Of a stretch of 64,000 nt of DNA, positions 1-64,000 are shown in pieces; position 1 is the first letter of the stretch; each line of letters starts with the position of its first letter. Source of the stretch: Alloalcanivorax marinus (GTDB lineage Bacteria > Pseudomonadota > Gammaproteobacteria > Pseudomonadales > Alcanivoracaceae). The stretch lies in the NCBI RefSeq assembly GCF_016906305.1, contig NZ_JADDOL010000001.1, positions 1-64,000 of the forward strand, in the 5' to 3' direction. The position numbers and the translations under genes are program-made. The notes under the pieces were generated by a model that was not told where the DNA came from, did no database searches, and saw only the letters and a list, made by a program, of their open reading frames with translations.

Positions 1-23
1 TCAATCCGGACCCGGGGCGAAGT

Positions 24-55
24 AAAAAGGGCGAACCTCAAATGAGGTTCGCCCT
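24..55 (-). terminator. Rho-independent terminator (minus strand)
   Basis: A perfect 12-bp inverted repeat (arms 29-40 and 43-54, 2-nt spacer) is flanked on its left by AAAAA. Read on the minus strand it is a GC-rich hairpin followed by TTTTT. It lies about 100 bp beyond a second minus-strand terminator, so it may back up that one or end a separate short transcript. Nothing recognisable is encoded between the two. Confidence 0.6.
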
Positions 56-154
56 ATGAGGCCGCCAACTGTGGGACAGCAGTGCCCGAACGGGGCCTTT
101 TTTACGCCCACCGTCCCTGGCGGGCGCCCTTTGGGCCGTCGCTGACGCGACGTC

Positions 155-177
155 AAAAAACGCTACTGGCGTTTTTT
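155..177 (-). terminator. Terminator of the leftward catabolic operon
   Basis: AAAAAACGC (155-163) and GCGTTTTTT (169-177) form a hairpin with a 5-nt loop and T-runs on both sides. It lies 4 bp past the stop codon of the FAD dehydrogenase gene, so it ends that operon. The symmetric A/T tails mean it could also act on the plus strand. Confidence 0.7.
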
Positions 178-181
178 CGTT

Positions 182-1588
182 TCAGGGGGCGCCGGCCAGG
201 GCCGCCGCCGTCTCTCCGGCGATGGCCCCCAGCACCACCGCGCTGAGCAGACCGTTGCCGGACATATAGCCATCGTCGCCGGCACCGGACACGCCGCGGG
301 CGGCGCCACCGGCGGCCAGCAGATTGGGCAGCGGCCGGCGGTCCCGGTCCAGCACCCGACCGTCGGTGTCCACTTCCAGACCACCCTGGGTGTGGAACAG
401 GGCACCGGTGACCCGGATCGCGAAGTACGGCGGCGCCAGCCGGTGGGCGGGCTCGAAGGTCCGACCGAAACGGTCCGCCTGGCCGCTGTCCGCGGCCGCC
501 GCCATGGCGTCGAACTCCCCGCGCACCGTCTCCAGCGGCACCGCCAGCCCCTCGGCCAGGGCCTGCAAACTGTCGAATCGCTTCACCGCGCCGGCGGCCT
601 CGGCGTTACGGTAATCCTCGAATCTGAGCGCCTGTTCATGAATGCGCCGGTCGTACAGGTTCCAGGCCTGGCTCTCCGGCTGGGCGTTGACCTTGGCGGC
701 CTGCTCCGAATAGCCCAGGTGTTCGTTGGAGAAGCGCGCTCCGTGCAGGTTCACCTGCACCCCGCCCTGCATCATCACCGCCCAGGAAATCAGGGTCTGG
801 TGGGGCCAGGCCAGGGAGCCGTGGCCCTGATAGGCACCCATGTCCCTGAGGCTGGCGTCCAGCGCCTCGCCCCATTGCACCGCCTCGCCGCGGTTGCCTT
901 CGTGACCGAAGTAGAGAGCCCCGGCCATGGCGGGAATGTGGCGGGCGATCAGCTCCGGATTGCCGCCGTAGCCGTTGCAGGCCAGCACCAGCGCCTCACA
1001 GCCGAGACGCTCCTCGACGCCGTCGGGACGTTGGTAGGTCAGGCCGCGCACCCGGCGTCGATCATCCACATGCAGGGTGGTGACCCGCGCCCGGGTGAGC
1101 ACATCCAGCTCCGCCGCCTCGGCGGCGTTGAGCAGGCAGCTCATCAGTTCCTCGCCGGTACGGCGCGGCGTGCAGTGCATCCGCAGGCGGCTGTGGCCAG
1201 GGTAGAGAAAGCCCTCCACCAGCTCGAAGGGCACGCCGTGCCGGTCCGCCAGCCATTCGATCACGGCGCCGGAACGCCGTGCCAGGGTGTCGACGATGGC
1301 CGGGTCGGCCTGACCGTGATTCTTGCCCTGAATGTCCGCCGCCATGCGCGCCGCGTCGTCCTCCACGCTGGCGGCGCGCTGGAAACGGGTGCCCGCCGCC
1401 GGCACGAAGCCGGACGACATAAAGGTGCTGCCCCGGGGTACCGCGTCCCGTTCCAGCACCACCACCTCCACGCCCAGGGAGCGGATCGCCAGGCCGGCGA
1501 CCAGACCGCAAGCACCTGCGCCCACCACCACCACCGGCAGGGTCAGCTCGAATTCCAGCTCGGCGCCATCGGTTCGGACCTCGGCCAT
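182..1588 (-). CDS. FAD-dependent oxidoreductase (fumarate reductase/KstD-like flavoprotein)
   Basis: This 468-aa flavoprotein has an N-terminal dinucleotide-binding motif (VVVVGAGACGLVAG, about residues 18-31). It has a C-terminal FAD-closing segment (GGAARGVSGAGDDGYMSGNG, about 427-446), as in the FAD_binding_2 family that includes fumarate reductase, 3-ketosteroid dehydrogenase and urocanate reductase. No flavocytochrome heme motifs or signal peptide are seen, so it is probably cytoplasmic. It is the last gene of the leftward arm, 2 bp after the deacetylase-family gene and just before a terminator. The operon suggests that it oxidises or reduces a C-C bond next to a carbonyl in the substrate, for example a succinimide/maleimide or succinate/maleate pair; that role is inference. 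Confidence 0.85.
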   Translation of the reverse strand: MAEVRTDGAELEFELTLPVVVVGAGACGLVAGLAIRSLGVEVVVLERDAVPRGSTFMSSGFVPAAGTRFQRAASVEDDAARMAADIQGKNHGQADPAIVDTLARRSGAVIEWLADRHGVPFELVEGFLYPGHSRLRMHCTPRRTGEELMSCLLNAAEAAELDVLTRARVTTLHVDDRRRVRGLTYQRPDGVEERLGCEALVLACNGYGGNPELIARHIPAMAGALYFGHEGNRGEAVQWGEALDASLRDMGAYQGHGSLAWPHQTLISWAVMMQGGVQVNLHGARFSNEHLGYSEQAAKVNAQPESQAWNLYDRRIHEQALRFEDYRNAEAAGAVKRFDSLQALAEGLAVPLETVRGEFDAMAAAADSGQADRFGRTFEPAHRLAPPYFAIRVTGALFHTQGGLEVDTDGRVLDRDRRPLPNLLAAGGAARGVSGAGDDGYMSGNGLLSAVVLGAIAGETAAALAGAP

Positions 1589-1590
1589 GC

Positions 1591-2526
1591 TCAGCGCTCC
1601 GACCGGGTCTGGGTGTTGAACGCGTCGAGGATCTCGCCGGCGGTGGCCAGCCAGACGTCGTCACGGCGACTCAGTTGCTCGAGCACCGCTTCCAGGCAGG
1701 CGATGCGGTGCGGTTGGCCGATCAGCCAGGGGTGCAGGCTGAGGCCCAGCATCCGTCCGCCCTGCTCGGCGGCTTCGCCAGCGAGAAAGTCCACCGCGTC
1801 CTGGACCTGTTCCACCCAGCTGTCCTCGGAGTGCAGGTTCTGCCCGATCACGAACTGATCCTCGATCTCGGTGGGCAGGGGCATCATGGTGAGCGGGCCG
1901 TGGTCGGTCCGGAACGGGTACGGCATGTCGTCGTTGACCCAGTCGGCGCAGTATTCCACGCCGTGCTCGGCGAGCAGGTCCGGCGTGTGCCAGCTCTGGT
2001 TGCGCGCCGGGCTGAGCCAGCCGCGCACCGGCCGTCCGGCCAATTGATTGAGGGTGTCCAGGGAGCGCTTCACCTGCTCCCGTTCTTCCCGGGGATCCTG
2101 GCCACCGTAGTGCAGGTGATCCATGTTCCAGCCGTGGCACAGCAGCTCGGTGTCGCGCTCCAGCAGACGCCGGGTCAGGTAGGGCGTGTCCCGTGCCAGC
2201 TGACTGTTGATCGCCACCGTGGGGCGCACGCCGTACCGGTCGAATGCCTTCAGGCAGCGGAACACGCCCACCCGGTTGCCATAGTCGCGCAGGGTGAAGT
2301 GGCGCAGGTCCGGGTACGGCATCTTCATGCCGTTGGGCACCTTGAAGGGCTCGCCGCGCTGGTTGAGCGGGTAAAACTCCAGGGACAGGTTCACCCACAC
2401 CGCCAGACGCTTGCCGCCGGGCCAGGTGACCGGCGGGCGGTCCGCCAGCATGGTCCAGTCGTAGCGGTCGTGGTCATAGCCGTGCCGGCGCCAGGGGTAC
2501 TCGAAGTAGCGGTCGTCCAGGCTCAT
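1591..2526 (-). CDS. Polysaccharide deacetylase-family hydrolase (PuuE-like), copy 1
   Basis: This 311-aa protein belongs to the NodB/polysaccharide-deacetylase superfamily, in the branch with PuuE allantoinase and bacterial cyclic-imide hydrolases. Landmarks are WPGGKRLAVWVNLSLEF near the N terminus, RDYGNRVGVFR, HGWNMDH and a late SLHPWLIGQPHR segment, which carry likely metal or catalytic His and Asp residues. The start at 2526 is chosen because it overlaps the preceding stop as ATGA and has GGGAGG upstream; a longer reading frame extends into the neighbour. It is a divergent paralogue of the next gene upstream. Family knowledge points to ring-opening C-N hydrolysis of an imide or ureide rather than sugar deacetylation. 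Confidence 0.8.
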   Translation of the reverse strand: MSLDDRYFEYPWRRHGYDHDRYDWTMLADRPPVTWPGGKRLAVWVNLSLEFYPLNQRGEPFKVPNGMKMPYPDLRHFTLRDYGNRVGVFRCLKAFDRYGVRPTVAINSQLARDTPYLTRRLLERDTELLCHGWNMDHLHYGGQDPREEREQVKRSLDTLNQLAGRPVRGWLSPARNQSWHTPDLLAEHGVEYCADWVNDDMPYPFRTDHGPLTMMPLPTEIEDQFVIGQNLHSEDSWVEQVQDAVDFLAGEAAEQGGRMLGLSLHPWLIGQPHRIACLEAVLEQLSRRDDVWLATAGEILDAFNTQTRSER

Positions 2527-3467
2527 TGGGCGCCTCCCTTGCGTCGTTCGATGTCGGCCACGGCGGTGTCGTAATGGTGGGCCAGATAGTGCTCGGCGAT
2601 TTCCCGGCCGGTGGCCAGCCAGACGCCGTCGTGGCCGGTGATGTATTCCAGGGCCTCTTCCAGCGCCTTGATGCGGTGCGGGCAACTGACCTGATAGTTG
2701 TGGGTGGGAATGCACATCACCGTGCCGGACTCGGCGCCCTCTTCGTAGAGCCGGTCGAAGTGCCGCTTGAGCATGGTGGCGTAATGGCGCGGCTCCACCT
2801 TGTTGACGGTGTAGACGATGGTGTCGTTCATCTCCAGGGAATACGGCACCGAAATAAAGCGCTTGCCGTTGCGCACCGACACCGGCGTGGGCTGATCGTC
2901 GTGGAACAGATCGCAGGTGTAGAAGCCGCCCTCGTCACCGAACAGCTCGCTGCCGACCTCGGCGAACAGGTCCAGGGTGCGCTCGGAGTGGGACAGCGCC
3001 GGCGCCAGATAGCCGGCGCACTTCTGGCCGGTGTGGCGATGGATGGATTCCATGGCATCGCGGATCATGGTCCGCTCCTGGGCCTCGCTCATGCCGTAGG
3101 TGTAGCGGGTGTTGTAGATGCCGTGGCTGAACAGCTCCCAATCACGCTCCCGGCACATGTCGATGATCTCCGGATGGTGCTCGCACAGCGCCACGGACAG
3201 GGATACAGAGCCGCGAATGCCGTACTTGTCGAGCAACGCCATCTGGCGGCGGTGGCCCACCCGGTTGCCGTAATCGCGGATGGCGTAGCCGGGTACCGCC
3301 GGGCTCGGCTGCGGCCAGGCCTTACGGTGTGGATTGTCCGGCGGGTCCAGTTCGTAGAACTCGATATTGGGAGCCACCCAGAACGCCACCCGGGCGCCGT
3401 TGGGCCACTCCAGCTTGGGGCGATCCTCGTAGGGCCAGTAATCGTAGACGCCGAGACTTTCCTTCAT
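2523..3467 (-). CDS. Polysaccharide deacetylase-family hydrolase (PuuE-like), copy 2
   Basis: This 314-aa second member of the PuuE/cyclic-imide-hydrolase-like branch shares with copy 1 the WPNGARVAFWVAPNIEFYEL start, RDYGNRVGHRR, a SHGIYNTRYTYG segment and a late PTHNYQVSCPHR motif. Both of its ends overlap neighbours by 4 bp (ATGA), so it is translationally coupled to the cysteine hydrolase upstream and to copy 1 downstream. Tandem copies suggest two ring substrates, a two-subunit enzyme or two consecutive hydrolyses. The predicted reaction is opening of a cyclic imide (or a hydantoin-like ring) to a half-amide. Exact substrate cannot be read from sequence. Confidence 0.8.
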   Translation of the reverse strand: MKESLGVYDYWPYEDRPKLEWPNGARVAFWVAPNIEFYELDPPDNPHRKAWPQPSPAVPGYAIRDYGNRVGHRRQMALLDKYGIRGSVSLSVALCEHHPEIIDMCRERDWELFSHGIYNTRYTYGMSEAQERTMIRDAMESIHRHTGQKCAGYLAPALSHSERTLDLFAEVGSELFGDEGGFYTCDLFHDDQPTPVSVRNGKRFISVPYSLEMNDTIVYTVNKVEPRHYATMLKRHFDRLYEEGAESGTVMCIPTHNYQVSCPHRIKALEEALEYITGHDGVWLATGREIAEHYLAHHYDTAVADIERRKGGAQ

Positions 3468-4132
3468 GCGCTTTCACCGTCCAGCCAGGCCAGCACGTCG
3501 GCCACGTTCATCACGTCGGCGTACTTGAGATGCAGGTCGGTGAGGTTGGCGTAGTGATAGCTCTCGTGCTTATCCGCCACGCACTCCTGGGGCACGATGG
3601 TGCGGTAGCCCCGCGACAGGCTTTCCACCGCGGTGGCGCGGATGCAGCCGGAGGTCGAGCCGCCGGTGATGATCACCGTGTCCACCTGGTGCCAAACCAG
3701 CAAGGACTGCAGTGGCGTCTCGAAGAAGGCGGAGGGCATGCGTTTGGTATAGACCACGTCGCGGTCGTGGTCGATGTTGATCCGCTCGTCGAAGGCGGCC
3801 CGGTCCGAGCCGTACTTGATGTTCTGTAGGGAGTCCGGGGTGTCGGTGCGGGTGCCCCAGACGCCGGCGTCCTCGGCGGACTCCAGAAAAGCCACATGGG
3901 TCCAGACCACCGGCCAGTTCAGCGTGCGGAAGCGTTCGGCCAGCGCGTTGACGTACTCGAGCTGGCGCGGATCGGTTTCATAGGCCGTTTTGTAGAGATC
4001 GGTGCGCGTGTACGCCTTCTGCGGGTCCACGTTCACCAGCACCGCCTTCTTGCCGAACCCGAAAGGCACGCGCTGCGGGTTGGCGATCACGTCCTGGAAA
4101 ATCTGCTTGGCTGTTTTGTCGGTGGTAATCAT
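3464..4132 (-). CDS. Isochorismatase-family cysteine hydrolase (amidohydrolase)
   Basis: This 222-aa protein has the Asp-Lys-Cys triad of the family: Asp in VLVNVDPQKAY, Lys in VYTKRMPSAFF and Cys in GGSTSGCIRATAVES. The tail GYRTIVPQECVADKHESYHY with YANLTDL resembles N-carbamoylsarcosine amidase and maleamate amidohydrolase (NicF type). The expected reaction is release of ammonia from a carbamoyl or half-amide group. It lies between the lyase gene (11 bp away) and the deacetylase-family genes (4-bp overlap). In this operon a maleamate-like half-amide is the most economical substrate; N-carbamoyl amino acids are the alternative. Confidence 0.85.
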   Translation of the reverse strand: MITTDKTAKQIFQDVIANPQRVPFGFGKKAVLVNVDPQKAYTRTDLYKTAYETDPRQLEYVNALAERFRTLNWPVVWTHVAFLESAEDAGVWGTRTDTPDSLQNIKYGSDRAAFDERINIDHDRDVVYTKRMPSAFFETPLQSLLVWHQVDTVIITGGSTSGCIRATAVESLSRGYRTIVPQECVADKHESYHYANLTDLHLKYADVMNVADVLAWLDGESA

Positions 4133-4143
4133 GCTGTCTCCGC

Positions 4144-5025
4144 CTAGCTGGTGGGGTCTTCGTATTGCTTGCCCACGGCCAGAATCCGTTCCGTGCCGAG
4201 GAATTCATTGAGCTGCTTGAAGTCGAGCATCCGGTCGCGGAAGTTGTCGGTGGTGCCGTCGTTTTTCAGGGTGCCGAAGAAGCGGTTGGCCATGAAGGTG
4301 AAGGCCCGCACCAGCGCCCCCGGGAAAATCACCATGGAAAAACCCAGCGCCTGCAGGGCGGCGGCATCCTGGATCGGCGTGTCGCCGCCTTCCACCATGT
4401 TGGCCATCACCGGCACGCGCCCCTTGAAACGGCCCATGACCGCGTCGATGTCATCGGCGCCGCGCAGCCCTTCCACGAACAACAGATCGCAGCCCGCTTC
4501 GCGGTAGGCCTCGGCGCGCGCCAGGGCGGCCTCGATGCCATCCACCGCCAGCGCGTCGGTGCGGCCGATGATCAGCGTCCGCGGGTCGCGGCGCGCGTCC
4601 ACCGCCGCCTTGATCTTGCCGACCATTTCTCCGGCCGGCACCAGGCTCTTGCCGCGCAGGTGGCCGCAGCGCTTCGGATAGGTCTGGTCTTCCAGTTGAA
4701 TGGCGTTGGCGCCGGCGGCTTCCATCAGCCGCACGGTGCGCGCCACGTTCATGGCGTTGCCGAAACCGGTGTCGCCGTCGACCACGATGGACACCTCGGT
4801 GCGCTCGCGAATGTGCGCCAGGGTGTCCACCACCTCGGTGAAGCTGGTCAGGCCGATGTCCGGCCGGCCCAGCTTGGTGTAGGCGATACTGGCTCCGGAC
4901 AGGTACACGGTATCGAAGCCGCTCTGCTCGGCGATCGACGCGCTCAGCGCGTCGTAAACGCCCGGCGCCACCACGATATCATCCTGCCTCAGTCGATCCT
5001 TGAAATTACTACTCACTTGACTCAT
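4144..5025 (-). CDS. Isocitrate lyase/PEP mutase-family lyase (dimethylmalate/methylisocitrate lyase-like)
   Basis: This 293-aa member of the ICL/PEPM superfamily has the metal-binding DGDTGFGN segment and the loop PKRCGHLRGKSLVP. The Cys in KRCGH is the lyase-type active residue shared by methylisocitrate lyase and 2,3-dimethylmalate lyase. This favours C-C cleavage of a 2-hydroxy dicarboxylate over phosphonate chemistry; oxaloacetate decarboxylase is another possibility. It is the first gene of the leftward arm, divergent from gntR across 194 bp. It would consume the malate-type product of the LeuC/LeuD-like hydratase encoded on the right arm, giving pyruvate or another 2-oxoacid plus a second acid (inference). 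Confidence 0.85.
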   Translation of the reverse strand: MSQVSSNFKDRLRQDDIVVAPGVYDALSASIAEQSGFDTVYLSGASIAYTKLGRPDIGLTSFTEVVDTLAHIRERTEVSIVVDGDTGFGNAMNVARTVRLMEAAGANAIQLEDQTYPKRCGHLRGKSLVPAGEMVGKIKAAVDARRDPRTLIIGRTDALAVDGIEAALARAEAYREAGCDLLFVEGLRGADDIDAVMGRFKGRVPVMANMVEGGDTPIQDAAALQALGFSMVIFPGALVRAFTFMANRFFGTLKNDGTTDNFRDRMLDFKQLNEFLGTERILAVGKQYEDPTS

Positions 5026-5138
5026 TCGCTCTCTCGGTTGCCGTTTCCCGGTGCGCTGGCGCCGACCGACACCGGACTAAACAGCGGTCCAGAACTGGCC
5101 TACAATGCAGATCACACCAAACATCAAAATGACTTATA

Positions 5139-5156
5139 TATAATACATTTATATGT
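5139..5156. promoter_or_regulatory. Candidate gntR promoter -10 with overlapping operator
   Basis: A perfect TATAAT (5139-5144, plus strand) overlaps an AT-rich near-palindrome ACAT-N4-ATGT (5145-5156) containing TACATTTA (5144-5151). The same octamer recurs at 6073-6080 on the other side of gntR. No good -35 is visible. The position fits autoregulation of gntR and control of the divergent operon; this has not been tested by any comparison. Confidence 0.45.
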
Positions 5157-5219
5157 TTAAAGAAGAACAGCGTCAAGCCGGGTCACCGGTCCGTCATCGA
5201 TCCCAGGGGGCCCCGCGCC

Positions 5220-6020
5220 ATGAATGAATCGTCGTTGCAAACCGCGGTCAGCGGCACCAAATCCCACAACCTCTACCTGCTGCTGCGCGACGCCATCCTC
5301 AGCCGCCGCCTGGAGCCGGGAGACAAGCTGCCCGGCGAGCTGAAGCTGGCGGAGCAGTACAAGGTGTCGCGGGTGACGGTGCGCCGGGCCATGGAGGCCC
5401 TGCAACGGGCCGGGCTGATCGCGCGCCGCCCCGGGGTCGGCACAGTGGTGCTGGAGCAGCCCCTGGACGCCACCGTGATGACCGCCAGCGTCTCCAATCT
5501 GCTGCCCAATATGCTGAAGATGAGCCGCGCCTCGAAGGTGCGCCTGCTGGAGTTCGCCTACGTGACGCCGGAACCGTCGATCCGCGACAAACTCAAGCTG
5601 GCCAGCGGCGAAAAGACCCAACGTTCGGTGCGCGTGCGGCAGGTGGAGGACCAGCCGTTCTCCTACCTCACCACCCATGTGCCGGCGCGCATCGCGCACC
5701 ACTACAGCGAGTCGGATCTGGCCCATACGCCCCTGTTCGTGCTGCTGGAGCAAAGCGGGGTAACCATCGACCACGCCACCCAGACGATCTCCGCCGCCCT
5801 GGCCACGCAGACCGAAGCGGAGGCCCTGGGCGTGGCGGTGGGCTCGCCGCTGCTGGCGCTGACCCGGGTGGTCTATGACCGCAACGGCGAGGGCGTGGAA
5901 CACCTGGACGCCCTGTACCGCCCGGACCGCTACCGCTTCCAGATCGACCTCAATCGCACCGGCGAAGACGACGCCCGCTATTGGGAGCCCCTGCCCGGGG
6001 ACAAGGAGCCGGGGGCATGA
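5220..6020 (+). CDS. GntR family regulator, HutC subfamily (UTRA domain)
   Basis: This 266-aa protein has an N-terminal winged helix (about residues 15-80) with the family signature LPGELKLAEQYKVSRVTVRR and the wing segment ARRPGVGTVV. A UTRA-type effector-binding domain follows (about 95-245), ending in LDALYRPDRYRFQID. HutC-type members are usually repressors released by a pathway intermediate. The gene lies between two divergent arms of one catabolic cluster, with candidate operators in both flanking gaps. The most likely role is control of both arms by the imported substrate or an imide/malate intermediate. Confidence 0.9.
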   Translation: MNESSLQTAVSGTKSHNLYLLLRDAILSRRLEPGDKLPGELKLAEQYKVSRVTVRRAMEALQRAGLIARRPGVGTVVLEQPLDATVMTASVSNLLPNMLKMSRASKVRLLEFAYVTPEPSIRDKLKLASGEKTQRSVRVRQVEDQPFSYLTTHVPARIAHHYSESDLAHTPLFVLLEQSGVTIDHATQTISAALATQTEAEALGVAVGSPLLALTRVVYDRNGEGVEHLDALYRPDRYRFQIDLNRTGEDDARYWEPLPGDKEPGA

Positions 6021-6027
6021 TTACGGT

Positions 6028-6056
6028 TTGACATGCCCTGGGGGGCCGACTATCTT
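6028..6056 (+). promoter_or_regulatory. Sigma70-type promoter of the leuC-like/TRAP operon
   Basis: A perfect -35 TTGACA (6028-6033), a 17-bp spacer and a -10 TATCTT (6051-6056) place the transcription start near 6063. It starts 8 bp after the gntR stop codon and drives the rightward arm. The candidate GntR operator lies directly over or just after the start site. Confidence 0.6.
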
Positions 6057-6066
6057 TGCGCGATAG

Positions 6067-6090
6067 ATGTAGTACATTTAATACATATAT
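6067..6090. promoter_or_regulatory. Candidate GntR operator at the right-arm start site
   Basis: ATGTA-G-TACAT (6067-6077) is a perfect 11-nt palindrome of the size and composition bound by HutC-type GntR proteins. It runs on into TACATTTAATACATATAT (6073-6090), and a further AATACATA lies near 6103. The octamer TACATTTA is shared with the gap on the other side of gntR. Placement at about +4 to +27 of the promoter fits repression. Confidence 0.5.
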
Positions 6091-6156
6091 CGGGCATAGA
6101 TAAATACATAGCGGAGTGCCGTTCGGGGCATTCCGCGACGGCGAACCCCCAAAGGC

Positions 6157-7566
6157 ATGGTCGTGAAAAAAGCACCGAGAACCCTCTTCGACAAGATCTG
6201 GGACGCGCACGAAATCCTGCGTAACGAAAGCGGCCAGAGCCTGCTCTGGATCGACCGGCACTTCGTTCACGAAGGCTCCTTCCACGCGTTCAACAAGCTC
6301 AACGCCCGCGACCTGAAGGTCGCCCATCCGGCGCTGACCACCGGCATCGCCGACCACTACGTGCCGACCCGGGGCCGCTCCATTCAGGTGGTCACCGACA
6401 AGGTGCGCTCGGTGATCGAGCAGCTGGAGCACAACACCCGCGAGCACGGCGTCACCCTGCTCGGCCTGGACGACCCGCGCCAGGGCATCGTGCACGTGGT
6501 CGGTCCGGAACAGGGCCTCACCCAGCCCGGCCTGCTGATGGTGTGCGGCGACAGCCACACCTCCACCCACGGCGCCCTGGGCGCTCTGGCGTTCGGCATC
6601 GGCGCCTCGGAAGTGGCCCATGTGCTGGCCACCCAGACCCTCTGGCAAACCCGCCCCAAACGTCTGCGCATCACGGTGGACGGCCGGCTCGGCGCGGGCG
6701 TCACCGCCAAGGATATCGCCCTGGCCTGGATCGCCCGGCTGGGCGCCGACGGCGCCCGGGGCCATGCCATCGAATACGCCGGCGAGGCGATCCGCGCGCT
6801 CAGCGTGGAAGCGCGACTGACTCTGTGCAACCTGTCCATCGAAGGCGGCGGCCGCTGCGGCATGATCGCCCCGGACGACAAGACCCTGGCCTATCTGAAA
6901 GGCCGCCCGGACGCCCCCGAGGGCGAGCAATGGGAGCAGGCCGAACACTACTGGCGCACGCTGCACAGCGACGAAGGCGCGGTGTTTGATCGGGAAGTGA
7001 CCCTGCGCGCCGAGGAAATCGCGCCCCAGGTCACCTGGGGCGTATCGCCGGAGGAAGCCCTGCCCATCGACGGCACCGTGCCCGACCCGGCGCGGGCGGC
7101 CTCCCCGGCCAAGGCCCGCCAGATCCAGGACAGCCTGGACTACATGGGTCTGCGCGCCGGCCAGAAACTCACCGAAGTCGCCGTCGATTCGGTCTTCATC
7201 GGTTCCTGCACCAATGCGCGCCTGGAAGATCTGCGCGCCGCCGCCGAGGTGCTGCGCGGCCGCCACTGCCGGGTGCCCGGCATCGTCTCCCCGGGCTCCA
7301 CCCAGGTGAAGCAGCAGGCGGAAGCCGAAGGGCTGGACCGGGTGTTCATCGATGCCGGTCTGGAATGGCGCGAGTCCGGCTGCTCCATGTGCGTGGGCAT
7401 GAACGGCGACCAGGTGGGCAGTGGCGAACGCTGCGCCTCCACCACCAACCGCAACTTCAAGGGTCGCCAGGGCCCCGGGGCACGCACCCATCTCATGTCT
7501 CCGGCGATGGTGGCGGCGGCGTCGCTGACCGGCCATCTCACCGATATTCGCGAGCTGACGAGGTAA
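6157..7566 (+). CDS. Aconitase-family hydratase large subunit (LeuC/DmdA-like)
   Basis: This 469-aa protein has the full layout of a 3-isopropylmalate dehydratase large subunit: CGDSHTSTHGALGALAFGIG about residue 130, FIGSCTNARLEDLRAAAE about 348 and SGCSMCVGMN about 407. These carry the three Cys ligands of a [4Fe-4S] cluster. A GTG at 6163 has better spacing from the AAAGG ribosome site than the ATG used here. It is followed 3 bp later by the small subunit and then by a TRAP transporter, with no leuA or leuB. The likely role is therefore catabolic hydration of a maleate, citraconate or dialkylmaleate, like maleate or dimethylmaleate hydratase, rather than leucine synthesis. Confidence 0.88.
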   Translation: MVVKKAPRTLFDKIWDAHEILRNESGQSLLWIDRHFVHEGSFHAFNKLNARDLKVAHPALTTGIADHYVPTRGRSIQVVTDKVRSVIEQLEHNTREHGVTLLGLDDPRQGIVHVVGPEQGLTQPGLLMVCGDSHTSTHGALGALAFGIGASEVAHVLATQTLWQTRPKRLRITVDGRLGAGVTAKDIALAWIARLGADGARGHAIEYAGEAIRALSVEARLTLCNLSIEGGGRCGMIAPDDKTLAYLKGRPDAPEGEQWEQAEHYWRTLHSDEGAVFDREVTLRAEEIAPQVTWGVSPEEALPIDGTVPDPARAASPAKARQIQDSLDYMGLRAGQKLTEVAVDSVFIGSCTNARLEDLRAAAEVLRGRHCRVPGIVSPGSTQVKQQAEAEGLDRVFIDAGLEWRESGCSMCVGMNGDQVGSGERCASTTNRNFKGRQGPGARTHLMSPAMVAAASLTGHLTDIRELTR

Positions 7567-7569
7567 CCC

Positions 7570-8172
7570 ATGACGCCTTTTACTGAACTTTCCGCGCTCG
7601 CCTGCCCGCTGCCCCTGGAAAACGTGGACACCGACCAGCTGATTCCGGCGCGCTTCATGAAGGAGTCCCGGGATAAGGGCTACGGCGGTTTTCTGCTGCA
7701 TGACATGCGCTTCGGAGCGGACGGCACGCCCACCGATTTCGTGCTCAACGACGCCCGCGCCAAGGGCTCGGAGATTCTGGTGGCACGGCGCAACTTCGGT
7801 GCCGGCTCTTCCCGGGAAGCGGCGGTGTACGCGCTGGTGGACTACGGCTTCCGCTGCGTGATCGCACCCAGCTTCGGCGACATCTTTTCGTCCAACTCGG
7901 TGAACAATGGCCTGCTTCCGGCGCTGGTCAGCGAAAAAGATTGCGAAGCGATTCTCGACGCCCTCGGCGACCGGCCCGGCGAGCTTCGCGTGGACCTGAA
8001 CGCGCAGACCATCACCGCCGGCGATCGGGATTTCCCCTTCGAGATCAACGCCACCTGGAAGATCAAGCTGCTGAACGGCTGGGACGACATCGACCTGACC
8101 CGGGCCCGGGCGGAGGACATAGAGCGCTTCCGCGAGCACTACACCGCCGCCTATCCCTGGGTCACATCCTGA
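7570..8172 (+). CDS. Aconitase-family hydratase small subunit (LeuD/DmdB-like)
   Basis: This 200-aa swivel-domain subunit matches LeuD in length. It has NVDTDQLIPARFMK near the N terminus, NFGAGSSREAAVYAL about residues 77-91 and SFGDIFSSNSVNNGLLP. It is expected to form a heterodimer or higher assembly with the LeuC-like protein 3 bp upstream, supplying substrate-contacting residues at the iron-sulfur site. The substrate-specificity loop (YGGFLLHDMRFGADG) could be compared with citraconase and maleate hydratase small subunits. Confidence 0.88.
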   Translation: MTPFTELSALACPLPLENVDTDQLIPARFMKESRDKGYGGFLLHDMRFGADGTPTDFVLNDARAKGSEILVARRNFGAGSSREAAVYALVDYGFRCVIAPSFGDIFSSNSVNNGLLPALVSEKDCEAILDALGDRPGELRVDLNAQTITAGDRDFPFEINATWKIKLLNGWDDIDLTRARAEDIERFREHYTAAYPWVTS

Positions 8173-8238
8173 TAGCGGGCGGCCCGCGCTGTCCGCCACG
8201 ACGCCGATAACCCGAAGAACACAATAAAAGAGGATTTC

Positions 8239-9294
8239 ATGAGACCTTCCCTGCGCCTGATGGCGGCCGGCCTCTCATTGCTGTTCGCGTCCCTGACGCA
8301 CGCGGACGAGCAGGTGATCACGGCCCTGCATGCCTTTCCGCCTTCCCTGATCTATACGCAAAGCTTTCTCGAATTCGTCGATGACGTGAACGAGGAAGGC
8401 CAGGGCGTGATCCGCATCGATGTGCTTGGCGGGCCGGAGGTGATCGGCCTGTCCCAGCAACCTTACGCCGTGCGTAACGGCGTGGTGGACATGGCCTACA
8501 CCGCCGCCAGTTTCTACGCCGGCACCCTGCCCGAGCGCGACGCCCTGATCTCGTCCAACACCAACGCCATCTATGCGCGGCAAAGCGGCGGCATCGACCT
8601 GCTTAACCGCATCCACCAACGCAAGATGGACGTGTTCTACCTGGGCTGGTTCGACAGCGGTATCAAATACAACCTCTACACCATCAACAAGCCGGTGGTG
8701 AACGACCAGGGTGATCTGGCCCTGCCCAACCTGCGTCTACGCAGCAACCCGGTGTACGACGCCTTCTTCACCGATTACCTGAAAGCTCAGCCCATCAGCC
8801 TGCCCACCACCGACGTCTATTCCGCCCTGGAACGGTCCGTGGTCAATGCCACCGGCTGGACCCAGATCGGCATGAACGACCTGGGCTGGAACAAGTTTCT
8901 GCGCTACCGCATCGACCCGGCGTTCTATTCCACCGACATGGGCGTGATCGTCAATCTTGAAAGCTGGAACGCGCTCAGCGACGACGCGCGACGCATCCTT
9001 CAAGACGTGGCCATTCGCCACGAACGGGACAGCGCCCTGCGCTTCGCCAAGGCCGCCACTGAACAACAGCGGCAGCTGGAAGCCAACGGCATGACGCCGT
9101 TCAAACTCGATCCGGCGGCGGCGGACCGCTACCTGCGCGCCGCCCGCGAAGCCTCCTGGCGGCGCATGAAGCGCTACATGGAACATCAGCCCGGCGGGCT
9201 CAGCCATTACCAGGACCTGATCGAAAAATTCAACGACCCCGCGGTCGATGCCGGCAAGGACGCCGACGACACCGCCCGGTCCACCACCCGGTAG
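8239..9294 (+). CDS. dctP: TRAP transporter substrate-binding protein DctP
   Basis: This 351-aa periplasmic protein has a Sec signal peptide (about residues 1-22, ending THA-DEQ) and the DctP fold. Family traits include VVDMAYTAASFYAG, the conserved-Arg segment LPNLRLRSNPVYDAFF, and VYSALERSVVNATGWT. DctP proteins bind organic anions, mostly mono- and dicarboxylates, for sodium-coupled import. It is the first gene of a complete TRAP set and directly follows the hydratase genes, which ties transport to the pathway. The C terminus is an acidic, probably flexible tail. Confidence 0.92.
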   Translation: MRPSLRLMAAGLSLLFASLTHADEQVITALHAFPPSLIYTQSFLEFVDDVNEEGQGVIRIDVLGGPEVIGLSQQPYAVRNGVVDMAYTAASFYAGTLPERDALISSNTNAIYARQSGGIDLLNRIHQRKMDVFYLGWFDSGIKYNLYTINKPVVNDQGDLALPNLRLRSNPVYDAFFTDYLKAQPISLPTTDVYSALERSVVNATGWTQIGMNDLGWNKFLRYRIDPAFYSTDMGVIVNLESWNALSDDARRILQDVAIRHERDSALRFAKAATEQQRQLEANGMTPFKLDPAAADRYLRAAREASWRRMKRYMEHQPGGLSHYQDLIEKFNDPAVDAGKDADDTARSTTR

Positions 9295-9300
9295 CGCGCC

Positions 9301-9804
9301 ATGCATGCACTTTCCCGACTCTATAACAAATTGATCGACGCCATGGCGTTGGTATCCGCCGTGCTGCTGGTGTGGCTGATGGTCGCCATCGTCACCTCCG
9401 TGGTGATTCGTAACCTGGGCGTGCAATCGCCGGCCTGGCTGTTCACCTCCACGGAATACGCCATGTTCTATCTCACCTTGCTGGGCGCCCCCTGGCTGGT
9501 GCGTGAGAAAGGCCACGTCTACATCGAAATCTTCATCAAGCCGCTGCCCGACGCCGCCCGCAATCTGCTCAGCCGCGTGGTGATGGTGATCTGCGCGGCC
9601 ATCTGCCTGGTGCTGGCGGTCAAGGGCGTGGAGCTGGTGAGCACCAATATCGACCGGGTGGATTACGACGTGCGCACCTACTACTTCCCGATGTGGATGC
9701 TGACCATCACCTATCCGATCAGCTTTTCGCTGATGGGTCTGGAGTTCATCCGCTTTCTGTTTTCCGACCAGCCCTATCACAGTGAAGAACAGGAGACGCA
9801 CTGA
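9301..9804 (+). CDS. dctQ: TRAP transporter small membrane subunit DctQ
   Basis: This 167-aa protein has four predicted membrane segments, the usual number for DctQ, and starts 6 bp after dctP. The conserved loop GAPWLVREKGHVYIEIF lies about residues 61-77. Its stop overlaps the start of dctM by 1 bp (TGATG). It works with DctM as the membrane part of the secondary TRAP importer. Confidence 0.9.
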   Translation: MHALSRLYNKLIDAMALVSAVLLVWLMVAIVTSVVIRNLGVQSPAWLFTSTEYAMFYLTLLGAPWLVREKGHVYIEIFIKPLPDAARNLLSRVVMVICAAICLVLAVKGVELVSTNIDRVDYDVRTYYFPMWMLTITYPISFSLMGLEFIRFLFSDQPYHSEEQETH

Positions 9805-11117
9805 TGGAATGGTATTACGCGCTTCTGTTCCTGCTGTCCCTGGTGCTGGTGCTGATGTTCATCGGCGTGCCGGTGGCGATTGCCTTTATCGGCGCCAACC
9901 TGGTCGGCGCCTGGGTGTTCATGCGCGGCGACGCCGGTCTGATTCAACTGCTCAATAACGGCTTCGGCGCCCTGTCCAGCTTCAGCCTGGTGCCGATCCC
10001 GCTGTTTCTGCTGATGGGCGAACTGTTCTTCCGCACCGGCCTGGGCATGCGCATGTTCAACGCCATCGATCAGTTGATGGGGCGGGTGCCCGGGCGCTTG
10101 TCCTACGTCACCGTGGTGGGCGGCACCGCCTTCTCCACCCTGAGCGGGTCCTCCATGGGTTCCACCGCCCTGCTCGGCTCCCTGCTGGTGCCGGAGATGG
10201 AACGCCGCGGCTACAAGAAGTACATGTCCATCGGGCCGATTCTCGGCACCGGCGGACTGGCCATCATCATTCCGCCCTCGGCCATCGCCGTGCTGCTCGC
10301 CACCCTGGCCAAGATCGACATCGGCGACGTACTGATCGGTGGCGTGCTGCCCGGGGTACTGCTGGCCTCCCTGTACATGTTCACCATCTGGCTGAAGACC
10401 CGCCTGAAACCGGATTCGGCGCCGGCCTACGACGTGGATGCGCTGCCCCTGGCCACCAAGCTCAAGGTGCTGAGCCGGGACATTCTGCCCATGCTAAGCA
10501 TCATCGTGCTGATCATCGTGATGATGCTCACCGGCTTCGCCACCCCGTCGGAATCCGCCGCCTTCGGCGCGCTGGGCGTGATCGTGCTGGCGCTGGTGTT
10601 CCGCACCATGACCCGGGAGGCGTTCAAACAGTCGGTGATGGGCGCGCTCAAGGTCACCCTGATGGCGTATCTGATCGTGTTCGGCTCCGCCACCTTCAGC
10701 CAGTTGCTGGCGTTTTCCGGCGCTTCCCACGGGCTGATTCAGTGGGCCACCCATTTCGATCTGCATCCGTTGCTGATGCTGGGCGCCATGCTGCTAGTGT
10801 TGCTGGTGCTGGGCACCTTCATGGAAGCGATCTCGATCATGATGATCACCGTGCCGTTCTTTTTCCCCCTGGCCCAGTCCCTGGGCTTCGACCTGGTGTG
10901 GTTCTCGGTGGTCACCCTGATCGCCCTGGAGATCGGCTTCTCCACCCCGCCCCTGGGTTTGAACCTGTTCGTCATGAAAGGCGTGGCGCCGGCCGGCACC
11001 ACCATGCGCGAGATCTACCTCTCCGCCATTCCCTACATCCTTTGTTCGCTGTTGCTGCTGGCGGTGCTCACCGCCTTCCCCGGCATCGTGACCTGGCTCC
11101 CCTCGTTGTCGGGCTGA
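9804..11117 (+). CDS. dctM: TRAP transporter large permease subunit DctM
   Basis: This 437-aa polytopic protein has about 12 membrane segments. Family motifs include FSTLSGSSMGSTALLGSLLV (about 111-130), GGLAIIIPPS, and EIGFSTPPLGLNLFVMKGVA near the C terminus. DctM forms the sodium-dependent translocation path. It overlaps dctQ and is the last transporter gene before a hairpin at its stop codon and a strong terminator. Confidence 0.93.
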   Translation: MEWYYALLFLLSLVLVLMFIGVPVAIAFIGANLVGAWVFMRGDAGLIQLLNNGFGALSSFSLVPIPLFLLMGELFFRTGLGMRMFNAIDQLMGRVPGRLSYVTVVGGTAFSTLSGSSMGSTALLGSLLVPEMERRGYKKYMSIGPILGTGGLAIIIPPSAIAVLLATLAKIDIGDVLIGGVLPGVLLASLYMFTIWLKTRLKPDSAPAYDVDALPLATKLKVLSRDILPMLSIIVLIIVMMLTGFATPSESAAFGALGVIVLALVFRTMTREAFKQSVMGALKVTLMAYLIVFGSATFSQLLAFSGASHGLIQWATHFDLHPLLMLGAMLLVLLVLGTFMEAISIMMITVPFFFPLAQSLGFDLVWFSVVTLIALEIGFSTPPLGLNLFVMKGVAPAGTTMREIYLSAIPYILCSLLLLAVLTAFPGIVTWLPSLSG

Positions 11118-11129
11118 GCGCCGACAACG
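11104..11129 (+). repeat. Perfect hairpin spanning the dctM stop codon
   Basis: CGTTGTCGG (11104-11112) and CCGACAACG (11121-11129) are a perfect 9-bp inverted repeat with an 8-nt loop that includes the TGA stop. It lacks a T-tail and sits 10 bp before a true terminator, so RNA stabilisation or a transcription pause is more likely than termination. Confidence 0.5.
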
Positions 11130-11138
11130 GGTCTCCAT

Positions 11139-11167
11139 GGCGGCCGACCTCCGGCCGCCTTTTTTTT
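11139..11167 (+). terminator. Rho-independent terminator after dctM
   Basis: GGCGGCCG (11139-11146) and CGGCCGCC (11152-11159) form a GC hairpin followed by eight T. It separates the TRAP genes from the porin gene, which starts 27 bp later. Porin expression must come from read-through or from a promoter not visible to me. Confidence 0.75.
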
Positions 11168-11193
11168 ACCACTCCGCTCTCCGAGAGGAACGT

Positions 11194-12369
11194 ATGAAAA
11201 TCATAACCTCCAAGCGTATTTCCGCTCTTTCCCTGGGTACCGTGTTCACGGTGCTGACCTGTTCCGCCCAGGCGGTCGGCTTCAAGGCCGGCGAAACCGA
11301 CCTGGAACTGTACGGCTATGCCAAACTCGATGTGATCTATGATCTTGACGCGGACCTGGGCAATGCGATTCTGCGCAATCGGATCCCGCTGGACGACGAC
11401 CCCGGCGCCGACGGCCATCTCACCATGCACGCCTTCGAAAGCCGGGTGGGCTTCACCACCGCCACCATGGTGGACGGGGACGTACTGCGCACGGTGATCG
11501 AAACCGATTTCTATGGCGGCGGCGGCTTCGCCGACGGCGGTGGCGAGCTGCGTCTGCGCCATGCCTACGGGGAGTGGAAGGGCCTGCTGGCCGGTCAGAC
11601 CTGGACCAACTTCGGCAATGTGCTGAGCCTCTACGAGACCATCGACTTTAACCGGGACCTGGGCCAGGGCGGCGGCCGCCAGGCGCAGATCCGCTACACC
11701 ACCGGCCCGTTCTCGTTCTCCGCGGAAGACCCGAAAGGCACCGGCACCGGCCACGCCGGTGGCGAAGTGATCGCCGAGGACACCAATCAATTCCGTTTTC
11801 CGGATCTCACCGCCCGCTACCAGGGCAGCGCCGGGCCGGTGCAGTTCGCCACCGCCGCGCTGGTGCGTTTCCTGGAATACGACGCGGACGGCGAAACCGT
11901 CAGCAACAGCGCCTGGAGCGACGACTCCGCCACCGGCTGGGGGGTAATGGCCGAGGCCCGCGCCCGGCTCACCGACACCCTGACCCTGCGCGGCTCGGTG
12001 ACCCACGGTGACGGCATCGGCGGCTATCTGTACCTGAGCCCGGCGGCGCCCGGCTACGTCAGCAGCAGCGGCAAGCTGGAAACCATCGAAGGCACCGGCG
12101 GCGGCGTCAGCCTCAGCGCCAAGACCGGCCCGGGCCTGCTGACCCTGGCCTACGGCGTGGCCCGAGCCGATGTGGACGACGCCTATCGAGACGGCGCTAT
12201 CGCCGGCACCGCCGACGAGCGCTACACCAGCACCACGCTCAACTACCTCTGGTCCACTACCAAGTACCTGACGTACGGCGTGGAAGCGGGCTATCACACC
12301 CGCGAGCAGGTGGACGGTCGCGACGGCGACGCGGTGCGCCTGCAGGGCATGGTGCGCTTCAATTTCTGA
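11194..12369 (+). CDS. Outer-membrane porin, DcaP-like
   Basis: This 391-aa beta-barrel has a signal peptide of about 26 residues (ending SAQA-VGF). The mature start ETDLELYGYAKLDVIYD is typical of the DcaP-like trimeric porin family. The chain ends in Phe (MVRFNF), the usual outer-membrane insertion signal. The ATG at 11194 is chosen for the GAGAGGAA site just upstream; a longer frame begins inside the terminator. DcaP-type porins pass dicarboxylates and other small anions, which fits the TRAP importer next door: the cluster encodes uptake across both membranes. Confidence 0.88.
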   Translation: MKIITSKRISALSLGTVFTVLTCSAQAVGFKAGETDLELYGYAKLDVIYDLDADLGNAILRNRIPLDDDPGADGHLTMHAFESRVGFTTATMVDGDVLRTVIETDFYGGGGFADGGGELRLRHAYGEWKGLLAGQTWTNFGNVLSLYETIDFNRDLGQGGGRQAQIRYTTGPFSFSAEDPKGTGTGHAGGEVIAEDTNQFRFPDLTARYQGSAGPVQFATAALVRFLEYDADGETVSNSAWSDDSATGWGVMAEARARLTDTLTLRGSVTHGDGIGGYLYLSPAAPGYVSSSGKLETIEGTGGGVSLSAKTGPGLLTLAYGVARADVDDAYRDGAIAGTADERYTSTTLNYLWSTTKYLTYGVEAGYHTREQVDGRDGDAVRLQGMVRFNF

Positions 12370-12390
12370 GCCCCTGGATCACCCGGACCC

Positions 12391-12420
12391 GGGCCGACCC
12401 CCATGTCGGCCCGCGGTTTT
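12391..12420. terminator. Hairpin between convergent porin and lysR genes
   Basis: GGGCCGAC (12391-12398) and GTCGGCCC (12405-12412) form an 8-bp stem with a 6-nt loop, followed on the plus strand by GCGGTTTT. It is a probable terminator for the porin gene and lies between two convergent genes. Confidence 0.55.
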
Positions 12421-12434
12421 ACCGGCTCCGCGTT

Positions 12435-13328
12435 CTACCCCACCTCTTTCATCGTCGGCCCGGCGTCTTCCGGCACCGGCAGGCTGTCCATGAACACCTC
12501 CAGCGCCCGGCTCCAACTGGCCGGCGGCGGCGTCGCCACCACCGTGGTGACCTGACCCAGAGCGTCCGGCAACGGCAGGGTGTGCAGGTCGAAACGCTGC
12601 CGGTATTGCGCCACCGTGGAGGCCGGCAGCACCGCCAGCCCCATGCCGGCACTGACGCAGCCGACGATGGCGTCCAGGCTGCCGAACTCGTGGATGCGCG
12701 GCGCCGGCACCCGCCGTTCCGCCAGCAGCAGCTCGATGGTGCGCCGGTACCCGCAGCCCTGGCGGAACGCCAGAAACGGCGTGCGCAGCAGCTCCGCCCG
12801 CTCCGGCATGGCCGGCAGCGGCCGCGCGCCGACCAGCACCAGCCGCTCCCGGAACACCGGCCGCAGGGCCAGCTCCTCGCCGGCGTCCTCGGCGGCCACG
12901 AAGGCCGCGTCCAGCTGCCCGGCGCGCACCGCCTCGATCAGTTCGCCGCTGGTGCCGGTGCGCAGGTGCACGGCCAGTTGCGGCCAGCGTCGGCTGAACG
13001 CGGCCAGCAGCCGGGGCAGGTGCACCGCCGCGGTGGTTTCCATGCTGCCCAGGCGCAGCTCCCCGAGCGGTTCGCCGCCCGGCCGGAAGCGGGCCAGGGC
13101 GTCGTCGTGCAGTTCCACGATGCGGCTGGCGTAGGCCAGCAGCTGGCGGCCCGCCGGGGTCGCCACCACCGGGTTGCGCCGGTCCAGCAGGTGCGCGCCG
13201 AGCTCGCTCTCCAGCTTCTTGATGTGGGCGGTGACGTTGGACTGCACCGTGTGCAGCCGTTCGGCGGCGGCGCTGAAGCTGCCGGTGTCCACCACGGCGC
13301 GGAAGATTTCCAGGGAACGGATCAGCAT
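12435..13328 (-). CDS. LysR family transcriptional regulator
   Basis: This 297-aa protein has an N-terminal winged helix-turn-helix (FSAAAERLHTVQSNVTAHIK, about residues 18-37) and a substrate-binding domain from about residue 90. It is divergent from an MFS transporter gene across a 110-bp gap that contains a perfect T-N11-A LysR box. The arrangement is classic for a LysR protein that controls the neighbouring exporter and itself. The inducer is unknown. Confidence 0.9.
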   Translation of the reverse strand: MLIRSLEIFRAVVDTGSFSAAAERLHTVQSNVTAHIKKLESELGAHLLDRRNPVVATPAGRQLLAYASRIVELHDDALARFRPGGEPLGELRLGSMETTAAVHLPRLLAAFSRRWPQLAVHLRTGTSGELIEAVRAGQLDAAFVAAEDAGEELALRPVFRERLVLVGARPLPAMPERAELLRTPFLAFRQGCGYRRTIELLLAERRVPAPRIHEFGSLDAIVGCVSAGMGLAVLPASTVAQYRQRFDLHTLPLPDALGQVTTVVATPPPASWSRALEVFMDSLPVPEDAGPTMKEVG

Positions 13329-13371
13329 GGGGGCGTCTCTTCACCGGTTGAGATACCACCCATCTTAAAAA

Positions 13372-13386
13372 ATCATTTCCAGTGAT
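13372..13386. promoter_or_regulatory. LysR box (ATCA-N7-TGAT)
   Basis: ATCATTTCCAGTGAT is a perfect interrupted palindrome with the T-N11-A pattern bound by LysR-type regulators. It lies in the gap between the divergent lysR and MFS genes, 44 bp before the lysR start and 53 bp before the transporter start. Confidence 0.6.
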
Positions 13387-13438
13387 AGAAGGGGTCTGGT
13401 TAACTGGCGCCTTTCATCCATCCGACCGGAGCCCGACG

Positions 13439-14617
13439 ATGTCCTCCCCCGCCACCGTTCCCTCCCCCGTCCGCCTGGTGGCCATGGCCGCCTCCGCGAC
13501 CCTGGTGGGGATCGGCCTGGGCCGCTTCGCCTACGCGGCGCTGCTGCCCGGGGTGATCCAGCGCGGCTGGCTGAGCGAGGCGGACGCCGGCTATGTGGGC
13601 GCCGCCAATCTGCTGGGTTATCTGGTGGGCGCGGTGCTGGCCGGGCGCGTCGGCCAGCGCTGGGGGGCGACGCCGGTGATCCGGCTGTCCGCCCTGCTGG
13701 TGGCGGTGGGCTTCGCCGCCAGCGCCTGGCCGGGGCCGGTATGGTGGTTCAGTTTGTGGCGGTTCGTGGCCGGGGTCACCGGCGCCTTTCTGATGGTGCT
13801 GGCGCCGTCGCTGATCGCCAGTCATTTGCCGGAGTCCATGCGCAAGCGGGGCACCACCTGGATCTTCACCGGCGTGGGCGTGGGGGTGCTGTTCTCCGCC
13901 ACCCTGGTGCCGTTGCTGATCGACAGCGGTCTGATGCTGGCCTGGCTGGGCCTGGCGCTGGCCTGCCTGCCGCCGATCTGGGTGCTGTGGCGGCGCTGGC
14001 CGCCGGTGGCCGCCGCCAATCCCCATGACCAGGGCCCCGGTCGCGGCGCCGGCCTGCTGCTGGGCGTGGTCTATCTGGCCTACCTGCTGGACGCGGTGGG
14101 CTTCGTGCCGCACACCGTGTTCTGGGTGGACTACCTGGAACGCCAGCGCGGTTTCAGCCACTGGGCCGGCGCCCTGCAGTGGGCGGTGTTCGCGGTGGGC
14201 GCGGTGTCCGGGCCGTTTCTGGCCGGCGCCCTGGCCCGGCGGCTGGGCTGGCACCGTACCCTGATCACCGCCCTGACCCTGAAGGGCACCGGCGTGCTGC
14301 TGCCCATGCTGATGCCCGGGCTGGCGGCGGTGACCGCCTCCTCGTTTCTGGTCGGCGCCATGATCCCGACCATGGTGTCCGGCGTCATGGGGCGCACCGC
14401 CGAGCTGGTGCCGCCGCGTCTGGCCACCCAGGCCTGGGGCCGTGCCACCGCCCTGTTCGCGGTGGGTCAGGCCATCGCCGCCTACGCGCTGGCGGCGCTC
14501 TATGCCCGCCCCGGCGGCGGCCCGCTGATTTTCCAGATCGGCGGCGCGGTCCTGCTGGCGGCGGCGCTGCTGATGGCCCTGTCCGGGGTGGCGGCACGGC
14601 GAGCCGGGCACCGCTGA
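13439..14617 (+). CDS. MFS transporter, YbfB/YjiJ family
   Basis: This 392-aa polytopic protein has about 12 membrane segments. Its first helix region, ASATLVGIGLGRFAYAALLP, is characteristic of the YbfB/YjiJ family of major facilitator proteins. The start at 13439 is chosen over an upstream in-frame ATG because it sits behind a GGAG site and restores the normal family N terminus. It is probably an exporter controlled by the divergent LysR protein. The substrate is unknown. Confidence 0.88.
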   Translation: MSSPATVPSPVRLVAMAASATLVGIGLGRFAYAALLPGVIQRGWLSEADAGYVGAANLLGYLVGAVLAGRVGQRWGATPVIRLSALLVAVGFAASAWPGPVWWFSLWRFVAGVTGAFLMVLAPSLIASHLPESMRKRGTTWIFTGVGVGVLFSATLVPLLIDSGLMLAWLGLALACLPPIWVLWRRWPPVAAANPHDQGPGRGAGLLLGVVYLAYLLDAVGFVPHTVFWVDYLERQRGFSHWAGALQWAVFAVGAVSGPFLAGALARRLGWHRTLITALTLKGTGVLLPMLMPGLAAVTASSFLVGAMIPTMVSGVMGRTAELVPPRLATQAWGRATALFAVGQAIAAYALAALYARPGGGPLIFQIGGAVLLAAALLMALSGVAARRAGHR

Positions 14618-14690
14618 CGCGCCGGACGTTTTTCCAGGCGGTTTTGCCGTAGAATCCGGGTCAACGACCACACGGAATGCGGAGAACGCC

Positions 14691-16304
14691 ATGGAACGAC
14701 GTGCCCTTCTCAAGGCCCTGGGACTGCTGGGCGGCAGCCTGCTGCTGACACCCCGGCGCCTGCCCGCCGCGCCCCCCGGCGCCGGCCCGCTGCGACGCGG
14801 TGAACCGTTCAGCTACGCCGCCCTCAAGGGCATGGCCCGGCACTTCGCCGGGCGCCCCTATCACGCCCACGAAAAGACCCTGCCCAAGGCGATCCAGGCG
14901 CTCACCTGGGACCATTACCAGGCGATTCGCTTTCGCCCGGACCACGCCCTGTGGGCGGACCGGCCCGGCGCGGATTTCCAGGTGCAGTTCTTCCATATGG
15001 GCCTGAATTTCACCACCCCTGTGAAGATGCACGAGGTGATCGACGGCGAGGCCCATCCGATCCCTTACCGCACCGACCTGTTCGATTTCAGCGGCACCGG
15101 CGTGGACGCCGGCCAGCTCCCCGAAGGTCTGGGCTTCGCCGGCTTCCGCCTGCTGCATCACAGTGACTGGAAGCGGGACGTGGCGGCGTTTCTCGGCGCC
15201 AGCTATTTCCGCGCCACCGGCGCGTCGCGGCAGTTCGGCCTGTCTGCCCGCGGGCTGGCGGTCAACACCGCGCTGCCGGAGCCGGAGGAATTCCCGGAGT
15301 TCACCCATTTCTGGTTCGAGCGCACCGACCATCCGGATCGGGTGTTGGTGTATGCCTTCCTGGACGCCCCCAGCGTCACCGGGGCCTACCGCTTCACCAT
15401 CGAGCGGGTGGACGGCGACGTGATCATGGACGTGGACGCCGCGCTCTACCCGCGCCGGCCCATCGAACGGCTGGGCGTGGCACCGCTGACCAGCATGTAC
15501 CAGATTGGCGAGAACAGCCGCCGGGTGGCCTGGGACTGGCGCCCGGAAATCCACGATTCCGACGGCCTGGCCCTGCACACCGGCGGCGGCGAGTGGCTGT
15601 GGCGGCCACTGGTCAATCCGCCGCAATTGCGCTTCAACAGCTACAGCGACGACAACCCGCGCGGCTTCGGCCTGCTGCAGCGGGACCAGGATTTCGACCA
15701 TTACCAGGACGACGGCGTGTTCTACGAGCGGCGCCCGAGCCTGTGGGTGGAACCGCGCGGCGACTGGGGCAAGGGCGCGGTGCAGTTGGTGGAGATTCCC
15801 ACCCTGGACGAGACCTTCGACAACATCGTGGCGTTCTGGCGGCCGGACCGGCCGGTGGAACCCGGGGAGGAATACCTGTTCGGTTACCGCCTGTCCTGGA
15901 CCGGCCGGCCGCCGCGCCCGCCCCTGGCCCGCTGCGTGGCCACCCGCACCGGCCTGGGCGGTGTCATCGGCCAGGTTCGGGAGTATTTCAGCTGGCGCTT
16001 CGTGGTGGACTTCCGCGGCGGGCCGCTGTCCGACGGCGGCCTGCCCGACGACGTGGAGGTGGTGCCGGTGATCGACGCCAGCGCCGGCCGGGTGGAAATC
16101 ACCTCGGCGCGGCCCCTGCATCAGATCGACGGTTACCGGGCCATGTTCGATGTGGTGCCGCCGGAGGACGACCTGGCGCCGATCAACCTGCGCCTGTTCC
16201 TCAAGCGCAAGGACAACGGCGAGCCGCTCACCGAAACCTGGATCTATCAGTGGTCGCCGCCGCCCCTGGAGCAACGCGACCTGCGCAACCCGGGGCACCT
16301 GTAG
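14691..16304 (+). CDS. opgD: Glucan biosynthesis protein OpgD/OpgG family
   Basis: This 537-aa periplasmic protein belongs to the osmoregulated periplasmic glucan (MdoG/MdoD) family. The N terminus MERRALLKALGLLGGSLLL looks like a Tat-type signal with the twin Arg at residues 3-4, as in OpgD. Conserved stretches include RFRPDHALWAD, QFFHMG and AFWRPDRPVEPGEEY. The family shapes or trims beta-glucans in the periplasm. No opgH glucosyltransferase gene lies beside it, so any partner is elsewhere. OpgG is the alternative name; the Tat signal favours OpgD. Confidence 0.88.
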   Translation: MERRALLKALGLLGGSLLLTPRRLPAAPPGAGPLRRGEPFSYAALKGMARHFAGRPYHAHEKTLPKAIQALTWDHYQAIRFRPDHALWADRPGADFQVQFFHMGLNFTTPVKMHEVIDGEAHPIPYRTDLFDFSGTGVDAGQLPEGLGFAGFRLLHHSDWKRDVAAFLGASYFRATGASRQFGLSARGLAVNTALPEPEEFPEFTHFWFERTDHPDRVLVYAFLDAPSVTGAYRFTIERVDGDVIMDVDAALYPRRPIERLGVAPLTSMYQIGENSRRVAWDWRPEIHDSDGLALHTGGGEWLWRPLVNPPQLRFNSYSDDNPRGFGLLQRDQDFDHYQDDGVFYERRPSLWVEPRGDWGKGAVQLVEIPTLDETFDNIVAFWRPDRPVEPGEEYLFGYRLSWTGRPPRPPLARCVATRTGLGGVIGQVREYFSWRFVVDFRGGPLSDGGLPDDVEVVPVIDASAGRVEITSARPLHQIDGYRAMFDVVPPEDDLAPINLRLFLKRKDNGEPLTETWIYQWSPPPLEQRDLRNPGHL

Positions 16305-16316
16305 GGCCGGCCACCG

Positions 16317-17222
16317 TCAGCGCGGGCGCGGCCCCAGACAATCCGGCAGCCCTTCGCGGAACCCCCGGGGCCGCCGGTCCAGCTCGATGAAGCCGGGCAC
16401 GTCCGGGGCCGCCACATTGTCCTCTTCCATCAGAAACACCTGATCGCGGGTCAGCGGCGCCCCGGGCAGCCGGCGCGCCACCGCCGCCATCAGGTGCCAG
16501 GCCTCGAACGGCAGCGGCAGGGTCGGCCCGCGCCGCCCCAGGTAATCCCGCACCGCCACCACCATGTCCCGATAGCGCAGCACCTCGCCGCCGGCCAGCT
16601 CGTACAGCGGCGCCGGCGCCCCGGGCCAGGTGGCCAGGGTGGCCAGCCCGCCGGCCACGTCCTGCACCCACACCGGCTGCAGACAGGTGCGCCCGCGCCC
16701 GAACAGCGGCAGCACCGGCAGGCGACTCAGGGTGGCCAGGGCACGCACCAGCGCATCGCCGGCGCCGAACATGGAAGCCGGGCGCACCAGGGTGGCGCCG
16801 GGGCAGGTCTCGCGCACCGCCATTTCGCCCTGGGCACGGGCGCGCACATAGGGGGACGGGGACAGGTCGCTGACGCCGATGCCGGACAGGTGCAGCAGCC
16901 TCGGCACCCGCGCCCGGCGCGCCGCCAGGGCCACCCGCTCGGCGGACTCCACGTGGATGGCGCGGAAGGTCAGGTCGCCCTGCTCCGCGTACAGGGAAAC
17001 CGCGTTCACCACCGTCCGGCTGCCGGCCACCGCCGCCGCCACCTGACGGTCGTCGGTGACGTCGGCGACCCGCCGCTCCAGACGCGTTTCGTCGTGGAAG
17101 CGGACGCGCTCCGGGCGCCGCGCCGCCAGACGTACCGCATGGCCCCGCTGCAGCAGGGCGGTGACCAGGCGACGACCGAGAAAGCCGGTGCCGCCGAAAA
17201 CCGTGATCGGGGCCGTATCCAT
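16317..17222 (-). CDS. NDUFA9-like atypical SDR (NAD(P)-binding protein)
   Basis: This 301-aa Rossmann protein starts ITVFGGTGFLGRRLVTALLQ, the atypical-SDR dinucleotide motif found in the complex I NDUFA9/NmrA-like group. LHLSGIGVSD, VRARAQGEMAV and the tail with FIELDRRPRGFREGLP fit that family. Its Tyr-x3-Lys position is replaced, as is common in the group, so catalysis is uncertain; quinone-related or structural roles are described for relatives. It is convergent with opgD, 12 bp apart, and has no obvious partner nearby. Confidence 0.78.
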   Translation of the reverse strand: MDTAPITVFGGTGFLGRRLVTALLQRGHAVRLAARRPERVRFHDETRLERRVADVTDDRQVAAAVAGSRTVVNAVSLYAEQGDLTFRAIHVESAERVALAARRARVPRLLHLSGIGVSDLSPSPYVRARAQGEMAVRETCPGATLVRPASMFGAGDALVRALATLSRLPVLPLFGRGRTCLQPVWVQDVAGGLATLATWPGAPAPLYELAGGEVLRYRDMVVAVRDYLGRRGPTLPLPFEAWHLMAAVARRLPGAPLTRDQVFLMEEDNVAAPDVPGFIELDRRPRGFREGLPDCLGPRPR

Positions 17223-17304
17223 GGCGCCACTCCAGAATCCGTTTCGTCGACCCTAGAACAGTGGCGGCCCGGTGAAAAGCGGCGCGGATCACAAAAGGCC
17301 GGGC

Positions 17305-17949
17305 TCAGGACGGGTTGACCAACCCCAGGTTGACCGCCTTGAGGGCGGCCTCGGCGCGGCTGTTCACCTGCAGTTTCTGGTAGATGTCCTTCAGGTAGCC
17401 GGCGGCGGTGTGATGGGAAATATTCAGCTGGCGGGCGGCGTGCTTCACGCTCAGGCCCTTGGCGATCAGCGTCAGCAGATCGGTTTCCCGGGGCGTCAGC
17501 GGCGTCTCATCGGCCCTCGGGTCGGAGCGGAACTGGTGCAGCAGCCGCCGGGCAATGGACGAGGACAGCGGCGGCCGGCCGTCGAGAATGCCGGTGAGCT
17601 GGCGGGTGAATTCCGCCTCGGTGTCGTCCTTGAGCAAATAGCCGTCGGCGCCGGCGCGCAGACAGCCGAACAGATGCTCGGCGTCGTCGAAGATGGTGGT
17701 CACGATGCAGGGGGCCTGGGGCCGGGCGCTTTTGAAGTCCCGGATCAGATCGGCCCCGTTGCCGTCCGGCAGCCCCAGATCGAGCAGCAGCAGATCGTAA
17801 CCGGTCTCGGCGAGGCAGCGGCGCGCCCCGGCCAGGTCGGCGGCGTGGTCGATCCGCCGAGGCGCCAGGGCGCCTTGCAGGCAGGCCCGCAGCCACTGGG
17901 CCACGTCCGGCAGATCCTCGACGATCAACACATGGTGCGGGCGGTTCAT
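17305..17949 (-). CDS. NarL/LuxR-type response regulator
   Basis: This 214-aa protein has a receiver domain (HVLIVEDLPD at the start, phospho-acceptor Asp in LLLLDLGLPDGNG about residue 55, Lys in YLLKDD). A C-terminal LuxR helix-turn-helix follows (LTPRETDLLTLIAKGLSVKH with ISHHTAAGYLKDIYQKL). The start at 17949 gives a normal length; the open frame continues upstream into the kinase promoter region. It is divergent from a NarX/DesK-type kinase gene 157 bp away, which is the probable partner. Confidence 0.9.
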   Translation of the reverse strand: MNRPHHVLIVEDLPDVAQWLRACLQGALAPRRIDHAADLAGARRCLAETGYDLLLLDLGLPDGNGADLIRDFKSARPQAPCIVTTIFDDAEHLFGCLRAGADGYLLKDDTEAEFTRQLTGILDGRPPLSSSIARRLLHQFRSDPRADETPLTPRETDLLTLIAKGLSVKHAARQLNISHHTAAGYLKDIYQKLQVNSRAEAALKAVNLGLVNPS

Positions 17950-18106
17950 GGTGTGCGCTCCAGCGACACAAACAGAACGAACTTCGGCGGGAAGCCATTC
18001 CGCCGCTCTGTTATTCATGGATACTGCGGTTATAGATACTACAGCCGGACCGGCAAGGGGACCCCTTGAACACGGGGGCGGGCAACAGGGGCGCGGAGAA
18101 ATGGGG

Positions 18107-20230
18107 ATGTTTTCACTACGGGCAAGAATCATTGCCGGTCTGCTGGCGGTGGCGGCCTACGGCCTGCTGGCCCTGGGCGTGGCGCTGTCCTTACCGCAGG
18201 GGGCGCTGCCACAGGGGTCAGTGACCTTCCAGCAGGACGGCGAGCGGCTGCGCGCCGATGACGGCCGGGGCGGCGTGTTCACGGTGGTGGCCTTCGAGGT
18301 CGGTGACGAACGGCTGCCGGCGGACCCGCTGCTGGCGGTGGAGGAACCGGACGTGCTGCCGGACTACGCCGCCATGGCGGCGCTGTTCCAGGATCACGAG
18401 CGGCTGTACCGGGCGCTGCGCGACGGCCGGCTGGCGGTCCTCGGCGACGACGGCCAGCGCCTGCCGGTGTCAGCGGTGGAACGGGGCCTGACCGATCTGC
18501 CCGGCTTGTTCTGGCTGCAGCTGCTGTGCGGGCTGGCGGGCATGGTGATCTGTCTGCTGGTGTGGATTCCGGGCCAGCGCGAGGTGGCGATTCATGCCTT
18601 CGCCCTGACCGGGCTGAGCTACGTGCTGTTTTCGTCGGCGGCGGCGATCTACAGCACCCGGGCGCTGTTCATCCCCGGCGACCTGTTCGCGCTGCTGTCC
18701 GGGCTCAATCACGTGGGCGCGCTGCTGTTCTCCGCCTCCCTGGGCGCCTTCCTCTGGAATTACCCGCGCCGGGCCCCGTCGGCGTGGCTCACCGGAGCCT
18801 TTTACGGCGCCTTCCTGGTGGCCATCGTCATCGACCAGGGGCGCCTGACCGCCTCGCCGGTGTCCGGTTTCCACCTCTGGGTGATGGGCATCTTCCTGAT
18901 CGGCCTGGCCGGCGCCGGCTGGCAAGGGTGGCGCACCCGGGGCCGCCCCCTGGAGCGGGCCGCCCTGCGCTGGGTGGTGATCTCGATCGTCGCCGGCACC
19001 GCCTTCTTCGCCGGCGGCATGATCCTGCCGGCCATCAAGCAATCCGCCCAGGCGGCCTCCCAGGGGCTGCTGTTCACCACCTTCCTGCTGATGTACGCGG
19101 GCATGGCCCTGGGCGTGGTGCGCTATCGGCTGTTCGATCTGGAGCGCTGGTGGTTCTCGCTGTGGTCCTGGCTGCTGGGCGGCATCGTGGTGATGCTCAC
19201 GGACCTGGTGCTGGCGTCACTGCTGAGCCTGTCCGGCCCGGCCACCCTGAGTCTGTCCCTGGCGCTGGTGGGCTGGTGCTATTTTCCGCTGCGCCAGTAT
19301 GTGTGGGGGCGGCTGTTCGCGCGCCGGGAGCCGGGCCTGGACGCCTGGCTGGCGCGGGCCCTGCCGGCCATGCTGCGGGCCCGCCATGAGCGGCTCGACG
19401 ATTCCGGCGTGCAGGACGCCCTGCGCGCCGTGTTCCGGCCCCTTTCCCTGGAGCAGACGGTGGCGGATGCGGCGGTGTCCGGCCGGCTCTGCGTGCTGGA
19501 GGACAACGGCGCCACGCTGCGGGTCCCCGACCCGGCCGGCGACCGGGTGCATGTGCTGCGCCATTCCCACGAAGGCGCCCGGCTGTTCACCCGCCAGGAT
19601 GTGGACGTCGCCGGCCTGGTGCTGTCCCTGCACGAACTGGTGAATCAGTCGCAGACCGCCCGGGCGGAAGGCGCCAGCGAGGAACGCAATCGCATTCGCC
19701 AGGACATCCACGACGACCTGGGCGCCAAGCTGCTGCACCTGCTGCACGCCGGGGCCGAGGAATACCGGCCACTGGTGCGCGACGCCATTCGTGACCTGCG
19801 CGATCTGCTGCAAAACATGGAGGGCCGCTCGGTGCGGCTGGACGCCGCCGCCTCCCAATGGCGGGAGGAAACCGGCCGGCGCTGCGAGGACCACGGCGTG
19901 GAGCTGCACTGGCACCAGGTGCTGCCCGCCGTGACCCTGGACGCGGACCAGTACAGCGAGCTGACGCGCATCGTGCGCGAGGCGGTCAGCAACGCGCTGC
20001 GTCACGCCCGGGCGTCGGCGCTGGAGGTATCGCTGACCAGCGAACAGGGGGGCCTCGTGATCGTGATCGTCAACGACGGTCTGGCGGAAGGCGGCGACGG
20101 AGCCGTGGGGCGGGGTCTGATGATCATGGCCAATCGCGCCCGCAAGCTGGGCGGCGAATGCCAGTACGGCAGCGAGGGGGACCGCTGGCGCGTGCGTCTG
20201 CACGCGCCGCTGGTCCGTTATTCCGCCTGA
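18107..20230 (+). CDS. Membrane sensor histidine kinase (HisKA_3 type)
   Basis: This 707-aa protein has one N-terminal membrane helix, a periplasmic stretch of about 110 residues and then about eight membrane helices. A cytoplasmic kinase follows with the H-box RNRIRQDIHDDLGAKLLHLL, N-box REAVSNALRHA and G-box GRGLMIMANRA. This is the NarX/DesK-like dimerisation type, which pairs with LuxR-type regulators such as the divergent gene. ATG 18107 lies 8 nt from GGAG; ATG 18101 is in frame but too close to it. The signal sensed is unknown; the mixed periplasmic and multi-helix input resembles 7TM-type sensors. Confidence 0.88.
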   Translation: MFSLRARIIAGLLAVAAYGLLALGVALSLPQGALPQGSVTFQQDGERLRADDGRGGVFTVVAFEVGDERLPADPLLAVEEPDVLPDYAAMAALFQDHERLYRALRDGRLAVLGDDGQRLPVSAVERGLTDLPGLFWLQLLCGLAGMVICLLVWIPGQREVAIHAFALTGLSYVLFSSAAAIYSTRALFIPGDLFALLSGLNHVGALLFSASLGAFLWNYPRRAPSAWLTGAFYGAFLVAIVIDQGRLTASPVSGFHLWVMGIFLIGLAGAGWQGWRTRGRPLERAALRWVVISIVAGTAFFAGGMILPAIKQSAQAASQGLLFTTFLLMYAGMALGVVRYRLFDLERWWFSLWSWLLGGIVVMLTDLVLASLLSLSGPATLSLSLALVGWCYFPLRQYVWGRLFARREPGLDAWLARALPAMLRARHERLDDSGVQDALRAVFRPLSLEQTVADAAVSGRLCVLEDNGATLRVPDPAGDRVHVLRHSHEGARLFTRQDVDVAGLVLSLHELVNQSQTARAEGASEERNRIRQDIHDDLGAKLLHLLHAGAEEYRPLVRDAIRDLRDLLQNMEGRSVRLDAAASQWREETGRRCEDHGVELHWHQVLPAVTLDADQYSELTRIVREAVSNALRHARASALEVSLTSEQGGLVIVIVNDGLAEGGDGAVGRGLMIMANRARKLGGECQYGSEGDRWRVRLHAPLVRYSA

Positions 20231-20234
20231 GCGG

Positions 20235-21203
20235 TCAGCCCCGGGCGCACAGCGCCTCTTTGGCGGCGGCGTATTCCCGCGCCAGCCGCGCCACGTGCTC
20301 GGCGGCGGGCAGGATGTCGTCGACCACGCCGATGCCCTGGCCGCAGCCCCAGATGTCCTTCCAGGCCTTGGACTTGCTGCTGCCCCCGGAACCGAAGTTC
20401 ATCTTCGAGGGGTCGCTTTCCGGCAGGTTGGCCGGGTCCATGCCGGCGTTGACGATGGACGGCGCCAGATAGTTGCCGTGCACGCCGGTGAAGAGGTTGC
20501 TGTAGACGATGTCGGAGGCCTTGCTGTCGACGATCATCTGCTTGTAGCCCTGCACCGCGTTGGCTTCCTTGGAGGCGATGAACATGGAGCCGATGTAGGC
20601 CAGGTCCGCGCCCATGGCCTGGGCCGCCAGCACCGAGGCGCCGCTGGCGATGGAACCGGACAGGGCGATGGGGCCGTCGAACCACTGGCGCAGTTCCTGG
20701 ATCAGCGCGAACGGTGACAACTGGCCGGCATGGCCACCGGCGCCGGCGGCCACGGCGATCAGGCCGTCGGCGCCCTTCTCGATGGCCTTGCGGCCGAAGC
20801 GGTCGTTGATCACGTCGTGCATCACCACGCCGCCCCAGCCATGCACCGCCTGGTTCAGGTCCTCGCGGGCGCCCAGGGAGGTGATCACCATGGGCACCTT
20901 GTACTTCTCGCACAGGGCCAGGTCTTCCTCCAGCCGGTCATTGGTTTTATGCACGATCTGGTTGACCGCGAACGGCGCGGACGGGGTGTCCGGGTTGTCC
21001 CGGTCCCAGGCGGCCAGTTCCTCGGTGATGCGGGCCAGCCACTCGTCCAGCTGCGACACCGGCCGCGCGTTCAGCGACGGGAAGGAGCCGACGATACCGG
21101 CCTTGCACTGGGCGATCACCAGGTCCGGGTTGGAAATAATGAACAGCGGGGAGGCGATCACCGGCAAACGCAGCCGGTCCGCCAAATGCGCGGGTAAAGC
21201 CAT
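20235..21203 (-). CDS. Nitronate monooxygenase
   Basis: This 322-aa FMN-dependent TIM-barrel protein of the nitronate monooxygenase (2-nitropropane dioxygenase) family has LPVIASPLFIISNPDLV at the start, AAGAGGHAGQLSPFALIQEL (the AGGHxG region, about 161-180) and FIASKEANAVQGYK. The ATG at 21203 has a GGAG site; longer readings lack one. It oxidises alkyl nitronates in known members, but many relatives have unassigned NAD(P)H:quinone-reductase-like roles. It is last in a leftward run after a TetR gene and an SDR gene, so it may be under TetR control. Confidence 0.88.
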   Translation of the reverse strand: MALPAHLADRLRLPVIASPLFIISNPDLVIAQCKAGIVGSFPSLNARPVSQLDEWLARITEELAAWDRDNPDTPSAPFAVNQIVHKTNDRLEEDLALCEKYKVPMVITSLGAREDLNQAVHGWGGVVMHDVINDRFGRKAIEKGADGLIAVAAGAGGHAGQLSPFALIQELRQWFDGPIALSGSIASGASVLAAQAMGADLAYIGSMFIASKEANAVQGYKQMIVDSKASDIVYSNLFTGVHGNYLAPSIVNAGMDPANLPESDPSKMNFGSGGSSKSKAWKDIWGCGQGIGVVDDILPAAEHVARLAREYAAAKEALCARG

Positions 21204-21306
21204 GTCGGACTCTCTCCAGGGGGCCATCGTTGTATTAATTTACGGCGTATACTTTATGTCGGCGAAGGGCGTTCGACAACCCCCTTGGTGGCGGCGACGC
21301 TCCGCT

Positions 21307-21948
21307 TCAGTCGCGATCCCCCTCGTCCCAGTAGGGCGGCAGCACGCCCATGCCGGCGAACAGAGTGCGCATGGTGGTCTGGCGCAGGAACTCCACATCC
21401 ACGTCGCGCCCCAGGGCGCCGGTCTGCTCCAGCACCACGGTGCCGTGCAGGGTGGCCCAGAACATGTAACCGATCAGCTTGGCGTCGCCACGCACCAGCC
21501 CGGCGTCGATCATTTCCTGCACGTAGCCAGCCATGGTCTCGTTGGCCCGGGCGTGGGCCTTGACCAGTTCCGGGTAGCGTTCCTCGTCCGCCTGGGTGTG
21601 CTCGAACAGCAACTGATAGGTGTCCGGAAAGCGATGGGCGAAATCCAGGTAGGCGACGCCCGCCGCCCGGGCCTTGGCGCGGGCATCGTCGGCGGCGCGC
21701 ACCGCCTGTTCCAGATTCTCGGCGAACTGGTTGAAGGCGGCGGCGCGCACCAGCGCCAGGATCTCGTCCTTGTCGCGAAAATAGCGGTACGGGGTCATCG
21801 GGCTGACGCCCATCTCGGCGGCGATCTGGCGCATGGTCACGTTGTCCGGACCCCGTTCCAGGAACAGCCGGGTGGCGGCGTCGCGCACCCGCTCGCGGAA
21901 CGCCGCCACCTCGCGGTCGGTCTTCGGTTTCTTGGCCACGGCGCTCAA
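21307..21948 (-). CDS. TetR family transcriptional regulator
   Basis: This 213-aa protein has an N-terminal TetR DNA-binding domain ([20 protein letters not shown], about residues 38-57) and a TetR_C-type ligand domain. The apparent start is a TTG that overlaps the stop of the upstream SDR gene as TTGA; a GTG three codons later is an alternative. It is encoded in the same direction between the SDR and nitronate monooxygenase genes, which suggests local control of lipid or xenobiotic oxidation genes. Confidence 0.87.
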
Positions 21949-22715
21949 CCGCGCCCGATAAAGGGCATGCGGGTGGCCATCAGGGTCATGAACTGGACAT
22001 TGGCGTCCAGCGGCAGGGCCGCCATGTGCACCACCGCCTCGGCCACATGGGCCACGTCCATGCGGTCCTCCACCAGAATCTCGCCGTTGGCCTGGGGGAT
22101 GCCGCGCTTCATCGGCTCGGTCATTTCGGTGGCGGCGTTGCCGATGTCGATCTGCCCGCAGGCGATGTGATAGCGGCGACCGTCCAGGGAAGTGGCCTTG
22201 GTGAGCCCGGTCATGGCGTGTTTGGTGGCGGTGTAGGGCGCCGAGTTGGGACGCGGCGACTGCGCGGAGATGGAGCCGTTGTTAATGATGCGCCCGCCCA
22301 TGGGGTCCTGGGCTTTCATGATCCGGAACGCCGCCTGGGTGCAGTAGAAGGCACCGGACAGATTGACGTCCACCACCCGGCGCCATTGGTCCGGCGTCAG
22401 ATCTTCCAGGGGCACCGGCGGCGCGCCGGTGCCGGCGTTGTTGAACAGCAGATCGAGCCGGCCGAAGGCCGCCAGGGTCCGCTCGAACAGGGCGTCCACC
22501 TGGTCCGGGTCGCCCACGTCGGTGGGCACCGCCAGGGCCTGCTCCGGGCCCAGGCCGGCCTCGGCCAGTACCCGCTCCAGACGGGCGCCGTCCCGGCCGG
22601 CGAACGCCACCCGGTAGCCCGCCGCCACCAGTGCCAGGGCGCAGGCCTTGCCGATGCCGGTGCCGGCCCCGGTGACGATGGCCACCTTGCCGTGGCGGGA
22701 AGACTCTTGCTGCAT
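21945..22715 (-). CDS. SDR family oxidoreductase
   Basis: This 256-aa classical short-chain dehydrogenase has the cofactor motif [14 protein letters not shown], catalytic Ser in NNGSISAQS, and Tyr-x3-Lys in PYTATKHAM. The Arg in the Rossmann loop (AGRDGARLE) hints at NADP(H). It starts 33 bp after moeA and overlaps the TetR gene by 4 bp. Substrate unknown; 3-hydroxyacyl or alcohol substrates are usual for relatives. Confidence 0.88.
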
Positions 22716-22748
22716 GGATTCAGCCTCTTGTTGTGATGGCGCGGACCG

Positions 22749-23969
22749 TCAGGCCAGCAAATCCGCGAACGGGTAATAGTCCAGGGGATCGCCGGCGGCC
22801 ACGGTGGCGTCCACCGGCACCACCGCCAGACCGTCCGCCCACACCGCCGAGCTGAGCATGCCGGAGCTCTGGTTGGGATGCCGTTGCAGCCACGCCTGGC
22901 CGTCCCGTTCCACCCGGCGCACGCGCAAATACTCCTGGCGCGGCCCGGGCCGGGTCACGGTGAAGTCCGCCGGCAGCCGCTGGGGCACCGGCAGCACCGG
23001 CTCCGCGCCCAGGCAACGGCGCAGGTAAGGCAGCACCAGGGTCAGGTAGCACACCAGCACCGCCGAAGGGTTACCGGGCAGGCCGAAGAACGGCAGCCCG
23101 GCGTCGCCGAGCCGGCCGAAGGTGAACGGCTTGCCGGGCTTGATCGCCAGCCGCCAGAAATCCAGCTCGCCCCGTTCCTCCAGGGCGGCGCGCAAATGGT
23201 CTTCCTCGCCCACCGACACGCCGCCACTGGCCAGCACCAGATCCGGCGGGTCCGCCAGCAGCGCGTCCAGCTGCTCGCGGGTGCGGGCGCGGTCGTCGGG
23301 CAACCACAGGGCGGTGACCTCCGTGAAGCCGCTTTGCGCCAGCAGCGTACTCATCAGCGGGCCGTTGCTGTTGTAGATCTTGCCCGGCCCCGCCGGCGTG
23401 CCGGGGGGCACCAGTTCGTCGCCGCTGCTGATCACCGTGACCCGCAGGCGGCGCACCGGCAGGGTGGCCACGCCCACGGAGGCGGCCAGGCCGATGGCCA
23501 TGGGCGTGATCCGCTCGCCGGCTTTCAGCACCACCTCGCCCTGCCGGGAATCCTGACCGGCGGGGCGGATGTTCTGCCCGGTCCGCACGCCGTCGGCGGC
23601 GGGCGGCGTCACCGTGCCGTCGCCGAATACGCAGTCTTCCTGCATCAGCACGGTGTCGGCGCCGGCGGGCACCGGCGCGCCGGTGAAAATCCGCGCCGCG
23701 CCGCCGGGGGCCAGTTCCCCCGGCGGGTCGCCGGCGGGCACCCGCAGGGTGATCGGCAGGCTCACCGTGCCGTCGCCGAGGTCCGCCCGGCGCACGGCGA
23801 TGCCGTCCACCGCGGAATTGTCGTGGGGCGGCACCGTGACCCGGGCCGCCACCGGCGCCGCCAGCCAGCCCCCCAGGGCCCGCTCCAGCGGTTCCTCGAC
23901 CACCCGCCCCAGGGGCCGGGCGGTGGCCAGCAGCCGCTGGCGGGCCTCGTCCACGGGCATCAGCGTCAT
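22749..23969 (-). CDS. moeA: Molybdopterin molybdotransferase MoeA
   Basis: This 406-aa enzyme inserts molybdate into adenylylated molybdopterin. It shows the MoeA layout: MTLMPVDEARQRLLATARPL start, PPHDNSAVDGIAVR (the conserved DNSxxDG segment), FTGAPVPAGADTV, VISSGDELV, and FFGLPGNPSAVLVCY. The start at 23969 lies 2 bp after the moaB stop, so the two cofactor genes are co-transcribed. Confidence 0.95.
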   Translation of the reverse strand: MTLMPVDEARQRLLATARPLGRVVEEPLERALGGWLAAPVAARVTVPPHDNSAVDGIAVRRADLGDGTVSLPITLRVPAGDPPGELAPGGAARIFTGAPVPAGADTVLMQEDCVFGDGTVTPPAADGVRTGQNIRPAGQDSRQGEVVLKAGERITPMAIGLAASVGVATLPVRRLRVTVISSGDELVPPGTPAGPGKIYNSNGPLMSTLLAQSGFTEVTALWLPDDRARTREQLDALLADPPDLVLASGGVSVGEEDHLRAALEERGELDFWRLAIKPGKPFTFGRLGDAGLPFFGLPGNPSAVLVCYLTLVLPYLRRCLGAEPVLPVPQRLPADFTVTRPGPRQEYLRVRRVERDGQAWLQRHPNQSSGMLSSAVWADGLAVVPVDATVAAGDPLDYYPFADLLA

Positions 23970-23971
23970 GA

Positions 23972-24490
23972 TCAGGCTCCGCGGCTGACCAGGCCCGCGA
24001 AGTTGCACGGGCGGGTGCGGCTGTCGAGCTGGTTGGCGATGATCTTGTCCCAGCCGGTGGCGCAGGCGTTGTTGGAGCCGGGCAGGCAGAAGATCAGGGT
24101 GCCGTTGGCGACCCCGGCCAGGCAGCGGGACTGAATGGTGGACGGGCCGATTTCGTCCAGGCTGACCTGACGGAACAGTTCACCGAAGCCTTCCACGTGC
24201 TTGTCGAACAGCACGCCCAGGGCCTCCGGGGTGCTGTCGCGGCCGGAGAAGCCGGTGCCGCCGGTGACCAGCACCACCTGCACCGCCGGGTCGGCGATCC
24301 ACGCCGACACCACCCGGCGCAGCTGGTAGATGTCGTCGCGTACTAGGTCCCGGGCCACCACGTTATGGCCGGCACCGGTGGCGCGCTCGGCGAGCAGATC
24401 GCCGGAGGTGTCGTTGTCCGTGGTGCGGGTGTCGCTGACGGTGAGGACCGCCAGCGCCAGCGGTTGGAAGTCGGTGTCGTGGTGAGCCAT
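23972..24490 (-). CDS. moaB: Molybdenum cofactor biosynthesis protein MoaB
   Basis: This 172-aa MogA/MoaB-family protein has LAVLTVSDTRTTDNDTSGD at the N terminus and VLVTGGTGFSGRDSTPEAL, followed by FCLPGSNNACATGWDKII, all family signatures. It adenylylates molybdopterin or assists that step, which feeds MoeA, encoded directly downstream. It starts a leftward run of five genes and is divergent from the P450 gene. Confidence 0.93.
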   Translation of the reverse strand: MAHHDTDFQPLALAVLTVSDTRTTDNDTSGDLLAERATGAGHNVVARDLVRDDIYQLRRVVSAWIADPAVQVVLVTGGTGFSGRDSTPEALGVLFDKHVEGFGELFRQVSLDEIGPSTIQSRCLAGVANGTLIFCLPGSNNACATGWDKIIANQLDSRTRPCNFAGLVSRGA

Positions 24491-24654
24491 GGGTACTTTC
24501 CTTAACGAAGGACCTTATCAACGGGACCGCCGATGGTACCAGCGCCCTTACCCGACCGCACAGCACCGTTTGACCGCTGCCGACAGAGGCTGGCGAACGG
24601 CGCCGGCCGCCGGGTATGTTGCCGGGCTATACAGGCTGTTTATCGGAGTACGCC

Positions 24655-26034
24655 ATGACCACCCTGGAAGACGCCCAGAACCGGGCCGCGCGCCTGCCGC
24701 GCCTGCCCCAGCGCAAACTCGACCATATTCCCGGTGACTACGGCTGGCCGCTGTTCGGCCAGACCCTGGCGTTTCTGCGCGACTATCAGGGTCTGGTGCA
24801 GCGTCAGGCGCGCCGCTACGGGCCGGTGCACCGGGGCAGCATCCTGTTCCAGCGCGGCGTCACCCTGCTGGGTCCGGAGGCCAACGAGTTCGTGCTGCGC
24901 GATCAGGCCCATGTGTTTTCCAGCCGCGCCGCCTGGAACCCGATTCTGGAGCGCCTGTTCACCGACGGGCTGATGCTGCGGGATTTCGCCGACCACAAGT
25001 TCCACCGCCGCATCATGCAGCAGGCGTTCAAGAAGCCGGCGCTGGCCAGCTATCTGGCGCGCATGAACCCCCATATCGAGGCGGGCCTGGCGGACTGGCC
25101 GGTGGGCGACACCTTCACCTTCTTCGACCGCATCAAGGCGCTGCTGCTGGACGTGGGCGCGCAGATCTTCTTTGGCCTGGACATGGGCCCGGAGGCGGAC
25201 CGGGTCAACCGCTCCTTTATCGACGCGGCGGACGCCTCCCTGGCGGTGCTGCGGGTGCCGGTGCCGGGCACCCTGTGGCATCGCGGGCTGAGCGGGCGCC
25301 GCTATCTTGAGCGCTTCGTCACCGACCTGATTCCGGAGAAACGCCGGGCGGCCACGCCGGACTTCTTCAGCCAGCTTTGTCAGGCGGCGGCGGAGGAAGG
25401 CGGCCTTACCGACCAGGACGTGGCCAATCATATGATCTTTTTGCTGTTCGCCGCCCACGACACCACCACCAGTACGCTGTGCTCGCTGATCTATCTGCTT
25501 TGCCGGCACCCGGAGTGGCAGGCGCGGCTGAGCGCCGAGATGGAGCGGGTGGCCGCCGGCCTGGGCGAGGACGAGGCGCTGGGCTATGAGCATCTGGAGG
25601 CAATGGTGGAGACCGGCTGGGTGTTCCGCGAGACCCTGCGCATGCGGCCGGCGCTGACCACCTTCCCCCGGCGCACGGTGGAGGACGTGGACTTTCAGGG
25701 CTATCGGATTCCGCGCAATACGCTGGTCAATCTGTCGCCGCTGTTCACCCATTACATGCCGGAGTACTGGCGCGAGCCGGAGCGGTTCGATCCGGAGCGT
25801 TTCAGCGAGGGGCGCGCCGAGCACAAGGGCCACCATTTCCAGTGGATTCCGTTCGGGGGCGGGCAGCATAAGTGTCTGGGGCTGAATTTCGCGGAGATTC
25901 AGGCGAAGGCGTTTCTGTTCCATTTCCTGCGGCGGTATCGGGTGTCGGTGCGGGAGGGGTACGAGATGCCGGTGCAGTTGGTGCCGTTGGCGATGCCGAA
26001 GGATGGGTTGCCGGTGTGGATTGAGCGGCGGTAG
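24655..26034 (+). CDS. Cytochrome P450 (soluble)
   Basis: This 459-aa heme monooxygenase has the I-helix LLFAAHDTTTSTLCSLIYL, the K-helix ETLRMRP, and the heme-binding loop PFGGGQHKCLGLNFA with Cys at about 407. There is no membrane anchor. The heme loop and N-terminal DYGWPLFGQTL resemble CYP120/CYP26/CYP51-like bacterial P450s rather than the CYP153 alkane hydroxylases typical of oil degraders. No ferredoxin or reductase gene lies next to it, so redox partners come from elsewhere. Its substrate is probably a lipid, sterol or terpenoid, but that is a guess from family resemblance. Confidence 0.92.
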   Translation: MTTLEDAQNRAARLPRLPQRKLDHIPGDYGWPLFGQTLAFLRDYQGLVQRQARRYGPVHRGSILFQRGVTLLGPEANEFVLRDQAHVFSSRAAWNPILERLFTDGLMLRDFADHKFHRRIMQQAFKKPALASYLARMNPHIEAGLADWPVGDTFTFFDRIKALLLDVGAQIFFGLDMGPEADRVNRSFIDAADASLAVLRVPVPGTLWHRGLSGRRYLERFVTDLIPEKRRAATPDFFSQLCQAAAEEGGLTDQDVANHMIFLLFAAHDTTTSTLCSLIYLLCRHPEWQARLSAEMERVAAGLGEDEALGYEHLEAMVETGWVFRETLRMRPALTTFPRRTVEDVDFQGYRIPRNTLVNLSPLFTHYMPEYWREPERFDPERFSEGRAEHKGHHFQWIPFGGGQHKCLGLNFAEIQAKAFLFHFLRRYRVSVREGYEMPVQLVPLAMPKDGLPVWIERR

Positions 26035-26071
26035 GTCTCTCGGGGTTTCTCTCCAGCGGGGGCGCGGATCT

Positions 26072-26162
26072 GCGTTACGCCCGACCGGGAACGCCGTGGA
26101 CCCGTCCATGGGGGCTCCCTTTCGAACGTCCTGTTCTCAAGGGTCCCGGTCGGGCGTAACGC
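26072..26162. repeat. Palindromic repeat element (19-bp inverted arms)
   Basis: GCGTTACGCCCGACCGGGA (26072-26090) recurs as a perfect inverted copy at 26144-26162, with a 53-bp spacer. A partial echo, GGTCCCGACGGGG, follows near 26200. The 282-bp gap between the P450 and mscS genes holds this element and no gene that I can support. The form suggests a dispersed intergenic repeat (REP/MITE-like). Confidence 0.55.
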
Positions 26163-26316
26163 CGCTTTGCTTCGAGGTAATCCGAAAGCCCTGCCTCCAA
26201 CGGTCCCGACGGGGCCCACCGCGCATCCGGCCTCTGGAGAGTTGGCCGGGCTCAAGTGTTTGAGGGGGTGGGGGTTGGGAGTAGACTGGGCTCTTTTCTG
26301 AGTCTGGTTCGGTGTG

Positions 26317-26844
26317 ATGTCCACGTTTCTGGTGAAGATGCTGTTGTCCGTCGCGGTGGTGGTGGGCGCTCTGGTGTTGTCGTCGTTGTTGCGGGGGGTG
26401 ACGCGGCGGTTGGGCGCTCGGCGCGGTTTGGCGCGGGGGCGGGTGTTCCAGGTGGCGGTGCTGATCAATGTGCTGTGCCTGGTGTTGAGCGTGCTGCTGC
26501 TGGGCGTGGTGTGGGGCTTGAGCGGCGACGGCTTCATGGTGTTCGCCACCTCCCTGGTGGCGTTGCTGGGCGTGGCGCTGTTCGCCAGCTGGTCGATGCT
26601 GAGCAATGCCACGGCGGCGGTGATTCTGTTTTTCAGCGCGCCCTTTCGCATCGGCGACCGCATCCGTTTTCTTGATGGCGACAATACGGTGACCGGCTGC
26701 ATCCGCCATATGGGGCTGGTGTTCGTGGTGCTGGAGGACCAGGAGGGCCATCATTACACCCTGCCCAACAACCTGCTGTTGCAGAAAACCGTGATCCAGT
26801 TGCGCGGCGAAGGCATTCCCGCCGATCAGAAGCACTGCCGTTGA
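26317..26844 (+). CDS. Small MscS-family mechanosensitive channel protein
   Basis: This 175-aa protein has three predicted membrane helices and a short MscS-type beta domain. The pore-helix and following region SMLSNATAAVILFFSAPFRI with GDRIRFLDGD and LPNNLLLQKTVIQL matches small-conductance channel proteins. The C-terminal alpha/beta domain of E. coli MscS is absent, so it is a minimal form. The GTG at 26314 is an alternative start. It is expected to protect against osmotic downshock; it is not obviously operonic with neighbours. Confidence 0.8.
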   Translation: MSTFLVKMLLSVAVVVGALVLSSLLRGVTRRLGARRGLARGRVFQVAVLINVLCLVLSVLLLGVVWGLSGDGFMVFATSLVALLGVALFASWSMLSNATAAVILFFSAPFRIGDRIRFLDGDNTVTGCIRHMGLVFVVLEDQEGHHYTLPNNLLLQKTVIQLRGEGIPADQKHCR

Positions 26845-26883
26845 TGGATCGCCGTTGAGCCCCCGCCTTCGAGGACACCCGCC

Positions 26884-27237
26884 ATGCCGCCGATTCTGAC
26901 CACCGTTTGTCTGCTCACCCTGAGCAATATTTTCATGACCTTCGCCTGGTACGGCCATCTGAAGAACATGGCGCACAAGCCGTGGATCGTGGCGGCGCTG
27001 GTCAGTTGGGGCATCGCCCTGTTCGAGTATCTGCTGCAGGTGCCGGCCAATCGCATCGGTCACCAGGTGCTGAACGTGGGTCAGTTGAAGATCACCCAGG
27101 AGGTGATCACCCTGGCCGTGTTCGTGCCTTTTTCGGTTTTTTACCTGAAGGAAAAGCTCAGCTGGGATTACCTGTGGGCGGGGCTGTGTCTGCTGGGCGC
27201 GGTGTTTTTCATCTTCCGCGGCCGTCTGATGGGCTGA
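26884..27237 (+). CDS. DMT-like small membrane protein (DUF486)
   Basis: This 117-aa protein has four predicted membrane helices and matches the DUF486 family: FMTFAWYGHLKNM, LVSWGIALFEYLLQVPANRI and VFFIFRGRL. Members resemble half-size drug/metabolite transporters and probably dimerise. Function is not established. It lies 39 bp after the mscS-like gene in the same direction. Confidence 0.85.
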   Translation: MPPILTTVCLLTLSNIFMTFAWYGHLKNMAHKPWIVAALVSWGIALFEYLLQVPANRIGHQVLNVGQLKITQEVITLAVFVPFSVFYLKEKLSWDYLWAGLCLLGAVFFIFRGRLMG

Positions 27238-27290
27238 GCCCGGCCGCCGGGGCGGGTATAGTAAGCGGCGACCACCAAGGAGGAAGACGC

Positions 27291-27599
27291 ATGCGCATAT
27301 TGATGATGGGGCTGCTGGCGGGATCGCTGGCGCTGACCGGCTGCCAGAGCGGCCGCACCGCCCACCCGCTGCCGGATGCCTGTTTCCAGGCCCCGGACAC
27401 CGGCCGGTGCCGGGCGGCCATGCCGCGTTACTATTACGACGCGGACGCGGACCGTTGCGAGCAGTTCACCTGGGGCGGCTGCGAAGGCAGCGTGCCGTTC
27501 GAGACCCTGGACGCCTGCATGGCCACCTGCTACGCGCCGGCACCGGATTTGCAAGGCGATTCGCAAGAGGGCGACGGCCAGGGCAGTGACATGCCGTGA
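27291..27599 (+). CDS. Kunitz/BPTI-domain lipoprotein
   Basis: This 102-aa protein has a lipoprotein signal (LALTGC, lipid Cys 18) and a single Kunitz domain at about 29-81. Cysteines 31, 40, 56, 64, 76 and 80 give spacings 9-16-8-12-4; BPTI has 9-16-8-13-4. RYYYD, EQF and WGGC match the core motif, and the P1 residue after the second Cys is Arg 41, as in trypsin-type inhibitors. An AGGAGG site precedes ATG 27291. It probably sits on the outer membrane and inhibits serine proteases, perhaps from predators or hosts (inference). Its stop overlaps the next gene by 4 bp (GTGA). Confidence 0.88.
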   Translation: MRILMMGLLAGSLALTGCQSGRTAHPLPDACFQAPDTGRCRAAMPRYYYDADADRCEQFTWGGCEGSVPFETLDACMATCYAPAPDLQGDSQEGDGQGSDMP

Positions 27600-27931
27600 A
27601 CGAGCACAGCCGGCAAATGCTGAGGGTGGTGTACGCCCTGCTTTTGATCGGCCTGCTCACCGGCGGCCTGACCGCCCTGGTGGGGGCCGTGATCGCCCAC
27701 CTGAACGCGCCCGAGGCGGGGGAGCCGGAACGCTCCCACTACCGTTTTCAGTACCGGACGTTCTGGATCGGTTTGCTGTATTACCTGATCGCCGGCGTCA
27801 CCACCCTGGCGCTGATCGGCTGGCTGCTGCTGGTGATCATCGTGATCTGGTGGCTGGTGCGCTGCGTGCGCGGGCTGCGCGACGTGGCCCGCGACCGGCC
27901 ACCGGCCAACCTGACCACCTGGGGGTTCTAG
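27596..27931 (+). CDS. Small membrane protein (two to three helices)
   Basis: This 111-aa protein starts with GTG overlapping the stop of the Kunitz gene, so the two are coupled. It has a helix at about 9-34, a charged loop with HYRFQYRTFWIGLLYY, and a long second hydrophobic segment (about 60-85), then a basic tail. It resembles DUF4870-like membrane proteins of gammaproteobacteria, but I do not assign a function. Coupling to an envelope protease inhibitor is suggestive only. Confidence 0.7.
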   Translation: MNEHSRQMLRVVYALLLIGLLTGGLTALVGAVIAHLNAPEAGEPERSHYRFQYRTFWIGLLYYLIAGVTTLALIGWLLLVIIVIWWLVRCVRGLRDVARDRPPANLTTWGF

Positions 27932-28015
27932 CCGTCGGCGGCCCCCGGGGACTTTGTCATAAAATCGTTATCGGAGCCGGTCACACTGCCGGGTCCGCCA
28001 ATCGGGAGACCTTTC

Positions 28016-28786
28016 ATGGCTTTACTGCGTTCGTTCGTGTTGATTCTGGGTTCCGCGCTGTTGCTTTCGGCCTGCGCCCGCAGCCCGGTGGTGCAGCTCT
28101 ATGACGGCGCCGCGAAACCGGACGCCCAGGTGCTGACGGTGCGCGTGCCGTCGGATCTGGAAGTGTTCACCATCAACGGCCAGGAGGTGGACGGCGTGAA
28201 CACCTTCTTCAGCAGCGGCTACAAGGACCTCAAGCTGGCCCCCGGCCGCTACGAAATCATGGCCTACTACAAGCGCCTGTGGGATCTGGACGCGGACAAC
28301 CACGAGGTGCTCAAGTCCGACCCGGCCAAATTCACCGTGGACGGCGCCGCCGGTGAGTTCTACCGGCTGGCCTTCGACCGCCCCGAAAACGTGGATCAGG
28401 CGCGGGTGCTGGCGGAGGACTTTTCCGGCCGGGTGGAGAACGTGACCACCGGCGAAAGCCATCCCTCCGAGCCCAGCGGTCTGGTGCTGAACCGGGGCAT
28501 TCTGGCGCCGATCACCGGCACCGAGGTGGAACAGAAAACCTCCCGGGCGATCACCCCGCAGGGCGGTGGCGGCACCGAGCAACCGGCCTTCGCCGGCCGC
28601 GCCAAGGTGACCACCGTGGCCCCCGCCGGCCAACCGCCGGCCACCCCCGCCCGGCCGGCACCGGCACCTGCTCCCGCCCCCGCGCCGGCCGGCAAGAGCG
28701 CCAGCTATCTGGACACGCTGAAGGCGCAGTGGAACCAGGCCACCCCGGAAGAGCGCCGTGAATTCCTGCAGTGGATTTCTCAATAA
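28016..28786 (+). CDS. DUF2057-family lipoprotein with Ala-Pro linker
   Basis: This 256-aa protein has a lipobox (LLLSAC, Cys 20) and a beta-rich N-terminal part typical of DUF2057 (YccT-like): VPSDLEVFTINGQEV, LKLAPGRYEIMAYY and FYRLAFDRPENVDQA. A low-complexity Pro/Ala linker (about 203-226) leads to a short C-terminal helix. The linker probably spans periplasm or peptidoglycan. Function is not known. A REP-like element follows immediately. Confidence 0.8.
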   Translation: MALLRSFVLILGSALLLSACARSPVVQLYDGAAKPDAQVLTVRVPSDLEVFTINGQEVDGVNTFFSSGYKDLKLAPGRYEIMAYYKRLWDLDADNHEVLKSDPAKFTVDGAAGEFYRLAFDRPENVDQARVLAEDFSGRVENVTTGESHPSEPSGLVLNRGILAPITGTEVEQKTSRAITPQGGGGTEQPAFAGRAKVTTVAPAGQPPATPARPAPAPAPAPAPAGKSASYLDTLKAQWNQATPEERREFLQWISQ

Positions 28787-28820
28787 CGCTTTGAGCCGCA
28801 AGCGGTAGGGGCGACCCTGC

Positions 28821-28874
28821 AGGAGCGACTTCAGTCGCGATATCAGGGCCATGATCGCGACTGAAGTCGCTCCT
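28821..28874. repeat. REP-like palindrome
   Basis: Arms 28821-28841 (beginning AGGAGCGACTTCAGTCGCG) and 28854-28874 are a perfect 21-bp inverted repeat with a 12-bp spacer. The GAGCGACTTCAGTCGCGA core is like the repetitive extragenic palindromes common in Pseudomonas and relatives. It lies between convergent genes. The right arm ends inside the stop codon of yjbQ. Confidence 0.75.
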
Positions 28875-29325
28875 ACGGTAGCTCCGACGACGCCGCGTGG
28901 CGCCCGCCCTGCCCCTGCAGTGTCGCCACGATCCGCCGGCCACCGGCGTGATCGCGGTGCTCGCACAGATAAATGCCCTGCCAGGTGCCCAGCGCCGGTG
29001 CGCCGTCACGGATCGGTAACGTCAGACTCTCGCCGATCAGTACCGTCTTGATGTGCGCCGGCATGTCGTCCGGGCCTTCCAGGGTGTGCGCATAGTAGGG
29101 CGCGTTCTCCGGCACCATCACGTTGAAGTGCCGCTCCAGGTCACCGCGCACGTCCGGGTCCGCGTTTTCGTTGATCGCCAGGGACGCGGAAGTGTGCTGG
29201 ATGAACAGGTGCAGCAGACCCACGCTCAGTTCGCGCAGCTCCGGCAGTTCACCGAGCACCTCCCGGCTGATCAGGTGGAAGCCCCGCGGGCGCGGGGCCA
29301 GGGTCAGAATCCGTTGCTGCCACAT
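28873..29325 (-). CDS. yjbQ: YjbQ family protein (UPF0047)
   Basis: This 150-aa protein of the YjbQ/UPF0047 family has the conserved core LFIQHTSASLAINENADPDV, HTLEGPDDMPAHIK and GTWQGIYLCEHRDHAGGRR. Members carry a His-rich site and show weak thiamine-phosphate synthase activity; the true role is unclear. The stop codon falls at the edge of a REP element, and the last ten residues look divergent. Confidence 0.88.
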   Translation of the reverse strand: MWQQRILTLAPRPRGFHLISREVLGELPELRELSVGLLHLFIQHTSASLAINENADPDVRGDLERHFNVMVPENAPYYAHTLEGPDDMPAHIKTVLIGESLTLPIRDGAPALGTWQGIYLCEHRDHAGGRRIVATLQGQGGRHAASSELP

Positions 29326-29353
29326 GGCCGCTCTCGCTTAACGTTATGGCCGC

Positions 29354-30325
29354 TCAGGCGCTGGTCAGACCGTTGACCAAGTTGCGCGGCTGGCCGTTCT
29401 GCCAGGCGCGCAGATTGGCCACCACCCCGTCCAGCAGGCGCTGGCGGGATTCGCGGCTGACCCAGGCGCTGTGCGGCGTGATGATCAGGTTGGGCAGATC
29501 CTCCGCCAGCAGCGGATGGTCCGCCGGCGGCGGCTCCTGGCTGAGCACGTCCAGGGCGGCGCCGCCCAGGGTGCCCTCGCGCAGCGCCCGGGCCAGGGCC
29601 GGCTCGTCCACCAGCCCGCCCCGGGCGGTGTTGATCAGACCGGCGCCGGGCTTCATGGCGGCCAGAAAATCCGCGTTCACCAGCTTGTCGGTTTCCGCGG
29701 TCAGCGGGCAATGCAGGCTGATCAGGTCGGAGCGCGCCAGCAGCTCGTTCAGGGGCACCCTGTCCGCCTGCGGCGCGGCACCGGGGCGCAGCGATTGCGC
29801 CACCAGCACGGTCATGCCGAACGCCTTCGCCAGCGCTTCCACCCGACGGCCCAGATCGCCGTGGCCGATCAGCCCCAGGGTCTTGCCGTTGAGATCAAAC
29901 ACCGGGTGGTCCATGCGGCAGAACATGGACGAGCGGGGCCAGGCCTGGCGCGCCTCGCGATCGTACTGGTGCCAGCGGGTGGCCAGCCCGAGCATCAGCG
30001 CCAGGGTGTGCTGGGCCACCGTTTCGGTGCCGTAGCCGCTCACGTTGCAGACCACCACGCCTTGCCGGCGGGCGGCCTCCAGGTCCACGTTGTTGGTGCC
30101 GGTGGCGGAGATGCAGATGAGCTTGAGATCCGGTGCCGCCGCCAGCGCTTCCGCGTCGATCACCACCTTGTTGGTGACCGCCACGGTGGCGTCCCGCAAA
30201 CGGTTTTTTACAGCGTCCGGGCCGGTTTGCTCGTAGTATGTCCAGTGGGACAGTTGGCGCTCCAGGGCCGAAGAATCCAGTTCGTCGAGCTTCAGGGTCT
30301 GACTGTCGAGAATCACGCCTTTCAT
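29354..30325 (-). CDS. D-2-hydroxyacid dehydrogenase (hydroxypyruvate/glyoxylate reductase-like)
   Basis: This 323-aa NAD(P)-dependent enzyme has the cofactor motif GLIGHGDLGRRVEAL (about 151-165) and the catalytic set: Arg in NTARGGLVDE, Glu in LDVLSQEPPP and His in ITPHSAWVS. Overall form resembles glycerate dehydrogenase HprA. It probably reduces hydroxypyruvate, glyoxylate or a related 2-oxoacid. It lies 28 bp after yjbQ in the minus direction and is divergent from the DUF523 gene. Confidence 0.9.
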   Translation of the reverse strand: MKGVILDSQTLKLDELDSSALERQLSHWTYYEQTGPDAVKNRLRDATVAVTNKVVIDAEALAAAPDLKLICISATGTNNVDLEAARRQGVVVCNVSGYGTETVAQHTLALMLGLATRWHQYDREARQAWPRSSMFCRMDHPVFDLNGKTLGLIGHGDLGRRVEALAKAFGMTVLVAQSLRPGAAPQADRVPLNELLARSDLISLHCPLTAETDKLVNADFLAAMKPGAGLINTARGGLVDEPALARALREGTLGGAALDVLSQEPPPADHPLLAEDLPNLIITPHSAWVSRESRQRLLDGVVANLRAWQNGQPRNLVNGLTSA

Positions 30326-30364
30326 GAAAACACCATCGCCGTCGGTGATCCGCAGGGGAGACCC

Positions 30365-31045
30365 ATGCTACCGGATTTGCTGCAGCAAATGGGCTTTATC
30401 GCCGCCGACCGGGAGGTCGATCGGCCAGCGGTGGGCGTGAGTGCCTGCCTGATCGGCCGGCCGGTGCGCTACGACGGTGGCCACCGGCGCCACGCCCGGG
30501 TGCACGACGAACTGGCCGGCCTGGTACGGCTGGTGGAGGTGTGTCCGGAGGTGGCCGTGGGCCTGCCGGTACCGCGCCCGCCGATCCAGGTGGTACAGAT
30601 CAAGGGCGCCCGGCGCGTGCGTCATGTGACCGCGCCGCGCCAGGATCTCACCGAGGCCCTGGCCGACCAGGCCGGCGCCGTGGGCCCTGCCATCAGCGGC
30701 TTCGTGGTGAAAAGCCGCTCACCCAGCTGCGGCCTCGGCACCACCCCCGTGCACGACGACCAGGGCCGCCCCTTCGCCCTCGGCGACGGTGCGTTCGCCG
30801 GCGCCCTGGCACGGCGCCACCCCGATCTGCCAATGGCCAACGACAGCGACCTGGACGCGCCCCTGTTCACCCAGGCGTTTTTGTTGCGGGTGTTCTGTCA
30901 CCACCATTGGCGCACCCATGGCGCGGACGGGCTGACGACCCTGCGCGCCCGCAGCGGCCGCCTTGACGAACCGTTGCTGTCCGGTACGCGACGCTTTCTC
31001 GACCGGCTTGCCGCTATCGAAAAGCCATTAACGCCAGCGCGCTAA
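30365..31045 (+). CDS. DUF523-domain protein
   Basis: This 226-aa protein contains a DUF523 domain: VGVSACLIGRPVRYDGGHRR, LVEVCPEVAVGLPVPRPPIQ and FVVKSRSPSCGLGTTPV, with conserved Cys residues that suggest metal or thiol chemistry. The short C-terminal part (FCHHHWRTHG) does not correspond to a full DUF1722 domain. The ATG at 30365 fits the domain start. Function unknown. Its last 32 bp overlap the convergent DUF4112 gene. Confidence 0.82.
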   Translation: MLPDLLQQMGFIAADREVDRPAVGVSACLIGRPVRYDGGHRRHARVHDELAGLVRLVEVCPEVAVGLPVPRPPIQVVQIKGARRVRHVTAPRQDLTEALADQAGAVGPAISGFVVKSRSPSCGLGTTPVHDDQGRPFALGDGAFAGALARRHPDLPMANDSDLDAPLFTQAFLLRVFCHHHWRTHGADGLTTLRARSGRLDEPLLSGTRRFLDRLAAIEKPLTPAR

Positions 31046-31469
31046 TCAAACCGAAAAGCAAGGAAAGGCCCACCAGCGTTTTCCAGGGAAAGGGCTTCTT
31101 CTCCTCGCGTCCCAGCTCGCGCAACAACTCCGCGCGCAGCAGCCGGGTGTTGCGGGTGTTGGCCTTGTAGATGGCGTCAAAGGCGTCGCCCACCACCGGC
31201 ACCAGGCCACCGACGAAGTCGATCAGCATATTGCGCAGCATGCGCCGCTGGGTGGTGCCGCTGGCCCCGGCCCGCCGCGCCTCCACCAGCACGTAACCGG
31301 ACAAAATGAAGCCGGCCAGATCACCGATGCCGGGGATCAGGCCGATCAGCGCCTCCGCGCCCAGCTCGAAACGGGTGAACGGAATACGGAGGCTGGAATC
31401 GGTGAAGCGGCTGAAGCGGTCCAGCCGCCGCAGCACCGCTTCCTGTCGGGCCCGGCGTTGTTCATCCAT
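31014..31469 (-). CDS. DUF4112 small membrane protein
   Basis: This 151-aa protein has the DUF4112 signature: LIGLIPGIGDLAGFILSGYV (about 43-62) and GGLVPVVGDAFDAIYKANTR (about 91-110), with a C-terminal membrane helix. Function unknown. It is 15 bp from speA in the same direction, so it may be the downstream gene of a speA operon. Confidence 0.85.
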   Translation of the reverse strand: MDEQRRARQEAVLRRLDRFSRFTDSSLRIPFTRFELGAEALIGLIPGIGDLAGFILSGYVLVEARRAGASGTTQRRMLRNMLIDFVGGLVPVVGDAFDAIYKANTRNTRLLRAELLRELGREEKKPFPWKTLVGLSLLFGLISALALMAFR

Positions 31470-31484
31470 GGTTGGTTTCCGCCT

Positions 31485-33362
31485 TTATTCCAGGTAGGTG
31501 TAGCCGGCGAGCCCGTCGCGGATCTCACCGAGAAAACGCTGCCGCTCGTCGTCGCGCAGCTGCGAATGGTGGCAACGTTCCTCCAGGGTGGCGAGCAGTC
31601 GCTCCGGATCGAAGTTCACGTAGCGCAGCACCGAGCTCACGGTGTCGCCCTGGATCGCATGGGTCAGCTCGATCTCGCCGCGCGCGTTCAGGTTCACATC
31701 CACCGAATCGGTGTCGCCGAACAGGTTGTGCATGTCGCCGAGAATTTCCTGGTAGGCGCCCACCATGAAAATGGCCAGATGACCGTTCAGGGTCTCCGGC
31801 AGCGGCAGGGTGGCCTCCACGCCCTCGCCGTCCACGTACTGGTCGATGCGACCGTCGGAGTCGCAGGTGATGTCCTGCAGCACCCCGCGCCGGGTGGCGG
31901 GCTGGTCGAGGCCGGACAGCGGGAGCACCGGAAACACCTGATCGATGCCCCACACATCCGGCACCGACTGGAACACGGAAAAATTCACGAACAGCTTGTC
32001 GGCCAGCAGTTCGTTGAGGCGGTCCAGCAGTTCCCGCTGCTGACGCCGGCGCGGGTCGAGCCGGTCGCGCAGGGCCAGCAGGCCGTTGATGTAGAGCTGC
32101 TCACCGGCGGCGCGGCCCCGGATATCCAACTCACCGTTCAGGTAGCGGCGGTGCAGATCCTGCCAGGCGCCCACCAGCTCCGGGTGAATCTCCAGCAGAT
32201 TGACCCCGCCGCTCTCCAGCAGGCCGTTGAGCCGCCACAGTTCACGCAGCTCGATGCAGGCGTCCGCTTCCGGTTCCGCCACCGGCGCCGCCGCCATCCG
32301 TTCCTCGTCGGTGATGTTGAGCAGCAGCACCGCGTGGTGGGCGGTGAGCGCCCGCCCGGACTCGGAGATCAGGTGCGGCTCCGGCAGGTCGTGCCGGGCG
32401 CATTGTTCGGCCAGGGTGTGCACGATGTGCCAGGCATAATCCGCCAGGTTGTAGTTCATCGAGCAGTAGGAACGGGAGTGGGTGCCTTCGTAGTCCACCC
32501 CCAGGCCGCCGCCCACGTCCACCGTGTCCAGCGCCGCGCCCAGGCCGCGCAGTTCGGTGTAGTAGCGGGCCGCCTCGCGCATGCCGGCCTTGATGTCCTG
32601 AATGTTGGCGATCTGCGAGCCCAGGTGAAAATGCAGCATGCGCAGGCAGTCCAGCTTGCCGGCGCGGCGACAGTGTTCCACCGCCTGCAGTAACTGCGGC
32701 GCGCTGAGACCGAATTTGGATTTCTCGCCGCCGGTGTTCTGCCAGTTGCCCTTGCCGATGCTCATCAACCGCACCCGCAGGCCGATGCGCGGCGCCACTT
32801 CCAGGGCTTCCGCCTCCGCCAGCAACATGGGCAGCTCGGACAGTTTCTCCACCACGATCTGCACCTGCAGGCCGAGTTTCTCGCCCATCAGCGCCAGGCG
32901 CAGGTACTCCCGGTCCTTGTAGCCGTTGCAGACCACCGTGTCGCCGGGGTTGGAGAGCGCCAGCACCGCCAGCAATTCCGGCTTGGAGCCGGCCTCCAGG
33001 CCGACCCGCTCGCCTTCTTCCCGGGCGCGCAGGATTTCGTGCACCACCCGCCGTTGCTGGTTGACCTTGATCGGATAGACCGGCGTGTAATGGCCCCGAT
33101 AGTCGTGATCCTCGATCGCGCCGCGGAAGGCGCCGGCCAGGCGTCGCACCCGGTCGCGCAGGATGCCCGAGAAGCGGGCCAGCACCGGCGTGCGCAGGCC
33201 CGCCGCGCGGCAGGCGGCGAGTACCGCTTCCAGGGTCGCCTCGTCGCCGTCCGCCCCCTGGGGCCGCACCCGCAGATGGCCGTCGCCGCCGATCCGGAAA
33301 TAGCCGTCGCCCCAGCGGTCCACATTGTAGATGGCGTCGAACGGGGTGGGGGTCTGACTCAT
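31485..33362 (-). CDS. speA: Biosynthetic arginine decarboxylase SpeA
   Basis: This 625-aa PLP enzyme decarboxylates arginine to agmatine, the first step to putrescine and spermidine. Landmarks are the PLP Lys in VYPIKVNQQRRVV (about 97-109), GSKPELLAVLAL, FHLGSQIANI, VDVGGGLGVDYEG and ISESGRALTAHHAVL. Length fits the family (about 630-660). It is divergent from spermidine synthase speE, which gives a local polyamine locus; agmatinase is not in the window. Confidence 0.95.
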   Translation of the reverse strand: MSQTPTPFDAIYNVDRWGDGYFRIGGDGHLRVRPQGADGDEATLEAVLAACRAAGLRTPVLARFSGILRDRVRRLAGAFRGAIEDHDYRGHYTPVYPIKVNQQRRVVHEILRAREEGERVGLEAGSKPELLAVLALSNPGDTVVCNGYKDREYLRLALMGEKLGLQVQIVVEKLSELPMLLAEAEALEVAPRIGLRVRLMSIGKGNWQNTGGEKSKFGLSAPQLLQAVEHCRRAGKLDCLRMLHFHLGSQIANIQDIKAGMREAARYYTELRGLGAALDTVDVGGGLGVDYEGTHSRSYCSMNYNLADYAWHIVHTLAEQCARHDLPEPHLISESGRALTAHHAVLLLNITDEERMAAAPVAEPEADACIELRELWRLNGLLESGGVNLLEIHPELVGAWQDLHRRYLNGELDIRGRAAGEQLYINGLLALRDRLDPRRRQQRELLDRLNELLADKLFVNFSVFQSVPDVWGIDQVFPVLPLSGLDQPATRRGVLQDITCDSDGRIDQYVDGEGVEATLPLPETLNGHLAIFMVGAYQEILGDMHNLFGDTDSVDVNLNARGEIELTHAIQGDTVSSVLRYVNFDPERLLATLEERCHHSQLRDDERQRFLGEIRDGLAGYTYLE

Positions 33363-33494
33363 GGGCTTTCCTTCGGCGACGAATGGCTGCGGATAACAAG
33401 GTTATCGGCATTATGCCTGGACGGGCGCTGGCAAATCATCCTTGCCGCCGTACAATGCCGGTCTTTGAGACTTTCACGCAGCGGACCCCGTGTT

Positions 33495-34352
33495 ATGGCT
33501 ACCCAAGACGACAACTGGTTCATCGAACATTTCGACTCCGCCGGCACCGCCTTCGGCCTGCGCCTCAAGCGCAAGCTGGAAGAGGCGCGCACGCCCTACC
33601 AGCACATCGAGATGTGGGACACCGAGACCTTCGGCTACCTGATGACCATCGACGGCGCCACCATGCTCACCACCCGGGACAACTTTCTCTACCACGAGAT
33701 GATGGCCCACCCGGCCCTGTTCAGTCATGCCGGGGCCCGCAACGTGCTGATCATCGGCGGCGGCGACTGCGGCACCCTGCGCGAGGTGCTGCGCCACGGC
33801 GGCGTGGCCAGCGCCATCCAGATCGACATCGACGAGCAGGTGACCCGCTATTCGGAGAAATACTTTCCGGAACTGTGCGAGTCCAACGACGACCCGCGGG
33901 CGGAGCTGCGCTTCGAGGACGGCGTCAAGTTCATGCAGGAGTGCGACGCGGAGCGCTTCGACGTGATCATCGTCGACTCCACCGACCCGGTGGGTCCGGC
34001 GGAGGGTCTGTTCAAGGCCGAGTTCTTCCGCCACTGCCACCGCGCCCTGGCGGACGGCGGCGTGCTGGTGCAGCAGTCCGAATCACCGCTGCTGCACAGC
34101 GACACCATCATTCGCGACCTGCACCACAACATGCGCGAGGCCGGCTTCAGCCACACCCGTACCCTGCCGTTCCCGCAGCCGGTCTATCCGAGCGGTTGGT
34201 GGAGCTGCACCCTGGCGGGCAAGAACCGGGACGTGGGCGCCTTCCGCGAGGGCGACGCCGCCGGCAAGGACTTCGCCACCCGCTACTACAGCGCCGACAT
34301 CCATCGCGGCGCACTGGTGCTGCCGCCGTTCATGCAGGACGCGTTGTCCTGA
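33495..34352 (+). CDS. speE: Polyamine aminopropyltransferase (spermidine synthase) SpeE
   Basis: This 285-aa enzyme transfers an aminopropyl group from decarboxylated SAM to putrescine. The SAM-binding GGGDCGTLREVLRHGG (about 84-99), the catalytic-Asp segment VIIVDSTDPVGPAEGLF (about 158-174) and the N-terminal WFIEHF are typical. The ATG at 33495 gives the normal family length; the frame is open much further upstream, antisense to speA. The ribosome site is weak. Confidence 0.95.
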   Translation: MATQDDNWFIEHFDSAGTAFGLRLKRKLEEARTPYQHIEMWDTETFGYLMTIDGATMLTTRDNFLYHEMMAHPALFSHAGARNVLIIGGGDCGTLREVLRHGGVASAIQIDIDEQVTRYSEKYFPELCESNDDPRAELRFEDGVKFMQECDAERFDVIIVDSTDPVGPAEGLFKAEFFRHCHRALADGGVLVQQSESPLLHSDTIIRDLHHNMREAGFSHTRTLPFPQPVYPSGWWSCTLAGKNRDVGAFREGDAAGKDFATRYYSADIHRGALVLPPFMQDALS

Positions 34353-34374
34353 TCGCGGCGTCAGCCGCGATCAG
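34349..34374. terminator. Hairpin between convergent speE and HCCA isomerase genes
   Basis: CTGATCGCGGC (34349-34359) and GCCGCGATCAG (34364-34374) are a perfect 11-bp stem with a GTCA loop. It spans the stop codons of both convergent genes. No T-tail is present, so it may act as a shared mRNA 3'-end stabiliser or REP-like element. Confidence 0.5.
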
Positions 34375-34967
34375 ACCGGCTCACCGCTGAGGGCCGCTTC
34401 GACGAAGTCCAGGCGGTCCTGGCCGAAGAACATTTCCTCGCCGACAAAGAAGGTGGGCGCGCCGAACACGCCGCGCGCCACCGCCTCCCCGGTGGTTGCC
34501 TTGAGGGCGTCCTTGACCGCCGGCGTCTGGGCGCGGGCGGCCCAGTCCGCGGCGTCCAGGCCGGCTTCCGTCAGGGTGCGCCCGAGCACCTCCGGATCCG
34601 ACAGATCCCGCTCTTGCAGCCACATCCCCTCGAACAGCGCGCGCAGCAGCGTGTCGTGCTGATCGGTCCCCAAGGCCGCCGTGGCCAGCCGCATGCACAT
34701 CAGGGTGTTCACCGGGAAATGCGGGTTCATGGTCAGGGTGACGCCGTAGCAGCGGGCGAAGCGCTGCATGTCGTGGCGGCTGTAGCGGCCCTTGGCGGGC
34801 ACCGCCGCCGGTGAGGCGTTACCGGTGGCCTTGAACACGGCGCCCAGCAACATCGGCCGGTAGCGCAGGGTGGCGCCGGTACGCGCCGCCAGCGCCGGCG
34901 CCTGGGTCCAGGCCAGGTAGGAAGCCGGGCTGCCCACGTCGAAGAAAAATTCCAGGGTCTGGCTCAT
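34371..34967 (-). CDS. 2-hydroxychromene-2-carboxylate isomerase-like DsbA-family protein
   Basis: This 198-aa protein belongs to the kappa-class GST/DsbA-like fold. EFFFDVGSPASYLAW at the N terminus has the conserved Ser used in glutathione binding, and GVFGAPTFFVGEEMFFGQDR near the end carries the cis-Pro. In naphthalene degradation this family isomerises 2-hydroxychromene-2-carboxylate, but many members are general glutathione-dependent isomerases. It lies 28 bp after an SDR gene in the same direction. Confidence 0.88.
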   Translation of the reverse strand: MSQTLEFFFDVGSPASYLAWTQAPALAARTGATLRYRPMLLGAVFKATGNASPAAVPAKGRYSRHDMQRFARCYGVTLTMNPHFPVNTLMCMRLATAALGTDQHDTLLRALFEGMWLQERDLSDPEVLGRTLTEAGLDAADWAARAQTPAVKDALKATTGEAVARGVFGAPTFFVGEEMFFGQDRLDFVEAALSGEPV

Positions 34968-34995
34968 CCGTTGTCCTCGCGGTTGGCAAGCGCGT

Positions 34996-35721
34996 TCAGA
35001 AGGTTTCCATCCAGGGCCGCAGATCCAGCTCGTGGGTCCAGGCGTCCCGGGGCTGGCGGTGCAGCATCCAGTACTGCTCGGCGATGTGGTCCGGGTCAAG
35101 GATACCGTCGCGGTCCTTGAGCGCGTAGCGCTCGGGAAAGTTGTCGCGGATAAAGGCGGTGTCGATGGCGCCGTCGATCACCGGGTGGGCCACATGAATG
35201 CCCTCCGGCCCCAGTTCCCGGGCCAGACTCTGGGCCAGCGCCCGCAGGGCGAACTTGGCGCCGGCGAAGGCGCTGAAGCCCTTGCCGCCGCGCAGGGAGG
35301 CGGTGGCGCCGGTGAAGATCAGGGTGCCGCGCCCGCGCGGCACCATCACCCGCGCTGCCTCCCGGCCGGTCAGAAAACCGGCGAAGGCGGCCATTTCCCA
35401 GACCTTGCGGTAAACCCGGGCGGTGGTCTCGCGGATCGGAAAGTTCACGTTGGCGCCGATATTGAACACCACCGCCTCCAGCGGCCCCACCCGCGCCTCG
35501 ATGGTGTCGAACAGCGCCACCATCTGGCTTTCGTCCCGGGCGTCACAGCCGAAGCCGCGGGCCTGGCCCCCGTCCGCCCGGATGGTCTCCAGCAGCGGCG
35601 CCAGTTCCGCTTCCCGTCGCCGGGTCACGCAGGCGATGTAGCCCTCGCGGGCAAAGCGCCGGGCGATGGCGCCACCGGTGGCGTCGCCGGCTCCGATGAC
35701 CAGCATGGCGGGGGTGGGCAT
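34996..35721 (-). CDS. SDR-fold protein lacking the catalytic Tyr
   Basis: This 241-aa short-chain dehydrogenase-like protein has the dinucleotide loop VIGAGDATGGAIARRFA in place of the usual TGxxxGIG, FNIGAN in place of NNAG and Ser 142. At the active site it has Phe 152 where Tyr is expected (FAGAK, 152-156). The rest of the C-terminal helix (FALRALAQSLARELGPEG) is well conserved. Loss of the Tyr makes ordinary hydride-transfer catalysis doubtful. It is co-directional with the HCCA-isomerase-like gene. Confidence 0.82.
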   Translation of the reverse strand: MPTPAMLVIGAGDATGGAIARRFAREGYIACVTRRREAELAPLLETIRADGGQARGFGCDARDESQMVALFDTIEARVGPLEAVVFNIGANVNFPIRETTARVYRKVWEMAAFAGFLTGREAARVMVPRGRGTLIFTGATASLRGGKGFSAFAGAKFALRALAQSLARELGPEGIHVAHPVIDGAIDTAFIRDNFPERYALKDRDGILDPDHIAEQYWMLHRQPRDAWTHELDLRPWMETF

Positions 35722-35829
35722 GACGATGTCCTCAGGCAGGGTCTGTTCGAATCCTTCCCGAGTGTATAGCAGGTGTGCCGTCGATGCGGCGAGCGGCGGC
35801 GACGGCGCGCCAGGATGGGATGGACGGGG

Positions 35830-35976
35830 TCAGCCGCTGACGACGATCGCCAGGCCGCAGGCGATCACGCCCAGCACCAGAATCAGCAGTGCGCGACGCG
35901 TCACCGTGGTCCAGTCCACCAAGGACAGTTCTTTAAGCAGGCTCACTATGGGTCCCCCCCGGGATCGTTTACTCAT
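35830..35976 (-). CDS. Small single-helix membrane protein (48 aa)
   Basis: An open frame from ATG 35976 (or GTG 35946) encodes 48 (or 38) residues. It has a basic start (MSKRSRGG), the amphipathic stretch LLKELSLVDWTTVTRR and one membrane helix (ALLILVLGVIACGLAIVV). The layout recalls small SecE-like or regulatory membrane peptides, without a family match that I can name. A CRP-like site lies 20 bp upstream. It occupies the 400-bp gap between the SDR and lysR genes. Confidence 0.45.
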   Translation of the reverse strand: MSKRSRGGPIVSLLKELSLVDWTTVTRRALLILVLGVIACGLAIVVSG

Positions 35977-35995
35977 TGTTACCCACAACCAAAAT

Positions 35996-36011
35996 TGTGA
36001 TACAAATCACG
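35996..36011. promoter_or_regulatory. CRP/Vfr-like binding site
   Basis: TGTGA-TACAAA-TCACG matches the TGTGA-N6-TCACA consensus at nine of ten positions. It is 20 bp upstream of the small membrane ORF on the minus strand. The rest of the gap to 36123 shows no gene. Confidence 0.4.
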
Positions 36012-36123
36012 TCCAGGGATGCTGCTCCGGGGGTGGCCTTCACGCAATACGGCGAAGGCGTGAAGAGCCTGTCAAAGCGCTACGAATAAAGCGCGAACGT
36101 TGCTCTCCAGGTTTCCGGGTTGG

Positions 36124-37044
36124 CTAGGTTTCCGGATTGGAAAGCTGCTGTTCAGCCAGCATCGCCATCACCCGCTGCCGTAGCCAGCTGTGGCCCGGGT
36201 CCGCGCTCTGATCCCGGTGCCAGTACAGGTGCAGTTCCAGCCCCGGCACGTCCGCGGGCAGCGGTTCCAGGTGGCTGCCGGCCGGCGCCAGCTGGCGGGC
36301 CAGCAGCCCGGGCAGGGTCAGCAGCAGATCGGTGCCCATGACCGTGGCCAGGGCGGCCATGTGATGCTGGCAGCGCAGGCGGATATTGCGCCGGTAGCCC
36401 AGCCGCGACAGCCCGAAGTCCTCCATGCCCGGCCCCTCCCGACGGGACGACACCAGCACGTGCTGGGCGGCCAGATAGGCGGGCAGATCCAGCTTGCCGG
36501 CCAGCGGGTGCCCCTGGCGCATCAGCACCACCAGCGGGCCGCTCATGATCGGCCGGTGCTCAATGGACTCCGGCAGCGGCAGCAGCACGTCGGCGGCCAT
36601 GTCCAGGCGCCCGCTGGCCAGCTCGGTGGCCAGTTGCCGCCGGGCCACCGTCATCGATTGCAGTTTCACCCCCGGCGCTTCGTCCACCAGGCTGGCCAGC
36701 AACGGCGGCAGCAGGCACCCCTCCAGCCCGTCGCGCAGCCCCAGCACGAAGGTGCGCTCCGCCTCGTCCACGTCGAAGCCGCCTTCGTCGCTCAGACAAC
36801 GCTGCAGCCCGCCCAGGGCATGGCGCACCGGCGTGACCATGGCCCGCGCCCGGCTGGTGGGCACCATGCGCGCGCCCTGGCGCACGAACAGCGGGTCGTC
36901 GAGCCGCTCGCGCAACCGGCCCAGGGCGTGACTCACCGCCGGCTGGGTCAGGTTGAGCACCCGCGCCGCCCGGGTCAGCGAGCCCTCGGTGTAGATGGCG
37001 TCGAAGACCACGAACAGGTTCAGATCGAAGCGCGACACATGCAT
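36124..37044 (-). CDS. LysR family regulator (NodD/NahR-like)
   Basis: This 306-aa protein begins SRFDLNLFVVFDAIY and has the helix-turn-helix GSLTRAARVLNLTQPAVSHA with RLDDPLFVR, features of the NodD/NahR-like branch that often responds to aromatic or acyl inducers. It is divergent from a phosphatase gene across an 89-bp AT-rich gap with repeated CGATTTATTC, and probably controls that gene and the SDR after it. Confidence 0.9.
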   Translation of the reverse strand: MHVSRFDLNLFVVFDAIYTEGSLTRAARVLNLTQPAVSHALGRLRERLDDPLFVRQGARMVPTSRARAMVTPVRHALGGLQRCLSDEGGFDVDEAERTFVLGLRDGLEGCLLPPLLASLVDEAPGVKLQSMTVARRQLATELASGRLDMAADVLLPLPESIEHRPIMSGPLVVLMRQGHPLAGKLDLPAYLAAQHVLVSSRREGPGMEDFGLSRLGYRRNIRLRCQHHMAALATVMGTDLLLTLPGLLARQLAPAGSHLEPLPADVPGLELHLYWHRDQSADPGHSWLRQRVMAMLAEQQLSNPET

Positions 37045-37045
37045 A

Positions 37046-37087
37046 CGATTTATTCCAGATTATTTCCAAGATTCATTCGATTTATTC
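37046..37087. promoter_or_regulatory. Direct repeats in the lysR/phosphatase gap
   Basis: CGATTTATTC occurs at 37046-37055 and 37078-37087, 32 bp apart or three helical turns, with similar ATTATTTCCAAGATTCATT between them. Same-face repeats in a divergent LysR gap are likely operator half-sites. Confidence 0.4.
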
Positions 37088-37133
37088 AAAACCGCTCCCT
37101 AGCATGAGGTCAAGCTGCACTTAGGAGGCTTGA

Positions 37134-37811
37134 ATGCCCGTCGTTTACTTGATCCGCCATGGCCAGGCGAGCTTTGGCGCGGAGAACTATGACGCCCTGT
37201 CCGACCTGGGCTGGGAGCAGAGCCGGGTGCTGGGCCGTCATCTTCGCGAGCAGAGCCTGGGCGCCCCCCGAGTGCTGTGCGGCGCCATGCAGCGACACCG
37301 GGAGACCGCCGAGGCGGCGCTGGAGGCCCTGGCCCTGCCCCGCGAATGGCACACTGATCCCGGCTTCAATGAGTATGATCACCAGAGCCTGATGCGGGTG
37401 CACTGGCCGGAATCCCAGGACCGGGCCGCGCTGGCGCGCTGGATGGGCGAGCAGGCGCAACCGCGCCGTGCCTTCCAGGCGCGCTTCGAGGAGGCCCTGC
37501 GCCGCTGGCAGCGTGCCGAGGACGACTACCCGGAAACCTGGGCCGCGTTCCGCGAGCGCGTGCTGGCCTCGCTGTACAGCCTGGCCAATGGCCTGGAGAA
37601 GGGCGACAGCGCCCTGGTGTTCACCTCCGGCGGCGCCATCAGCGTGGCCATCCAGCATCTGCTGGGGCTGGACGACGAGGCGCTGATCACCTTCAACCGG
37701 GGCCTGATCAACACCAGCGTCACGCGGCTGCTGGTCAATACCGGGCGGCTGCGGCTGGCCACGCTCAACGAACACCTGCATCTGAGCGGCGACCTGCTGA
37801 CCTACCGCTGA
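37134..37811 (+). CDS. Histidine phosphatase family protein
   Basis: This 225-aa phosphoglycerate-mutase-fold protein has the phosphorylated His in YLIRHGQASFG (RHG, residues 8-10), a second site Arg in GAMQRHRETAEAAL, and the late catalytic His/Glu region FTSGGAISVAIQHLLG, where the usual HGG is replaced by SGG. The phosphatase substrate is unknown. It is the first gene of a two-gene set with an SDR and is divergent from a LysR gene. Confidence 0.85.
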   Translation: MPVVYLIRHGQASFGAENYDALSDLGWEQSRVLGRHLREQSLGAPRVLCGAMQRHRETAEAALEALALPREWHTDPGFNEYDHQSLMRVHWPESQDRAALARWMGEQAQPRRAFQARFEEALRRWQRAEDDYPETWAAFRERVLASLYSLANGLEKGDSALVFTSGGAISVAIQHLLGLDDEALITFNRGLINTSVTRLLVNTGRLRLATLNEHLHLSGDLLTYR

Positions 37812-37824
37812 ACGAGGATTTACG

Positions 37825-38577
37825 ATGACCACCCGCTCCAACATTCTGATCACCGGCGCCAGCTCCGGCCTGGGCGCCGGCATGGCCCGGCTGTTCGCCG
37901 CCCGGGGCCGCAATCTGGCCCTGTGCGCCCGGCGCCTGGACCGGCTGGAAGCGCTGCGCGAGGAACTGCTGGCCATCAATCCGTCGATCCAGGTGGTGAT
38001 CGAGCCGCTGGACGTGAACGATTACGATCAGGTGTTCCAGGTGTTCCGGCGTTTTCAGCACGCCCTGGGCCGGCTCGACCGGGTGATCGTCAATGCCGGC
38101 TTGGGCAAGGGCCAGCCGCTGGGCACCGGCTATTTCCACGCCAACCGGCAGACCGCCGAAACCAACTTCGTGGCGGCGCTGGCGCAGTGCGAAGCGGCCA
38201 TGGAGATTTTCCGCGAGCAGAACAGCGGCCATCTGGTGATGATGTCGTCCATGAGCGCCATGCGCGGCATGCGCAAGAACATCAACACCTACGCCGCCAC
38301 CAAGGCCGGCGTGGCCAGCCTGGCGGAAGGGCTGCGCATGGAAATGCTCGGCAAGCCGATCACCGTGAGCACCATCTTTCCGGGCTACATCCGTTCCGAG
38401 ATCAACGAAAAAGTGGAAAAGGCGCCGTTCATGGTGGACACCGAGACCGGCTGCCGGGCCCTGGTGGCCGCCATCGAGAAGGAACCGGCCAAGGCCTATG
38501 TGCCGTCCTGGCCCTGGGCGCCGCTGGGCTTCGCCATGCGGGTGCTGCCGCTGTCGCTGGTGCGGCGCATGACCTGA
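37825..38577 (+). CDS. SDR family oxidoreductase
   Basis: This 250-aa classical SDR has ITGASSGLGAGMARLFA, the NAG motif in VNAGLGKG, Ser in MMSSMSAMRG and Tyr-x3-Lys in TYAATKAGVASL. NADP(H) use is likely from CARRLDRLE. It starts 13 bp after the phosphatase gene. Relatives act on lipid-like ketones; the substrate is unknown. Confidence 0.88.
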   Translation: MTTRSNILITGASSGLGAGMARLFAARGRNLALCARRLDRLEALREELLAINPSIQVVIEPLDVNDYDQVFQVFRRFQHALGRLDRVIVNAGLGKGQPLGTGYFHANRQTAETNFVAALAQCEAAMEIFREQNSGHLVMMSSMSAMRGMRKNINTYAATKAGVASLAEGLRMEMLGKPITVSTIFPGYIRSEINEKVEKAPFMVDTETGCRALVAAIEKEPAKAYVPSWPWAPLGFAMRVLPLSLVRRMT

Positions 38578-38587
38578 TCCGCGCGGC

Positions 38588-39430
38588 TCACTGCCAGCCG
38601 AGGATCGGCGCCCACTCGGTCCATTCATCCTCGGCTTCGGCATTCAATTCGAAACGCTGGCCGGCCCCGGCCAGCGGTCCGGCCTGGTCCGGGGTGGCGA
38701 AGCTGACGCCGCCGCGCAGCAGGTTCTCCACCGAACTGGCGCGGATATCGGCGCCGGTGAACAGGCCGAAATCCACGTCCAGGCCAGAGCTGTTCCAGAA
38801 TTTCGAATTGGTGCGCACCAGCTTGGCGTAGCGGGGCTGGATCACCACCTCGATTTCCACATGGCGAGCGTCCCGCGAAAGCTGGCTGTCGCCGATGGTG
38901 CCCACCGCCAGGTCCCGGTAGAACACCTGGCGCCCCGGCTTCAGGGAGCCCAGGGTGTCGGCCACCAGGGTCAGCTTGAGGCCGGACTCCGGCTGCTGAT
39001 CCGGCGGCGCCGACAGGCCCTGGAAGCGGGTCTCCGGTTCCCCCTCGCCGGGCTTCACGGCGATGTATTTGCCCTCCACCAGGGTGTCCAGATTGCGCGC
39101 CCCGGCCACGCCGATCTCCGGCTCGACGATCCAGAAGCGGCTGTTCTCCCGGGCCAGTGCGCGGGCGTCCCGGTTCAGGCTGGCGTGCACCTCCACCCGG
39201 TCCAGGTCGTCGCTGAGACGGATCTCGTCGATCTGCCCCACCGGCACGCCCCGGTACTTCACCGGCACGCCGGGCTTCAGGCCGCTGCCCTGTTCGAAGG
39301 TGATCACCACGGTCTGGTCGCTGCTGAGAAATTCCTGATAGAGCAGCCAGCCGGCCAGTACGATGCTGATCAAGGGCACCAGCCAGATCGGCGAGGGCCA
39401 GCGGGTATTACGGGTTTGCACCTGATCCAT
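38588..39430 (-). CDS. MCE-domain lipid-transport protein, short PqiB-like
   Basis: This 280-aa protein has one N-terminal membrane helix (WPSPIWLVPLISIVLAGWLL) and two MCE/MlaD domains, about 38-130 (SGLKPGVPVKYRGVPVGQID) and about 150-245 (LGSLKPGRQVFYRDLAVGTI). E. coli PqiB has three MCE domains and a long coiled-coil end; both the third domain and the coiled coil are missing. It overlaps the pqiA-like gene by 23 bp, so it is part of one operon. It is expected to form a periplasmic ring for lipid movement between membranes. Confidence 0.85.
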   Translation of the reverse strand: MDQVQTRNTRWPSPIWLVPLISIVLAGWLLYQEFLSSDQTVVITFEQGSGLKPGVPVKYRGVPVGQIDEIRLSDDLDRVEVHASLNRDARALARENSRFWIVEPEIGVAGARNLDTLVEGKYIAVKPGEGEPETRFQGLSAPPDQQPESGLKLTLVADTLGSLKPGRQVFYRDLAVGTIGDSQLSRDARHVEIEVVIQPRYAKLVRTNSKFWNSSGLDVDFGLFTGADIRASSVENLLRGGVSFATPDQAGPLAGAGQRFELNAEAEDEWTEWAPILGWQ

Positions 39431-39935
39431 GGTCGGGTTCCCAGAGTTGCGAAGTGACGAAGGCGTGGGCGGACAGCATGGTCAGCACCACGGCCAGGGC
39501 GAAGGCGGTGATGCCCGGTTCCGGCACCGCCCGGGCCAGCACGCCGAAACGCATCAGCCCGGCCAGCAGGGCCACCACGAACACGTCCAGCATCGACCAG
39601 CGACCGATCCAGTAGACCAGCCGGTAGGCGCGGATCGCGCCGCGCGGGCGCGGGTGCGCCGGGGTGCGCCAGTAGATCACCGCCAGCACCAGAATCTTGA
39701 GAATCGGAATCAGCAGGCTGGCGGTGAACACCACCAGGGCCAGACCGGGCATGCCCGACCGCAGCAGCCGCAACACCCCGTCGGCGATGGTGCCGGCCTG
39801 CTCCCGGCCCAGCGTGTCCAGGGTCATGATCGGCAGCAGATTGGCGGGCACCAGCCACACCGCGGCGGCCACCAGCAGCGCCCAGGCCAGCGACCGCCGC
39901 CGGTCCGCTTTCGGCGACTCAATGGCGGCCGTCAT
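39408..39935 (-). CDS. pqiA: Paraquat-inducible protein A, second half
   Basis: This 175-aa integral membrane protein has four helices and corresponds to the C-terminal PqiA domain: VWLVPANLLPIMTLDTLG, FTASLLIPILKILVLAVIYW and YRLVYWIGRWSMLDVFVVAL. In E. coli both PqiA domains are in one chain; here they are two genes that overlap by 17 bp. It lacks the Zn-ribbon found in the other half. It partners the MCE protein encoded just downstream. Confidence 0.87.
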   Translation of the reverse strand: MTAAIESPKADRRRSLAWALLVAAAVWLVPANLLPIMTLDTLGREQAGTIADGVLRLLRSGMPGLALVVFTASLLIPILKILVLAVIYWRTPAHPRPRGAIRAYRLVYWIGRWSMLDVFVVALLAGLMRFGVLARAVPEPGITAFALAVVLTMLSAHAFVTSQLWEPDHGSGANP

Positions 39936-40563
39936 CGCCGGCCTCCCGCCGCCGTTGTTCCAGCAGCCGGTCCAGGGCCGCCGGGTCCGCCAGCCCCTCC
40001 GCGATCCAGCGGGTGACCACCAGACCGATCAAACAGAACAGGCCGGTGCCGAGCCGCAGGCTGGCGTTGCCGCCCAGCTCGGTGGTGGCGATCAGCGCGC
40101 CGAGCAGAAAGATCTCCGGCATGGCCCACTCACGGCCCTGCCGGTACCACCACAGCCAGCGGCCGGGACGGCCGCCGGCGCGCAGACGGGCCATGGCCAT
40201 CAGCAGCGCCAGCATCTGCGCCGGCGGCATCAGCACCAGAGTGACGAACACCACCGCCGCCACCAGCCCGTGGCGTTCCTGGAATAGCGCCGCCACGCTG
40301 GACAGAATCGACACCGAGCCGCCCACGCCGAACTGGTCCACGTACACCAGCGGCAGGCTCACCGCCGGCAGCCACAGCACCAGGGCGGTGGCGGCCAGGG
40401 CCAGCACCGCCTGGGTGCGCAGACGATGGCGCGAGCCCAGACGGGCGCCGCAGCGCGGGCAGAACCAGTGCCCCCGCGGGGCCGCCGGCGGCACCAGGCG
40501 CAGGGCGCAGTCGTGGCACACCAGCGCCGGCGCGGTGGGGGAAGACGAAAGTGAATCGGACAT
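39919..40563 (-). CDS. pqiA: Paraquat-inducible protein A, first half (Zn-ribbon)
   Basis: This 214-aa protein has an N-terminal cytoplasmic double-CxxC ribbon (CHDC at about 16-19, CPRC at about 35-38) and four membrane helices. LWLPAVSLPLVYVDQFG and GREWAMPEIFLLGALIA are the family core. It starts the three-gene pqi operon. The operon has no pqiC lipoprotein gene. Confidence 0.87.
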   Translation of the reverse strand: MSDSLSSSPTAPALVCHDCALRLVPPAAPRGHWFCPRCGARLGSRHRLRTQAVLALAATALVLWLPAVSLPLVYVDQFGVGGSVSILSSVAALFQERHGLVAAVVFVTLVLMPPAQMLALLMAMARLRAGGRPGRWLWWYRQGREWAMPEIFLLGALIATTELGGNASLRLGTGLFCLIGLVVTRWIAEGLADPAALDRLLEQRRREAGDDGRH

Positions 40564-40657
40564 GCTGGCACTCTAGCCAGCCGCGCCCCACCGCTCCATG
40601 CACGCAACGTAACCAACCGGTAAAAGAGCGCAAAATGGTCGGCCAGGGATGGTGGTC

Positions 40658-40683
40658 AAAAAAAAGGGCGCCCGAAGGCGCCC
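40658..40683 (-). terminator. Terminator of glnK-amtB
   Basis: GGGCGCC (40666-40672) and GGCGCCC (40677-40683) with a CGAA loop follow AAAAAAAA on the plus strand. On the minus strand this is a hairpin plus eight T, 28 bp past the amt stop codon. Confidence 0.85.
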
Positions 40684-40710
40684 AGCATTGTTCCAAGGAA
40701 GGAAACAGAA

Positions 40711-41970
40711 TCAGCTTTTCACGAATTCCGGGTAGGCTTCCATCCCGCAGTCGATCAGGTCCATGCCCTCGTACTCTTCCTCTTCGCTGACACGGATACC
40801 GATCACCGCCTTGAGCACGCCCCAGACGATCAGGCTGGCCACGAACACCCACACGAAGATGGTGATGGCGCCGACGATCTGACCGGTGAAGGTGGAACCG
40901 TCGTTGGTGAAGGGCACCAGCAGCAGGCCCAGCAGACCGACCACACCGTGCACGGAGATGGCACCCACCGGATCGTCGATCTTCATCTTGTCCAGGGCGA
41001 TGATGCTGAACACCACCAGCACGCCACCCAGGGCACCGAACAGCGTGGCGGTCAGGGCGGTGGGCGTGGACGGCTCGGCGGTGATGGTCACCAGGCCGGC
41101 CAGGGCGCCGTTGAGCAGCATGGTCAGGTCGGCCTTGCCGAACAGGAAGCGGCCGACGATCAGGGCGGCCACGGCGCCACCGGCGGCGGCGGCGTTGGTG
41201 TTCAGGAACACCATGGCCACGGAGTGCGCGTTGGCGGCGTCGCCCAGCTTCAGCACGGACCCGCCGTTGAAGCCGAACCAGCCCATCCACAGGATGAAGG
41301 TACCCAGTGTGGCCAGCGGCAGGTTGGCGCCGGGGATCGCGTGGATCTGGCCGTTGGGGCCGTACTTGCCTTTACGCGGGCCGAGCAGCAGCACACCGGC
41401 CAGGGCGGCGGACGCACCGGCCATGTGCACGATGCCGGAACCGGCGAAGTCGGAGAAGCCCAGGTCGCCCAGGTTGTACATGCCGAACACGTCGGCACCG
41501 TTCCAGGTCCAGGAGCCTTCCATCGGGTAGATGAACCCGGTCATCACCACGGCGAAGGCCAGGAACGCCCACAGCTTCATGCGCTCGGCCACGGCACCGG
41601 AGACGATGGACATGGCGGTGGCCACGAACACCACCTGGAAGAAGAAGTCGGACGCGGCGGAGTACACGGAGTCGCCGTCGAAGCCGTTGGAGGCGGAGTC
41701 CGCCAGCACGCCGGCCAGGTCGAAGGACTCGATGCCGTTCAGGAAGATGCCGCCGTCGTACATGATGGCGTAACCGCACACCAGGTACATGATGCAGGCG
41801 ATGGCGTACAGCGCCACGTTCTTGGTGAGAATTTCAGTGGTGTTCTTGGCACGCACCAGACCCGCCTCAAGCATGGCGAAGCCGGCGGCCATCCACATGA
41901 CCAGCGCGCCACACACCAGAAAATAAAAGGTGTCGATGGCGTACTGAAGCTCGAAAATTTGATTTTCCAC
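40711..41970 (-). CDS. amtB: Ammonium transporter
   Basis: This 419-aa membrane protein has 11 helices and the Amt signature: the pore His in SGIVHMAGASAALAG and SVHGVVGLLG, and FILWMGWFGFNGGS. There is no cleaved signal peptide, so it is the Amt form rather than the E. coli AmtB type. The C-terminal EEEEYEGMDLIDCGMEAYPE is the GlnK-interaction tail. It follows glnK by 70 bp. Expression is probably nitrogen-regulated from the sigma54 promoter upstream of glnK. Confidence 0.94.
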   Translation of the reverse strand: MENQIFELQYAIDTFYFLVCGALVMWMAAGFAMLEAGLVRAKNTTEILTKNVALYAIACIMYLVCGYAIMYDGGIFLNGIESFDLAGVLADSASNGFDGDSVYSAASDFFFQVVFVATAMSIVSGAVAERMKLWAFLAFAVVMTGFIYPMEGSWTWNGADVFGMYNLGDLGFSDFAGSGIVHMAGASAALAGVLLLGPRKGKYGPNGQIHAIPGANLPLATLGTFILWMGWFGFNGGSVLKLGDAANAHSVAMVFLNTNAAAAGGAVAALIVGRFLFGKADLTMLLNGALAGLVTITAEPSTPTALTATLFGALGGVLVVFSIIALDKMKIDDPVGAISVHGVVGLLGLLLVPFTNDGSTFTGQIVGAITIFVWVFVASLIVWGVLKAVIGIRVSEEEEYEGMDLIDCGMEAYPEFVKS

Positions 41971-42040
41971 GTTGCAACCCTCCGAGAATTTGGAAGCGTG
42001 ATCAGGACCTTGGCATGGGTCGTTTTACACGTTGCTTGAC

Positions 42041-42508
<468 letters not shown>

Positions 42509-42582
42509 TTAAAAAGTCACGCATTTTCAGAGGGTTGGAACCTGGACCCTGGCATCCTGCCGGGTCGGTAGCGGCTTTATGG

Positions 42583-42616
42583 TGCACCACTTTGGCGCAC
42601 ACCCCAAAACGGTGCA
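42583..42616. promoter_or_regulatory. NtrC-like enhancer sites
   Basis: TGCACCACTTTGGCGCA (42583-42599) differs from the NtrC consensus TGCACCA-N3-TGGTGCA at one base. A weaker second site (42600-42616) ending GGTGCA abuts it. The first is about 112 bp upstream of the sigma54 start, a usual enhancer distance. They also lie about 100 bp upstream of ubiK on the other strand. Confidence 0.65.
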
Positions 42617-42701
42617 CGCCGATGCGGTGCTCCGCATCCCGGCCGCCATGCTACCATCGGACTCCTTTTCGCCCGACCCGCAAATAGTGGAGCTTCCGGC
42701 C

Positions 42702-42959
42702 ATGCAAAGCCAAGCCTTTATCGACCGCCTGATGGCCGACATCAGCCGCCATCTGCCCGCCGACCTGGGCCGTCTGCGCCAGGATGTGGAGCACAGCGTG
42801 CGCGCCGTGCTGGGGGAGACCCTGACCCGCCTGGATCTGGTCAGCCGGGAGGAATTCGAGGTGCAGCGCCAGGTGCTGGAGCGCACCCGGGCTCGTCTGG
42901 AAGCGCTGGAGAAGCAGGTGGCGGCGCTGGAAAGCGCCGCCGATCAGTCACCGCGATAA
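42702..42959 (+). CDS. ubiK: Ubiquinone biosynthesis accessory factor UbiK
   Basis: This 85-aa protein of the BMFP/YqiC family starts SQAFIDRLMADISRHLP and has a coiled-coil second half (EVQRQVLERTRARLEALEKQ). ATG 42702 gives the usual length; the longer frame reads into the NtrC sites. UbiK joins UbiJ in the aerobic ubiquinone assembly complex. In related genomes it sits between glnK-amtB and comM, an order partly kept here. Confidence 0.88.
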   Translation: MQSQAFIDRLMADISRHLPADLGRLRQDVEHSVRAVLGETLTRLDLVSREEFEVQRQVLERTRARLEALEKQVAALESAADQSPR

Positions 42960-42963
42960 CGGA

Positions 42964-44892
42964 TCAGCCGGAGGGGGCCGGCGGCGTGACAATGTCGAAA
43001 CCCGGGGCGAAATCGTCGAGCAGAGCGAACAGGCGCGCCAGGGCGTCGGCGTCGCCCTGCACCTGAATGGTGCCCTCCTCCAGGGCCGCGTCCAGGGTCA
43101 GACGCCCCATGACCACCCGGTCCAGGTCGGTCTTGTTCATGGTCGCCGACACCCGCGGGTGCGGGTGGTGGCGGCCCGCCAGATGAGTGAGCACGCCGTT
43201 GCGCAGGGTCAGCGCGAAGCGTTGCTGCTCCGGCGCCTCCAGGTCCGGGAACGTCCAGTTCAGCGCCAGTTCCTCGCCCGCCGCGCGCTCGCCGTTCAGG
43301 CGCACCGCCAGGAACGAGAAAAACAGATCCGGCGTCATCGAGCGCACCAGATCCGGGGCCTGGCCGCCGCCCACCCGGCGCACGCCAAGCCGCAACTCCT
43401 GGGCGCCGGTCAGGTAGGCGTTGCGCCAGGTGGTGTTTTCGCACTGATAGCCAAGCTGTTCCAGGGCGTCGGCCTGCAGCTCGCGGGCCTCCCGGTTGTC
43501 CGGTTCGGCGAACACCAGTTTGTTGACCACCTCGGCCACCCAGCGGTACTCGCCGCGCTCGAACTCCGCCCGCGCCTTCTCCAGCACTGCCCCGGCGCCG
43601 CCCATCCAGGCCACCGTGCGGCGGGCGCTGTCCACCGGCGGCAGCGGGTTCAGGTGGGCCGGGTTGGCGTCGTAGAAGCCCATGAAACGCTGATAGACGG
43701 CGCGCACGTTATGGCTCACCGAGCCGTAATAGTCACGGGCGTACCAGCGGCTGGCCAGGGGCTCCGGCAGGCGCTTGAGACGGTCGGCGATGTCCAGCGG
43801 CGTCAGGCCATGATTGAGCAGGCGCAGGGTCTCGTCGTTGAGGAAGGCGTACATGTCGCGCTGGTCGGCGAGGAATTCGCGGATATTGTCACCGCCCCAG
43901 GTGGGCCAGTGGTGCTGGGCGAACAGCACGTCGCTGCGGTCGCCGTAGCGGTCCAGGGTTTCGCCCAGGTAGTAGGACCAGATGCGCGGGTCGCGCACCA
44001 GGGCGCCGCGAAGGGTCAGCACGTTGTGCATGCACTGGCAGGCGTTCTCCGCCACGCACAGGGCGCGCAGGGTCGGGAAATACAGGTTCATTTCCGCCGG
44101 CGCCTCGGTGCCCGGGGTGAGCTGAAACTCGATCTCCAGGCCGTCGATCACATGGGTCTCGAACGGCTCGACGATGGAATCCGTGGGCGGGATCAGAGTC
44201 ACGGTGCCCCGCGAGGTGCCCTTGCCCAGGCCGGCGTCCACCTGGCCCCGGGGGCCACGCGGCAGCAGGCCGCCGTACATGTACTGGGCGCGGCGCTGCA
44301 TGGCCGGGCCGGCGAACACATTCTCGCTGACGGTTTCCTCCATGAACCCTTCCGGCGCGTAGATGCGCACCCGGCCGGCGCGCACGTCCTCCTCGCTGGC
44401 CACGCCCTTGACGCCGCCGAAGTGGTCCACGTGGCTGTGGGTGTAAATCACCGCCACCACCGGCTTGCGCGGCCGGTGCCGGTAGTAGGTGTCCAGGGCG
44501 GCGGCGGCCACCTCGGCGCTGACCAGGGGGTCCATGATGATCAGCCCGGTATCCCCTTCGATCACGTTCATATTGGACAGATCGAAACCGCGAATCTGAT
44601 AGATCCGCTCGCACACCTTGAACAGGCCGGCGTGGTTGTTGAGCCGGGCCAGCCGCCACAGGCTCGGGTGCACGGTGTCCGGGGCCACCTCGGTGTCCTG
44701 GAAATCGTAGGCGCGGAAATCCCAGACCGCGCGGCCGTCCCGGTCGCGGCGGATCACATCGGCGTGGAAGCCGTCGATAAAGCCGCGGGCGGCGTTGTCG
44801 TAGTCGCGGCGGTCGTGGAACGGCAGGCTGTCGCAGCAGCCCCGATTGTGCGCCACGGTGGCGGGCTGGGCGGGTTTGGCGTGCTCTTGCAT
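42964..44892 (-). CDS. Alkyl sulfatase, MBL fold (SdsA/Pisa-like)
   Basis: This 642-aa protein has a metallo-beta-lactamase domain with the dizinc motif YTHSHVDHFGGVKG (about 172-185) and ENACQCMHNVL. A dimerisation region follows (LADRLKRLPEPLASRW, RGEYRWVAEVVNKLVF), then a C-terminal SCP2-like domain, as in SdsA1 and the inverting alkylsulfatase Pisa1. It hydrolyses long-chain sulfate esters such as SDS or secondary alkyl sulfates, releasing an alcohol. No signal peptide is seen, unlike secreted SdsA1. The start at 44892 is behind GGAG. It is divergent from a LysR gene across 101 bp. Confidence 0.9.
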   Translation of the reverse strand: MQEHAKPAQPATVAHNRGCCDSLPFHDRRDYDNAARGFIDGFHADVIRRDRDGRAVWDFRAYDFQDTEVAPDTVHPSLWRLARLNNHAGLFKVCERIYQIRGFDLSNMNVIEGDTGLIIMDPLVSAEVAAAALDTYYRHRPRKPVVAVIYTHSHVDHFGGVKGVASEEDVRAGRVRIYAPEGFMEETVSENVFAGPAMQRRAQYMYGGLLPRGPRGQVDAGLGKGTSRGTVTLIPPTDSIVEPFETHVIDGLEIEFQLTPGTEAPAEMNLYFPTLRALCVAENACQCMHNVLTLRGALVRDPRIWSYYLGETLDRYGDRSDVLFAQHHWPTWGGDNIREFLADQRDMYAFLNDETLRLLNHGLTPLDIADRLKRLPEPLASRWYARDYYGSVSHNVRAVYQRFMGFYDANPAHLNPLPPVDSARRTVAWMGGAGAVLEKARAEFERGEYRWVAEVVNKLVFAEPDNREARELQADALEQLGYQCENTTWRNAYLTGAQELRLGVRRVGGGQAPDLVRSMTPDLFFSFLAVRLNGERAAGEELALNWTFPDLEAPEQQRFALTLRNGVLTHLAGRHHPHPRVSATMNKTDLDRVVMGRLTLDAALEEGTIQVQGDADALARLFALLDDFAPGFDIVTPPAPSG

Positions 44893-44993
44893 GGGGGCTC
44901 CGTCGTCGGGATCAAACACCGCTCCGTTGTACGCCCCTGGCCGCCATGCTTCCAATGCATTAAATTCAGCTTTTCCATGCAATCGGTGCAATT

Positions 44994-45893
44994 ATGAATC
45001 TGCGTCGCCTGGAGCACCTGGTCGCGCTCGCCGACGAGGGCGCCTTCGCCGCCGCCGCGCGCCGCTGCCATCTCAGCCAGCCCGCCTTCAGCCGCAGCAT
45101 CCAGGCCCTGGAAGAGGAGCTGGGGGTGGCGCTGTTCGACCGCACCCGGCAAGGGGTGGTGGCCACCGCCGCCGGCCGCCATCTGGTGGACCGGGCCCGG
45201 CGGGTGCTGCGCGAGGCCCGCGGCCTGCGCCGGGACGCGGACCTGATCCGCCAGCAGGACCTGGGCGAGGTGCGGTTCGGCGCCGGCGCCTTTCCCTCGG
45301 CGGTGCTGTTGCCCGGGGTGCTGGCCGACCTGATGAACGCCCACCCGCGCCTGAAAGTACGGGTGGAGGTGGGCGAATGGGCCGGTCTGCTGCGCAAGGT
45401 GGAGGCGGAACAGCTGGACTTCGCGGTGGTGGAACGGCGCACGGTGCCCCCGGACTCGGCCCTGGAAACCCGCCTGCTGGCGGTGGAGGCCGCCGGCTGG
45501 TACGTGCGCGGCGGCCACCCGCTGGCGGCGCGCCGTGGCCTGGCGGTAACCGATCTGCGCGCCTACCCGCTGGTGTCGGTGCCGCTGCCGGCGGCGGCCC
45601 GGGAGCGGCTCGGCCGGGAGCTGGGCCTGGCCCACGGCGAGGCCTTGCCGCTGGCCCTGGAGTGCAACGACCTGATCGCCCTGCGTGAGGTGGTGACGCG
45701 CACCGACGCGGTGCTCAGCGCCACCCCCTCGGTGTGCCGTGACGAGGTGGCCCGTGGCCGCCTGGTGCGGCTGGACCTGGAGCGGGTGCGGCCCAAGGTG
45801 GAGTTCGCCGTGGCGCGGCTGGCCCAGCGCACCCTGTCGCCGGCGGCGGAGAAGGCCCTGGCCCTGATCGAACGCAGCGTGGGCCGCCTTTAA
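44994..45893 (+). CDS. LysR family regulator of the alkylsulfatase
   Basis: This 299-aa LysR protein has the helix-turn-helix GAFAAAARRCHLSQPAFSRS and a full effector domain. It is divergent from the alkylsulfatase gene, as SdsB is from SdsA, and the gap has repeated TGCAAT/ATGCA motifs near 44955-44990. It is the likely activator in response to alkyl sulfates or their alcohols (inference from context). Confidence 0.88.
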   Translation: MNLRRLEHLVALADEGAFAAAARRCHLSQPAFSRSIQALEEELGVALFDRTRQGVVATAAGRHLVDRARRVLREARGLRRDADLIRQQDLGEVRFGAGAFPSAVLLPGVLADLMNAHPRLKVRVEVGEWAGLLRKVEAEQLDFAVVERRTVPPDSALETRLLAVEAAGWYVRGGHPLAARRGLAVTDLRAYPLVSVPLPAAARERLGRELGLAHGEALPLALECNDLIALREVVTRTDAVLSATPSVCRDEVARGRLVRLDLERVRPKVEFAVARLAQRTLSPAAEKALALIERSVGRL

Positions 45894-45973
45894 TCGCCAA
45901 CGGGCAAAACACCTACACCACGACAGGCGGATTTCGCACAGGCCATACCGGCCCGTCGCGCTAGGCTGGCCCC

Positions 45974-47458
45974 ATGAACATCACCAGCCTCAACAGCCGC
46001 GCCGCCCGGGGCGTGGACGCCGTGCCGGTGCGGGTGGAAACCCACCTGGCCCCGGGCCTGCCCGGCTTCACCATCGTCGGCCTGCCGGACACCGCCGTGC
46101 GCGAAAGCCGCGACCGGGTGCGCTCGGCCCTGGTCAACGCCGGCTTTGATTTTCCCCAGCGCCGCATCACCGTGAACCTGGCGCCGGCGGACCTGCCCAA
46201 GGACGGCGGCCGTTTCGATCTGCCCATCGCCCTGGGCATTCTGCTGGCCAGCGGCCAGCTGGGCCGGGTGAACACCGACGGCCTGGAATTCGTCGGCGAG
46301 CTGGCCCTGAGCGGCCGCCTCAATCCGGTGCCGGCGCTGCTGCCGGCGGCCCTGGCCTGCGCCCGCGCCGGCCACACCCTGGTGGCGCCGCCGGACAACG
46401 CCGACGAAGCCGCCCTGGCCGGGGCCCGCACCCTGGCGCCGGCGAGCCTGGCGGCGCTGTGCGCGCACCTGCGCGGCGCCACGCCACTGACGGCGCACCC
46501 GGCCCCGGCGGTGCCGGACGCACCGCTGGACACCCTGCCCTGCCTGGCCGACGTGCGCGGCCAGCCCGCCGGCAAACGGGTGCTGGAGATCGCCGCCGCC
46601 GGCGGCCATTCGCTGTTGCTGTGCGGGCCGCCCGGCGCCGGCAAGAGCCTGCTGGCCTCGCGCCTGCCGGGCCTGCTGCCGCCGCTGAGCCGCGCCCAGG
46701 CCCTGGAAGTGGCGGCGGTGCATTCGCTGCGCGCGGCGCGGCCGGCGTCGGTCTTTCTGCAACGCCCCTACCGCAGCCCGCACCACACTATTTCCGCCAC
46801 CGCCCTGGTGGGCGGCGGCAGCCGCCCCCGGCCCGGGGAAATCTCCCTGGCCCACCACGGGGTGCTGTTTCTGGATGAATTGCCGGAGTTCGGCCGGCAG
46901 GTGCTGGAGGTGCTGCGGGAACCGCTGGAAACCGGCGAGGTGCACATCGCGCGCACCGCCGAGCAGCTGTGTTTTCCGGCCCGCTTTCAATTGGTGGCGG
47001 CGATGAACCCCTGCCCTTGCGGGTATCTGGACGACCCGGAGCGGGGCTGCGGCTACCGCTGCGACAAGGCCCGCCGCTACCAGCAGCGGCTGTCCGGGCC
47101 GCTACTGGACCGCATCGACTTGCATCTGAACGTGCCGCCGGTAGCGGCGGACACCTTGCTGGGGGAACCGGACGGGGAGCCCAGCGCGGCGGTGCGCCCC
47201 CGGGTGGCGGCGGCGCGGGAGCGGCAATGGCACCGCCAGGGCCGGCTCAACCGGGACCTGCCGGCGGACGCCCTCAACGCCACCCTGCGCCCGCACCGGG
47301 ACTGGCTGCGCACCGCCATGGAACGGCTCGATCTCACCGCCCGGGGCCTGCACCGCAGCCTGCGCGTGGCGCGCACCATCGCCGACCTGGCCGGCGACGA
47401 CGAGATTCAGCGCGCCCATCTGCGCGAGGCGCTCAGCTATCGGGCGCCACCGGAGTAG
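45974..47458 (+). CDS. comM: YifB/ComM family Mg-chelatase-like AAA ATPase
   Basis: This 494-aa protein has an N-terminal Lon-like domain (VETHLAPGLPGFTIVGLPD) and an AAA+ core with Walker A GPPGAGKSLLASRLPG (about 219-234), Walker B GVLFLDELPEF and AMNPCPCGYL. ComM is a helicase that extends heteroduplex during natural transformation. Its 3' end overlaps the convergent DMT transporter by 26 bp. Confidence 0.93.
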   Translation: MNITSLNSRAARGVDAVPVRVETHLAPGLPGFTIVGLPDTAVRESRDRVRSALVNAGFDFPQRRITVNLAPADLPKDGGRFDLPIALGILLASGQLGRVNTDGLEFVGELALSGRLNPVPALLPAALACARAGHTLVAPPDNADEAALAGARTLAPASLAALCAHLRGATPLTAHPAPAVPDAPLDTLPCLADVRGQPAGKRVLEIAAAGGHSLLLCGPPGAGKSLLASRLPGLLPPLSRAQALEVAAVHSLRAARPASVFLQRPYRSPHHTISATALVGGGSRPRPGEISLAHHGVLFLDELPEFGRQVLEVLREPLETGEVHIARTAEQLCFPARFQLVAAMNPCPCGYLDDPERGCGYRCDKARRYQQRLSGPLLDRIDLHLNVPPVAADTLLGEPDGEPSAAVRPRVAAARERQWHRQGRLNRDLPADALNATLRPHRDWLRTAMERLDLTARGLHRSLRVARTIADLAGDDEIQRAHLREALSYRAPPE

Positions 47459-48320
47459 CGCGGCGGCGCCACAGCTCCGCCAGCATCACGCCGGTGAGGG
47501 TCAGCATGCCGCCGAACAGGTGGGCCAGGGTGAGCTGCTCGCGCAGCACCACCGAGGCGATGGCGGCGGTGAACAGCGGCACCAGATTGAAGAACCGGCT
47601 GACCCGGCTGGGATCGAGCCGGGTGATGCCGTTCATCCACAGCCAGGGCGCCGCCAGGGACGCGGCCACGCCGGCGTAGAGCACCAGGGGCACCGCTTCG
47701 GCGCTGAGGCCCTGGCGCGGCGACAGCAACATCAGCGGCAGCAGCACCACGATGCCGACCAGAATCTGCAGATACAGCATCAGCAGCGGCGACAGGGTGG
47801 GCTTCCAACGTTTCAGCAGCACCCCGTAGGTGGCGTAGGCGAGAGTCGCCAGCAGCATCAGCAGGTCCCCGAAGTTGACACCGTGGGCGATCAGCGCCGC
47901 CGGGTCGCCGGACGACACCAGCACCACCACGCCGGCCAGGGAAATCACCGCGCCGACCACCGCCCCCAGGGTCAGCGGCTGGGCCAGCAGCACGGCGGAC
48001 AGCAGCAACACCAGCAGCGGCATCAGCGACAGGATGATGCCCATGTTGGTGGCGCTGGTGGTGGTGCCGGCGTAATAGGCCAGGGTCTGGTAGGCGACCA
48101 TGCCGAGCAGGCCGAGGACCACGTTGTGCCAGAACCAGGGGCGCACCGCTTGGCGCTGGCGCCACAGCGGCACCAGCATCACCGGCGTCAGCAGCACGCC
48201 GGCCAGCAGCCAGCGATAGAAGCCGATCTCCGCCGGATAAAGCACCCCGGCCACCAGCTTGTTGACGACGTTGTTGCCCGACCAAAGCATCACCGCGGCC
48301 AGCGGAAACAGGTAGGCCAA
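47433..48320 (-). CDS. DMT family EamA transporter
   Basis: This 295-aa membrane protein has ten helices in two EamA repeats: SGNNVVNKLVAGVLYPAEIG in the first and SLAAPWLWMNGITRLDPSRV in the second. Substrates of the family include metabolites and drugs, and none can be assigned. It starts 51 bp after the SDR gene. Confidence 0.88.
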   Translation of the reverse strand: MAYLFPLAAVMLWSGNNVVNKLVAGVLYPAEIGFYRWLLAGVLLTPVMLVPLWRQRQAVRPWFWHNVVLGLLGMVAYQTLAYYAGTTTSATNMGIILSLMPLLVLLLSAVLLAQPLTLGAVVGAVISLAGVVVLVSSGDPAALIAHGVNFGDLLMLLATLAYATYGVLLKRWKPTLSPLLMLYLQILVGIVVLLPLMLLSPRQGLSAEAVPLVLYAGVAASLAAPWLWMNGITRLDPSRVSRFFNLVPLFTAAIASVVLREQLTLAHLFGGMLTLTGVMLAELWRRRATPVAPDS

Positions 48321-48371
48321 AACGGACTCCTCGTGGCGGGCGCCGGGAGCGCCCGCGGGATCAGGAAAGCC

Positions 48372-49130
48372 TCAGAGGCTGTTGCAGAGGTGGGCGCCGT
48401 CCACCGGAATGGCGGCGCCACTGATGTACGACGAGGCGTCCGAGGCGAGCAGCAGCAGCGGGCCAACCAGTTCGTCGATCCGGCCGAGACGCCGGAACGG
48501 GATACGCTTGATCAGCTTTTCGCCGTGGGGACCCTGGAAGAAATCCCGGTTGATGTCGGTTTCCACGTAGCCGGGACAGATGGCGTTGCAGCGGATGCCG
48601 TGGCGGGCGTAGTCCAGGGCGATGGATTTGGTGAGCTGCACCACCGCCGCCTTGGAGGCGGTGTAGGGGGCCAGCAGCGCGCCCACCCGCAGGCCCAGAA
48701 TGGAGGCGATATTGATGATGTTGCCCGGGCGCCCGTCCCGGCGCCATTGCTGGATGGCGAACTTGCTCACCGCCCAGACGCCGTTGAGGTTGGTGTCGAT
48801 CACCGCGTTCCAGTCGTCCTCGTCCAGGGTATCCAGGGCGCCTTCACGGGTGATGCCGGCGTTGTTCACCACCACGTCCAGAGCCGGCATTTCCGCGAAT
48901 GCCTTCTCCACGCTGGCCGGGTCGGATACGTCCATGGGCACCACCACGGCGTCGCGGCCCTGGGCGCGCACCGCCTCGGCGGTTTCCCGGAGCTTGTCCA
49001 CCCGCCGCGCCGCCAGCACCAGGTCGGCGCCGTTTTCCGCCAGCACCCGGGCGAAATGAGCGCCGAAGCCGCTGGACGCGCCGGTGATCAGCACCCGTTT
49101 GCCGGTGATATCGAAACGCGAGTCACTCAT
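48372..49130 (-). CDS. SDR family oxidoreductase (FabG-like)
   Basis: This 252-aa classical SDR has LITGASSGFGAHFARVLAE, VVNNAGITREG, Ser in NIASILGLRVGA, Tyr-x3-Lys in PYTASKAAVVQL and the C-terminal SSYISGAAIPVDGA, close to 3-oxoacyl-[acyl carrier] reductases and 3-hydroxyacyl dehydrogenases. ATG 49130 follows AGGAGAG. An AraC gene upstream in the same direction is the likely regulator. Confidence 0.88.
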   Translation of the reverse strand: MSDSRFDITGKRVLITGASSGFGAHFARVLAENGADLVLAARRVDKLRETAEAVRAQGRDAVVVPMDVSDPASVEKAFAEMPALDVVVNNAGITREGALDTLDEDDWNAVIDTNLNGVWAVSKFAIQQWRRDGRPGNIINIASILGLRVGALLAPYTASKAAVVQLTKSIALDYARHGIRCNAICPGYVETDINRDFFQGPHGEKLIKRIPFRRLGRIDELVGPLLLLASDASSYISGAAIPVDGAHLCNSL

Positions 49131-49276
49131 GCTCTCTCCTGTTGCACCACCGCCTCTGGCGGGCGGGTGACGATTCAAAAAAGGGAATTCAGTCAAAGGA
49201 CTTTACTGTAACGGAAAGGGGACGCGGCGGGGAGCCGGCGGTCCGCCAGGGCGGGCCGGCAACGCCGGATCCGCGA

Positions 49277-50305
49277 TCAGTGCCGATAGAAGCTGGGCGG
49301 GTGCCCGGTCCAGCGCCGGAAGGCGCGGGTGAAATTGCTGGGGTCGGCGTAACCGAGCAGGTCGGCCACCTTCTGCACCGGCAGATTGGCCTGCAGGTAG
49401 CGCACCGCCCGGGCCATGCGCACCTCTTCGAGAAGATGACGGTAGCTGACCCCCAGCGCCGCCAGATGCCGGCGCAGGGTCCGCGAGGTGAGATGGAAGC
49501 TGGTGGCCAGTTGTTCCAGGGACGGCAGCATGCCCTCCGCCTGCATCAGGCGGGCACGCACCCGGGACGCCCAGTCCTGGTCCGCCTCCAGCCGCTGCAG
49601 TTCCTCTTCGCATTTCTGTGCCGCCATGCGCCGGGAGGCCGGGTCCGACAGGGCGAAGGGTTCGCGCATCAGCGCCGCCGGAAAGCGCAGCGCCGCCACC
49701 TCGCCGCCGAACACCACTGGCATGTCGAGCACGGCGGCGTAGCGGTCGGCATGGGCCGGCGCCGGGTAGGGAAGAATCAGAGTGGCGTCACGGAAGCGGT
49801 CGCCGAGCAGATAGCGCAGCCCGCCCACCAGGGCGGCGGTGACCACTTCCAGATAGGGCACGCGGATGTCGCCCAGCTCGTAGGGCTCCGCCAGGCAGAA
49901 CCGCACCCAGGGGCCGTCCACCCGCAGACGGGGCAGGCAAAGGCGGGTGCGGGTGCGGAAGTAGCGCTCCAGCAGCTCCAGGGCCTCGCCCAGGTCGGCG
50001 CTGCTGATCGCCGCGTAGCCGAGCAGGCCGTGGGCGGTGACCGTGAGCTGACGCCCCAGGGCCAGGCCGATGGCCGGGTCGCCGCCCATGGCGCGGGCCC
50101 CTTCCATGACACGGCGGAACTGATCGAAGCGCAGCGCCGGCTCCGGACTGTACACGGCCTCCGCGTCCAGCCCGACGCGGGCCAGCAGCCGGTCCGTGTC
50201 GAGGCCGAAGTCCTCGATCAGTTCCAGCAGATTGCGTACGTAGTTCACCGGCATGGGGGTGCGGTCATCGACACGCTGCCCCTGGCCGGTCCCGGAGGTG
50301 TCCAT
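49277..50305 (-). CDS. AraC family transcriptional regulator
   Basis: This 342-aa regulator has an N-terminal arabinose-bd-like ligand domain (about 40-220) and C-terminal AraC helix-turn-helix motifs (SLEQLATSFHLTSRTLRRHL and KVADLLGYADPSNFTRAFRR). The ATG at 50305 gives the common length for this OruR-like type; ATG 50254 is also possible, and neither has a strong ribosome site. It may control the downstream SDR and DMT transporter genes. Confidence 0.88.
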   Translation of the reverse strand: MDTSGTGQGQRVDDRTPMPVNYVRNLLELIEDFGLDTDRLLARVGLDAEAVYSPEPALRFDQFRRVMEGARAMGGDPAIGLALGRQLTVTAHGLLGYAAISSADLGEALELLERYFRTRTRLCLPRLRVDGPWVRFCLAEPYELGDIRVPYLEVVTAALVGGLRYLLGDRFRDATLILPYPAPAHADRYAAVLDMPVVFGGEVAALRFPAALMREPFALSDPASRRMAAQKCEEELQRLEADQDWASRVRARLMQAEGMLPSLEQLATSFHLTSRTLRRHLAALGVSYRHLLEEVRMARAVRYLQANLPVQKVADLLGYADPSNFTRAFRRWTGHPPSFYRH

Positions 50306-50430
50306 GGGGGAAGAATACGCCGGTTCGCGGCTTTGTCCGAAAATGACAGGTCGCCAGTCTACCCGCGCCGGCGCTGCAAAGCCCGCCACGCTTCGGTACC
50401 ATGGCCGCTTCGTTCCGCTGGGAGCCGGCC

Positions 50431-50907
50431 ATGGCCCGCGTGCAAGCCCTGTTTATCGCCGCCGAGAAGCGCGGCCCGGTCAGTCGTCATGACGCACTCA
50501 AGGTGGAAGCCGGGCGCGGCATCGTCGGCGACCGCCGTTATCGCCGCGACACGCCGCCGGCGGAACAGATCACCCTGATCGAAAGTGAACAGGTGGCGGC
50601 CTTCAACCGGGAATTCGGCCTGGCGGTGGACGCCGGCACGCTGCGCCGCAATGTGGTCACGGAGGGCGTGGACCTGAACGCCCTGGAAGGCCACACCTTC
50701 CGCGTTGGCGACATCCTGATGCGCGGCATCGAGCTGTGCGAACCCTGCTCGGTGGTGGGTCACCTGCTGGCCGGCCCGGACCTGAGCCCGACCCGGGTGG
50801 TGCGCGGCCTCACCGGCCGGGGCGGCCTGCGCGCGGAAGTGCTCGGCTCCGGGGTGCTGCGCGAGGGCGACACCATCCGCACCCACCTTGAGGACCGCTC
50901 CGCTTGA
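50431..50907 (+). CDS. MOSC-domain protein
   Basis: This 158-aa protein has a MOSC (molybdenum cofactor sulfurase C-terminal) domain: GRGIVGDRRYRR at the N-terminal side, RRNVVTEGVDLNALEG, and the conserved Cys in IELCEPCSVVGHL. Small bacterial MOSC proteins transfer sulfur or bind molybdenum cofactor. The ATG at 50431 is preceded by GGGAG. Its stop overlaps the next gene by TTGA. Confidence 0.88.
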   Translation: MARVQALFIAAEKRGPVSRHDALKVEAGRGIVGDRRYRRDTPPAEQITLIESEQVAAFNREFGLAVDAGTLRRNVVTEGVDLNALEGHTFRVGDILMRGIELCEPCSVVGHLLAGPDLSPTRVVRGLTGRGGLRAEVLGSGVLREGDTIRTHLEDRSA

Positions 50908-51437
50908 ACGAACCGGAACGCCGCGTGCGCGCCTGGCTGGAGGGGGCCGTGCTGGGCCTGAAGCTGTGCCCGTTCGCCGCCCGCCCCTACGCCGACGATC
51001 AGGTGCGCCTGGTGATCAGCGAGGCCGCCTCGCCGGAGGCGGTGCTGGAGGCCCTGCAGCGGGAACTCCAGCATCTGGACCGGACCCCGGCGGTGGAAAC
51101 CACCCTGCTGGTGACGCCCCACGCCCTGGCCGACTTTCTGGACTACAACGACTTCCTGGATCCGGTGGACGCGCTGCTGGCCGAACACGGCGGTGGCGGG
51201 GTTTATCAGGTGGCCAGTTTCCACCCGCGCTATCAGTTCGCCGGCACGCTCCCCGAGGACCCGGAGAACTACAGCAACCGGGCGCCCTACCCGATCCTTC
51301 ATGTGCTGCGCGAGGACAGCCTGGAGCGGGCGCTGGCCGCCTACCCGGACGCCGAGGCGATCCCGGACCGCAATATCGACACCCTCAATCGCCTGGGCGC
51401 CGACCGGCTGCGCCGCCTGTTCGCCGACTGGTCCTGA
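50904..51437 (+). CDS. DUF1415 family protein
   Basis: This 177-aa protein matches DUF1415: LKLCPFAARPYADDQVRLVI at the start, then DYNDFLDPVDALL, VASFHPRYQFAGT and ENYSNRAPYPILHVLREDS. Function unknown; the conserved Cys, His and Asn suggest an enzyme. It starts with TTG overlapping the MOSC stop, so the pair is coupled. Its 3' end overlaps convergent rsuA by 53 bp. Confidence 0.87.
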   Translation: MNEPERRVRAWLEGAVLGLKLCPFAARPYADDQVRLVISEAASPEAVLEALQRELQHLDRTPAVETTLLVTPHALADFLDYNDFLDPVDALLAEHGGGGVYQVASFHPRYQFAGTLPEDPENYSNRAPYPILHVLREDSLERALAAYPDAEAIPDRNIDTLNRLGADRLRRLFADWS

Positions 51438-52116
51438 GCTCCTCGTCGGTGAGCGGCCGGTACCGCCCCGGCGCCAGGGCCGGGTCCAGGCGGATCCCGG
51501 CCACGCTCTCCCGGTGCAGGGCCACCACCCGATTGTTGAAATGGCCGAACAGCCGCTTGATGTGATGGTATCGGCCCTCGCGCAGGGTCACCCGCGCCTC
51601 CCGCGGGCCGAGGATATCCAGGGCGGCGGGCAGCGTGGTCAGGTCCTCGTAGCGGAAATACAACCCGTCCCGGAACACCGCCACATAGTCCGCCGTGATC
51701 GGGTCCTCGGTGCGCACGTGATAGACCTTTTCGCCGCTGCCCGGGTCGGTGAGCCGCCGTGACCAGCGGCCGTCATTGGTGAGCAGCAGCAGGCCGGTGG
51801 AATTGAAGTCCAGCCGCCCGGCCAGATGCAGGTCGGCCTTGCGGTCGGCGGGCTCGTCGATCAGGTCCAGCACGGTGGGGTGCCGGGGGTCACGGGTGGC
51901 GCTGACACAGCCCGCCGGCTTGTGCAGCATCAGATACCGGGGCTCGCGGCGGCACAGCGCCACGCCGTCCAGGGCCACCGCGCTGAACCCGTCCACCGGG
52001 TGGTGGCCGTCACGGACCGGGCGATCGTCCACGCTGACCCGGCCGGCGGCCAGGGCCTCGCGGGCGCCGCGCCGGCCCAGCCCGGCCCGGCGCGCCAGAA
52101 AACGATCCAGTCGCAT
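51385..52116 (-). CDS. rsuA: 16S rRNA pseudouridine(516) synthase RsuA
   Basis: This 243-aa enzyme has an N-terminal S4 domain (MRLDRFLARRAGLGRRGARE) and an RsuA catalytic domain with the active Asp in LAGRLDFNSTGLLLLTNDG and REGRYHHIKRLFG. ATG 52116 follows GAGGTG. The C-terminal tail is Arg-rich and lies in the region antisense to the DUF1415 gene. It modifies U516 in small-subunit rRNA. Confidence 0.9.
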   Translation of the reverse strand: MRLDRFLARRAGLGRRGAREALAAGRVSVDDRPVRDGHHPVDGFSAVALDGVALCRREPRYLMLHKPAGCVSATRDPRHPTVLDLIDEPADRKADLHLAGRLDFNSTGLLLLTNDGRWSRRLTDPGSGEKVYHVRTEDPITADYVAVFRDGLYFRYEDLTTLPAALDILGPREARVTLREGRYHHIKRLFGHFNNRVVALHRESVAGIRLDPALAPGRYRPLTDEELRTSRRTGGAAGRRPGD

Positions 52117-52229
52117 GCACACCTCTGTTGGTCAATCGCGCATCCGCCACGGGGACACTACGGCGCGGCGTTTGGCTGGTATGATACGCCCTTTCACCGT
52201 CCTCTCCCCGGAGCCCTACGCGAAGCCCT

Positions 52230-54251
<2,022 letters not shown>

Positions 54252-54265
54252 ACGCCGGCGCCCGG

Positions 54266-54292
54266 TTCGGGCCCGGGCGAACCCGGGCCGAA
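54266..54292. terminator. Hairpin between rep and cytochrome c5
   Basis: GCCCGGG (54271-54277) and CCCGGGC (54282-54288) with a CGAA loop extend, through a single bulge, to TTCGG and CGAA on either side. No T-tail is seen. It lies between convergent genes and is a probable 3'-end structure. Confidence 0.4.
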
Positions 54293-54308
54293 AGGGTGTG
54301 CGGTGCGG

Positions 54309-54761
54309 TTACTTGCTGTGGTCGACGATGTATTCCACGGCGGCGTGGATTTCGTCTTCCGAGCAGTTGGAGCACATGCCCTTGGCGGGCATGGCGTTGA
54401 AGCCCTCGTAGGCGTGCTTGACCAGGGTTTCGATGCCCTTGTCGATGCGCGGTGCCCAGGCGGCGGTGTCGCCCAGCTTGGGCGCGCCGGCGGCGCCGGA
54501 GGCGTGGCAGGCGGCACAACCGGTGTTGTACACCTCTTCCCCGGAGCGGGGCTCGCCGGACCCTTCGGCGGCGGCCACCTGGCTGCCGCATTCCTCGCCT
54601 TCCACGCACACGCTGCCCACCGGCTTGAGGCGTTCGGCGGTGGCGCGGTCACTGAAGATGGAGCGTTGACCCAGGGGGTAGGAGGAACTCTCGGCGGCCG
54701 AAGCCATTCCGGCGAACAGGGTAGCCAGAAGGACCAGGCTGGCGGACAGCATTTTCTTCAC
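54309..54761 (-). CDS. Cytochrome c5
   Basis: This 150-aa c-type cytochrome has a signal peptide (ending MASA-AES) and one heme site CAACH (about 82-86). A Met ligand is likely in NAMPAKGMCSNCSEDE, and the Cys pair there is the disulfide of class I cytochrome c5. A second Cys pair (VCVEGEECG, about 52-58) lies in the longer N-terminal extension. The GTG at 54761 follows AGAGGTG; ATG 54752 is an alternative. It acts as a periplasmic electron carrier. Confidence 0.92.
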   Translation of the reverse strand: MKKMLSASLVLLATLFAGMASAAESSSYPLGQRSIFSDRATAERLKPVGSVCVEGEECGSQVAAAEGSGEPRSGEEVYNTGCAACHASGAAGAPKLGDTAAWAPRIDKGIETLVKHAYEGFNAMPAKGMCSNCSEDEIHAAVEYIVDHSK

Positions 54762-54850
54762 GATGACACCTCTTATAGCTGTGACTTGCCCTGGGGGCGG
54801 CGGGATTATACCCGTAGAGAACACGGGGAAAAAGGCACCCGCGCCCGGGG

Positions 54851-57448
54851 TCACAGATGATCCACCTGAATCCGGGGCAGGGAGAGGATAAAACAGCTGC
54901 CCTCGCCCGGGGTGCTGCGGACCTCGATGTCGCCACCGTGGCGCTCGGTGACCACCTTGACGAAGCGCAGCCCCAGACCGGCGCCACGGGTGCGGGCGCC
55001 GCCGCTGGTGCTGGCGCGGCTGAAGCGTTCGAACAGCTTGTCCTGGAATTCCTCGGGGATGCCCACGCCGTGGTCGCGCACCTGGCAGACCACCTTGTCC
55101 TCCATGGCGGACAGGCTGACCTCCACGGCACCGCCTTCCTGGCTGTATTTGATGGCGTTGGTGAGCAGGTTGACCACCAGCCGCTCAAGCAGCTCGTTGT
55201 TGCCGCGCACCCACACGTCCACATCCTGGTCGTAGTCGAAGCTCAGTCCGATGTCCCGGGTCTGGGCCTGGATCTGCACCTGGTCGATGGCCGATTCCAC
55301 CACATCGAGCATGTCCTGCTCGATCATCTCCACCGCTTCCTCGGATTCCACCCGGGCCAGCTGCAGGAACTGCTCGGCGATGTTCAGGTTGCGCTGGGCG
55401 TAGTGTTCCACGTTGTCCAGGAAGTCGCGCAGGCGCTCGCCGTCCTCGCCGTGGCGCATCTTGCCGATCAGCGCCAGCACCGAGACCATCGGTGAGCGCA
55501 GGTCGTGGGACAGGAAATCCAGCATCTCCGTGCGGGTGCGCATCGCCTGCTTCACGTCCGAGATGTCCTTGAGACTGATGATCAACATGCGCCCGGGCTG
55601 GTCGCCGGCATGCACCAGAATCATGTCCAGGTACAGATCCATGCCGCGCCGGTTGCGGCATTCCTTCTGCACGCGGCCATCGGCGAGCACGTTCTGCACC
55701 AGCTCCACCCAGTGGCGGTCGCCGCTGAATTCCAGCTCCCGGCCGATGTCCGCCAGCCCCAGGGTGTCCTGGCCAACCCCTTCCAGGCTCAGCAGGTAGG
55801 CGGCCTGGGGGTTGATGAACACCACCCCGCCGCAGGCGTCGCAGATCAGCACGCCCTCGCTCATCTGCGCCAGGCCCACCTGGAAGAAGCGGGTCAGCGC
55901 CTGTTGGCGCTGTTCCTCGTTGCGCAGTTTCTCCACGTGCTTTTCGATCACTTCGTAGCGCGGGCCGGTGTTGCGGCCCCGGGCCTCGGTGCGCGACAGC
56001 ATGGCGCGGATCCAGTAATCGTAGGTGTCCGCGTCCAGCCCCTGACGCCAGGCCACCCACAGTTCGTAGCGCAGGCCGTCATGACGGAACGGGTAACGGC
56101 GGGCCAGCTGGCCGCGCCAGTCCACCGGCGCCAGCTGTTCACCGCCGGTGACCGGCGAGCCGCCCTGGGTCTGCAACCGCCAGGCGCGCACCGGCAGCAC
56201 CTGATCCAGCATGCGTAGCATGCGCGACATGGGCGCCGGCTCGGTGAGGCGCCGGTTGAGGTCGCTGTACTCCGCCAGCCGCGCCAGGGCGTTGCGCATA
56301 TAAGCCATGGAATATTCCAGGCGCCGCCAGGTCCACAGCGGGTAGGCGACGATGGCGGACAGCAACGCCGCCGCCGGCGGGAACCACAGATTGAACAGCG
56401 CCAGCAGCCCGTAACAGACCGCCAGGGTCAGGCCCAGGAAGCCGAGCACCACCGGAATGCTCCAGCGCGGCAGCACCAGGGGCAGGCACAGGGGAGCCAG
56501 CAGCGCCAGCACCACCCCCAGCAGCAGGGTCCAGACCTGGCCCATGGCCTCGATCAGCTCGCCCCGGCGCAGGGCATCGAAGATGTTGGCGTTGATCTCC
56601 ACCCCGGCCATCAGCTCGCCCTGGCCGGCCAGCGGGGTCGGCAGCACGTCGCCGAGGCCGGCGGCGGTGGCGCCGATCAGCACGAACTGGTCCTTGACCA
56701 GCTGATCGGGCACCCGGCCTTCCAGCAGGTCCACCGCGGACACCTGCGGGTAGGTGCCGGCCGGGCCGGCGAAGGGAATGTAGCGCTGGTACTTGCGCAC
56801 ATTGGCGAGCCCGGAAAAGCCCTCGTCCTCGCCGGCGGGGTAGCGATCCGGCGACAACAGCCCCTCGCCTTCCAGCAGGGCCTGCGTAATGTGCGGCCAC
56901 CAGGGCTGGCCGATGCCCGAGCGCATGTACACCGAGCGGGCCACGCCGTCGCCGTCCAGCTCCAGGTCCACATGGCCCAGGCCCTTGGCTGCCCGGGCGA
57001 AGAAGGAATGGGGCAGCACCTCGATCAGCTGGCCACCGGAGCGCAGCTGCTCCACGTGCACCGGCAGATAGACGTTGCCGGCGTCCTGGATGGCCTGGAC
57101 CAGGGCCTGGTCGGACTCCGGCCGGGCCCGGTCCGGCTCGGACAGGATCAGGTCCATCAGAATGGCCCGGGCGCCCTGCTTCTCCAGCTGGCGGATGATC
57201 TGCGCATGGACGCGACGGTCCCAGGGCCAGCGACCGATCTCACGCAGGCTGTATTCATCGATACCGACGATCAGCACGTCGCCGGACGGCTCCATGGGGA
57301 GCCACTGCATCATACTGTCGTAGACGTAGCGATTGAAAAAGGAGAGGGAGCCGCTGATCGAGAGCAGTACGCAGAGGCCCGCCACCACCAGCAGCACGGA
57401 CAAATGTTCGACAAAGTAGCGTTTCTGCTCGGAACCCGAGTTCGCCAT
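54851..57448 (-). CDS. CHASE2-domain sensor histidine kinase
   Basis: This 865-aa membrane kinase has a helix at about 15-35 and an extracytoplasmic CHASE2 domain (about 40-300; VLIVGIDEYSLREIGRWPWD, DQFVLIGATAAGLGDVLPTP). Three further helices (about 305-375), a PAS region (VLICDACGGVVFINPQAAY) and the kinase with H-box FLSHDLRSPMVSVLALIGKM follow. The ATPase part has NLLTNAIKYSQEGG, DHGVGIPEEF and GAGLGLRFVKVVTERHGGD. The signal is unknown. A co-directional OmpR-type regulator 173 bp upstream is a probable partner. Confidence 0.9.
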   Translation of the reverse strand: MANSGSEQKRYFVEHLSVLLVVAGLCVLLSISGSLSFFNRYVYDSMMQWLPMEPSGDVLIVGIDEYSLREIGRWPWDRRVHAQIIRQLEKQGARAILMDLILSEPDRARPESDQALVQAIQDAGNVYLPVHVEQLRSGGQLIEVLPHSFFARAAKGLGHVDLELDGDGVARSVYMRSGIGQPWWPHITQALLEGEGLLSPDRYPAGEDEGFSGLANVRKYQRYIPFAGPAGTYPQVSAVDLLEGRVPDQLVKDQFVLIGATAAGLGDVLPTPLAGQGELMAGVEINANIFDALRRGELIEAMGQVWTLLLGVVLALLAPLCLPLVLPRWSIPVVLGFLGLTLAVCYGLLALFNLWFPPAAALLSAIVAYPLWTWRRLEYSMAYMRNALARLAEYSDLNRRLTEPAPMSRMLRMLDQVLPVRAWRLQTQGGSPVTGGEQLAPVDWRGQLARRYPFRHDGLRYELWVAWRQGLDADTYDYWIRAMLSRTEARGRNTGPRYEVIEKHVEKLRNEEQRQQALTRFFQVGLAQMSEGVLICDACGGVVFINPQAAYLLSLEGVGQDTLGLADIGRELEFSGDRHWVELVQNVLADGRVQKECRNRRGMDLYLDMILVHAGDQPGRMLIISLKDISDVKQAMRTRTEMLDFLSHDLRSPMVSVLALIGKMRHGEDGERLRDFLDNVEHYAQRNLNIAEQFLQLARVESEEAVEMIEQDMLDVVESAIDQVQIQAQTRDIGLSFDYDQDVDVWVRGNNELLERLVVNLLTNAIKYSQEGGAVEVSLSAMEDKVVCQVRDHGVGIPEEFQDKLFERFSRASTSGGARTRGAGLGLRFVKVVTERHGGDIEVRSTPGEGSCFILSLPRIQVDHL

Positions 57449-57621
57449 GGTGCCCCTAGAAATTTATTACTGCGCAGCCGTGAACCGTTTGTTATTCGCC
57501 CTCGCGCGGCGCGGGGCGCCCCCTGGCCGGGGAGGCATCGACAATAAACGGGCGGCCCGACCAGACAGGCACCTCGGACTGGCCGGGCGGGCAGGCCCGC
57601 CCCGGGTCGGCGACGACTGTT

Positions 57622-58311
57622 CTACTCGTCGACCGGCTCCAGGCGGTAGCCGTGCTGATACACCGTTTTGATCCGATAGCCCCGCTCGGGCCGGATTTGC
57701 AGACTACGACGAATGCGGCTGATATGCACGTCCACCGTGCGGGATTCGATCGGGGTCATGATGCCCCAGACCTTTTCCAGCAGATGGGCCCGGGACATCA
57801 GTTTGCCCACGTTCTGGAACAGATAGCAGGCCAGCTCGTAATCCTTGTCGGTGAGCTTGACGGGTTCCTCGTCGAGAAAGATCTGGCGCCGACCGCGATC
57901 GATCGTCCAGGGTCCCACGGTCATCATTCCTTGATCGTCCATGTCGGCCACACCCGCCCGGCGCCCCAGCGCGGTGAGGCGAGCCAGCAGTTCCGCTTGT
58001 TTCACAGGCTTAACCATATAGTCGTCGGCCCCCTGGCTCAGCGCACCGACGATGGAGGATTCATCGTCACGCTGGGTCGCGAACAGCACCGGCGTCTTGT
58101 TGCCGCTGGCGCGTACTTCGCCCAGTACGGCATAGCCGCTCATGTCGGGAACTTCCCAATCGAGCACCAGCAAATCGAAGGTATCCCTGCGCAGCAGGCT
58201 CATGAACTCCCGCCCACTGGAGAGATGCGTGCAGGTATGCCCGGCCTCGCGGAGCCAGTGCGTAACCAGCTCGGCCTGGGCGTGATCGTCTTCTAGGTAA
58301 GCAATACGCAC
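57622..58311 (-). CDS. OmpR-type response regulator
   Basis: This 229-aa regulator starts with GTG at 58311 (GGAG upstream). The receiver domain has acidic EDD at about 7-9, the phospho-acceptor Asp in LLVLDWEVPDMSGY (about 52) and Lys in DDYMVKPVKQAELL. The winged helix is C-terminal (KLTDKDYELACYLFQNVGKL, RGYRIKTVYQHGYRL). It is encoded just before the CHASE2 kinase in the same direction. Confidence 0.9.
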   Translation of the reverse strand: MRIAYLEDDHAQAELVTHWLREAGHTCTHLSSGREFMSLLRRDTFDLLVLDWEVPDMSGYAVLGEVRASGNKTPVLFATQRDDESSIVGALSQGADDYMVKPVKQAELLARLTALGRRAGVADMDDQGMMTVGPWTIDRGRRQIFLDEEPVKLTDKDYELACYLFQNVGKLMSRAHLLEKVWGIMTPIESRTVDVHISRIRRSLQIRPERGYRIKTVYQHGYRLEPVDE

Positions 58312-58403
58312 CGTGTGTTCTCCATCCTTTGCCGCATGAGGGTAACCAAAGCGTGAGGGCCTGACGGGAAAAGATTGTAAAATGCCGGATCCCGTCGGGT
58401 CCA

Positions 58404-58432
58404 TGGACTCCCCCGACACAACCCGGTATTAT
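58404..58432 (+). promoter_or_regulatory. tRNA-Arg promoter
   Basis: A -35 like TGGACT (58404-58409), a 17-bp spacer and a -10 TATTAT (58427-58432) are followed by a GC-rich discriminator (GCGCGTCC), typical of stringently controlled stable-RNA genes. The transcription start would be near 58439, about 37 nt before the tRNA. Confidence 0.5.
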
Positions 58433-58475
58433 GCGCGTCCCGCATCGGGGCACCCCGTTCGGAATCACAAGTTTT

Positions 58476-58552
58476 GCGCCCGTAGCTCAGCTGGATAGAG
58501 CGTTGCCCTCCGGAGGCAAAGGTCAGAGGTTCGAATCCTCTCGGGCGTGCCA
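58476..58552 (+). tRNA. tRNA-Arg (anticodon CCG)
   Basis: This 77-nt cloverleaf has acceptor stem GCGCCCG/CGGGCGT, a D-arm with GCTCAGCTGGATAGAGC, an anticodon stem TTGCC/GGCAA with loop CTCCGGA (anticodon CCG) and a T-arm AGAGG-TTCGAAT-CCTCT. CCA is encoded (58550-58552). It reads the CGG codon, frequent in this GC-rich genome. Its 3' end is part of an inverted repeat with downstream DNA. Confidence 0.97.
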
Positions 58553-58604
58553 AATAAAAAGGGCCACCCCATCTGGGGTGGCCCTTTTTATTTGGCACGC
58601 CCGA
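58541..58604. terminator. Long bidirectional terminator including the tRNA 3' end
   Basis: Arms 58541-58570 and 58575-58604 are a perfect 30-bp inverted repeat with a 4-nt loop. The inner stem GGGCCACCCC/GGGGTGGCCC has five A before it and TTTTTATTT after it, a normal terminator usable on both strands. The outer part is the last 12 nt of the tRNA (acceptor strand and CCA) repeated in inverted form. Confidence 0.85.
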
Positions 58605-58707
58605 CGGATCGACCTCTCAGGTTCGACCAACTCGCTTCACCTCCCACCAAACCGTCACCATTTTTTGCCACAATAGCGTCATCGTTCATCGCCCCCGGGA
58701 AACCCGC

Positions 58708-60147
58708 ATGTTCCGCCGCACCAAAATCGTCGCCACCCTTGGCCCCGCCTCCTCCGACGCCGACACCCTGGCCGCCCTGATCGACGCCGGCGTCAACGTC
58801 TTCCGACTGAATTTCTCCCACGGCAGCGCCGACGACCACCGCGCGGTGGCCGCCCGGGTCCGCCAGCAGGCCGACGCCCGGGGCCGCACGGTGGCCCTGC
58901 TGGGCGACCTGCAGGGCCCGAAGATCCGCGTGGCCCGCTTCCGGGACGGCCCGGTGATGCTGCGTGGCGGGGCGCCCTTCGCCATCGACACCGCCCTGGA
59001 CAAGGACGCCGGCGACGCCACCGTGGTGGGCACCGACTACGCCGGCCTGGCGGACGACTGCCGCGAAGGCGACACCCTTCTGCTCAACGACGGGCTGATC
59101 CAGCTTGAGGTCACCGCCGTGGAGGGCAGCCGGGTGCATTGCCGGGTCAAGGTGGGCGGCGAGCTGTCCAACAATAAAGGCATCAACCGCCTGGGCGGCG
59201 GCCTCAACGCCGAGGCCCTGACCGAAAAGGACCGCCGGGACGTGCGGCTGGCCGCCGAGCTGGACCTGGATTTCCTGGCCCTGTCCTTTCCCCGTCACGC
59301 GGACGACATTCACCAGACCCGGGCGCTGTACCGGGAGGCCGGTGGCCAGGGCGCCATGGTGGCGAAGATCGAGCGGGCCGAGGCGGTGGCCGACCCGGCC
59401 ACGCTGGATGCCCTGATCGAGGCGTCCGACGGCGCCATGGTGGCCCGCGGCGATCTGGCGGTGGAAATCGGTGACGCGGAACTGGTGGGGGTGCAGAAAC
59501 ACATCATCCGCCGCGCCCGGGACCTGGACCGCTTCGTGATCACCGCCACCCAGATGATGGAGTCCATGATCCACAGCCCCCAGCCCACCCGCGCCGAGGT
59601 GTCGGACGTGGCCAATGCGGTGCTGGACGGCACCGACGCGGTGATGCTCTCGGCGGAGACCGCCGTGGGGGACTACCCGGTGGCCACCGTGGAAGCCATG
59701 GACCGCATCATTCGGGGTGCCGAACGCACCTACCAGAACCGCCCGCCGGCGCACCGCCAGGAACAGGCCATGGAGCGCACCGACGAGGCCATCGCCCGGG
59801 CCGCCATGCACGTGGCCAACCATCTCGAAGGGGTACGCGCCATCGTCGCCATGACCGAGACCGGCACCACGCCCTTGTTGATGTCACGGGTGCGCTCCGG
59901 CCTGCCGATCTTCGCCTTCACCCCCAACCCCCGCACCCTGCGCCGGGTGGCCCTGTACCGGGGCGTGGAGCCGCTGCGTTTCGACACCACCCTGCCCGCC
60001 GACCAGGCCAACCGGGCGGCGGTGGCCCACCTGAGCGAAGCCGGCGTGGTCGGCCCCGAGGACCGGGTGATCCTGACCAAGGGCGACGCGGTGCGCGAAG
60101 GCGGCGGCACCAATACGCTGAAAATCGTTACCGCCGGGCAGGTCTGA
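58708..60147 (+). CDS. pyk: Pyruvate kinase
   Basis: This 479-aa enzyme converts PEP and ADP to pyruvate and ATP. Landmarks are the N-terminal FRRTKIVATLGPASSD, RLNFSHGSADDH, LGDLQGPKIRVARF, the active-site Lys in MVAKIERAEAV, MVARGDLAVEIGDAEL and TDAVMLSAETAVGDYPV. Length fits the PykA type. It stands alone with the tRNA upstream. Confidence 0.96.
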   Translation: MFRRTKIVATLGPASSDADTLAALIDAGVNVFRLNFSHGSADDHRAVAARVRQQADARGRTVALLGDLQGPKIRVARFRDGPVMLRGGAPFAIDTALDKDAGDATVVGTDYAGLADDCREGDTLLLNDGLIQLEVTAVEGSRVHCRVKVGGELSNNKGINRLGGGLNAEALTEKDRRDVRLAAELDLDFLALSFPRHADDIHQTRALYREAGGQGAMVAKIERAEAVADPATLDALIEASDGAMVARGDLAVEIGDAELVGVQKHIIRRARDLDRFVITATQMMESMIHSPQPTRAEVSDVANAVLDGTDAVMLSAETAVGDYPVATVEAMDRIIRGAERTYQNRPPAHRQEQAMERTDEAIARAAMHVANHLEGVRAIVAMTETGTTPLLMSRVRSGLPIFAFTPNPRTLRRVALYRGVEPLRFDTTLPADQANRAAVAHLSEAGVVGPEDRVILTKGDAVREGGGTNTLKIVTAGQV

Positions 60148-60192
60148 TTGTTCCCGACGGACACATCTTGCAACATTTTTCCAGTGGTGAGC

Positions 60193-60208
60193 CCCCCGGC
60201 GCCGGGGG
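60193..60208. terminator. GC palindrome after pyruvate kinase
   Basis: CCCCCGGC and GCCGGGGG form a perfect 16-bp palindrome 46 bp past the pyk stop. There is no T-run, so it is a weak candidate for termination or mRNA end protection. Confidence 0.35.
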
Positions 60209-60229
60209 CGCCCCACGGCAACCTGAATG

Positions 60230-60751
60230 TGTGAACATTTGTTTTCGCTCCGAAAAAGATCACTTTCTTTTTTTCGGTATTCGATTCCAAAAAATCACGC
60301 CCAGCGCTTCTATTGCGGATTCAGGGGGCCTCAAAGGGGCAGAAACAAAAATAGCTTTTCGTGTATACCGCGAAAAGATCGTGGCCCCGGCGAATTAATC
60401 AACACCTGTTCACATTAGGCGAAAAAGCCGCCCATGGGCCTGGAGAAACGCTCACATACCCTCCGGTATTTTGGTTCTTTGCAGTATTGCTTCGCCGACA
60501 AAAGGGGCTCTAAGATAGCTCGTGACGACCGGGTGAAGCCTGTATTTTCGCGGCCTTCGCCGAAAGTCTAGTGGACTTGTTCAACGCGAACGTGTCCGCT
60601 CGGGAGACGATGCCCTGGGAAGGGCATACGAGAGGGGTTCATCGTTCATCGCCCGAAACGGGTCTGTCACCCCGGGGGTGGTGGCCGGTTCCAGGGATGA
60701 CCGGATTACGGCCCTCGCAATACCAAAACTTCGAAGAACAGGACAAAAACA
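60230..60751. promoter_or_regulatory. Long AT-richer leader of the major porin
   Basis: This 600-bp gap has no gene that I can support. TGTGAACA (60230-60237) recurs inverted as TGTTCACA (60408-60415). CGAAAAAGATC (60251-60261) is echoed by CGAAAAGATC (60372-60381). CTTTTCG/CGAAAAG (60356-60362, 60372-60378) is a hairpin. A weak promoter, TTGCTT (60487) with TAAGAT (60511) and an 18-bp spacer, would leave an untranslated leader of about 230 nt. Together these suggest strong control of the porin gene. Confidence 0.4.
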
Positions 60752-62122
60752 ATGGCACTTAAGTGGACCAAGAACGCTCCGGGAGCGCTGAACAGCAGTG
60801 CTGATCAACCCCAGATTTCCAAACTGACCAAAGCCATCGGCGTGGCCACCGTGTTCGGTGCCATGACCGCTCTGTCTCCGGCTGCCCAGGCTCTGAAAAC
60901 CGATTTCGGCATGGAATACCGCGCCACCGCCTTCGCCAACCAGATCGATGAAGACGGCCAGGCCAACGGCGGCACCTCGGACAGCGACACCGGCTTCGGC
61001 CACCTGATCCGCATCAAGGGCAACTTCCTGGACGAGGACACCGGCATCTCCGTGTTCACCAGCGTGGAAGTGGCCGGCGACCGCTGGGTCGGCGACAACA
61101 ACGGCGGCGCCGTGAACCCCTCTTTCAACAGCACCAGCCGTGGCGACAACGTGCGTCTGGACCTGGGCTATGTGCAGATCCCGGTGGGCCACACCGTGTT
61201 CCGCGTGGGCCGTCAGGCCACCAGCTACAACAACTGTTTCCTGGTGTGTGACGACCGCCGTGACCGGATCCTGGTGGTTCAGCCGTTCAGCAAGACCACC
61301 AGCGTGGTCGCGAGTTACGACCGTCGCTCCGACGCCACCGGCTACCGCAACCAGGACAACGGCGACATGAGCCTGCTCGGTCTGACCACCAAGATCAGCG
61401 ACTGGAGCGCCGGCATCCTCTGGGTTCAGTGGTACAACAACTACGAAGGCGCGCGTAACCCGCTCGTCAACCCGGACGCCTACCCGCTGTCCAATGTGAG
61501 CCTGTTCTCCGGTTACCTGGACGGCAGCCTGACCGAAGCGCTGGACATGGCCGTGGGCTTCAACCTGTTCACCAACGGCAACGTGGAAACCGGTGCCCCG
61601 AACGACGACCGCTTCTTCCAGGAAGACGCACCGTCCGCCTACCTGCGCCTCGGCACCAACCTGGGCATGGTTGACCTGGGCGTTCAGTACGCCGCCACCC
61701 GTGACGGCGGTCTGATCTCCCCCGGCTTCGACACCTGGTCCAGCCTGATCAACTCCAACCCGGAAGCCACCCAGAGCGCCAGCAGCCTGTACCGCATGGG
61801 CGGCACCCTGGGCCTGAAGGACTTCGACGAGGACCTGCTGATGGCCCGCGCCAAGTTCAACCTGACGCCGAAGTTCTCCATCACCGGCGCCGTGGGCCAG
61901 CTGTCCATCGACAACGGCACCAATGACGACGACAGCATGGTCTACGACCTGCAGTTCGCCTACCAGGCCAACAAAGCACTGCGCACCTGGCTGTCCGTGG
62001 GCATGATCGAAGAGAACGAAGTCGGCACGCTGTCCGGGAACGACCTGGTCGGTGGCGGCCTCGGCACCTTCGCCAACGACGACGTGAAAGCCGCCAGCCT
62101 GAACATGACCGTGAACTTCTAA
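60752..62122 (+). CDS. Major outer-membrane porin
   Basis: This 456-aa beta-barrel has an unusually long N-terminal extension before the signal core (MALKWTKNAPGALNSS, then LTKAIGVATVFGAMTALSPA, cleavage likely AQA-LKT about residue 47). The mature chain starts TDFGMEYRATAFANQID and ends in Phe (LNMTVNF). Codon use is smoother and more C/T-ending than in the neighbours (CTG, AAC, GGC, GTT mixes), suggesting high expression. Many Asn/Asp residues and short repeated strands fit a general or specific porin. Substrate unknown. Confidence 0.85.
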   Translation: MALKWTKNAPGALNSSADQPQISKLTKAIGVATVFGAMTALSPAAQALKTDFGMEYRATAFANQIDEDGQANGGTSDSDTGFGHLIRIKGNFLDEDTGISVFTSVEVAGDRWVGDNNGGAVNPSFNSTSRGDNVRLDLGYVQIPVGHTVFRVGRQATSYNNCFLVCDDRRDRILVVQPFSKTTSVVASYDRRSDATGYRNQDNGDMSLLGLTTKISDWSAGILWVQWYNNYEGARNPLVNPDAYPLSNVSLFSGYLDGSLTEALDMAVGFNLFTNGNVETGAPNDDRFFQEDAPSAYLRLGTNLGMVDLGVQYAATRDGGLISPGFDTWSSLINSNPEATQSASSLYRMGGTLGLKDFDEDLLMARAKFNLTPKFSITGAVGQLSIDNGTNDDDSMVYDLQFAYQANKALRTWLSVGMIEENEVGTLSGNDLVGGGLGTFANDDVKAASLNMTVNF

Positions 62123-62154
62123 GTTCACCAGGCTGTCACTTTCCGACGCGGATA

Positions 62155-62186
62155 ACGGGGCGACCAAGGTCGCCCCGTTTTCTTTT
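62155..62186 (+). terminator. Terminator of the major porin
   Basis: ACGGGGCGACC (62155-62165) and GGTCGCCCCGT (62168-62178) form a perfect 11-bp stem with a 2-nt spacer, followed by TTTTCTTTT. It lies 33 bp past the porin stop. Confidence 0.85.
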
Positions 62187-62292
62187 GGCGATCCGTTTTT
62201 GCGAAGCGTCGTACGGTACTGGACAAGGTCTCCCTTCCTTGCCCACACTCTTTTGTCCGCGCTACCGGTTCTTCTGATACGGAAACCCTTTC

Positions 62293-63150
62293 ATGATCAA
62301 GTTCAATTCCCGCATTCTTTTGCTTTCCGGCGTCCTCGCCGCTTCCGGTCTGAGCGGCTGCGCGCTCACCGACGCGGAAGCGGAACAGGCCATGCAGGTC
62401 GTCGACAGTCCCACCGCCCTGAACACGCCGCAGCCTGAATGGGACACGCCGTTCTGGGAGCGAGGCAACCGCGCCGCCCCGGCCGACGACGAGCGGCAGG
62501 CCCCCAGCTTTACCCGCCGTGACGCCCCCCTGGCGAACGTGGCCATTGTCCTCGACGACGGGGTCGACGACACCCTGCCCGAGGCGCTGGTGGGCCGGGC
62601 CTCGGACCACGGCATGCTGGTGTTGCCCAAGGGCCTGGTCCAGGACGCCCTCACCCATACCCCCGGTTGCGACGACCTGGCCGGCGAAGCCTGCCGCTCG
62701 GCGCTGGCGGTCTACCCCGGCGCGCGCCTGGTGGTGAAAATCGACGACGCCGGTGGCGATCAGGTGGCGGTACGCGTTTGGGACACCGCCCTCAACAAGG
62801 AGCTGCAAGAGCGCGTCGGCAACAACGATCAGGGCGCCGCCCGTCTGCTCGACAGCCTGGGCAGCCAGGTGGCGGCGGCCGAATGGTCGGTGCGTCCGTT
62901 CGTGGGCGAAGGCAATGCGCTGTACATCGCCGCCGGTCGGGTCAACGGGCTGGCGGAAGGCACCGAACTGGAAGTGCGGGAACCCGGCCGCGCGGTGCGC
63001 ACCCCCACCGGTCAGGTGGTGGCCTGGCGGGCCGGCGAGGTGATCGGCAAGGCGCGGGTCGCCGAGTGGGTGGGCGCCACCCTGTCACGGGTGGAGCCGG
63101 TCAGTGGCACCGCGCCGACCCCCAACCACCGCCTGTCCCTGGCGCCCTGA
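62293..63150 (+). CDS. Uncharacterised lipoprotein
   Basis: This 285-aa protein has a lipobox (GLSGC, Cys 23). I do not recognise the family. A Pro/Asp-rich linker (about 35-75) precedes a region resembling a small alpha/beta domain with VAIVLDDGVDDTLPEALVG and ARLVVKIDDAGGDQVAVRVW. A C-terminal beta-rich segment has repeated LYIAAGRVNGLAEGTELEV and VVAWRAGEVIGKARVAEWVG, like the FlgT/CsgG-adjacent or SH3-like modules of assembly lipoproteins. Both CxxxxxGEAC cysteines (about 124 and 131) could form a disulfide. It probably sits in the outer membrane facing the periplasm. Confidence 0.7.
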   Translation: MIKFNSRILLLSGVLAASGLSGCALTDAEAEQAMQVVDSPTALNTPQPEWDTPFWERGNRAAPADDERQAPSFTRRDAPLANVAIVLDDGVDDTLPEALVGRASDHGMLVLPKGLVQDALTHTPGCDDLAGEACRSALAVYPGARLVVKIDDAGGDQVAVRVWDTALNKELQERVGNNDQGAARLLDSLGSQVAAAEWSVRPFVGEGNALYIAAGRVNGLAEGTELEVREPGRAVRTPTGQVVAWRAGEVIGKARVAEWVGATLSRVEPVSGTAPTPNHRLSLAP

Positions 63151-63154
63151 ACGG

Positions 63155-63904
63155 TCAATGCCCCGGCGTGGGCAACTGCTCCAGCCGGGCCAGCCAGCGC
63201 TGGCCCCGGTTGGAGGCCAGACCGTCCGCCCAGCGGGTGGTTTCCGGCAGCCGGTAACGGGTGGTGCAGTGCATCACCCGTTCCAGGGCCCCATCCAGAT
63301 CCATCCGATGCCCCGGTGACACGAACAGCGGCTTGAAGCCCGGCCGCGTGCGCAGCACCGCGCCGAGCACTTCACCCTCACCGCTTTTGCCGGCGGCGCT
63401 TCCCCTGCCCGCCATCAGCGGCGTCCATTCCCCGCGCCCTTCCGGCACCGGTCCGTGGCGGCCGTACAGTTTCTTCTTGGCCACCCCCACCGTGGGCAGG
63501 CCGGTGAGCACGCCCAGATGGGCGGCGATGCCGAGCCGGCGCGGATGAGCCACGCCGTGGCCGTCGCAAAGCAGCAGGTCCGGCGGCGTTCGCAATTGTT
63601 CCAGGGCCTTGAGGATCACCGGGCATTCGCGGAACGAAAGCAGGCCCGGCACGTAGGGGAAGCGTACCGGCAGGCGGGCCAGGGCATAGTCCAGCGGCTC
63701 CAGGTCCGCGTAGCGCAGCACCACGATGGCGGCGCGGGCGGTGTCGCGATTCTCGAAGCCCACGTCCACCCCGGCCACGGTCACCGGCGCCGGACCGTCC
63801 GGTTGCAGCCGCACCTGTCGCGCGGTCTCCACTTGCAGGGCCTTGGCACGGGCCGGCGTCATCGCCGCCCAGTCACGTTCCAGCTGCTCCGAGCTGAGGG
63901 TCAT
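63155..63904 (-). CDS. nfi: Endonuclease V (Nfi)
   Basis: This 249-aa deoxyinosine 3'-endonuclease has [20 protein letters not shown] (catalytic Asp about 43), [16 protein letters not shown] and [20 protein letters not shown] with the second Asp, then [15 protein letters not shown] 63904 is behind AGGAG. It starts repair of deaminated adenine in DNA. It is convergent with the lipoprotein gene, 4 bp apart. The last 96 bp of the window hold its promoter region. Confidence 0.93.
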
Positions 63905-64000
63905 CGGCACACTCCTTTTGCCTTTGTCGGTTGCGGGGCACGGGCACCAGCCTAACACGGCGCCGCCGCCACCGTCGGTGACGGCCGTGGGCGGGCGTCA

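Follow-up and report, generated by a model that had tools for sequence, protein, structure and literature searches.

A putative gene cassette for cyclic-imide catabolism in Alloalcanivorax marinus

Closest described systems and layout of the locus

The lower part of anaerobic nicotinate degradation consists of the dimethylmaleate hydratase DmdAB and 2,3-dimethylmalate lyase, and the methylcitrate cycle takes 2-methylaconitate by way of 2-methylisocitrate to pyruvate and succinate. A third point of reference is PuuE allantoinase (3cl6); PuuE-like proteins also act on other cyclic amides. The fungal proteins HxnM and HxnN, as presented in the excerpted text of PMC9304392, are a polysaccharide-deacetylase-superfamily imidase and an ammonia-releasing amidase that acts after it. 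With the nicotinate pathway the locus described here would share the succession of a hydratase of the aconitase superfamily and an ICL/PEPM lyase whose substrate is a substituted malate. The methylcitrate cycle likewise combines a hydration with the splitting of the resulting methylated hydroxy acid by an ICL/PEPM enzyme, and the order of imidase and amidase would be common to the locus and HxnM/HxnN. The locus differs from HxnM/HxnN, which in the same excerpt act on a six-membered ring with a single imidase and without a hydratase or lyase step.

The window (the whole 64,000-nucleotide stretch analysed, from contig NZ_JADDOL010000001.1) carries twelve genes between positions 182 and 12369 (Table 1). 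The gene placement and families given in an initial annotation are borne out, as all twelve are intact open reading frames and the Pfam and NCBIfam matches, which for the TRAP genes cover DctP, agree. The catabolic route proposed there drew on the right families but left out the FAD_binding_2 flavoenzyme (162 bits) and the GntR-UTRA regulator (UTRA 112.9 bits, GntR 72.4 bits), both of which belong to the cassette. IsoCh overlaps PuuE_A, and PuuE_A overlaps PuuE_B, by 4 bases each. The G+C content is 65.4% in the cassette and 67.7% at 20–64 kb of the window, which is uninformative.

Table 1 Features of the cassette and the basis of each assignment
Feature	Position	Strand	Basis
FAD_binding_2 flavoenzyme, fumarate-reductase/urocanate-reductase-like	182..1588	-	Pfam
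PuuE_B, second PuuE-like subunit, Polysacc_deac_1	1591..2526	-	Pfam/NCBIfam, residue counts, model and fold search
PuuE_A, PuuE-like hydrolase, Polysacc_deac_1	2523..3467	-	Pfam/NCBIfam, residue counts, model and fold search
IsoCh, isochorismatase-family cysteine amidohydrolase	3464..4132	-	Pfam, residue counts, solved relatives
ICL/PEPM-family lyase with KRCGH loop	4144..5025	-	PEP_mutase Pfam, prpB model
Operator-like palindrome AATACATTTATATGT between divergent arms	5142..5156	+	Pattern match
GntR-UTRA regulator	5220..6020	+	Pfam
LeuC-type hydratase large subunit	6157..7566	+	Pfam/NCBIfam, tree
LeuD-type hydratase small subunit	7570..8172	+	Pfam/NCBIfam
TRAP solute-binding protein DctP	8239..9294	+	Pfam
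TRAP small membrane subunit DctQ	9301..9804	+	ORF; named from position and initial annotation; homologues in place in relatives
TRAP large membrane subunit DctM	9804..11117	+	ORF; named from position and initial annotation
DcaP-family porin	about 11194..12369	+	Pfam DcaP

Our preferred reading, held with moderate confidence, is that the locus is a catabolic cassette, induced by its substrate, for the breakdown of a five-membered cyclic imide with substituents, either a maleimide or a succinimide that is first dehydrogenated. Judged from sequence, support for a putative route from imide through half-amide, substituted maleate and hydroxy acid to cleavage is circumstantial but strong. The TRAP importer would take up an anionic substrate, and the FAD enzyme would fix the redox state of its C=C bond. 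PuuE_A, partnered by PuuE_B, would convert the imide to a half-amide, from which IsoCh would free ammonia to leave a substituted maleate. LeuCD would hydrate this acid, and retro-aldol/Claisen cleavage by the ICL/PEPM lyase would turn the hydroxy acid formed into two products for central metabolism, a carboxylic acid and a 2-oxo acid. A substituted maleate is implied because plain malate needs no lyase. We infer every reaction of this scheme; the genes, families, linkage, catalytic residues and cassette-specific operator-like site are observed. Literature searches found no such pathway.

The comparative set comprises 80 named loci, the best 80 of at least 572 confirmed relatives, and is biased to close relatives. 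Counts over these best 80 are not independent events, because the loci are akin to one another, and Fisher p-values calculated from them were set aside on that ground.

Proposed ring opening and deamidation

Both PuuE-like proteins fall below the allantoinase model TIGR03212, with scores of 110.3 and 118.9 bits against a cut-off of 424.6. In a sequence search among solved chains the pair is nearest to 3s6o and the PuuE-allantoinase structures, and of the characterised enzymes PuuE allantoinase comes closest to each protein, in sequence and in fold. Predicted models (mean pLDDT about 81) have a fold near to its own, with TM-scores on the query of 0.74 for PuuE_A and 0.76 for PuuE_B against 3cl6; the cassette differs in having two divergent, adjoining paralogues, with about 25% identity in fold alignments. 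According to the available text of PMC9304392, HxnM shares 64% identity with the P. putida enzyme and has 3qbu as its nearest structural homolog; against the window's pair this structure scores lower, at 36.6 and 42.0 bits, and it ranks 10 in the fold search for both models. With 3qbu as a proxy for the HxnM and P. putida sequences, the comparison lends the earlier label ‘cyclic-imide-hydrolase-like’ no support at the subgroup level; 3s6o and PuuE are nearer than the proxy.

The residues E36, H115, D190, D191 and H256 of PuuE_A are invariant in all 89 sequences compared. In PuuE_B the acidic position of motif 1 is often degenerate among relatives (86 sequences), and the window protein retains Glu there. 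From these patterns PuuE_A is the probable catalytic subunit, a ring-opening hydrolase. A different role for the pair, in which it would serve as an N-deacylase or attack a non-ring amide and the cassette would start at maleamate or an alkylmaleamate supplied by other enzymes, is one that we consider highly improbable: the family is founded on deacetylases and an Amidase relative scored near the core in two loci of the best 80 (of at least 572), but PuuE_A and PuuE_B are nearest to small-ring hydrolases by both sequence and fold.

IsoCh matches the Pfam isochorismatase family at 100.5 bits (cut-off 27), and its residues D36, K130 and C163 are invariant in 87 of 87 sequences. Asp-Lys-Cys is the triad of isochorismatase-family cysteine amidohydrolases. 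Among solved chains the protein scores 100.6 bits with 4l07, 89.4 with the N-carbamoylsarcosine amidohydrolase 26st and 69.2 with 3ot4, which, with 3uao, we take to be the maleamate amidohydrolase NicF. A profile search with IsoCh gave NicF 95.4 bits against 140.4. The ‘NicF-type’ assignment made from the sequence earlier does not hold, as 3ot4 is outranked by 4l07 and 26st, and we rejected a NicF identity on score ranking in both the single-sequence and the profile searches. IsoCh would convert a half-amide to a diacid and ammonia.

These nearest relatives also bear on a ureide, hydantoin or pyrimidine pathway, wherein the PuuE-like proteins would open a hydantoin or dihydropyrimidine, IsoCh would be of the carbamoyl type, and LeuCD and the lyase would belong to another pathway. 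Such a pathway would fit PuuE allantoinase as the pair's nearest characterised relative and N-carbamoylsarcosine amidohydrolase among those of IsoCh. Against it stand the allantoinase-model scores, so far below the cut-off that no matching ureide or hydantoin pathway, which the initial annotation had named as grounds for abandoning its proposal, emerges, and the recurrence of hydratases and lyases beside the core in several arrangements. On these two grounds an allantoin or ureide route was rejected as the main reading, and we regard it as unlikely.

The nearest solved chain to the FAD enzyme is the flavocytochrome c3 fumarate reductase 1qo8 (169.7 bits), with urocanate reductase 6t85 at 126.5 bits, which suggests that it oxidises or reduces a C=C bond adjoining a carbonyl. 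Relatives at 55% identity or more occur in 31 of the best 80 loci. DctP (75 bits by Pfam) has 4mnc as its nearest solved chain at 160.9 bits, the runner-up scoring 46.6, and 30 of the best 80 encode a DctM that is at least 50% identical. The DcaP porin (64.8 bits), earlier counted as part of the pathway, is not conserved, occurring in 1 of the best 80 loci, that of Alloalcanivorax marinus.

Proposed hydration and cleavage

Both hydratase subunits exceed the cut-offs of the leucine-pathway models (LeuC 656.7 bits against 560.25 for leuC; LeuD 177.9 against 116.25 for leuD). Three copies in the genome, cassette LeuC included, pass the leuC cut-off, and the best copy elsewhere scores 776 bits. 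Because this separate copy scores higher on the leuC model, cassette LeuCD need not serve leucine synthesis and is unlikely to do so; a housekeeping leucine role was rejected given the two further copies over the cut-off. In a tree of 56 sequences, cluster-linked LeuC proteins form four clades; the two LeuC copies encoded elsewhere in the genome branch off between these clades. The LeuD specificity loop was dropped as a test for a third carboxylate, since both of the other LeuD copies in the genome carry its Lys as well, and a literature search with the loop motif gave no match.

The cassette lyase (PEP_mutase, 163 bits) has the previously noted KRCGH loop and scores 287.5 bits with the prpB model TIGR02317, under the cut-off of 354.4; it compares at 38% with the genome's own PrpB-like copy. 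Among solved chains 1zlp ranks first (197.5 bits), and 3fa3, our reference for 2,3-dimethylmalate lyase, ranks 12 of 46 (158.2 bits). Pocket residues are not decisive, with EGG common to petal death protein and an Arg common to PrpB. The enzyme would split a malate-type product. An ICL-family match in one relative, L033, was rejected as the cassette lyase after it proved to be a PrpB.

The dimethylmaleate pair was the precedent invoked in the initial annotation, and the genes for a hydratase and an ICL/PEPM lyase do stand together. The hydratase, however, is of the LeuC/LeuD type rather than the DmdAB type, its LeuD scoring 72.8 bits with the LeuD/DmdB model TIGR02087 (cut-off 108.95), and the lyase is nearer to petal death protein and PrpB than to 2,3-dimethylmalate lyase. 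For comparison, the small subunit of the flavobacterial locus L111 exceeds the TIGR02087 cut-off of 108.95, at 201.9 bits. The proposed origin of the acid also differs, from an imide by way of two hydrolases in the cassette rather than from propionyl-CoA as in the methylcitrate cycle, from which the lyase is further set apart by its sub-threshold PrpB score.

The core of IsoCh, PuuE_A and PuuE_B is present in 79 of the best 80 loci (of at least 572); the sole exception, L104, comes from a contig fragment of 5.4 kb that ends inside PuuE_A. Of these best 80, 50 have a LeuC/HacA-type hydratase nearby, 57 have a lyase of the ICL/PEPM or HMGL type, and 19 have neither. For the 58 of the best 80 that span at least 20 kb, the numbers are 43 with a hydratase, 44 with a lyase, 40 with both and 11 with neither; among the 34 of these without the FAD type they are 19, 20 and 16 with a hydratase, a lyase and both. 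Control stretches of about 20 kb (n = 22; 20 fetched and 2 from the window) contained no hydratase, no lyase and no combination of both. The grouping of core, hydratase and lyase genes is not due to chance.

A ten-gene set (FAD, PuuE_B, PuuE_A, IsoCh, ICL-like, LeuC, LeuD, DctP, DctQ and DctM) is found in 29 of the best 80 loci, accompanied by GntR in 28 of the 29. Ten of the best 80 have HMGL, HacA, HacB, CMD and CoA-transferase III genes adjoining the core, nine of them titled Flavobacteriaceae or genera taken as such and one Saprospiraceae; from its gene content we propose that this set provides a CoA-dependent route to an equivalent cleavage. Two lyase chemistries, ICL-type and CoA-transferase plus HMGL-type, thus occur alongside the same core, and its recurrence with these and with four LeuC clades gives comparative support to the reaction order suggested earlier. 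The cassette is distributed patchily, occurring in many bacteria that belong to marine and salt-loving genera.

More distant PuuE pairs lie near molybdenum enzymes, a purine-type permease or a member of the Amidase family, and the core may therefore have several substrates. The molybdenum enzymes, in loci L047 and L051, would suit the same chemistry applied to a six-membered imide or hydroxypyridine product, as in citrazinate- or nicotinate-like degradation, with an aconitate- or glutaconate-type diacid. A fungal cyclic imidase of the same superfamily opens a six-membered imide according to the excerpted PMC9304392. We think this improbable for the close cassette, where no hydroxylase of that kind is among the called genes and where a cis-aconitate product would presumably need no additional hydratase or lyase.

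Candidate substrates and putative regulation

Within our preferred reading of a five-membered imide, we judge a maleimide that bears a carboxyl group, for example hematinic acid (methyl-carboxyethyl-maleimide), to be a better fit than a neutral dialkylmaleimide. TRAP importers are suited to anions and not to neutral alkylmaleimides. Ring-opened and deamidated, hematinic acid would give a homologue of 2-methylaconitate one carbon longer, which on hydration and cleavage would yield pyruvate and glutarate, or 2-oxoglutarate and propionate, both pairs summing to C8H12O7. The relative G220 has two PrpB proteins that are 85% identical to each other. One of them exceeds the curated cut-off and is encoded inside the PuuE operon, on one strand and in one run with IsoCh-PuuE_A-PuuE_B; the other belongs to what looks like a prpB-prpC-acnD-prpF operon. 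The PrpB of the PuuE operon, the homoaconitase-type and MmgE/PrpD-type proteins (in 10 and 7 of the best 80 loci of at least 572, respectively) and the TRAP importer all point to hematinic acid. So does its detection in plant and herbivore samples in which maleimides were not detectable, as stated in the part of PMC7318184 available. Against it, the lyase encoded in the window is no PrpB, and the MmgE/PrpD genes may be functionally unlinked to the cassette. That hematinic acid is the substrate, the cassette handling monopyrrole remnants of tetrapyrroles, is a tentative suggestion of low probability.

We know of no gene set for microbial use of the maleimide-type remnants of chlorophyll, and literature searches found none. 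The compound consumed could stem from the degradation of chlorophyll or heme; if so, the cassette would offer a genetic handle on the fate of imide nitrogen, would put LeuCD-type hydratases and ICL-type lyases to a new use, and would probably exemplify an active/degenerate enzyme pair within a small-ring hydrolase. Were the substrate another imide, the route would still be undescribed. The annual production and breakdown of chlorophyll are of the order of 10^12 kg, as given in the excerpted PMC7318184.

Of the 31 FAD-type loci from the best 80 (of at least 572), 28 carry the GntR regulator. The pattern AATACATN4ATGT has one exact match, at 5142..5156, in both the window and the 4.05-Mb genome. 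The shorter TACATN4ATGT occurs in the ICL–GntR gap of 25 of 31 relatives, a count that is not an independent test as the pattern was chosen after viewing those gaps; the genome-wide uniqueness is a separate check. This palindrome, AATACATTTATATGT, is the likely GntR site as predicted from sequence, and the regulator bound there would repress both divergent arms. Outside the gap, TACATN4ATGT has 7 matches in 594 kb.

Gene layout and enzymes of the core

The cluster of catabolic families described in the initial annotation is confirmed. Its two divergent arms occupy the opening 12.4 kb of the window, whose position 1 is also the first base of contig C1 in a genome of 4.05 Mb. PuuE_A, one of two paired Polysacc_deac_1/PuuE-like proteins, belongs to a family in which E36, H115, D190, D191 and H256 are conserved in 89 of 89 relatives. 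At the position of E36, the second protein, PuuE_B, usually carries Gln (70 of 86 sequences; Glu in 12, the window included, and Asp in 4), and the two His positions are retained in 85 and 83 of the 86. We read PuuE_A as the probable catalytic subunit and PuuE_B as its putative, often degenerate partner. In a fold search, the closest matches to models of the two (11 and 10 input sequences, mean pLDDT roughly 81) are 3s6o and the PuuE allantoinase structures, with 3qbu poorer.

IsoCh, the isochorismatase-family amidohydrolase that completes the core, has D36, K130 and C163 conserved in 87 of 87 sequences. A sequence search of solved structures places it closest to N-carbamoylsarcosine amidohydrolases and a Leishmania-type hydrolase. 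The ICL/PEPM lyase and the PrpB-like copy in the same genome share 38% identity, and among solved structures the lyase is nearest in sequence to petal death protein and PrpB. The FAD enzyme resembles solved chains of fumarate and urocanate reductases, and the closest solved relative of the TRAP binding protein is 4mnc.

Features of the window cluster and of other loci (locus coordinates are those of the fetched stretches)
Feature	Position	Strand	Content
Minus arm		-	ICL/PEPM lyase, IsoCh, PuuE_A, PuuE_B, FAD enzyme
Plus arm		+	GntR, LeuC, LeuD, TRAP P, Q, M, DcaP-family porin last
DcaP-family porin	11194-12369	+	
LysR gene	after porin	-	
Candidate operator	5142-5156		AATACATTTATATGT
L033 (G220:C18)	5651-10828		PrpB over curated cut-off and ETF-QO-like protein, same strand run as IsoCh-PuuE_A-PuuE_B
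L034 (G102)	11107-18140		two MmgE/PrpD, CoA-ligase-like, Amidase-family and FAD_binding_4 proteins, divergent from an IsoCh-PuuE_A-PuuE_B-LeuC-LeuD run
L035 (G000:C12:205000-224000, window's own genome)	6506-19000		second LeuCD + isochorismatase locus; HyuA, HyuB (hydantoinase/oxoprolinase family), PrpR-type sigma-54 activator, DUF1329, DUF1302, MMPL protein
L028 (G000:C1, ~251 kb)	10588-12685		third PuuE-like protein of window's genome (33-35% identity), adjoining GntR-type regulator and small protein of cluster c12

Genes that accompany the core

A scan of named genomes gave at least 572 confirmed relatives, the best 80 of which were kept as loci, and co-occurrence in these was counted by tblastn, free of gene calls. 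PuuE_B is present in all of the best 80 and IsoCh in 79. A LeuC/HacA-type hydratase is present in 50 and an MmgE/PrpD-type protein in 7; HMGL occurs in 18, CoA-transferase III in 22 and ICL/PEPM in 43, a count that, like that of GntR (41), includes some other subfamilies because the identity thresholds were loose (33% and 28%, respectively). The FAD type occurs in 31, the TRAP large subunit in 30 and a small protein, called SnoaL-like from its sequence, in 23 of the best 80. Complete ten-gene cassettes (FAD, PuuE_B, PuuE_A, IsoCh, ICL-like, LeuC, LeuD, DctP, DctQ and DctM) number 29.

Among the 58 of these loci that span at least 20 kb, 43 have a hydratase, 44 a lyase, 40 both and 11 neither. 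Control stretches, two taken from the window and 20 placed at round positions across seven genomes, yielded no hydratases, lyases or CoA-transferases. Neither a hydratase nor a lyase lies within reach in 19 of the best 80 loci, which counts against the proposed route.

LeuCD diverges from the lyase arm in the window type, the first of four independent arrangements (i). In several loci from Alteromonadaceae, as well as in genomes G102 and G689, it comes immediately after PuuE_B on the downstream side (ii). Ten of the best 80 loci have the order HMGL-HacA-HacB-CMD-CoA-transferase III-core-SBF transporter, in some cases followed by SDR (iii); tblastn found no SBF gene in one of them, L093. Loci L091 and L096 combine a different LeuC type with a lyase at 58% (iv). 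In a midpoint-rooted tree of 56 sequences, the LeuC proteins of these arrangements occupy four clades, and the genome's best leuC copy and a third copy adjoin the window clade, apart from the others.

The main argument for a route from imide through half-amide, substituted maleate and hydroxy acid to cleavage is circumstantial: hydratases of several types and lyases of two chemistries occur beside one and the same ring-opening core. The pathway interpretation of the initial annotation is supported in part, and extended. The porin is present in 1 of the best 80 loci (of at least 572 relatives), which suggests that it was added locally.

More distant PuuE pairs have other partners: an Amidase-family protein with a molybdopterin oxidoreductase (L047) or a purine-type permease (L050), and molybdenum hydroxylase subunits with an ABC-type binding protein (L051). 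The core may therefore be a ring-opening module serving several pathways.

Substrate of the cassette

The inferred chemistry calls for a five-membered imide that carries a substituent, and the substrate in the window is deduced solely from the genes accompanying the core. We prefer a carboxylate-bearing imide because the importer is of TRAP type, with 4mnc, whose ligand is an aromatic 2-oxo acid, as the closest solved relative of its binding protein; because G220 has a second PrpB inside its PuuE run; and because ten of the best 80 loci have homoaconitase-type and seven MmgE/PrpD-type proteins. The PrpB in that run shares 85% identity with the one that adjoins counterparts of the genes putatively named prpC, acnD and prpF in the window's genome (names inferred from size, order and homology). 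Hematinic acid would suit the TRAP importer, the PrpB and the homoaconitase/PrpD genes alike, and is a candidate substrate of low probability. One study reports this acid from plant material in which it detected no maleimides (PMC7318184).

The other PrpB of G220 lies elsewhere in its genome, away from L033. All nine L035 genes are matched in G002 (L160); in G043 (L159), HyuA, HyuB, IsoCh and the activator are matched, with no LeuCD match within the fetched stretch. L035 may encode a parallel route for an imide or a lactam that relies on a different ring opener.

Distribution and regulation

Among 57 relatives searched, only G012, a member of the same genus, has a near-identical PuuE_A (97%) besides the window's genome, and six other genus members have only proteins of roughly 31-34% identity. 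At E 1e-60 or better, matches occur in 5 of 369 genomes sampled from the class and 11 of 398 from the phylum, the window's own counted in each and two others common to both. Carriers among the best 80 of at least 572 relatives include Marinobacter, Billgrantia, Vreelandella, Halomonas, Microbulbifer, Alteromonas and kin, and Saccharospirillum, as well as Flavobacteriaceae, Saprospiraceae, Kordiimonadaceae and others. Its occurrence is patchy, and horizontal transfer of the cassette is likely. No account of the cassette or of a bacterial maleimide route was found in titles and abstract openings, few of them from subscription journals or preprints. In the cassette, enzyme families that are already known come together in a new way.

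All five sequences compared share TAATACATTT or its complement to some extent, and AAATGTATTA was counted in 26 of 32 ICL-GntR gaps. TACATN4ATGT, a pattern picked after viewing the same gaps, occurs in those of 25 of 31 relatives (18.6 kb in total), with 7 matches in 594 kb elsewhere in these loci. The longer AATACATN4ATGT has its sole exact match, in both window and genome, at the site listed in the table, for which the simplest reading is a candidate cassette-specific GntR operator. The c12 small protein at L028 belongs to the same cluster as the small protein of the 23 cassette loci among the best 80.
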